Positions 1 through 33,808 of a stretch of 33,808 nucleotides of DNA are shown here, piece after piece. The first letter of the stretch is position 1; the number at the start of each line of letters is the position of its first letter. Both the position numbers and the translations under genes were made by a program. The DNA comes from Pseudomonadota bacterium (GTDB taxonomy: Bacteria; Myxococcota_A; UBA9042; GCA-2863065), in the NCBI GenBank assembly GCA_947498315.1, contig CANMLD010000025.1, positions 1-33,808 on the forward strand, written 5' to 3'. A model generated the notes under the pieces. It was not told where the DNA came from and ran no database searches. It saw only the letters and a list, made by a program, of their open reading frames with translations.

Positions 1-130
1 GGCCCTGCTGCTCATGGAATCTGTATCGGTTCGACGTTCTTGCTTCCCAGTTGCCCAGGTTGCTTGAATCGACTCACCGGAATTTTCTTTGGTTTCCGCA
101 CGAACTCTTGTTTCGTATACCTGCTATTCC

Positions 131-145
131 GTTTTCAGAGAGCGA
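131..145 (-). promoter_or_regulatory. boxA-like antitermination element of an rRNA leader
   Basis: Minus strand TCGCTCTCTGAAAACGGAATAGC resembles the TGCTCTTTGAAAAC... motif of rRNA leaders and spacers; lies about 130 nt downstream of the promoter above. Confidence 0.5.
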
Positions 146-275
146 TGAATTCGTGAGCCACCCTTTGGAGGATGAGCTCATCGAACCCGAGAGGACTCGG
201 TAGCCGTAACGGCTGCGTTGACTCTCGGCACCGGTAGAGCGCTCTGTGAGGAGCTTTCTCTCGGTGGGGAGCGGG

Positions 276-303
276 ACTCTACCGGAACCCGCTTCGTCGT
301 CAA
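276..303 (-). promoter_or_regulatory. Sigma-70-type promoter, probably of an rRNA operon running left out of the window
   Basis: Minus strand reads TTGACG (303-298), 16-nt spacer, TAGAGT (281-276), followed by a boxA-like leader; no convincing ORF between here and the window edge. Confidence 0.6.
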
Positions 304-503
304 GTGCCTTTTTCGGCTTTTTCCCCCGACCGGTGCTTTCTCGCTCCGGGGTGCGGCGTACCTCGTGAAAGGCTCGCTGCGGGGTCTCGCGTCCGGTGTC
401 CCGTCGGCGAGGTGGCGGGTTGTACGGTCCCTCGTCGGGCCTTGCAAGCCCTTTCTTTGAGAAAAGGTCGGCCCCCTTTCGCGAGCGCGTCACAAGGCCG
501 AGA

Positions 504-1418
504 TCACGCGCAAACCCGCAGTACCCCATGGAGCACGTCGAGGCGCTCTGGCTGCATCGTCACGATCTCGCCGTCGACCATGAGGTCGATGGCGCTGTCG
601 ATGTCGAACACGATGCGAGTGGCCTCCGAGGTGTAGACGGAGGGGCTCTCGACGTGCTTGCCGTCGAAGATCTTGGGGAAGGTGCGAAGGAGGCCGATGC
701 GGCCCATCTTGCCGACCTCGACGATGGCAACTTTTCCGTCGGAGACCGACGCATGGGGTGCCATCAGCATCTTCCCGCCCGTATAGCGGGAGTTGTTGAG
801 GCTTACGAAGAGACGTGGTTCGCGTTCCATGACGCCCCCTTCGACCGACATCGGGAAGGACTTGGGCTTCAACATGGCCGTGCGAGTGATCACGGCCATG
901 ACGTAGCCAACTTCTCCGAGCGCCTTGAAGCGGCGGTTCGTGAGCGCGCCGACGTCCGCCGTGAAGCCGTACGACAGGATGTTGATGTAGTAGATGGTCC
1001 CTTCGCGGCACGTAAGCTTGACGACGTCGCAGTCGCGCCGTGTTCCTTCGGCGAGAGCCTTCATCGAGTAGGCGGCACCTTCGGTCGTGAAGTCGCGCAG
1101 AAACGAGTTGCCAGTGCCGAGGGGCAAAAAGCCGAGGGTGGGCCGCTCGGCCTCGGGCGCTGTCGCAGCAGCCGGGAAGACCCCATTGACGATCTCGTAG
1201 CTGGTGCCGTCGCCGCCGACAGCGATGAAGTGACGACGCCCCTCGGCCCACGCCTGCCGGGCGATCTCCGTGCCCTCCCCTGCCCTCGATGTCAGGGCGA
1301 CATCGACGTTGAGGCCAGCAGCCTTCAACTGCGCCAGCGCCTCTGGGAAACGTTTGCCGCAGCGTCCGCCGCCCGCAGCGGGGTTGACGATGGCCAAGAA
1401 GCTCTCGTTTATGCTCAT
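504..1418 (-). CDS. Diacylglycerol/sphingosine kinase-like lipid kinase (YegS/LCB5 family)
   Basis: Motifs NPAAGGG, VGGDGTSYEIVNG and LPLGTGNS. ATG at 1418 overlaps the upstream stop (ATGA) and has AAGGAG upstream, so it is preferred over the ORF-track start at 1436. Confidence 0.85.
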   Translation of the reverse strand: MSINESFLAIVNPAAGGGRCGKRFPEALAQLKAAGLNVDVALTSRAGEGTEIARQAWAEGRRHFIAVGGDGTSYEIVNGVFPAAATAPEAERPTLGFLPLGTGNSFLRDFTTEGAAYSMKALAEGTRRDCDVVKLTCREGTIYYINILSYGFTADVGALTNRRFKALGEVGYVMAVITRTAMLKPKSFPMSVEGGVMEREPRLFVSLNNSRYTGGKMLMAPHASVSDGKVAIVEVGKMGRIGLLRTFPKIFDGKHVESPSVYTSEATRIVFDIDSAIDLMVDGEIVTMQPERLDVLHGVLRVCA

Positions 1419-3196
1419 TGGGGGAGCTCCTTCCAAATCGCCACCTTCTCATGGGCGGCGAGCTCGGCCTTCAGCGGGTCGCGCTTGACCTTCATCGAGG
1501 CCGTACGCGGGAACTCCCGAGACCAGGCGATGATCCCGGCGACCCGCTTGTAATCAGTCAGGCGTCGATTTCGCGCTCGGAGCTCGGCGATGACGGCATC
1601 GGTGAGCCCGAGCCCGACAGTCGACGACGCATCGTCGACTCTCCCACCGTCCTTCGGCCTCACCACGAGCACAAGGGACTCGCCCGTCATCTTCCCGGTC
1701 GGCCAGATGTAGCTCGATGCGTACGCGCAAATCTCTTCGACGTTCTTCACGCCGTCGAAGGCGGCTTCGATGTCCTCGGGGTAGACGTTCTTGCCGCCCT
1801 CCGTGACGATCATGTTCTTCGAGCGCCCGCACAGCTTGAGGTGGCCGCTCGCATCGAGCGTCCCAAGGTCGCCGGTCTTGAGCCACCCGTCTTGGATGGC
1901 ATCGGCCGTGAGCTCGGGCTCGTGAAGGTAGCCGGCCATGACCGTGGGGCCACGCACCCACACCTCTCCCACACCTTCCGGGTTGGAGTTGCGAAGTTGT
2001 ACCTCAGTGCCGCGGACGGGCTTGCCGACCGTATCACCGCGGAAGGGTTTGAGATCATTGACGGTGAGCACCGTGCCCGCCTCGGTTAAGCCATAACCGA
2101 TGACCACGGGGAGTCCGAGCCTATAGAAGAACTCGGCTGCGTCTCGGTCGACAAAGGCGCCGCCGCAGAACATCAGCTTCAGATGCCCGCCGAAGCCATC
2201 ATGGATGGGCTTCAAGAGCCTGCGAGAGAGCTCATGGCGAGGCTCCCGCTTCGTCGCGAGCTCGTTGACTCGCGTGAGGCCATCCACCATCGACCGTTGC
2301 CATGAAGGCAGCTCGTCGAGCTTCTCTTGAATGCGCTCCTTCAGCGCCTTCAAGATGAGTGGCACGAGGGCCATGTGCGTGATCTCGTAGCGCTTCATCG
2401 TGTCGACGATGTACTGCGGCCGCAGAGTGCGCTGGTGGACCACGTTGGCGCCCATGATGAATGGGACGATGAACCCGCACATGAAGTCGATGGCGTGGTT
2501 GGTAGGCAGGATCGAGAAGTATCTCTCTCCCTCCTCCATCGGGTACATCGACGCGAGGACTTCGGCCTGCGCCAGGTAGTTGCCGTGCGTGAGCTGGCAG
2601 CCCTTGGGCGTACCGCCGGTGCCGGAGCTGTAGACGATACTGGCGATGTCGCTCCGTCGCCGGGCGACGCTCGCAAAGGCCCGCTGGGCCGTCTGCTCCC
2701 AGCGTTCGACCGCGATCCCGGCGGGCCCGCTCAAGCTCTCGCCCTCGGGGGCCTCCGTCACGAGGACGCGCAAGTTATTAAAATCACTCAGATCCAGCTT
2801 GCGCCACGTGCTGTATTCCGTCACGAGAACGGCCGGGCGGCAATGCCGAAGCAGCGCGACCTGCTCTGGCGCCGTGAGCTTGTAGTCGAGCGGAACGATG
2901 GTCGCCCCTGCCCAGAAGGCGCCCGTGGCTGTTACGAGCCACTTCGCTTGGTTCGACATCAGGATTGCGACCCGGAAGGGCGCCTCTTCCTGCTCCCGCG
3001 CGGCCGGGAAGCCCACTGGCGCAGACGCGCAAAGCAGCGCCGTGACCCGTTGAGCGTCGGCGCGAAGGTCGCGGTAGGAGATGCGCTCCTTCTCCCGATT
3101 GCGATCGATCTCGATGAGCGCCGTAGCGCTCTTATACATGATGGTCGCGTCGTCGAGGGCCTCTCCGACGCTCGAGATGCGGGAGAGATCGATCAT
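1415..3196 (-). CDS. AMP-binding acyl-CoA/acyl-ACP synthetase
   Basis: P-loop YSSGTGGTPKG, YGLTEAG, KTGDLG, GRSKNMIVTEGGKNVYPEDIE; ATGA overlap with the ACP gene. Confidence 0.88.
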   Translation of the reverse strand: MIDLSRISSVGEALDDATIMYKSATALIEIDRNREKERISYRDLRADAQRVTALLCASAPVGFPAAREQEEAPFRVAILMSNQAKWLVTATGAFWAGATIVPLDYKLTAPEQVALLRHCRPAVLVTEYSTWRKLDLSDFNNLRVLVTEAPEGESLSGPAGIAVERWEQTAQRAFASVARRRSDIASIVYSSGTGGTPKGCQLTHGNYLAQAEVLASMYPMEEGERYFSILPTNHAIDFMCGFIVPFIMGANVVHQRTLRPQYIVDTMKRYEITHMALVPLILKALKERIQEKLDELPSWQRSMVDGLTRVNELATKREPRHELSRRLLKPIHDGFGGHLKLMFCGGAFVDRDAAEFFYRLGLPVVIGYGLTEAGTVLTVNDLKPFRGDTVGKPVRGTEVQLRNSNPEGVGEVWVRGPTVMAGYLHEPELTADAIQDGWLKTGDLGTLDASGHLKLCGRSKNMIVTEGGKNVYPEDIEAAFDGVKNVEEICAYASSYIWPTGKMTGESLVLVVRPKDGGRVDDASSTVGLGLTDAVIAELRARNRRLTDYKRVAGIIAWSREFPRTASMKVKRDPLKAELAAHEKVAIWKELPQ

Positions 3197-3423
3197 CGGC
3201 GGGTATCGATGACGGCGGCGAGGGCGGCGAAGGTGACGACACCCTGCAGTTCGTAGTCCGGGATCTCGACGTCGAACTTGTCCTCGACGTCCGACAAGAG
3301 GTCGAGCGCCTTGAGACTGTCGATACCAAGCTTCGCGAAGAAGTCGTCTTCAGCGCGAAGCGTGGCGGCGTCGACCTTGAAGCGCTTGGCGGCGAGCTGC
3401 ATCAGCGTGTTTACGGTTTCCAC
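3193..3423 (-). CDS. Acyl carrier protein
   Basis: 76 aa with phosphopantetheine site LGIDSLKALDLL; sits between acyl-activating genes. Confidence 0.88.
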   Translation of the reverse strand: METVNTLMQLAAKRFKVDAATLRAEDDFFAKLGIDSLKALDLLSDVEDKFDVEIPDYELQGVVTFAALAAVIDTRR

Positions 3424-3461
3424 GGGGTCTACTCCTCGGTGGCTTGGGTCGGGACCTTGAG

Positions 3462-4283
3462 TCAGCTCGGCAAGTAGGGTCGTACGTCCGTGCTCTCGAC
3501 GAAACGGCGCAGCCCTTCGGTGACGGCGTCATTATGAAACAGGCGCAAGAAGATCGCCTTCTCGGCCGCGAGCTCTTCGATTGGGAGCGGCTTCATGAAG
3601 GCTTTGCACGACACACGCGCGTCCCGATCGTACTTCGACTGTTGAGCCGTGAGGGCCTTGGCAGCACGCACGCCCTCCCCTTCCGGGACGACCTGGCTCA
3701 CTAGCCCTACCTCTTGCGCCTTGTTGGCGTTGAAGGTGCGACCCGTGATGAGCAGATCGCGAACCACGGCGTTTCCGACGTCTCGACGTAGCCGGGGGAT
3801 CCCGCCGAAGCCGGGGATGATACCGAGGCGCAGCTCGGGGAACGCGAAGCGGGCGTTCTTCTCGGCGATGAGGATGTCGCAGGTGAGCGCGAGCTCGAAG
3901 CCACCGCCGAAGCACACGCGGTGAACGACGCCCACCGTCGTCAAAGGCAGCATGTCGATGCGATCCATGACGGCATGGATTCGGTCGAGCCACGCCGCGA
4001 GACGCTCATGGTGGGTCGCGTCTTTACCTGCGGCGATGGCCGTATAGAGCTCGCGCAGGTTGGCACCCGCACAGAAGCCAGCCTCGAGGCCGCTTCGGAT
4101 GATGAGGCTATGGCCAACGGACGTATCGATTCGGTCGAGGGCCCCTTCGAGCGCGTCAAGCATCGTCGTGCCAATCTCGTTGCACGGCGGCGCATGAAGC
4201 AGGAGCTCGTAGCTGCCGCCTTCGAGGGAGAGCGTGAGCGACGACGTCTGAAAGACCGGCGCTGCGAACGGTTCAGCCTGCAT
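3462..4283 (-). CDS. Enoyl-CoA hydratase/isomerase (crotonase) family protein
   Basis: GFCAGANLREL, FGGGFELALTCDILIAEKNARFAFPELRLGIIPGFGG. Confidence 0.88.
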   Translation of the reverse strand: MQAEPFAAPVFQTSSLTLSLEGGSYELLLHAPPCNEIGTTMLDALEGALDRIDTSVGHSLIIRSGLEAGFCAGANLRELYTAIAAGKDATHHERLAAWLDRIHAVMDRIDMLPLTTVGVVHRVCFGGGFELALTCDILIAEKNARFAFPELRLGIIPGFGGIPRLRRDVGNAVVRDLLITGRTFNANKAQEVGLVSQVVPEGEGVRAAKALTAQQSKYDRDARVSCKAFMKPLPIEELAAEKAIFLRLFHNDAVTEGLRRFVESTDVRPYLPS

Positions 4284-5937
4284 ACAGCGCCTCGATGTCC
4301 GCTCTGAAGTGCAACTCGATGGCCCGCCGCTTGAGCTTGGCGTTGGCGGTCAACAGGCCGGCCTCGGGGGTGAGTGTCTCTTTGAAGAGTTTGAACTTCT
4401 TGAGCTTTTTGTAGTGAGGTAGCGAAGCGTTGACCGCGTCGATGGCAGCACGGACCTCGGGCTCGGTCACGGGTCCGGTGACTAGCACCGTCAGGTAGGC
4501 GCGACCATGGCCGATGACGACAGCGTGTTCGATGGTCGGCAGTTCATCTCGCAGCTTCTCTTCGATCGGCTCGGGCGCGATCCAGTGGCCAGACTCGGGC
4601 TTCATGAGGTTCTTCACGCGGCCAACCACGCGGAGGTTGCCCTTGGGATCGATCTCCGCTTGGTCACCTGAGTAGAACCAGCCGCCCTTGATGACCTCGG
4701 CGGTCGCGTCGGGCTTGCCCCAGTAACCTTTGAAGATGTGGGGCCCGCGCGTGAGCAGCTCGTCGCCGTCACCGAGCTTCATCTCGACGCCGGCGATGGC
4801 ATGGCCGACCTTTCCGGCGTCGATGCCACCGGGGATGTCCATGGTCACGATGGCCGTCGTCTCCGTTAGGCCGTAGACCTGAAAGACGGGGATACCGATG
4901 AGCTCGAACCAGTGCTGCGTCTCAGGCGACAGGGGGGCTGAGCCGCAGACCAAGAAGTCGAGGCGAGAGCCGATCGTCTCCTTGATCTTCGGGAACACGA
5001 ACTTCTGGGCAGCTGCCAGCGCGATCTTGTCGAGGGCACCGCCTTTGCCCGCCCGGATCGAAGCGTCGGCGGCGAGGCCCTTCTCGTAGAGGGTACGGCC
5101 AATGCCGCCGCGCTCTGCCAGCACTTTACCGACGCCTGCCCGAATACGTTCGAGGACAGCCGGCACGTTCAGGTAGTAGCTCGGGTTGGCAGCCTTGATC
5201 TCGTCGACGAGGCGCGTCAGATCGGTGGAGATGAGCAGTCCGTTGCCCCGCCGAAGCTGTGTCCACAGCATGATGCGCGAGCCCGCGAAGCAGAAAGGCA
5301 GAAAGTGAAAGACGAAGTCCCGTTCCGGTCCCTTGACGATGCGGCCGAGGGCGGTCTCGGTCGTCGGGAGCATGAAGTCCACGTTGGCGTACGAGAGCTC
5401 GACGCCCTTCGGCACGCCGGTCGAACCGGAGGTGTAGATGATGGTGACGGTCGCGTCGGGCAGCAGATGTACCGGCGCTGAGGCCGACTTCTCGTGCGAG
5501 AAGACCGCGTCATAGAGTGCGTGTTTGCACGCACGCGCAGCGTCGCCATACCAAGCGGCCTGAAGCGCTGAGAGAAGCGCAGCGTCTGCGACTGCCACGG
5601 CCGCCGGGGTGCAGTCGTCCGCCATGACCGCGAGCTCACTGGCAGCTTGCCGTGAGTAGAGCGGCACGACGATGGCCCCTTCTGCAATGATGGCGAGGTC
5701 GAGCGCGACCCACTTCGCGCTGTTCGGTCCAAGCAACGCGACGCGATCGCCCGACCGTATCCCGATGTGAGTGAGCCAGGATCGTGCTCGCGCGACTAGC
5801 TCGGCGAGCTCGCCGTTCGTCACCGGTCGCTGCTCGAGCGCAGAACCCGGGCCGCCTGTGGGGACGATCTCGGTGAGCGACGCCTTGTGCGGCGCACGGG
5901 CCAGGTTTTCGAGGATGGTGCTGACGAACGAGCTCAC
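4273..5937 (-). CDS. Long-chain acyl-CoA synthetase (AMP-binding)
   Basis: YTSGSTGVPKG, VYGLTETT, YSGDQAEID, GRVKNLMKPESGHWIAPEPIE; GTGA overlap with the preceding gene. Confidence 0.9.
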   Translation of the reverse strand: MSSFVSTILENLARAPHKASLTEIVPTGGPGSALEQRPVTNGELAELVARARSWLTHIGIRSGDRVALLGPNSAKWVALDLAIIAEGAIVVPLYSRQAASELAVMADDCTPAAVAVADAALLSALQAAWYGDAARACKHALYDAVFSHEKSASAPVHLLPDATVTIIYTSGSTGVPKGVELSYANVDFMLPTTETALGRIVKGPERDFVFHFLPFCFAGSRIMLWTQLRRGNGLLISTDLTRLVDEIKAANPSYYLNVPAVLERIRAGVGKVLAERGGIGRTLYEKGLAADASIRAGKGGALDKIALAAAQKFVFPKIKETIGSRLDFLVCGSAPLSPETQHWFELIGIPVFQVYGLTETTAIVTMDIPGGIDAGKVGHAIAGVEMKLGDGDELLTRGPHIFKGYWGKPDATAEVIKGGWFYSGDQAEIDPKGNLRVVGRVKNLMKPESGHWIAPEPIEEKLRDELPTIEHAVVIGHGRAYLTVLVTGPVTEPEVRAAIDAVNASLPHYKKLKKFKLFKETLTPEAGLLTANAKLKRRAIELHFRADIEALYAG

Positions 5938-7415
5938 GCGGCGCCTCCGGAGTGGGCCCCGCTCATGATCGCCTCAACCGCTGGCGGCAGCGACGGCAAG
6001 TGGGCCCAGGGGGTGCGCGGCAGCTCCTTTCGTGGGAACTCCGGGTAGACGCGACAGACCTCGTCCATGAAGTCGATGCCCATGTGGCCCATGAGCTCGA
6101 GCTGACGCGGCACGGAGCGCTTGATTCCCTCGAGGACCCAATCACGATCGTCATCGAGGCGACGCATCATCGTTAGGACCTTGGCATCGAGCTGATCTTC
6201 ATCGACTTCGAGGAAGAGCTCGGGTTGGCCGCGGTCGTTCATGAGGTTGCGGATGCGCTCGTCCATCGTGACACCGCCTGACGACACGAGCCCGGGCATC
6301 GACGTCACGACAGCGTGGAAGCGCGAGCTGACCATGGTCGAGCAGTTTCGGAGCACACTGACCATCTCGTACATGCGGTGTTCGTCCGAGATGAAGAGCG
6401 CCGCGCCCTTCGGGAGCAGCTTGACGACGTCTTCGCACGCGCCACGGTCGAGCTTCTCCATGCCGACCATGATGGGGAAGAAGTCGCGCTCCTGACAGAA
6501 CGCATGAGTCGCCTGAGCGAGCGCCGCGATGTAGGTCTCGTACTTCTTGTCGTTCTCGGCGGTCTTCGTGTGGAAGTAGATGCTCTTGTAATGCTCCTTC
6601 TTGTACTCGCCGAGGAAGGTGCGCGCGATGGCCTTGCCAACATCCGGCGTCACGGGCCACCAGAAGGGGTTTATGGGGCACACCGCCATGACCTTCTTCT
6701 TCCCATCCCAGCCGGCCTTCCGGAGCAGGTCGGCGCCGACCTCGAGCGGGGCGGGCTCGAAGGTCCAGGCCGAGTCCGCGCCAGCGGTCGTGCGGATACC
6801 GAGCTCGCCGAGCACTTGGCGCGAGGGCTCGTTGCGGCAGATGACCAGCGAGTGCTTGTTGTACTTTCGAACGAAATCCCGAAGATTCTCAGTCATGTAG
6901 CCGGCTTCGGCCCCGTAGCCGACCGAGATCTTGTTCTCGGCGGCTGCCATGCCGACGGCACCCGCCATCATGCAGGTGAGCGCGCTCGCGAACTTCGACT
7001 TGTACATACTGCCTTCACAGGCCACGACGCCGTGGTGCTGTGGACATTCGTCGAAGAGAAACTTCGGGAACACCTGCGGGAGCGTGATCTGGCGAACCGT
7101 GCGGAAGTAACCCTTCGAGAGCTCCCGGTCGGTGGTCACGATCGACATCTCGAGGTTGTCGTCGCCGATGACGTGCCTGAACTGCCGAATCATCTCCTCG
7201 ACGCGGACGTCGGCGCCGGTGTTGCGTGTCCCGACATAGCCTGCGAGGAGGAGCTTCAGGGCCTTACCGGGCTTCCAGCGCTCCTTGTCGAGACCGAGGG
7301 CGTAACGCATGGAACAGGCTTCGATGAAGCCGGCCATCGTCTGCTGAAGAAGGACGTCCGGGTCGACGGACTTTTGCAGCGACTTCCAGATGGGGTTCTC
7401 GGCGAAAGTGCTCAT
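5934..7415 (-). CDS. Polysaccharide pyruvyl transferase-like protein
   Basis: Opens the core with LLLAGYVGTRNTGADVRVEEMIRQF and ends with SSRFHAVVTSMPGLVSSGGVTMDERI, typical of the pyruvyl transferase superfamily; family call from motif memory only. Confidence 0.65.
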   Translation of the reverse strand: MSTFAENPIWKSLQKSVDPDVLLQQTMAGFIEACSMRYALGLDKERWKPGKALKLLLAGYVGTRNTGADVRVEEMIRQFRHVIGDDNLEMSIVTTDRELSKGYFRTVRQITLPQVFPKFLFDECPQHHGVVACEGSMYKSKFASALTCMMAGAVGMAAAENKISVGYGAEAGYMTENLRDFVRKYNKHSLVICRNEPSRQVLGELGIRTTAGADSAWTFEPAPLEVGADLLRKAGWDGKKKVMAVCPINPFWWPVTPDVGKAIARTFLGEYKKEHYKSIYFHTKTAENDKKYETYIAALAQATHAFCQERDFFPIMVGMEKLDRGACEDVVKLLPKGAALFISDEHRMYEMVSVLRNCSTMVSSRFHAVVTSMPGLVSSGGVTMDERIRNLMNDRGQPELFLEVDEDQLDAKVLTMMRRLDDDRDWVLEGIKRSVPRQLELMGHMGIDFMDEVCRVYPEFPRKELPRTPWAHLPSLPPAVEAIMSGAHSGGAA

Positions 7416-7416
7416 G

Positions 7417-8565
<1,149 letters not shown>

Positions 8566-8629
8566 GATGATGACTCCGAGATGAGGGAGGGTGGGAACGG
8601 GACAGGCACCGGCGTGCCGGCGCCAGCGA

Positions 8630-10384
8630 TCAGCGGGCGACCGCGAGCCGAATCGGGCTCTCGCCCGTGGCCTTTACCGGGGCTGGCGTGGACGAGGTGA
8701 CCACGTGCAGCTTGCCGGTGAGCATCTTGAAGGGAACGGCTGGCGTATACTTCTCGATGTCTTTGCCCTCGAACTGCGGGAAGGACCACTTGCGGAGACC
8801 GGGGACCTGAATGTCCTTCCAGTAGTTGCGCCAGTGGATCTGCGACACGTCGAATGCGAGGTCGGGCTCGACGACGTGATGGCGTACGAGATTTCGACCT
8901 GTGAAGATCCAATGGTTGTCGTGGATGAACGGCTGGAACAGATCGCACATCCGCTGGATGCCGCGAAGCTGCTTGTCGGCGTCGATCACCGTCTTTTGGG
9001 CGTTCTCGGCGGCCTTCTTGGCTGGCTTTGGCAAGACGTCCGCGGCGCGTCCGAAGAGCTTGCCCACGCTCTGAGCGGTCTTGCGGATGTTGCCCATCGA
9101 GAAGACGTAGTCCGGCTTCACGGTCTTGCCGTCCCAACGGGACAGCAGGGCACGCTCGATGAGGCTCTCTCCGTTCTCACGGTAGTGCTGCCGGTGCGAG
9201 AGCACGGTTAGCTCGACGGCGCGGTCGACTGTGAACAGGTGCAGATCGGACGTGCCGCACTGATAGACCTGGGGCTGAACGCCGAGCATCGTCTCGGCCG
9301 CCGCGACGATGATGCCTTTGCAGACGAGGTCGACCGGGATAGCGTCGAAGGGGTTCTTCGCGCGAGCCGGGACGCCGCGGAACCATGTCCCGAGCAGATA
9401 GACGAGCGGTCCTGCGGTGTTGAAGCCCTCGTTCCACCCTGGGAAGGGGAACTCGAGGGCGCTCTCGACGATGGCCGGGCGGAGGATCGAGAAGCGAACT
9501 CCGGTCTCCTTGGCGCGACGCGCCATGAGCTGCTCGGAGAGCGACTTGGACCAGGTGTAGGTGTTCGGCCAGCCGAGCTCGGCCGCACGGGACGAGCCGA
9601 GCTTCTCCATCGCCTTTCGGACGACGCGCTCACGCTCCTGCTTCTCCACGTTCTTGCGGACGGCGGCGCTGTTCTTGTCGAGGCCGCGTTCGGCGATCTT
9701 AATGTCGACGGACTCCGCGAGCGCCTTCTCGAAGGCGTCGCCAGAGTGCTCGGCGAGGACCTCGTCTGCCTTCGCGCGCATCTCGGCCACCTCGACCGCC
9801 GGGTCGATGGGCAGGCCCTTCGGGGTGTAACCGTCGACGACTTCTTCCGCGATGCGTCCCGAGCGGTTGCCGGCGACGTAGCACGTCGAGATGTGAACGA
9901 GCGAGGCCTTGTCACAGGCTGCAACGAAGTCGATGGCGTTCACGGCGCCGTCGATGTTGGTGTTCATGGCGTCGCGGACGTCGGGGTCGAAGTCGACGAG
10001 GCCGGCGCAGTTCACGACGATGTCGACCTCGCGGTGGAGACGGACCGCGATGTCCGAAGCGATCCCGAAGCCGGTCTTGCCGATGTCCCCGTCGACGACT
10101 TCGACGCGCTCCGAGATGTAGCGCGAGAGGTCAGCCCCAAAGCGCTCGTGGAGCGGCTTGAATACCGGCGACTCGTTCACGATCTTCTCGAAGCGGTGGG
10201 ATGCGGGTCGCAGGCCCTTCTTCCGCAGAAGAACGACGAACTTCCCGACCTCTGGCAGCTTGTCGAGCGCCATGGCCAGCCAGACCTTGCCGAGGAAGCC
10301 CGAGGTACCGGTGATGAGGACGGTCTTGCCCCGGAAGGAATCCCGAATCGAGATGCTCGAGGTCGCGGCAGTCAGCTTCTTCAT
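8630..10384 (-). CDS. Fatty acyl-CoA reductase (FAR/male-sterility-type SDR)
   Basis: VLITGTSGFLGKVWLAMALDKLPEVGKFVVLLRKKG, NCAGLVDFDPDVRDAMNTNIDGA, TYTWSKSLSEQL, RFSILRPAIVESAL. ATG at 10384 overlaps the HAD stop (ATGA); the upstream N-terminal extension in the ORF track is rejected. Confidence 0.85.
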   Translation of the reverse strand: MKKLTAATSSISIRDSFRGKTVLITGTSGFLGKVWLAMALDKLPEVGKFVVLLRKKGLRPASHRFEKIVNESPVFKPLHERFGADLSRYISERVEVVDGDIGKTGFGIASDIAVRLHREVDIVVNCAGLVDFDPDVRDAMNTNIDGAVNAIDFVAACDKASLVHISTCYVAGNRSGRIAEEVVDGYTPKGLPIDPAVEVAEMRAKADEVLAEHSGDAFEKALAESVDIKIAERGLDKNSAAVRKNVEKQERERVVRKAMEKLGSSRAAELGWPNTYTWSKSLSEQLMARRAKETGVRFSILRPAIVESALEFPFPGWNEGFNTAGPLVYLLGTWFRGVPARAKNPFDAIPVDLVCKGIIVAAAETMLGVQPQVYQCGTSDLHLFTVDRAVELTVLSHRQHYRENGESLIERALLSRWDGKTVKPDYVFSMGNIRKTAQSVGKLFGRAADVLPKPAKKAAENAQKTVIDADKQLRGIQRMCDLFQPFIHDNHWIFTGRNLVRHHVVEPDLAFDVSQIHWRNYWKDIQVPGLRKWSFPQFEGKDIEKYTPAVPFKMLTGKLHVVTSSTPAPVKATGESPIRLAVAR

Positions 10385-11094
10385 ACTCGATACTCCATAA
10401 CCGGCCATTCGGCCTCTTCCGCAGCACGGCGCAGCGTGAAGTCCGGGTTGACGGCGCATGGGCTACCGACCGCTGCGAGCAGCAGCAGGTCGGGGCCGTG
10501 GGCGGCGTACGCCACCGAACGGCCAAGGTCGATGTTCTGTTCTTCGGCGAAACGAGTGACCCAGCGACGGGTCTCGTGACCACCGATGATCGGGTCGAGC
10601 AGACGGCCGGTGCAATCGCCGTCCCTGAACTCGAGGCGGTTGCAGACGAAGTGGTCGACGTCGCTCAGCTCGTCACGTAGCGGCCCGACGACCTCTTCGA
10701 TGCCCTCGGACAAGAGCACGGTCATGTGCCCTTCTTGCTTCATGCGCTTCAGGAGGTCGAGGCCGCTCGCGAGCAGCTTCCCCTTCAGCACGTCGTCGAA
10801 GTACTCGCGACCGAGCACGGAGACCCGATCTTCGCTCATGTTGCGGAGCGCCAGATACGCGACGCGGTTCGCCATGGTGCGATCGTTCTGACCGAGGATG
10901 CCGTACACGGGAGCAGCCAGCGCGATGCCACCCAGACGCAGGAAACGCTCGCGAAAACCCTGACCGTTTGCGGCCAGATAAGCCGACGCCGCGAGGGCGC
11001 CACGGTTCAGCAAGGTGCCCTCGACACGGAAGAACGCGGCCGTGCGGGGCGCGCCGATTCGGCTGAGGTCGGTCGTCTCTGTCTCGGTCGCCAT
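10381..11094 (-). CDS. HAD-superfamily (subfamily IB-like) protein, probably catalytically inactive
   Basis: Overall HAD-IB layout (AAFFRVEGTLL ... TVLLSEGIEEVVGPL ... GHETRRWV ... AYAAHGPDLLLLAAVGSPCAVNPD) but catalytic positions are altered. Confidence 0.75.
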   Translation of the reverse strand: MATETETTDLSRIGAPRTAAFFRVEGTLLNRGALAASAYLAANGQGFRERFLRLGGIALAAPVYGILGQNDRTMANRVAYLALRNMSEDRVSVLGREYFDDVLKGKLLASGLDLLKRMKQEGHMTVLLSEGIEEVVGPLRDELSDVDHFVCNRLEFRDGDCTGRLLDPIIGGHETRRWVTRFAEEQNIDLGRSVAYAAHGPDLLLLAAVGSPCAVNPDFTLRRAAEEAEWPVMEYRV

Positions 11095-11635
11095 GAAGAA
11101 GCGGTCCTAATGGGCCTGGGCCCGCGTGGATTCTGAGAGTCGGGGAAGCTAGTCGAAGGGGGGAGAAAAGCCAAGGGCAACTTGCGGTTACACTGGATTG
11201 CCTGGACTTCCAGTGACACTGCGCAATCCCCTTCGCGCCGTGCGGCGGGCCTGCATCATCCGGGCCATGCGAAGTGAGGACAGTCGTCCCCGGGGCTCGA
11301 GCGCACGAATGAACGGAGTGGTGGGCTGCGCGACGCGACGGCTTGGACAAGCGGGGCCCGGAGTCCTCGCTTCGCTCGAGCTCAGCGCGAAGTCGGCTTC
11401 GCAGTCGGCGCGCAAGCTTGGAACTCCAGCCGCCGGAAGCGGGGCTGGGCCGTGACGGACTTCACGTCAGCGCTGAAGAGCACACCGCTACTGGCCGACC
11501 GCCAGACCTACCGCGTCAACCCGCTGACGCCCGTCAGCCCCCCGGCACCCTGCCCGTCGCAGGGGGATCCCGTCGCCATCGATGTTCTCGCTCGAAGCGG
11601 CCGCTGGCACACGAGGTGCTCTACGAGTTGCTTCG

Positions 11636-13294
11636 ATGAACGAGCAGCTCAGCCGCGCCTTCGGGCAAATCAAAGACATCGTGCAGAACCGGATGACCGG
11701 AACTCAGCGCATCGTCTCGGCAGCGATCTTGGCGGTCTCGATCATCGGCCTCGCGTGGGTCATCACATCGAACACGGGGACCACGTGGGCCAGCGCCGGC
11801 ACCATCGAGAACCCGGCCGAGCTCCGCGCTGCGATGAAGGCCCTCGAAGAACGCAAGTTGATTGCGCGTATGGGCGACGGCAACAGCGTGGAGGTCGAAG
11901 TCGGCCAGGTCGGTGAGGCGCGCATGGTGCTCATGGCCTTCGCTGAGGACACCGGGGCCAATGTGGGGATGGAGCTCTTCGACAAGTCGACCTTCGGTCA
12001 GTCCGCGCGCCAAGAGCAGATCAACTACGTGCGTGCCCTCGAGGGGGAGCTCGCGCGCTCGATCCGCACGATGGAGGTCATCCGCTCCGCGCGGGTGCAC
12101 CTCGCGATGCCCGAGAAGACGGTCTTCATCCGTGAAGAGAGGAAGCCCACTGCCTCGGTCACCGTGGTGCTCGAGGCCGGCCGTGACTTGGACAAGAAGC
12201 AAGTGCGAGCGATTCAGCGCCTCGTCGCCAACGGGGTCCCCGGGATGGTTCGAGAAGGCGTGGCGGTCGTCGGCGGTGACGGCGAGCTGCTGTCGCAGGG
12301 GCCCGACGACCAAGGCACAGAAGGCGGCTTCGAGCTGAAAAATCAAGTCGAGCGGGATATGGAGCGGAAGCTCCTCGCGACGCTCGAGCGGATCGTGGGC
12401 GTGGGGAAAGCACGAATTCAGGTCGCCGCCACCATCGACTACTCACAGGTCACTGAGAACGTCACGGAGATCGACCCGGAGCAACAGGTCGTTCGACGCG
12501 AAGACCTCACCGACGAGAACTCGATCACAGACGCTCCAGACGTGAGCGGAGTGGTGGGTATGAGCGGTAACGACCCGCAACGGCAAGAGAACGTGAGCAA
12601 GCCGCCCAAAAGCTCGAAGACCAAGAAGCGGGAAGAAAGGGAATACGAGAACGCGATGACCAAGCGGGTCATCGTGCAAGGAGGCGCGCGCCTGAAGCAA
12701 CTGTCCGTCAGCGTGGTCGTCGACGGCGTGTGGACTGGCGAGGGCGACAAGGCCGCGTGGGCGGCACGCACCGATGCCGAGCTTCAGACGATTGCGCAAG
12801 CGGTGAAGGTGGGCAGTGGTCTCGACGAGAAGCGGGGCGACCAGGTCTCGGTCGTGAGTCTCAAGTTCGAGGACACGGACATCGTCGACGAGATCGTGGA
12901 AGAGCCTGCGGTGAGCTCGTTCATGCTAGAGATGATCCGGTGGGGCATCGGTGTGTTCATCGTATTGCTCTTCATCTTCGGCGTCGTTCGACCGTTCTTG
13001 GCTCTGGTCAAGAGAACGCCGAACGCTGCCGTCGCGGCGGCGTTACTGCGGGGACCGGGCGCGCCGCCGTCGGAAACCGAGACCACGCTCGCGCTGAACG
13101 AGAGTGACGCCCTTCTCGGGGCGGAAGAGGACGAGATGAAGGCGAAACTAAATGGTGAGGGTGGCCCTCGAGAGCCGGAGATGCCGGTGCTCACTCGCGG
13201 CGAACAGCTCCGATTGAAGGCCATCGAAGCGACGAAACAGAACCCAGCCCGCGCGGTAGAGCTCGTCCGCGCGTGGCTCACCCGGGAGGCTTGA
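11636..13294 (+). CDS. fliF: Flagellar MS-ring protein FliF
   Basis: MNEQLSRAFGQIKDI..., ARVHLAMPEKTVFIREERKPTASVTVVLEAGRDLDKKQVRAIQRLVANGVPGM; C-terminal TM and FliG-binding tail. Start moved from 11582 to ATG 11636. Confidence 0.93.
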   Translation: MNEQLSRAFGQIKDIVQNRMTGTQRIVSAAILAVSIIGLAWVITSNTGTTWASAGTIENPAELRAAMKALEERKLIARMGDGNSVEVEVGQVGEARMVLMAFAEDTGANVGMELFDKSTFGQSARQEQINYVRALEGELARSIRTMEVIRSARVHLAMPEKTVFIREERKPTASVTVVLEAGRDLDKKQVRAIQRLVANGVPGMVREGVAVVGGDGELLSQGPDDQGTEGGFELKNQVERDMERKLLATLERIVGVGKARIQVAATIDYSQVTENVTEIDPEQQVVRREDLTDENSITDAPDVSGVVGMSGNDPQRQENVSKPPKSSKTKKREEREYENAMTKRVIVQGGARLKQLSVSVVVDGVWTGEGDKAAWAARTDAELQTIAQAVKVGSGLDEKRGDQVSVVSLKFEDTDIVDEIVEEPAVSSFMLEMIRWGIGVFIVLLFIFGVVRPFLALVKRTPNAAVAAALLRGPGAPPSETETTLALNESDALLGAEEDEMKAKLNGEGGPREPEMPVLTRGEQLRLKAIEATKQNPARAVELVRAWLTREA

Positions 13295-13297
13295 CCC

Positions 13298-14380
13298 ATG
13301 GCGCTCGAATCTTCAAAGCCCCCCTATGACGCACGCGATCCTCGCCTCAATGGCACTCGTGAAGTGAGCCCGGCCGCCAAGGCGGGCGCGCGGCGCAGCG
13401 CCATCGCGCTGATGATGCTCGGACCGGACATCGCCGGCGAGATTCTACGTGAGCTGACTGACGAAGAGATGGAGGTGCTCCTGAAGACGGCAGCGGAGGT
13501 CCGTCAGGTCGAGGAGAGCGAAGCCATCGAGATCCTGGAGGAATACTGCAACGTCGTGGAGGGACAGGCGCTCCTATTGACTCGAGCGGACTCCTTCGTG
13601 ACGCGATTGGCAGAAGACACCTTCGGGCGCGCTCGGGTCCGCAACCTGCTGGGCCTCGATCGGCCCATGGAACTCCCCGGGGCACCGCCAGCCCGATCGG
13701 AGCCCGAGTCGGGGAGCCCGCTTCGCGCCGCGATTCATGCGACGCCAGATGCGCTCGCCAACGTCCTGAAGAAGGAACATCCGCAGACGGTGGCCGTTGC
13801 GCTGGCCGTCATGCCTCAAACCAAGGCGAGGGCCGTCCTCAATAAACTCCCTGCGGAGATGCGCCCGGACCTCATCCGGCGTATCGCGCAGACAGGCGCC
13901 ATCCCGCCGGCGCTTCTGCACGAGATCGACGAGATCCTGCTGAGGGAGCTCGAGTCGGGCGCCAGTCGGGATGCGCTCACCGTCGACGGCACGACGGTGG
14001 TCGTCGGGCTCCTGAAGGGCATGTCGCAGAGCGCCGAGGACGATATCTTCAAGGGCTTGACCGAAGAAGATCCAGTCCTGTCCGACGCCATCCGGCGCCG
14101 TATGTTCACCTTCGATGACCTCATCGGGATCGACAGTCGCGCACTTCAGCAGGTGCTCAAGGAGATCGATGGCAAGACGCTCACTCTCAGCCTAAAGACG
14201 GCCAGCGTGGCGATGCGCGAGCACCTGCTCTCATCCATGTCGAGCCGCGCCGCCACCATGATCCTCGAAGACCTCGAAGCCATGGGGCCGGTGGCCGTCA
14301 ACGTACTCCAGACCGCTCAGGACGACGTCGTCCAAGTCGCGCTTCGCCTAGCCTCCGAAGGGAAGCTGGTCATTCGGTAG
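13298..14380 (+). CDS. fliG: Flagellar motor switch protein FliG
   Basis: ALMMLGPDIAGEIL..., EHPQTVAVALAVMPQTKARAVLNKLP, MFTFDDLIGIDSRALQQVLKEID. Confidence 0.93.
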   Translation: MALESSKPPYDARDPRLNGTREVSPAAKAGARRSAIALMMLGPDIAGEILRELTDEEMEVLLKTAAEVRQVEESEAIEILEEYCNVVEGQALLLTRADSFVTRLAEDTFGRARVRNLLGLDRPMELPGAPPARSEPESGSPLRAAIHATPDALANVLKKEHPQTVAVALAVMPQTKARAVLNKLPAEMRPDLIRRIAQTGAIPPALLHEIDEILLRELESGASRDALTVDGTTVVVGLLKGMSQSAEDDIFKGLTEEDPVLSDAIRRRMFTFDDLIGIDSRALQQVLKEIDGKTLTLSLKTASVAMREHLLSSMSSRAATMILEDLEAMGPVAVNVLQTAQDDVVQVALRLASEGKLVIR

Positions 14381-14386
14381 GCCCAG

Positions 14387-15355
14387 ATGATTAGCCCCGT
14401 CACCCCAGCCACTTCAGTGAGTCTCGCCTCGAGCGCCTTCCCTCGCTGTGCGATGGACAATCAGGCGACTCACGATGCTGGCTTCGCGTCCGTCCTCCTT
14501 CGCAATCGGCGGGAGGCCGAGCCGCTGAGCGCTCGCTACTCGAACTGGCCGGTGGTGAACCTCGATGCCGACGGGGCGGCGGGTCCTGGGGCAGGGGACG
14601 GGAGCGGCATTGTCACGATGCTCGCGCTTCTCGAACAACGAGCGACCGCTCGACTCGACGGCCAAGCGGAGCCCGAAGAGAGGGTGACGACGCCCGAAGT
14701 GCCGGTCGATACGATGTACCCCGAAGCCGAAGTCGCCGCCCGTATCGAAGACGCGATCGCGACGGCCATCCGTGAGCGTGAGGCTGGCTTCGATGCGGAA
14801 CGTGCCGAGTTGCTCGCTGCTGGCCATGCGGCTGGCTTTGAGGCCGGCGCCGCGTCGCGAGAACCAGAGCTCGAAGCGTCGGTCGCGCAGCTCGGCAGCG
14901 CGGCTGTCGAAGTGCTTCGGACCCAGGACAGACTCCGAATGGCCGCGATACGAGAGGCGCTCGACCTCGGTCTGCTCATCGCCAATACCGTCGTGGGTCT
15001 CAGTGTCAATGACGAGCGTGCAATCGAGATGGGGATACGGCGCGTCTTCGAAGTCACGCCAGAACGTCGAGGAACCATCCGCTGCGCGCTCGGGTCAGAG
15101 GACCACGTACGGGCGGCTTTGGCCGCGCATCGCCTGGACGGCCAGGTAGACGTACGCGCCGCGGCCGAGCTTGGACGGGGCGTCGTCCGTTTCGAGGTCC
15201 CAGATGGCATCGTGGAGTCGGACCCGGCCGAGATCGTGGCGGCCATCACGGCCGCGATTCGGGAGCGGCTGCACGTCGTCCCCAAAGTCGCTGAGCCCTC
15301 TCTTCCTGAGATGACTGCAGCCCACGAGGAGGCGACCGATGCTCCTGCCGCTTGA
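14387..15355 (+). CDS. fliH: Flagellar assembly protein FliH
   Basis: Position between fliG and fliI; alanine/glutamate-rich coiled coil then ALDLGLLIANTVVGLSVND...GRGVVRFEVPDGIVESDPAEI. Confidence 0.8.
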   Translation: MISPVTPATSVSLASSAFPRCAMDNQATHDAGFASVLLRNRREAEPLSARYSNWPVVNLDADGAAGPGAGDGSGIVTMLALLEQRATARLDGQAEPEERVTTPEVPVDTMYPEAEVAARIEDAIATAIREREAGFDAERAELLAAGHAAGFEAGAASREPELEASVAQLGSAAVEVLRTQDRLRMAAIREALDLGLLIANTVVGLSVNDERAIEMGIRRVFEVTPERRGTIRCALGSEDHVRAALAAHRLDGQVDVRAAAELGRGVVRFEVPDGIVESDPAEIVAAITAAIRERLHVVPKVAEPSLPEMTAAHEEATDAPAA

Positions 15356-16757
15356 CGTCGTCCAAAGTGCGCTGATCTCGGTTCCGACCGCGTCCCTACA
15401 AGGCCGCGTCAGCCGCGTGGCGGGTCTGCTCGTCGAGGGGACCTTGCCCGGAGCGCGCCTCGGCATGTTGGCGATGCTGGACGGACGCGTGCCGGCAGAG
15501 GTCGTCGCGCTTCGAGATGGCTCCGCAACGCTCATGCCACTCGGGGGCGTCGGTGGGGTTGGGGCGGGCGTCTCGATACGAGCGTCGGCGTCCACGCCAT
15601 CAATCCGAGTGGGGCCACACGTCCTCGGACGCGTGATGGATGGGTGGGGCCGCCCGCTCGACGGCCTTGGGCCCATCGGTCCGGTGCGCGGTCGGACCGT
15701 CCGTCCCGGATGGACCGAGACGCCCCGGCTCCTCGAGGCCCTGCACGCAGGAGGTGTCGACGCGGGTGATACGCCAATGCCGCTCGATCCAGACCCGCTG
15801 AACCCACTCGAGCGAGGACGCGTCGACACGCCCCTCCCCATGGGGATTCGTGTCCTCGATGGCCTCCTAACGACCGGCGCTGGCCAACGGATGGCCGTGC
15901 TCGCCGGTGCGGGCGTCGGCAAGTCCACGCTGCTCGCCCAGATGTGTAAAAACACCGCCGCTGACGTCACGGTCATTGGGCTGATTGGCGAGCGTGGTCG
16001 CGAGGTCAAGGAGTTCGTCGAGAAGGACCTCGGCCCTGACGCCATGAAGCGTGCGACACTCGTCGTCGCGACGTCTGACCAGCCCGGCGCGCTTCGAATC
16101 CGGGCTGCCAAGGCCACCTTCGCCGTCGCGGAGTACTTCCGGGATCGTGGACTCCGTGTGCTGCTCCTCGTCGACAGTTTGAGCCGAGTCGCGATGGCGC
16201 AGCGCGAGCTTGGTCTTGCGATCGGCGAGCCGCCAGCGACCAAAGGTTACCCGCCGTCCGCGTTCGCGATCATCCCGCGCCTCCTCGAGCGTGCTGGCCC
16301 AGGCGCGTGCGTCTCACGTGGCGATGTCGTCGCAGGTGGGTCGATTACTGCCTTCTGCACGACGTTGCTCGAAGGCGACGACCTAGGAGACCCGGTCGGC
16401 GACGCCGTGAAGGCAACCACCGACGGCCACATCGTGCTCTCTCGTAACCTCTCGGATCGAGGCCACTTCCCGGCTATCGACACGCTGCGCAGTGTGAGCC
16501 GGGTGATGAATCAGCTGGCGAGCCCCGAACACCGTCAGCTCGCTCAAACGATCCGTGGCCTGCTCGCCGACCACCGGGAAGTCGAAGAGCTGGCGACTAT
16601 TGGGGCCTATCAACGCGGGACGGTGGCCAAGTTCGACCGAGCGCTCGACGCATGGCCTCGCATCGAACGGTGGATGAGGCAGGACGTGGAAGAGACCGTG
16701 GGCTTTCACGAGACGATCGCGTCCCTTCAGTCGCTGGTTCGGGAGGTAAGAGCATGA
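15339..16757 (+). CDS. fliI: Flagellar export ATPase FliI
   Basis: Walker A AGAGVGKST, GLIGERGREVKEFV, LLLVDSLSRVAMAQRELGLAIGEPPATKGYPPSAFAIIPRLLERAG. Confidence 0.95.
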   Translation: MLLPLDVVQSALISVPTASLQGRVSRVAGLLVEGTLPGARLGMLAMLDGRVPAEVVALRDGSATLMPLGGVGGVGAGVSIRASASTPSIRVGPHVLGRVMDGWGRPLDGLGPIGPVRGRTVRPGWTETPRLLEALHAGGVDAGDTPMPLDPDPLNPLERGRVDTPLPMGIRVLDGLLTTGAGQRMAVLAGAGVGKSTLLAQMCKNTAADVTVIGLIGERGREVKEFVEKDLGPDAMKRATLVVATSDQPGALRIRAAKATFAVAEYFRDRGLRVLLLVDSLSRVAMAQRELGLAIGEPPATKGYPPSAFAIIPRLLERAGPGACVSRGDVVAGGSITAFCTTLLEGDDLGDPVGDAVKATTDGHIVLSRNLSDRGHFPAIDTLRSVSRVMNQLASPEHRQLAQTIRGLLADHREVEELATIGAYQRGTVAKFDRALDAWPRIERWMRQDVEETVGFHETIASLQSLVREVRA

Positions 16758-17824
16758 AACGACGGGCATGGATCGGCGCCGCAGTTGGGATCGCGACAGT
16801 AGGCACGGTCGCCCTCGGAGACGGCGCGCTCGGCGCCGGCGCGCGTGCCGATGCGCCTGCTCATGGCGGGGGTGGCAAGGCTACGGGGCATACGCCATCG
16901 AACTCCGACGTCGTTGAACCCCCGGGCAAGCCGCCGATCTCGGCGAGCCCCAATCGCCACATCGGCTCCGATGCTCAGATCGACGCACAATCAACCGCGC
17001 GTGGGGCAAAAACAGTTTGCGCGCTCTCACCCGAGGAAGCGCTGCTGGTCGGCGAGCTTCGGACGCGCCTCGAAGCGCTCAAGACACGCGAAGTCGCCGC
17101 ACTCGCGAGCGAAGCCAAATTGACACGGCTGCTCGGCCAACTCGAGAGGGAACGCCTTCGCGTCGAAGCCTTACGCACCGACCTCGAAGTGCAAGAGGCG
17201 GCCTTCGATGACGCGGTGCAAACTCGCTGCATCGACCTAGTTGGGCTCGAGCAGGAGCGGATCGAGGCTGCGGAAGCCTTCGACATAGGGCGCTGCGAGG
17301 AGGCCGCCCGCCGGATCGCGGGCGAAGAGCTGGCGCGCATGAACGCTGGCAAACTGGCGATCGAGCGAACTGTCGCAAACGAGAAGGCAGACTCGGACAC
17401 GGCCAAGGCCGAACGAGTCGCTGCGGAGGCGAAGGCGCACGAAGACCTCGCAGCGGCGACGGCGCTCGCCCGAACGGCCGAAGCGGAGCGCATCGCTCAG
17501 CTCGGCGCCATCGTGAAGAAGATGAAGCCGAACGACGCTGCTCGAGTCATCGCCGACCAGCCCGACTCAGCGGCGCTTGCGCTGCTCGGACTCATGGGAG
17601 TGCGGAACGCGGCGAAGCTCATGCCGCTCATGCCCGCCGCGAGAACATCGGCCCTCGCCAAGGCGATGGTCGAAGGGGAGCTCGCGACGGACGCCCCTGC
17701 GGAGGTTCCAAAACCGCCAGCCGGCTCGAACAAGCGCGGCGCGAAGACCTCACCGACAGCTGGTGCCCCTGCGAGTGCCCCTGCGAGATCCCCTGCGGGT
17801 GCCCCAGCGGGTGGGACCCTCTGA
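16754..17824 (+). CDS. Exported coiled-coil protein with MgtE_N/MotE-like C-terminal module
   Basis: N-terminal signal peptide (MKRRAWIGAAVGIATVGTVALGDGALGAGARADA), long coiled coil, then IVKKMKPNDAARVIADQPDSAALALLGLMGVRNAAKLMPLMPA; ATGA overlap with fliI. Confidence 0.7.
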   Translation: MKRRAWIGAAVGIATVGTVALGDGALGAGARADAPAHGGGGKATGHTPSNSDVVEPPGKPPISASPNRHIGSDAQIDAQSTARGAKTVCALSPEEALLVGELRTRLEALKTREVAALASEAKLTRLLGQLERERLRVEALRTDLEVQEAAFDDAVQTRCIDLVGLEQERIEAAEAFDIGRCEEAARRIAGEELARMNAGKLAIERTVANEKADSDTAKAERVAAEAKAHEDLAAATALARTAEAERIAQLGAIVKKMKPNDAARVIADQPDSAALALLGLMGVRNAAKLMPLMPAARTSALAKAMVEGELATDAPAEVPKPPAGSNKRGAKTSPTAGAPASAPARSPAGAPAGGTL

Positions 17825-19455
17825 TGCGGGCATTGCCAACCGACGGTAACGCACTCCGAGACACGCGCATCGGGAAGGGCACGGCCAAGGCCGACTCGGG
17901 AGGGACCGCAGGCAAGGCGACCTTCGCCGCAGCGCTGAAGACTTCAGTGACGGCGCTCGTCAAGACGAACGACGATGGTGAGGACGTTGCGACATCGTCG
18001 GCAGCACCGGAGACGACGGAGATGAGCGAACGGAAGGCCGCGCTCGAGAGAGCGGTTCCAGGTCGAACTCGCGAGCGGCGCAGCAGCGAACGGCTCACTG
18101 ATGGAGCTGCGGCCGATGTACCCACGCCGCTGATGGTGGCCCCCCTGCCCTTCGAGCGGCTGCAGGTTCGAGGCCTCGGGATGGACGCGGGTGGTGCTTC
18201 GGATAGTACTTCGGATAAAGGGCATTCCTCGCCGACCAATGACGATGCGGCGACACGCATCACACCGCCGACCCGAGTCATCGCCGGTCATGTGCTCGGC
18301 CTGTCAGTTGCGCCCGTCGAGGCCGCTACAGGGCCCGCGATGATGGTGTCGACTGGTGCTCCTGCTCTGGCTGAGAGGGGAGAGGCGGCCTCAGGGCGGC
18401 CGTCAACCGAGGCTCTGATCACGGGACCTTCGATGGGCGCGGTCGAGTCCGGGCCGACCGAAAACGGAGAGACGAATGGGCGTTCGGCACCGACTGCGGC
18501 GCCTGCGAGGGACGCGTCATCGTCGCCCGTCATCAATGAGCTTCGCGGCACGACGGGCGCAGCGGCGGTCCTCGAACGAAGCGACGCGGTGGCCTCGGCG
18601 CGTCAGGAGTTGGGGCAGAGCGTCAATGCCCGGCCCGTACCCCAAGGCCCGACGGTCGAAGCGCTCCCTGTGGGGCTCGGTGGCGGCCTTGACAGTGCGG
18701 CACAGCAGAAGGCCGGAGGCGGCCAGAGTTCGCGTAACGGAGGCAGCGAAAGCGACACGAGGGACCGTGACGACGCAGGACGTGAGCCAGAAGCGTCTCG
18801 CGGGCCGGCTACCGACGGGTTCGTGCCTCCGTCTCATGAGGCGCGGGCCCTCGATGCCGCTGCGGGGACGTCGGCCTCGAGTTCAGGCCGGCCGACGTCG
18901 GAGACCTCGACGACGACAGAGCGCGTCGTCGAGGTCGTGGAGCATCTCGAAGTCCGTAGTGTCGAATCGGGCCGTATCGCCACGCCGCTCAAGGTGAATC
19001 TGGGTGAACTGGGCGAGGTCCGGGTCTCGATGACACGAGTAGACGGGCTCTCGGTGCGCCTCGACGCGTCGGATCCACGCGCCGCGGCAGCCTTCGAGAG
19101 TGGGCGACGGGAGCTCGAGATGGCGCTCGAAGCCCACGGGCTCCGCGAACTCCGTGTGGGGATCGACAGCACCATTAATAAAACCTCGGCTTTGGCGCCG
19201 GAGAGGCCCCTGCCCGAGCGCGTTCAACTCGGTTCCATTGGGGCTGAGACGCACGGACGTCAAGAAGAGCGGGAGGGTCAGATGGGACAGGACCGTAGCG
19301 GCCGGCAGGGCTCGAATAGTCGAGAGGACGGTGACCATGACGAACGGGACCATCGTGACGCCATCAATGCCGCCTTCGAACGGCGGGAACGGGAGCGCCG
19401 CTTCTCACCGACTCGAGGATCGCAATCGACCGGTCGCCCTCTGGGGTCGGCATAG
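17824..19455 (+). CDS. fliK: Flagellar hook-length control protein FliK
   Basis: Long low-complexity N-terminal region, C-terminal Flg_hook-like LKVNLGELGEVRVSMTRVDGLSVRLDASDPRAAAAFESGRRELEMALEAHGL; position before flgD. Confidence 0.75.
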   Translation: MRALPTDGNALRDTRIGKGTAKADSGGTAGKATFAAALKTSVTALVKTNDDGEDVATSSAAPETTEMSERKAALERAVPGRTRERRSSERLTDGAAADVPTPLMVAPLPFERLQVRGLGMDAGGASDSTSDKGHSSPTNDDAATRITPPTRVIAGHVLGLSVAPVEAATGPAMMVSTGAPALAERGEAASGRPSTEALITGPSMGAVESGPTENGETNGRSAPTAAPARDASSSPVINELRGTTGAAAVLERSDAVASARQELGQSVNARPVPQGPTVEALPVGLGGGLDSAAQQKAGGGQSSRNGGSESDTRDRDDAGREPEASRGPATDGFVPPSHEARALDAAAGTSASSSGRPTSETSTTTERVVEVVEHLEVRSVESGRIATPLKVNLGELGEVRVSMTRVDGLSVRLDASDPRAAAAFESGRRELEMALEAHGLRELRVGIDSTINKTSALAPERPLPERVQLGSIGAETHGRQEEREGQMGQDRSGRQGSNSREDGDHDERDHRDAINAAFERRERERRFSPTRGSQSTGRPLGSA

Positions 19456-19533
19456 CGCGATGAGTGGACGCAACTCGATGACTGGACTCAAAGCGACTCG
19501 GCGAGCGATGGACCGGGCCGAAGGGGGTGGGCG

Positions 19534-20199
19534 ATGATTGGCAACGTTGGGCTCGGAGTAAGCAACACGGCGAGCGCGAACAAGGCGGACGGGCTCGGCA
19601 AGGAGGACTTCCTGAAGCTGATGCTCGCGCAGCTCAAGGCGCAGGACCCGTTGAACCCGCAAGACGGTGCCGAGTACGTCGCCCAACTCGCGCAGTTCAC
19701 GAGCGTCGAGCGCCTGATGAACATCGAAGAAGGTCTCGGCAACGTCGCGATGGCTGCGCTGTCGACCAACGCCACGATGGCGGCCGGGCTTATCGGGAAG
19801 CATGTGCGCATGGATGGAAACTCCTTCAAGTTCGACGGGGAGAAGGCGAACGACCTCGACTTCGAGCTCGGGAAGGACGCGGCGGCGGTAACCATCACGA
19901 TCAAGGACGAGAAGGGCAACGTCGTCGACACCGTCCAGATGGAAGGCAAAGAAGGCGCGAACACCTTTGAGTGGACGGGCAAGGTCAAGGGCGACGACGG
20001 CCAGACCACCACCCTCCCGGAAGGCAAGTACACCTTCTCGATCGAAGCGTTCGACGACAAAGGCGCGACGGTCGACGTCAAGACCACAACGGTCGAGGCA
20101 GTCGAAGCGGTCCACTTCACGGCCATGGGCGTGCCGGAGCTGAAGCTCGGCAATGGGCGCCAGATCTCGATGTCAGAAGTCAGCGAAGTCCTCGAATAA
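19534..20199 (+). CDS. flgD: Flagellar hook capping protein FlgD
   Basis: LGKEDFLKLMLAQLKAQDPLNPQDGAEYVAQLAQFTSVERLMNIEEGL. Confidence 0.94.
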   Translation: MIGNVGLGVSNTASANKADGLGKEDFLKLMLAQLKAQDPLNPQDGAEYVAQLAQFTSVERLMNIEEGLGNVAMAALSTNATMAAGLIGKHVRMDGNSFKFDGEKANDLDFELGKDAAAVTITIKDEKGNVVDTVQMEGKEGANTFEWTGKVKGDDGQTTTLPEGKYTFSIEAFDDKGATVDVKTTTVEAVEAVHFTAMGVPELKLGNGRQISMSEVSEVLE

Positions 20200-20269
20200 C
20201 TCAACTACCACCAGGGGGCACGAGCCAGTCCGAGCTGGTGCTGCCTCGAAGAGCAACAGGAGAACATTC

Positions 20270-21505
20270 ATGAGTCTGAACAAGGCCCTCTACGTCGGTC
20301 TCGCCGGGATGAACGCCAACTCCGTCGCGCTGAACGTGATCGGCGACAACATCGCGAACATGAACACCATCGGCTACAAGTCGGGCCGCGGCATCTTCCA
20401 AGAGATGCTGGGGCAGTCGCTCATGGGCTCTGCAGGGCCGTCGATGGTCGGCGGCGGCGTGGGCCTCGCTAAAGTCGAGAAGATGTTCGAGCAAGGCTCT
20501 CTGCTCGGCACGGGCGCCGAGTGGGACCTCGCGATCGGCGGTGAAGGTTTCTTCGCCATGCAAGGCGAAGCCGACGGCGTGACGGGGACCTTCTTCACGC
20601 GCGCTGGGCAATTCACGCAAAACAAGGACGGCTTCATCACGAACCCGCAGGGCCTGAAGCTGATCGGGTACCCAGCGGATGTGAACGGAGACATCAAGTC
20701 GTCGGCAAGTCCTATCCAGATTGACGACTCTCCAATGGCGCCCGTGGCGACAACTGAGGTCTCGATAGGCGTCAACCTGTCTTCAACCAGCGACGTGACG
20801 ACGTTCGACCCCGCGAATCCGGGCGCTAAGGCCAGCTCCTCCCACCAATCCTCGGTGACGGTCTACGACGCCCTGGGCGAATCGATAGAAGTCGACATTT
20901 ACTGGTCTAAATCGGCCACGGGCACGTGGTCGGGCAACGCCATGGTGGGGGACGTCCAGGCCACACCTCAGCTCGATCTGGCATTCGATAGCAGCGGCAA
21001 TCTCACGACGGTTCCGCCCGAGGGCATCATCGCGCTCACGAAGCCGGACGGAACGACCTTGGACGTCAAGTTCAACTTCGCCGGTTCAACCCAGTACGCC
21101 GAGAAGAACAGCGCCACGACCAAGCTGTCCCAAAACGGCAGTCAAGCCGGCACCTTCCAAAACGTGACGGTCGACAAAGATGGCAACGTGCTGGGGACTT
21201 TCTCGAACGGCGAGGAGAAGGTGCTGGGCCAGGTGGCCCTGGCGCGCTTCACCTCCGACTCGGGGCTGCGGGTGATGGGTGGGGGTATGTTTGCGAGCAC
21301 GACGCAGTCGGGCGCGGTGGTTCTCGGCGCACCGAACTCGAACGGTCGAGGTCAGATCATGTCCGGCGCTCTCGAACAGTCGACCGTCGACCTCGCCACC
21401 GAGTTCACGAACATGATCATCGCGCAGCGCGGCTATCAAGCGAACTCGCGGTCGATCTCGACGGCGGACCAGTTGATGCAGGAGCTCGTGAACCTGAAGC
21501 GATGA
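20270..21505 (+). CDS. flgE: Flagellar hook protein FlgE
   Basis: LYVGLAGMNANSVALNVIGDNIANMNTIGYKSGR and C-terminal VDLATEFTNMIIAQRGYQANSRSISTADQLMQELVNLKR; start ATG 20270 preceded by AGGAG. Confidence 0.94.
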   Translation: MSLNKALYVGLAGMNANSVALNVIGDNIANMNTIGYKSGRGIFQEMLGQSLMGSAGPSMVGGGVGLAKVEKMFEQGSLLGTGAEWDLAIGGEGFFAMQGEADGVTGTFFTRAGQFTQNKDGFITNPQGLKLIGYPADVNGDIKSSASPIQIDDSPMAPVATTEVSIGVNLSSTSDVTTFDPANPGAKASSSHQSSVTVYDALGESIEVDIYWSKSATGTWSGNAMVGDVQATPQLDLAFDSSGNLTTVPPEGIIALTKPDGTTLDVKFNFAGSTQYAEKNSATTKLSQNGSQAGTFQNVTVDKDGNVLGTFSNGEEKVLGQVALARFTSDSGLRVMGGGMFASTTQSGAVVLGAPNSNGRGQIMSGALEQSTVDLATEFTNMIIAQRGYQANSRSISTADQLMQELVNLKR

Positions 21506-21526
21506 TCTAGGCTGAGCCCCAAGAGG

Positions 21527-21560
21527 CCGCTGCGCCACTCCGAAATGCCGGGTGCAGCGG
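21527..21560. terminator. Putative hairpin between convergent flgE and cytochrome c gene
   Basis: CCGCTGC (21527-21533) pairs with GCAGCGG (21554-21560); located between two convergent stop codons; no clear U tract. Confidence 0.35.
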
Positions 21561-21572
21561 TCCGGGGGACGT

Positions 21573-22283
21573 TCAGAGCGTCTTCACCCAGTCCACGATG
21601 GCGGTCACGTCGGCATCCGACAGCTCCGTCGCGGTCCACGCCGGCATGTAGATGGTGCTGGCGTCGTAGTTCGTGCCGCCGTGCCCTTCTCGAACGAGCT
21701 CGAGGTATTCGGACGCGGGCTTGCCCCGGATGCCCTCTCCGACGCGGCCACCGAGCGCGTCGCGTCCATGGCAGTTGGCGCAGTAAGTGAGGAAGAGCCC
21801 CTCACCCGTCGTCGGCTTGTCGAACGAGTGGAGGTAGTCGAGGACCGCTCCCAGCTTGTCATCCGGCAGCGACGCCGCATCGAACTTGGGCATCGCGATC
21901 GAGAAGTCGCTCATCTCGTCGCGACCGTTGCGGATGACGTGCTGGCCGAGCCCGCGGTTCACCATGCGGATCGTCGAGCCGATCCCCGAGCCCTTGCCCG
22001 CATCCGCGCCGGCGCCATGGCACCCAACGCAGAGCTGGTTGTAGACCGCCTCGCCCGGCTCGCCGTCGGTCGCGTCTACCCCATCAGTGCCGTCAGTGGC
22101 GTCCGCCCCGTCGGTGGAGTCGGAGCCATCGGTCGCGTCGGCGGCATCGGTGCCAACGCTGGCGATGTCACCCGTGCCGGTCACGTCGGACGCTGCGTCA
22201 TTGGAGCTCGTGCTCTCGCAAGCGAGCGCCACCATGGCACACACGCCAGCCACGATCAGACGACCAGAACGCTGAAATATCAT
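21573..22283 (-). CDS. Diheme c-type cytochrome lipoprotein
   Basis: Two CxxCH motifs (CVGCH, CANCH), N-terminal lipobox-like MVALAC, Asp/Thr/Gly-rich linker; ATG 22283 overlaps the upstream TGA (ATGA), ATG 22289 also possible. Confidence 0.82.
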   Translation of the reverse strand: MIFQRSGRLIVAGVCAMVALACESTSSNDAASDVTGTGDIASVGTDAADATDGSDSTDGADATDGTDGVDATDGEPGEAVYNQLCVGCHGAGADAGKGSGIGSTIRMVNRGLGQHVIRNGRDEMSDFSIAMPKFDAASLPDDKLGAVLDYLHSFDKPTTGEGLFLTYCANCHGRDALGGRVGEGIRGKPASEYLELVREGHGGTNYDASTIYMPAWTATELSDADVTAIVDWVKTL

Positions 22284-23086
22284 ACGCATATAAACTGCCT
22301 CTCCAGACAATGCCGCCCGCCCGAACGGCGCGGGCTCAGGAGGGATAACACATCGGCCGCTCTGGTCGTGTCGTCTTTATGCAGCGGCGGCAGCACCGCC
22401 TCGGGACGAACCGCGAAAGCGGTGCAGAAGCCCTCGAGCGTGCGCCCTTTAGCGGCGATCAGCATGAAGATGGTGCGCTCGTTGTCCCTGGCGATTCTCG
22501 GTCCGGCACCTTGCGCGCCCAGAGCCGCGTCCGCTGCCGCTCGAGCCGCCTCGGTCTCGCCGCGCTGCTGCGTCATCACGAACACGACGACGGCGAGCGC
22601 CAACGCAAAGACCACACCAATGACTGCCATGGTGCGCCGAAGCTGGTCGTTGTTCGTCTGAACCGAACGGTCGACCATGGCTTTCGAAACCGCGGTTCTC
22701 CCTTCCGGCGGCGGTGCCTCCGCGGCGAGAGAGGCGACGTCTCGCAGGTCGACGGCTTGCGTCGCCTGAGCGGCTTGGATGGGCCAAGCGACGAGCATGG
22801 TAGGCCCGTCCCGTTCGAGCTTCAGCCTGTCGCCAATTCGGAGCGGGAAGTCGCCTCGGACAGCGACGTCGTTGACGAAGGTGCCGTTGGTCGATTTGAG
22901 ATCTCGGATGAGGATCTTGGACCCGACTTGGACCACTTCAGCGTGGAGATTCGAGACCTGCCCTTCCGCCACAGGAAAGCGAAGAGCACAATCTTCACGG
23001 CGACCAAGTGCCACCTGTGCCTGTTAGAAAACAAAGACCTCGTTGTCGAGCTCACCAGGCGTGGCTTCGAAAGTCAGCCGGCGCAC
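22280..23086 (-). pseudogene. FHA domain-TM protein with an in-frame stop; C-terminus resembles the start of a truncated trypsin-like protease domain
   Basis: FHA core ALGRREDCALRFPVAEGQVSNLHAEVVQVGSKILIRDLKSTNGTFVNDV, TM VIGVVFALALAVVVFVM, then GFCTAFAVRPEAVL. In frame upstream: VRRLTFEATPGELDNEVFVF-TAA-QAQVALGRRED (TAA at 23026-23024). Confidence 0.65.
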
Positions 23087-23187
23087 AGGTATGACAGCGG
23101 TAAGGGGGTCAAGGGTGTTGGCTCTTGGCGGCGTCGGGGCTTGCCAGCGTTAGCATAGCCGCCCCCGTCCGCGTCCGCGAGAACCGT

Positions 23188-24705
23188 CTATTCTTCGAGG
23201 AAGCCGCGGAGTTCGTTGCCAATCGTCGACGCGCGGATCTTTCGAAGCGCGCCAGCTTCGATTTGCCGGATCCGCTCGCGCGTGAGTTGGAAGGTCTTGC
23301 CGATCTCTTCGAGCGTGTGCGTCTGATCACTGCCGAGGCCGTATCGCAGGCGTAGGACACGTTGCTCCTTGTCCTTCAGCAAGCCGAGTGACGCCGTGAG
23401 CGACGCCTCGAGATGCTGCTCGCCGACGAGATGCTGTGCGTCTTTGCCATCTTCGTCCGGCACCAACTCAACGAGGGTACGAGATCCATCGTCGCCGACC
23501 GGCGTCTCTAGGCTGAGCGGCTCGTCGAGGAGTCGCAGGTACCAGTGGACCTCTTCAATCGGCAGGTCTAGACGGCCCGAGAGCTCCTGCGACGTCGGCT
23601 CCCGCTGAAGTTCCTTACGGAGCAGGCGCTGAGTGCGAGCGACGCGATTGACTGCTTCAATAGCGTGAACGGGAACGCGCACGGTTCGTGCTTGATCGGC
23701 AGCTGCACGCGTGATGGCTTGGCGGATCCACCACGTCGCGTAAGTCGAGAAACGGTAGCCACGGCGTGGGTCGAAGCGCTCGACTGCCTTCATCAGGCCG
23801 ATGTTGCCCTCCTGAATCAGGTCGGCAAAGGGTAACCCGAGGTGGCGGTACCGCTTGGCGATGCTGACCACGAGCCTCAAGTTGGCTTCGATGAGCACCT
23901 TTCGCGCTGAGTAGACCTCGCGGGTCAGGCGACGAAGGCGACGGACGAAATCCGGAAGCTCCGCGACTGGAACACCGATCTCTTTCTGCGCCTTGTTGAC
24001 TTCGCGGCCTTCGATCGCGCCCTTGAGGTTCGTCCAAGTCACCGTGATCCGAGTGACGCACTCCATCCCGAAGTTGCGAGTGAAGCCAATCTCCTGGAGC
24101 GACTCTGCAAGGGCAATGCGCAGCTCTCCAATCTTCAAGGAAAGCGCCGAATCGACTACGCGGCCTGCAGTGATTGCACGCTTCTCGCGGCGACGAAGAG
24201 TCTCGAGCTCCCCGAGGCCAGAGAGCACCCTAGACGAGTGCTCGAGGTTCAACGCTACTTCCGAGGCTTGACCTTTGCCAGATTGCGCGTCGACGTGAAT
24301 GGTCTGAAGCGCGTCGGCGAGCGCACGCGTCTCGAGGAGATGCATGAGCAGCTCGCGCTCGGTGCGGCGAATCTTCTCGGAGATTCGGACCTCTTCGTCC
24401 GGCTTCAACAACGAGACCGTTCCCATGCGCTTCAGGTAGAGCGTGGTCACGTCCTGAGAAAGTTCGGCGCTGCCCATTCGTTTCACCTGCTTGGGGGATT
24501 CGGAATCTCTCCGCGAGACAGCCGCTCCCCGCGAACCCATCAACGCCGCCGGGTCGAGTTTTGTTTCCGAGATACCGTCATCAAACGTGCCCGTGATGCT
24601 AGTTGTGGACCGCACCGCTCGGATATCGAGGGTCCGGACGCCAACATTGTGGACGCCTTCGAAGGTGTCTTCTTCCCAGGAAACAAAGCCAAATCCGGAA
24701 GCCAT
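23188..24705 (-). CDS. RNA polymerase sigma-70 family factor (group 1/2)
   Basis: [58 protein letters not shown]; region 4 [28 protein letters not shown]. Start set at ATG 24705 with GGAGG 6 nt upstream instead of the ORF-track start at 24918. Confidence 0.92.
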
Positions 24706-24960
24706 GAGTTGCCTCCACAGACCCTGAGACCGGTGATTCCGGCGAGGGTCGTTGACTGTGAGATGCGTGAAGGGGGTCTTCAGGCTCGCGCAGCGAGTGA
24801 AATGTAGGACGCGCGCCCTTGACGTGCACGCTCCCGTGCGGTTGGATCGACAGTTCTTTCGGTGCACTTGAAACTTTTTTTCGCGTCGGCGCCAATTCTC
24901 CCGTCGATTTCCCAGCACCGAGGACGGAAGCGATCTGTTTTAACCCCCCGGAGGCCCGTG

Positions 24961-25788
24961 TTCCCCCATTTCAAACGCGCGTTCGATGAGTGCCAGCCTT
25001 ACGTCCTGGCGACGCGGCATGTCGCGCCCCGGCTCGAGTGGGAGCCCCTGGGCTTCGACCTACGAAAGAAGGGTCTGGTGCTCGACCCACAAGAGCAGCG
25101 CAACGAGACCTTCCTGCACCTCCTGCAAAATCTCGACCGGCTCGCGTTCGGCGCACACGGCATGGCGATGCCGAAGTGGGTGTTCTACGACTGCGGCGTG
25201 ATGCCATCGGCAGTGTTCGGCTTCTGTGGCCCAGCGACGTCGCTCGAGCCATGGGTGCGGCGGGCCCTCGATGTTCCTGACCACTACTCCGGCCCCGTGC
25301 CGCTTACGATCTTCATTGCGATCCCGACGCTCGAGCCGGGCGCGTGGTTTACCCATACGCTGTGCTCCATCAATCAGGTGGCCGAAGGGGCCGCCCCTGC
25401 CGGGCTGCGGCTCCTGTCGATGACGCTCGGACTTCGGCTCCTCAAGGCCGAGACCTTGTATGGAACGGTTCAGTGGCGTTCGGACCGCGTCGGCACCTAC
25501 GTCGGGGTCGGGCCGCTCGAGCTCGTCACGGCCTTCACACCGGCGCACTCGTTCCGGCGGTCGCTCACGTTTCGACTGCGTCTCCGGCGCTTTCTGATCG
25601 AAGCGGCGCTCGTGAAGCCCGGCACTTCACCGGGAGCGCCACCGGCCACCCACATGCTCGACGTGGACGACGAAGACGCGCTCATCCGGATTCAGCGTGA
25701 GATCGAAGCCGGTGTGCCCTTTTCGATCGTCGGCCCGCCGGAGACGCGCGGCAGCATCGTGCAGATCCCGCTGCGACGGGGGGACTGA
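24961..25788 (+). CDS. Uncharacterised protein, paralogue A of a tandem pair
   Basis: Clear homology to the next CDS: LLQNLDRLAFGAHGMAMPKWVFYDCGVMPSAVFGF..., GPLELVTAFTPAHS. Start uncertain (GTG 24961 proposed by similarity; ORF track opens at 24862). Confidence 0.6.
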   Translation, partial: FPHFKRAFDECQPYVLATRHVAPRLEWEPLGFDLRKKGLVLDPQEQRNETFLHLLQNLDRLAFGAHGMAMPKWVFYDCGVMPSAVFGFCGPATSLEPWVRRALDVPDHYSGPVPLTIFIAIPTLEPGAWFTHTLCSINQVAEGAAPAGLRLLSMTLGLRLLKAETLYGTVQWRSDRVGTYVGVGPLELVTAFTPAHSFRRSLTFRLRLRRFLIEAALVKPGTSPGAPPATHMLDVDDEDALIRIQREIEAGVPFSIVGPPETRGSIVQIPLRRGD

Positions 25789-26615
25789 TGAACTTCGTCC
25801 TCGAGCACCCTCTCGTTCGATCGCTCACGCCCTTCCTGGTCGTGACGGAAGCCAATCGTGGTGGGGTAAACAGCGCGCCCTTCGGCTTGACAGTCACGCC
25901 GGGGAACGTCATCGACCCGAATCGCATGCAAAACGAGCCCTTCTGCGCCCTGCTGCAGAACCTCGATGCCCGCACCTTCGGCCCGGAAGGCATGCCGATG
26001 GACCGGTGGGTCTTCTATGACTGCTGCTTCATGCCGGGAGCCATCTTCGGTTTCGGACGGCCAGCGGCTGAGGTCCCGGACGCCACTCGGGCCATTCTGG
26101 GCGTACCGGATGACTACGTCGGCGTCGTACCGTACTCGATGTACATCGCCATCCCTATGGCCGAGCCGGGGAGCTGGATGGGCCATAACCTCGCGTCGAT
26201 CGCGCCCATGCTCCCGCACGAAGCACTGAAAGGCCTCGGCACGCTGACGAAGTCGATCGCGATTCGGTCCTTTGGCGTGCAGCACTTTTACGGGGCGACC
26301 CAGTGGGACTCGAGCGCGCTGCACGTTCACGTGAAGTTCGGGCCGCTCGAGCTCGTCACGGCCTACACACCCGCTCATAGCGAGTCGAAGACCCTCACGT
26401 ACGCCTTCGCCGTCACAGACGACGCACTTCTGGGCGCGATGGGAGCGCCAGACGTGGCCTTCGATCGGGCGCCTGCGGACATCTGGATACATCCGGAGGA
26501 CACGGCATCGATGGTCGGCTTGCAGAGCCGTATCGAGTCGGGCGACCGCTTCGTCATCCCCTTTGCCCCGCGTGGTGACGGGGCCGTTCCCGTCGCACTG
26601 AGACGTCCCGAGTAG
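25788..26615 (+). CDS. Uncharacterised protein, paralogue B of a tandem pair
   Basis: LLQNLDARTFGPEGMPMDRWVFYDCCFMPGAIFGF..., GPLELVTAYTPAHS; TGATG overlap with paralogue A. Confidence 0.75.
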   Translation: MNFVLEHPLVRSLTPFLVVTEANRGGVNSAPFGLTVTPGNVIDPNRMQNEPFCALLQNLDARTFGPEGMPMDRWVFYDCCFMPGAIFGFGRPAAEVPDATRAILGVPDDYVGVVPYSMYIAIPMAEPGSWMGHNLASIAPMLPHEALKGLGTLTKSIAIRSFGVQHFYGATQWDSSALHVHVKFGPLELVTAYTPAHSESKTLTYAFAVTDDALLGAMGAPDVAFDRAPADIWIHPEDTASMVGLQSRIESGDRFVIPFAPRGDGAVPVALRRPE

Positions 26616-26799
26616 GCGGCTGCGCCGGGCTGAATCGCCCTCAGTCTCGCGATTTTACACAGTTGTACCGACCTTTTACCGAACCGTTACAGGCCGGGAG
26701 CACCGACCGACACAGGCTGCTGGCATTGTTTTGAGCCCCATGGCGTCGGCCGGGGCGAAAGGCCGCTGAGCACGGCGGCCAGCGTCAGCAGGAGCCCCC

Positions 26800-27882
26800 T
26801 TGAGCGCATCCTACGAAGCCGAGACTCGGCATTACCTAAAGACCATGCCGACACCGGCTGAGTGGCGTGCCGCTACTGAGGCTTACAGGCAGCCGGACGT
26901 AACAGCGTCCACCTGGCAGATCCTGAACACCGTCGTCCCCTACGTGATGGCCTCGGTCGCTTCGTATGCGCTGTTCCCCTACTCCTTCTGGCTCTCGTTC
27001 CCGTTCACGGTTCTGGCGGCGCTCCTTACCGTGCGCATGTTCATCCTCGCCCACGACTGCGGGCACGGTTCCTTCCTGAAGTCACAGAAAGCAAACGATA
27101 TCATTGGCTTCTGGACCGGCGCGCTCTCGTACACGCCCTATTGGATGTGGCGGCACATGCACGCGCTCCATCACGCGCACTCGGGCGACGTCGAACACGC
27201 CGGCATCGGGTACTTCTGGACCATGTCGGTGTCCGAGTACCGGAAGAGCCCCTGGTACGTGCAGCTCGGCTATCGCGCCTATCGCCACCCCTTCACGCTC
27301 TTCGTCATTGGTGGCACCTGGCTCTTTGCGGTCGAGTACCGCTTCCCGATCCGAAAGGCTGACGGTCGGATGGTCTTCCAAACCACAGCGACCAACCTCC
27401 TCTGGGCGGCGATACTCGCGCTCGTGTGGGTGACGGTCGGCCCGATGGCGCTGCTGGGCGTCGCACTCCCGATGGCCGCCATCGCCGGCACTCTGGGCCT
27501 GTGGCTCTTCTACGTGCAGCACCACTACCCCGACAGCTACTGGGGCAAGGGCAAAGAGTGGGACTACACGCGGGCAGCGCTCGAAGGATGTTCGTTCCTG
27601 AAGCTGCCGAAGTGGGCCCAGTTCTTTTCGGGCAACATCGGCTTTCACCACATTCACCACCTCTCGCCGAAGGTCCCGAACTACAAGCTCGAGGCCTGCA
27701 ACGAGGCCGTTCCTGCGTTCAAGGCGGTCGCGCCGCTCTCTCTCCGCGACGCGATGAGGGGTCTGACGCTGACGCTCGCCGATGACGAGACCATGCGCTG
27801 GATCAGCTTCGATGAAGAGCGACGCACGGCGGGGAAGACGGGGGCAGTGGAACCGAGTGTCCACGGCAGCGCCGCGCACTGA
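26800..27882 (+). CDS. Membrane fatty acid desaturase
   Basis: Three histidine boxes HDCGHGS, HMHALHHAH and GFHHIHHL plus TM segments; TTG start with GGAG upstream. Confidence 0.88.
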   Translation: MSASYEAETRHYLKTMPTPAEWRAATEAYRQPDVTASTWQILNTVVPYVMASVASYALFPYSFWLSFPFTVLAALLTVRMFILAHDCGHGSFLKSQKANDIIGFWTGALSYTPYWMWRHMHALHHAHSGDVEHAGIGYFWTMSVSEYRKSPWYVQLGYRAYRHPFTLFVIGGTWLFAVEYRFPIRKADGRMVFQTTATNLLWAAILALVWVTVGPMALLGVALPMAAIAGTLGLWLFYVQHHYPDSYWGKGKEWDYTRAALEGCSFLKLPKWAQFFSGNIGFHHIHHLSPKVPNYKLEACNEAVPAFKAVAPLSLRDAMRGLTLTLADDETMRWISFDEERRTAGKTGAVEPSVHGSAAH

Positions 27883-27885
27883 ACC

Positions 27886-30102
27886 TCATGTCCGAACGAG
27901 CTTGCCCATCTCCGTGTATTCCCGGTTGCCCGCCCTCAACAGCACGTCCATCGTGATGAGGGTGCCCTCCTCTGCCGCCATCGCCGCGCCGCGGAGGATG
28001 ATCGACTTGATATGGGCACCCGAGACTTCGAACTTCTCCCCTAGCCAGCCGTAGTCGACGTCCGTCCCGAGCGGGGCTTCCGCCGGCATCATCGTCTTCC
28101 AGAGGCGCTCTCGCTCCTCCATCAGGGGGAATGGGAACTCGACCTTGAAGCGGATGCGCCGCTTGAAGGCCTCGTCGATGTGATCCGGGTTGTTGGACGT
28201 GAGGATGCAGATGCCCTCGTAGCTCTCGACGCGTTGAAGGAGGAAGTTCACCTCGAGGTTGGCGTAGCGGTCGACCGAGGTCTGGACGTTCGTGCGTTTG
28301 CCGAAGAGCGAGTCGGCTTCGTCGAAGAGGAGGATGGCCTGCGCGCGGGCGCCCTCATCGAAGACGCGCCCGAGGTTCTTCTCGGTCTCACCGATGTACT
28401 TGTCGACCACGCGGGAGAGATCGATCTGGAAGATCTCCATCGCGAGCTCGGTGCCGATGATGCTGGCCGCCATGGTCTTGCCAGTACCCGGTGGGCCGTG
28501 GAAGAGCGCGGCGACGCCCCGGCCGTAAGCGAGCTTCTGTCCGAAGCCCCATGCGTTGACGATCTTGTCGCGGTTCCGCACGAAGCTGACGAGCTCACGG
28601 AGACCGGCGGCGGTCTTGTCCGGGACGACGAGGTCGTCCCACGCGAAGCCGCGAACGACTGGGTTTGCGATCGCGCCGAGGCGATGGCCGAGGTGTTCAC
28701 GGAGGATCGGCAGTAGGACTTGGGGCGTCAAGAGGCGTGACGCGCCGGGTTTGGCAGTGCGTGCGCGACGTCCGATGAGCGGGAGCGCCGCGGCGACGAT
28801 GGACTCGATGGCGCCGCCGGTGAGCGAGTACCGCGCGACGATGTCGGCGATGGCAAAGCCAGGCGGGAACGCGAGATCCGGCGGGAGGGAGCGCTCCCAC
28901 AGGACGCGCTGCTGGTCGGCGGTCGGGTGGGGCATGCGCAGGTCGGCGAGCCCTGAGAAAGCGGCAGCGAGCGTTCCGGTACGGGCCTGGCCCGTGAAGA
29001 GGACCGGGCCAGGGTGGCCGTCGAGTGCGGCAGCGAGCGCATGGAGCCGGCCCGCTTCCCCGTCGAGGGTCTCGACGTCGGTGATGAGCGGGACGGCCCC
29101 TTGGAGGCGTACTTCGCGTAAGAGCGCGGTGAACCAAGCGTCTGTTCCAGAGGTCGGGACGTCGCGAGCCTGTGCGATGAGGAGCGGGCGACCAATCCCA
29201 CTGGCGCCAGCGATGGCGAGGGAGCGACGGCCGGAGCCAGTGGGCCCGTGGATGAGAAGGCGCGCGGCGGTCCCACCGGGCGTGAACGTGCGGCGAAACA
29301 CAGCGGCGACGTTGGCTCGGGCGTCGTCCGGGATGAGGATGGATTCGAGGGGACGTTCGCGCGTGTCGAGGCGCCAGGGCGCACGAGCGGGCAAGGCGCG
29401 TGTGGGTGGCTCCTCTGTGGATGCCGCAGGGAAACCGGACTCGATCAGGAAGCGTTCCTGCTCCAGCAGCCACTCCACGACGCGATCGCAGAGGCGGACG
29501 GGGCGCTGAACCAACGCCCGAACGGCGCCCGGGGCACCCGGGACGGTGGCATCGAGCTCGAGCACTCGAAGCCGGAAAAGCGGATGGTCGGCTCGGCTGA
29601 AGAAGGCCATGAGCCGGACCTGCTCGGCTGCGTCGCGCGCCAAAAGCTCGATGAGGAAGCCCACGTCGGCCGTCTTCTTGGTGAAGTCGCACCACGCGTG
29701 GCCGAGGGCGCGCGCGAACTCAGGCTCGACCTCGACGAGGAAGAGAGCCAGGACGACGTCGAGGTGAAGCGAGTCACTGACGCTGAAAGCCGCCGCGAGG
29801 GCTTCGACAGGTCCCGGTTGCGAGTCCGCTTGCTCTGCGAACTTGGCCCGAAGGGACGCTTCGGACTCCGCGAGAGCGTCGAGCCCTGTCCCGGTCGGGG
29901 ACTCGGTGCGTAGCGAATCGAGACGACCCGACAGCCACGCGTCGACCTCGGCGCGATGAACGTAGAGCTCGGACCAGCCGCCGGGCTTTTGGTGGCGATC
30001 AGAGAAGAGATGGAGGTGGCGTTCAAGCCAAAGCCGCCCGAAGGCGCGGGCGCGTTCTAGCACAGTGATGCGGAGCGGCGGAGGAGCATCATGGTACATC
30101 AC
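27886..30102 (-). CDS. Double-AAA ATPase, similar to ATPases found with contractile injection systems
   Basis: C-terminal module HGPPGTGKTMAASIIGTELAMEIFQIDLSRVVDKYIGETEKNLGRVF, ILLFDEADSLFGKRT, ILTSNNPDHIDEAFKRRI; N-terminal module has degenerate Walker A GPTGSGRRS. Confidence 0.82.
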   Translation of the reverse strand: MMYHDAPPPLRITVLERARAFGRLWLERHLHLFSDRHQKPGGWSELYVHRAEVDAWLSGRLDSLRTESPTGTGLDALAESEASLRAKFAEQADSQPGPVEALAAAFSVSDSLHLDVVLALFLVEVEPEFARALGHAWCDFTKKTADVGFLIELLARDAAEQVRLMAFFSRADHPLFRLRVLELDATVPGAPGAVRALVQRPVRLCDRVVEWLLEQERFLIESGFPAASTEEPPTRALPARAPWRLDTRERPLESILIPDDARANVAAVFRRTFTPGGTAARLLIHGPTGSGRRSLAIAGASGIGRPLLIAQARDVPTSGTDAWFTALLREVRLQGAVPLITDVETLDGEAGRLHALAAALDGHPGPVLFTGQARTGTLAAAFSGLADLRMPHPTADQQRVLWERSLPPDLAFPPGFAIADIVARYSLTGGAIESIVAAALPLIGRRARTAKPGASRLLTPQVLLPILREHLGHRLGAIANPVVRGFAWDDLVVPDKTAAGLRELVSFVRNRDKIVNAWGFGQKLAYGRGVAALFHGPPGTGKTMAASIIGTELAMEIFQIDLSRVVDKYIGETEKNLGRVFDEGARAQAILLFDEADSLFGKRTNVQTSVDRYANLEVNFLLQRVESYEGICILTSNNPDHIDEAFKRRIRFKVEFPFPLMEERERLWKTMMPAEAPLGTDVDYGWLGEKFEVSGAHIKSIILRGAAMAAEEGTLITMDVLLRAGNREYTEMGKLVRT

Positions 30103-30220
30103 GAGCGAGCATAGCAGGGCCGGGGCCGAGTGGCGTCAAGCCGCTTTTTGACACGGGACGCCGTGCGGTCTACCGTCGATGGGCATCCCCGATTCGAAAC
30201 CCCTGATGGAGGGACTCACG

Positions 30221-30445
30221 ATGGCAAACCTGCAAGATACAATCGCGAAGCTAGTGGACAAGAAGTACGAGTCGATGAGCCCGAAGGAGCTGATGGCGGC
30301 GCCCGTTGGCGCGCTGTCGGGGGTGAGCGACGCCGACGCAGACGCGCTGAAGAAGGCTTTTGGGATCAAGACCATCGGCGATCTCGCCAAGAGCAAGTAC
30401 GTCGCTGCTGCTCAGGCGATCTCGGCGCTGGCGGATCACGAGTAG
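30221..30445 (+). CDS. Small helix-hairpin-helix-like protein
   Basis: 74 aa MANLQDTIAKLVDKKYESMSPKELMAAPVGALSGVSDADADALKKAFGIKTIGDLAKSKYVAAAQAISALADHE; GGAGG upstream of ATG 30221. Confidence 0.65.
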   Translation: MANLQDTIAKLVDKKYESMSPKELMAAPVGALSGVSDADADALKKAFGIKTIGDLAKSKYVAAAQAISALADHE

Positions 30446-30456
30446 CGGGTAATGGC

Positions 30457-30484
30457 GACCTCTCGCGGACTACCGCGAGGGGTC
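30457..30484. terminator. Hairpin shared by convergent genes
   Basis: GACCTCTCGCGG-ACTA-CCGCGAGGGGTC, 12-bp stem with one wobble, located across the stop region of two convergent genes; no U tract. Confidence 0.5.
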
Positions 30485-31627
30485 TGGACCTGCCTGGCCT
30501 TCCGGCCGCATCCAGAGCGGCGCGAGCACGGCGATGGCGAGGACGCGCCCGTCTAGTGGGGCGGCGAGCGAGAGCGCAAATGCGGCGACGGCCCACAGTC
30601 GGGAGCGGTCCAGTCGGGGGTGGTCCAGTCGGGAGCGGTCCAGTCGGGAGCGGTCCAGTCGGGAGTGGTCCAGTCGGGAGCGGTCGAGGTAGGCAGTTCG
30701 GGCCATGGTGACGGCCAGCGCGGCAAGCACGGCCGTGTGAAGTAGGCCGCCTTCCGCGATACAGGCGAGCAGCAGCGAGTGAGGCGCAAGCCCTCGCGCT
30801 AGCTCGGGAAAACGCCCGACACCGATACCTGTCCACGGGGACTCGGAGAAGGCCTCGAGGCCCACGCTCCAAAGGTAGGGGCGCATGCCCAGGTCATGGC
30901 CTTCGAGCAACCTGAAGAAGCGAAACCAAAAACGGTCGGGGGCCATCAGGACGAGGCCGGCAAGGAGCGCGACGAGAGTAAGCCCGAGGCGGGGGTGCGA
31001 CCGGACGAGGCGTGCGGCCGTCAGCGCCACGAAGAGCGTGTAGGCGACGAGCGCGAGGCGGCTCTGAGTCGCGACGATGACCGCGCCGGCGATGAGGACG
31101 TGAGAGAGGTCGATGAGCGCGACTCGCGAGGGTTCGCGGGCGCCGGACAGGGCCAGAAGAGCCGGGGTCGCTGCGAGGAGCGCGACGAGCGCGACGTCAT
31201 TGGGATCGCCGGTCCATCCGTGGAAACGCTGGAGCGCGGTGATGGCTGTCTCTGGGCGGGTGAGTTGGAAGATGAGCGCGTGGACGGCGAGGACCAGCGT
31301 GGTGGCGCGCAGCGCGACAGCGAGCGACATGCGGGTGAGCCCGAGGCCGATGAGTGTGGCCGACGCGAGGTCGGTGGGCTCCTGACGAAGGAGGAGCAGC
31401 GCCGAAGCGGCAATGAAGACCGCGACGTCGTAGCGACGCGACTCCAGGGCAGCAGAAAGCTGGGCGCGTCGAGCCCAGAGACGCGCCGTGATGGCCTCCC
31501 AGAGCAGCGAGAGCGCGAGGGCGGTGTGAAGGATTAGCGAGATGGGGAGGTCGAGCCCGGCCTTCGAGACGCGGAGCAGGCAGGCCGCAGCGGTCAGTGC
31601 CGCGAGGAGGCTGCTCAGCCGCGCCAT
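30470..31627 (-). CDS. O-antigen ligase/polymerase-like (Wzy_C-type) multi-pass membrane protein
   Basis: About ten hydrophobic segments and WSVGLEAFSESPWTGIGVGRFPEL...APHSLLLACIAEGGLLH signature. Confidence 0.72.
   Translation of the reverse strand: MARLSSLLAALTAAACLLRVSKAGLDLPISLILHTALALSLLWEAITARLWARRAQLSAALESRRYDVAVFIAASALLLLRQEPTDLASATLIGLGLTRMSLAVALRATTLVLAVHALIFQLTRPETAITALQRFHGWTGDPNDVALVALLAATPALLALSGAREPSRVALIDLSHVLIAGAVIVATQSRLALVAYTLFVALTAARLVRSHPRLGLTLVALLAGLVLMAPDRFWFRFFRLLEGHDLGMRPYLWSVGLEAFSESPWTGIGVGRFPELARGLAPHSLLLACIAEGGLLHTAVLAALAVTMARTAYLDRSRLDHSRLDRSRLDRSRLDHPRLDRSRLWAVAAFALSLAAPLDGRVLAIAVLAPLWMRPEGQAGPDPSR
30596..30685. repeat. Six tandem 15-bp units inside the O-antigen-ligase-like gene
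   Basis: Consensus CAGTCGGGAGCGGTC repeated six times with A/G and C/T variants; encodes (D[RH][SP]RL)n on the minus strand. Confidence 0.92.
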
Positions 31628-31637
31628 TGTCGTGAGC

Positions 31638-33808
31638 TCAGGCCCGAACGTAAAGCGGCGGGGGGGCGGCCGCCATGTCCGGCTTCTTCTTGCGCAGGGT
31701 CAGCAGCAACTTCGCGGCGTTGAAGACGGCGAAGTTGTGCGTGGTCGGCGTGGTCAGGAGGAACTGACTGCGCGTCTGGCCGATGAAGCGCGCGACGTGG
31801 TCGATGCGCTCGACGGAGAGGTGAGCGAACGGCTCGTCGAGGATGAAGAACCCGCCACCCTCCTGATCGCCTTCGTAGGTCAATGCGACGAGGAGGAGGA
31901 GGCTCGCGAGCACCTTCTGGCCGCCCGAGAGCTTCGGATCCGAGATGGGGATTGGGCGCTTGCCGTCGAAGCCGAGGCGCACGTCGAGGCCCGCTTCTTT
32001 GAGCGCGTCGTCGTCGTCGGTGAGCTTCGGCCGACGCACGTCGACCTCCATGCCGGCCCGACCAGACAGCTCTTTTAGTGCTCGCGCGTAGCGGCTGATG
32101 GTGGCGTCGGCGACGCGGATGTAGCTGGCGCGGGCACGACGTAGCTCTTCTTCGCCCGAGTGGAGCTCACTTTGGCGTTTGGTGAGCAGGCTTAGCTGTT
32201 CTTCGTGGTGCGCGCGCTGCCGGCCGAGGACCATGAGGACGCCGGGGTCTTTGCAGCCGTCGTAGTTCTCCATCTGCTGTTTCAAGGCGCTGACTCGGCC
32301 GCGGAGCTCGGCCGGGCTCTCGAGCAGCTCGCCCGCGGCTTCAGAGCGGAGCTCCGGACCGACAGACGCGCCGAGTTCTTCGGTCTCCCGGCCGACCGCG
32401 CTGCGCCGTGCAGCGACTTCGTGGGCCCGGATCGCGCGACGGCGGCGCTCTTCTTCGCCGACGGCGCCGTCGAGCTTCAGGCGCGACAGCTCGGACTCGC
32501 GGCTGGCGAGCTCTTTGGTGAGGGACTCCGTCTCGGCCAGGACGTCCATGATGGCCTGGCTCTTGAGTCGCTTCTCTTCCGTCAGGAGCTTGTCCTGTTC
32601 GAGGAGGCCGGGGAGCTCGTGTTCGCGTTCGGCCCAGAGAGCGCGGGCCGAGATGGCCTCGATCTGCTGCCGTGCGGTTGCGGCGCGGAGCGCGGCGGCA
32701 CGGCGGGCGTCTTCGGCGGAGGTCTCGACGGCGTCGAGCGCGGTGAGGCGCTCGAGGTGACGGCGTTTGGTGGCTTCGCCGGCCGCGGCGCCGCAGAAAA
32801 GGTCTTCGACGCCGACGTAGACGCCGCCGCGGCCGTCCTGCCGGTAGCCGTCGGCGTCGATGGTCGGGCCTTCTTTGGAGAGGTCGTAGCCCTCCTTCAC
32901 GGAGTCGACGAGGCGGGTCTCGGCGAGACGCTCTTTCACCCAGCTCGGGATGCGGGCGTCGAGCAGCTTGACCGCCGAGAGCGCGGACTTCGGCGGGACC
33001 GAGACCTGAATCGCGCCTTCGAGCGCCGCGACATAGGCCGGATAACGCTGTTTTGCCGAGAGCTTACGGGCTTCGAGCGCGTCTTTGGCTTCGACGAGGA
33101 CGGTGAAGCGGTCGCGCCCAAGCACCGACTCGACGGCCTTCTGCCACTTGGGCTGGGCGACTTCGATGGTCTCTAGTACGAGCGCACTGACGATGCCAGC
33201 GCTGCGGAGGGACTCCTTCATCTCGACGACGAAGCGAGGCAGGCGCACCTTCTCGCCGCGGCCGAGGCCCTGCACTTCGGTCTCGAGCTTCTTGCGCTCT
33301 TCGCGGGCGTCCGCCAGGCGCCTCTCGGCGTCCGCTTCGGCCAGCATCGCGGCGCGAACGACACCTTCGAGCGCATCGACGTCACCTTCGGGGGCAGCTT
33401 CGGCGCGCTGCTTCAACGTCTCGAGCCGCTTCAGCTCGATTCGCACCTCTTTGGAGCGCCCGTCGACGGACTCTTTGTCCTCGAGGCGGCCGCGGCGCTC
33501 CCCCTTCTTGGTCTCGACGGCGCCCTGGAGGCGCTGGATGTCGCGCTCGAAGCGGTCGACTTTGGCGATGCGGTCGGCGTTTTCGTCTTCGAAGCGTGAG
33601 ACGGCTTCTTGGGCGCGGCGGCTCTCGTCGTCGAGCTGACGCAGCTGCTTTTGGAGCTCATGCCAGCGGGCGGCCGGCAGGCGGCGGAGTTCGATGTCCG
33701 TAATCTCGTCCGAGAGCGTCTGGAACTCCTGGTAGCTCTGGGCGTCGCGGGCCGTCAGCTCGAGGGCGCGTTCGGCCTCGCGGGCTTTGAGCTCCTGCGC
33801 CTCGTGCT
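31638..33808 (-). CDS. SMC-like/ABC-type coiled-coil ATPase, N-terminus outside the window
   Basis: C-terminal head LSGGQKVLASLLLLVAL and Walker B FFILDEPFAHLS; hinge-like SAGIVSALVLETIEVAQPKWQKAVESVLGRD. The frame stays open and coiled-coil-like from 33446 to the window edge (...RFERDIQRLQGAVETKKGERRGRLEDKESVDGRSKEVRIELKRLE). Confidence 0.78.
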   Translation of the reverse strand, partial: HEAQELKAREAERALELTARDAQSYQEFQTLSDEITDIELRRLPAARWHELQKQLRQLDDESRRAQEAVSRFEDENADRIAKVDRFERDIQRLQGAVETKKGERRGRLEDKESVDGRSKEVRIELKRLETLKQRAEAAPEGDVDALEGVVRAAMLAEADAERRLADAREERKKLETEVQGLGRGEKVRLPRFVVEMKESLRSAGIVSALVLETIEVAQPKWQKAVESVLGRDRFTVLVEAKDALEARKLSAKQRYPAYVAALEGAIQVSVPPKSALSAVKLLDARIPSWVKERLAETRLVDSVKEGYDLSKEGPTIDADGYRQDGRGGVYVGVEDLFCGAAAGEATKRRHLERLTALDAVETSAEDARRAAALRAATARQQIEAISARALWAEREHELPGLLEQDKLLTEEKRLKSQAIMDVLAETESLTKELASRESELSRLKLDGAVGEEERRRRAIRAHEVAARRSAVGRETEELGASVGPELRSEAAGELLESPAELRGRVSALKQQMENYDGCKDPGVLMVLGRQRAHHEEQLSLLTKRQSELHSGEEELRRARASYIRVADATISRYARALKELSGRAGMEVDVRRPKLTDDDDALKEAGLDVRLGFDGKRPIPISDPKLSGGQKVLASLLLLVALTYEGDQEGGGFFILDEPFAHLSVERIDHVARFIGQTRSQFLLTTPTTHNFAVFNAAKLLLTLRKKKPDMAAAPPPLYVRA

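What the first reader, a model, noticed from the sequence alone, without database searches (positions are those of the whole stretch)
504..11094. Nine-gene, tightly coupled lipid biosynthesis operon of unknown product
HAD-like, FAR, thioester-reductase-like SDR, pyruvyl transferase-like, acyl-CoA synthetase, crotonase, ACP, second AMP-ligase and DAG-kinase-like genes follow one another on the minus strand. Most junctions overlap or nearly touch (four of the eight overlap by 4 nt), implying one pathway. Two acyl-activating enzymes plus an ACP and two reductases suggest conversion of an acyl thioester to aldehyde/alcohol and then a phosphorylated or ether-like lipid. The component set recalls the domain composition I remember for the multifunctional myxobacterial ether-lipid enzyme ElbD, but here as separate genes. 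The product is not predictable from sequence alone.
Basis: partly seen in the sequence, partly recalled or inferred. Interest (0 to 1): 0.75.

Follow-up and report, generated by a model that had tools for sequence, protein, structure and literature searches.

The report
Unfused relative of ether-lipid gene cluster
Nine linked genes, found in the same order in myxobacteria, Acidobacteria and a few other groups, look like a dismantled and re-equipped version of the myxobacterial machinery that makes ether lipids, and they sit mostly in myxobacteria that lack the known machinery, so an uncharacterised membrane lipid can be looked for directly in strains already in culture.

Summary
Nine minus-strand genes (HAD, FAR, thioester-reductase-like SDR, pyruvyltransferase-like PPT, AMP ligase, crotonase, ACP, AMP ligase, lipid kinase) lie in tight junctions, four of them 4-nt overlaps. 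The order is conserved: 45 of 80 GTDB loci hold the whole collinear set, nearly all others are collinear pieces. Hosts are Myxococcota (Nannocystis, Paraliomyxa, Sandaracinus), Acidobacteriota, Latescibacterota. A PlsC acyltransferase follows as tenth gene in 33 loci; here the contig ends first.

The ElbD resemblance is real. The FARs form one clade that groups with, possibly within, ElbD FAR domains; the HADs are sisters of ElbB. In 284 Myxococcota genomes, 34 have this cluster and 69 a fused ElbD; one has both. A published survey independently found elb missing from Nannocystis and Sandaracinus.

The HAD has lost its phosphatase nucleophile (Asp to Arg in nearly all of 64 homologues; ElbB keeps Asp) and is fused to FAR in 20 Acidobacteriota-type loci: probably a pseudo-phosphatase partner of FAR. 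The PPT keeps every PEP-contacting residue known from CsaB, so it probably uses PEP.

Best reading: an elb-related alkyl-lipid pathway with an added PEP-dependent step. The product is unproven.

The parts
10381..11094 (-). HAD-IB protein (237 aa), sister of ElbB but with motif I D-x-D replaced by R23-x-E25; probable pseudo-phosphatase
   Evidence: PF12710; motif comparison in 64 split-cluster HADs against 16 ElbB; trees
8630..10384 (-). Fatty acyl-CoA reductase (FAR; NAD_binding_4 plus partial Sterile domain), start ATG 10384
   Evidence: PF07993; nearest solved chain is a fatty acyl-CoA reductase, 7eoz; GxxGFxG and YxxxK conserved; groups with ElbD FAR domains
7417..8565 (-). Second NAD_binding_4 protein, stand-alone thioester-reductase-like SDR
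   Evidence: PF07993; TIGR01746, below cut-off; best solved relatives MxaA and other NRPS/PKS reductase domains; YxxxK 100% conserved
5934..7415 (-). PS_pyruv_trans family protein, GT-B fold, PEP-binding residues R194, R365, H367, R387 invariant
   Evidence: PF04230; AlphaFold2 pLDDT 91.7; GT-B fold hits; hhalign to E. coli WcaK, probability 95%, E 3.4e-8; invariance
4273..5937 (-). AMP-forming acyl ligase 1 (absent from the cluster in a Sandaracinaceae-type subset)
   Evidence: PF00501; catalytic motifs conserved; presence/absence
3462..4283 (-). Crotonase (enoyl-CoA hydratase family) with both catalytic Glu
   Evidence: PF00378; both Glu 100% conserved in 58 homologues
3193..3423 (-). Acyl carrier protein, Ser of GIDSL invariant
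   Evidence: PF00550; Ser 100% in 52 homologues
1415..3196 (-). AMP-forming acyl ligase 2, counterpart of the ElbD ligase domain, probable acyl-ACP synthetase
   Evidence: PF00501; best whole-genome match of the ElbD ligase domain in Nannocystis and Paraliomyxa
504..1418 (-). YegS/DAGK-type lipid kinase, start ATG 1418
   Evidence: PF00781 and PF19279; TIGR00147 above cut-off; GGDGT 100% conserved

Best explanation
This is an unfused relative of the myxobacterial ether-lipid (elb) system, making a fatty-alcohol-derived (alkyl) phospho- or glycerolipid with an added PEP-dependent step. Proposed working: ligase 2 loads a fatty acid onto the ACP and ligase 1 makes acyl-CoA; FAR, with the catalytically dead HAD as bound partner or domain, reduces one acyl thioester to aldehyde/alcohol, and the thioester-reductase-like SDR performs a second reduction; the crotonase hydrates an enoyl thioester; the pyruvyltransferase-like enzyme transfers a PEP-derived group to a hydroxyl of the lipid or its head group; the YegS-type kinase phosphorylates the lipid alcohol and a PlsC enzyme (tenth gene elsewhere, beyond the contig end here) acylates it. 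Shown: gene content, order, conservation, kinship with ElbB and the ElbD FAR domain, retained or lost catalytic residues. Inferred: every chemical step, the order of steps, and the product.
For: Same-order conservation in Myxococcota, Acidobacteriota and Latescibacterota. All four ElbD activities occur as neighbouring genes once PlsC is counted (FAR, ligase, ACP, acyltransferase, against fused ElbD). FARs of this cluster are one clade (100/100) grouping with, and in the outgroup-rooted tree inside, ElbD FARs. HADs are sister to ElbB, apart from 20 other HAD-IB of relatives. Ligase 2 is by far the best match of the ElbD ligase in Nannocystis and Paraliomyxa genomes, about 293 bits against at most about 192. 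Near-exclusive distribution: 34 genomes with the cluster, 69 with fused ElbD, 1 with both, of 284; elb reported absent from Nannocystis and Sandaracinus (PMC12766979). DAGK also follows ElbE in two elb loci. In M. xanthus, elbD mutants lose most alkyl/vinyl ether lipids, and ElbD ligase and ACP activity were shown in vitro (PMC9131029). PEP residues of CsaB (PMC10435577) are conserved here.
Against: No lipid data tie any of these genes to a product. ElbC, the LarA-type protein of elb, is absent. The SDR matches ElbE at only 22-26% and is a different SDR subtype. The HAD cannot be the phosphatase that ElbB may be. PPT, ligase 1 and crotonase have no elb counterpart. The exclusivity (Fisher p 0.001) is not corrected for phylogeny and is mostly family-level. 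The FAR root rests on a long outgroup branch. ElbD homologues do not always mean ether lipids (Pontiella, PMC11868695).
Confidence: 0.5

Rival explanations
1. The cluster makes a pyruvylated or otherwise modified long-chain lipid that is not an ether lipid, for example one based on a long-chain diol: the crotonase gives a 3-hydroxyacyl thioester, the two reductases make a 1,3-diol, PPT forms a ketal across it or modifies a head group, and the kinase and PlsC finish a phospholipid.
For: Crotonase with both catalytic Glu, two acyl-thioester reductases, and a PPT with intact PEP site occur together and are co-conserved; known PS_pyruv_trans enzymes make ketals on diols of sugars (PMC10435577). 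It would explain why PPT and crotonase have no elb counterpart.
Against: Kinship of FAR and HAD with elb and the near-exclusive distribution point to an elb-like product; no diol lipid data for these organisms were found.
Confidence: 0.25
2. The cluster makes free fatty alcohols, wax esters or another storage or signalling product.
For: FAR is intact and of the alcohol-forming type (Sterile domain, 7eoz relative).
Against: No wax synthase in the conserved set; ACP, lipid kinase and PlsC point to a phospho- or glycerolipid.
Confidence: 0.12
3. Ordinary fatty-acid catabolism operon that happens to be clustered.
For: Ligases and crotonase are typical beta-oxidation genes.
Against: No thiolase, acyl-CoA dehydrogenase or hydroxyacyl-CoA dehydrogenase is in the cluster; FAR, thioester reductase, ACP, PPT, kinase and PlsC are anabolic; the set is co-conserved across phyla.
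Confidence: 0.04

Closest known systems
elb cluster of Myxococcus xanthus (elbA-E; MIBiG BGC0000871, VEPE/AEPE/TG-1), with the fused enzyme ElbD
   Same: FAR, acyl ligase, ACP and PlsC-type acyltransferase activities; HAD gene first; an SDR is present; lipid kinase in some elb loci; FAR and HAD share ancestry with ElbD and ElbB
   Different: Separate genes instead of one 1600-aa protein; HAD catalytically dead; no ElbC (LarA-type); SDR is thioester-reductase-like, not ElbE-like; adds PPT, second ligase and crotonase
Ketal pyruvyltransferases (PS_pyruv_trans: CsaB, Pvg1p, E. coli WcaK)
   Same: Fold family and PEP-contacting Arg, Arg-x-His and Lys/Arg positions
   Different: Lies among lipid genes, not polysaccharide genes; the CsaB acceptor residues Y14 and F16 fall on V61 and T63 here by motif position only; below the NCBIfam CsaB cut-off (52 against 213 bits)
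Eukaryotic-type ether-lipid route and the MXAN_1674-1676 operon (FAR, GNPAT-like, AGPS)
   Same: FAR plus acyltransferase
   Different: No AGPS-type gene in this cluster; genome-wide AGPS not tested
Ger/PlsAR ester-to-ether reduction
   Same: An alternative bacterial way to ether bonds
   Different: No such gene in the conserved cluster; genome-wide presence not tested

Membership tests
elb / ElbD system | One multidomain protein FAR-ligase-ACP-acyltransferase | tested here: not met
   Separate genes; only one FAR-type match in the window's genome; fused architecture seen in comparison loci
elb / ElbD system | FAR of the ElbD lineage | tested here: met
   Tree: split FARs monophyletic and grouping with or inside ElbD FARs; only a distant outgroup was available and the root is uncertain
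elb / ElbD system | ElbB-type HAD with catalytic Asp | tested here: not met
   Sister of ElbB but Asp replaced by Arg
elb / ElbD system | ElbC (LarA-type, NF052592) in the cluster | tested here: not met
   Not in the cluster; no match in own genome, Nannocystis, Paraliomyxa, G178 or G188; present in three elb loci examined
elb / ElbD system | ElbE-type SDR | tested here: inconclusive
   An SDR is present but only 22-26% identical over part and nearest to thioester reductases
elb / ElbD system | Needed for alkyl/vinyl ether lipids | not testable with these tools
   Requires deletion and lipidomics
PS_pyruv_trans (ketal pyruvyltransferase) | Profile match above curated cut-off | tested here: met
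   PF04230 38.1 bits, cut-off 25.3; hhalign with WcaK 95%
PS_pyruv_trans (ketal pyruvyltransferase) | PEP-contacting residues (CsaB R148, R306, H308, K328) | tested here: met
   R194, R365, H367, R387 invariant, aligned with WcaK R, R-x-H, K; K328R of CsaB stays active
PS_pyruv_trans (ketal pyruvyltransferase) | Transfers pyruvate from PEP to an acceptor | not testable with these tools
   Requires enzyme assay
HAD-IB phosphatases | Nucleophile Asp in motif I and acidic motif IV | tested here: not met
   R-x-E-G in motif I; Y-A-A-H-G-P-D in place of Y-A-D-S-x-S-D

The most novel reading that the evidence does not exclude
A second, independently assembled bacterial alkyl-lipid pathway in which PEP-derived pyruvate becomes part of a membrane lipid (or is used to form its ether or ketal linkage), and in which a former ElbB phosphatase has become a non-catalytic subunit of a fatty acyl reductase.
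Probability: 0.25. Interest if true: 0.78.

Novelty: new variant of a known kind. Interest (0 to 1): 0.62.

Why it matters
How bacteria form alkyl-ether lipids through ElbD is still unsolved at the chemical level. A separate-gene relative, present in cultured strains that lack elb, lets each activity be deleted or expressed singly, which the fused 1600-aa enzyme does not allow. If PPT proves to be a PEP-dependent lipid enzyme, it would be a new chemistry for membrane lipids. The cluster also occurs in Acidobacteriota, a phylum whose ether-lipid genes are debated because of its paleothermometry lipids (PMC10087280); it was found there in only 11 of 347 sampled genomes, so it cannot be the general answer.

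Tried and rejected
PDB searches with the PPT, single or as a profile, found nothing, so it was placed by fold and by WcaK instead. A first gene-calling attempt gave shadow ORFs and was replaced by a codon-usage caller. Genes inserted in single loci or lying beside a dispersed PPT (peptidase S15, thiol-activated cytolysin, AAA/DUF4143, SecDF, solute-binding protein) are not conserved and were set aside. No homologue of TetR or PlsC was recognised in the last 503 nt of the window (by eye on six-frame translations); the two PlsC homologues elsewhere in the genome (C266, C46) cannot be linked to this operon. Promoter and terminator scans gave nothing above chance. Ten paper searches found no description of this cluster, within an open-access library only. 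A HAD tree with a too narrow outgroup was redone with 20 outgroups. Rejected: plain beta-oxidation, wax ester synthesis, and polysaccharide pyruvylation (no glycosyltransferase, flippase or polymerase gene in the conserved set).
Full report
WHAT IS THERE. Junctions were read from sequence: four 4-nt overlaps, one 11-nt overlap, gaps of 1, 38 and 64 nt. The window is a complete contig of a 5.02-Mb MAG in 328 contigs.

CONSERVATION. The PPT gene was used as marker. In the window's own phylum 34 of 284 genomes have it, and in GTDB representatives 350 candidate stretches encode it, of which the best 80 were held. Named hosts include the cultured Nannocystis exedens, N. pusilla, N. poenicansa, N. 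bainbridge and Paraliomyxa miuraensis, a Sandaracinus MAG, many Acidobacteriota MAGs (Terriglobia, Blastocatellia), a Latescibacterota MAG and a Chitinivibrionales MAG. Some MAG titles (Planctomycetota, Rhodobacterales) may be mislabelled. G178, a single 10,327,335-base contig, is probably Sandaracinus amylolyticus; that is inferred from size only. Of the 80 loci, 45 show the complete order HAD-FAR-SDR-PPT-(AMP1)-ECH-(ACP)-AMP2-DAGK; almost all the rest are collinear pieces, many cut by contig ends. No rearranged complete order was seen; in G201, of the same family, the genes found lie dispersed on two contigs. AMP1 is missing from the cluster in a Sandaracinaceae-type subset, and ACP was not detected in another small group. 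In Acidobacteriota the marker is patchy: 11 of 347 genomes.

A TENTH AND ELEVENTH GENE. Calling genes around all loci showed a 264-aa protein directly after DAGK in 33 loci and a 211-aa protein in 23. They are a PlsC-type acyltransferase (PF01553) and a TetR regulator (PF00440). Neither was recognised in the window: no frame of positions 1-503 looks like them. The nearest relative (L075) has TetR but no PlsC next to DAGK. The window's genome has two PlsC homologues of 40-46% identity on other contigs, of unknown linkage.

RELATION TO ElbD. Fused ElbD-type proteins in Myxococcota were found with the FAR as query and fetched for 20 loci. Two were scanned in full: FAR, AMP-binding, PP-binding and acyltransferase domains in that order. 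Around them lie a HAD (ElbB), a protein of the LarA-type NPN-dependent hydroxyacid isomerase family (NF052592), which must be ElbC by position, and an SDR (ElbE). A lipid kinase follows in two loci. So elb and the present cluster share HAD, FAR, ligase, ACP, acyltransferase and an SDR. In trees the HADs of this cluster are one clade, sister to ElbB and apart from 20 other HAD-IB proteins (the cluster-plus-ElbB grouping has 95/86 support), and the FARs are one clade (100/100) grouping with ElbD FARs; rooted with the SDRs they fall inside ElbD FARs (95/92 and 92/90), but the outgroup branch is long. The ElbD ligase domain has ligase 2 as its best match in Nannocystis and Paraliomyxa genomes (about 293 bits against at most about 192 for others).

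EXCLUSIVE DISTRIBUTION. Of 284 sampled Myxococcota genomes, 34 have the PPT cluster, 69 a fused ElbD-sized FAR, and only one both (Fisher p 0.001). This is not phylogeny-corrected: most families have only one form, although two families (f23, f40) contain both. An independent published survey reports the elb (VEPE/AEPE/TG-1) cluster missing from Nannocystis, Polyangium, Sorangium, Sandaracinus amylolyticus, Enhygromyxa and Pseudenhygromyxa (PMC12766979) and does not mention the present cluster in the passages read. ElbC was not found in six genomes that have the present cluster.

A DEAD PHOSPHATASE. In ElbB motif I is D-x-D-G-T in 16 of 16. In the present cluster it is R-x-E-G: Arg at the nucleophile position in nearly all of 64 sequences (62 read as Arg by script, one Lys, one unread), across phyla. 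Motif IV has also lost its first Asp (YAAHGPD instead of YADSxSD). In 20 loci of Acidobacteriota and Latescibacterota the HAD match lacks the C-terminal part and is fused in frame to FAR. The other enzymes keep their catalytic residues: FAR and SDR YxxxK, crotonase Glu pair, ACP Ser, lipid kinase GGDGT, ligase motifs. The HAD is therefore best read as a non-catalytic partner of FAR; what it does there is unknown.

THE PYRUVYLTRANSFERASE-LIKE ENZYME. The model is confident (pLDDT 91.7) and has a GT-B fold; its best solved neighbours are UDP-GlcNAc 2-epimerases and glycosyltransferases. Profile alignment with E. coli WcaK has probability 95% and E 3.4e-8. That alignment puts R194, R365, H367 and R387 of the window protein on the Arg, Arg-x-His and Lys positions that correspond to the PEP contacts of CsaB (R148, R306, H308, K328; PMC10435577); the step from WcaK to CsaB rests on motif and spacing, since no CsaB sequence was held. 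All four are invariant in the cluster family, and K328R of CsaB stays active. The CsaB acceptor residues Y14 and F16 correspond, by motif position only, to V61 (variable) and T63. So the donor is probably PEP and the acceptor probably differs from that of CsaB. No sugar-polymer genes accompany it.

MECHANISM. The SDR is closest to NRPS/PKS thioester reductases such as MxaA, so the cluster has two candidate acyl-thioester reductases. With ACP, two ligases, a lipid kinase and PlsC, the simplest reading is synthesis of a fatty-alcohol-derived phospho- or glycerolipid. The elb precedent suggests an alkyl ether: in M. xanthus elbD disruption strongly lowers ether lipids, and ElbD ligase and ACP activities were shown in vitro, but FAR and acyltransferase activities were not (PMC9131029). 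The PEP-dependent step and the crotonase step are additions without elb counterpart; their place is unknown. The ether reading is held at 0.5, a non-ether modified lipid at 0.25.

VERDICT. Observation confirmed. New variant of a known kind, uncharacterised as far as the open-access literature shows, and directly testable in cultured strains.

Noticed in passing
window 11582-21505 (+): Run of flagellar genes next to the lipid operon, divergent from it: by sequence reading FliF, FliG, FliH/FliI-like, a FliK-like hook-length protein (PF02120), FlgD and FlgE-like.
   Followed up: no
window 24862-25788 and 25788-26615 (+): Two adjacent paralogous proteins (308 and 275 aa) that match no Pfam family.
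   Followed up: no
window 26800-27882 (+): Fatty acid desaturase (PF00487) on the same contig as the lipid operon; not among the conserved neighbours in relatives.
   Followed up: partly
window 30470-31627 (-): O-antigen-ligase-like protein (PF04932) with a tandem repeat of the type DRSRL/DHSRL near its C-terminus.
   Followed up: no
L089:11417-14382: Two homologous proteins, the first a match to thiol-activated cytolysin (PF01289), inserted in the middle of the lipid cluster in a Myxococcales MAG.
   Followed up: no
L184:5109-6719, L201:5220-6800, L198:11793-13448: ElbC of elb clusters, called 'unknown function' in the literature read, belongs to the LarA-type NPN-dependent hydroxyacid isomerase family (NF052592; above cut-off for L184 and L201; Lar_N in L198). 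This may bear on the unsolved ElbD chemistry.
   Followed up: partly
G355:C148:28493-29824: A second, 38%-identical copy of the PPT protein in an Acidobacteriota genome.
   Followed up: no
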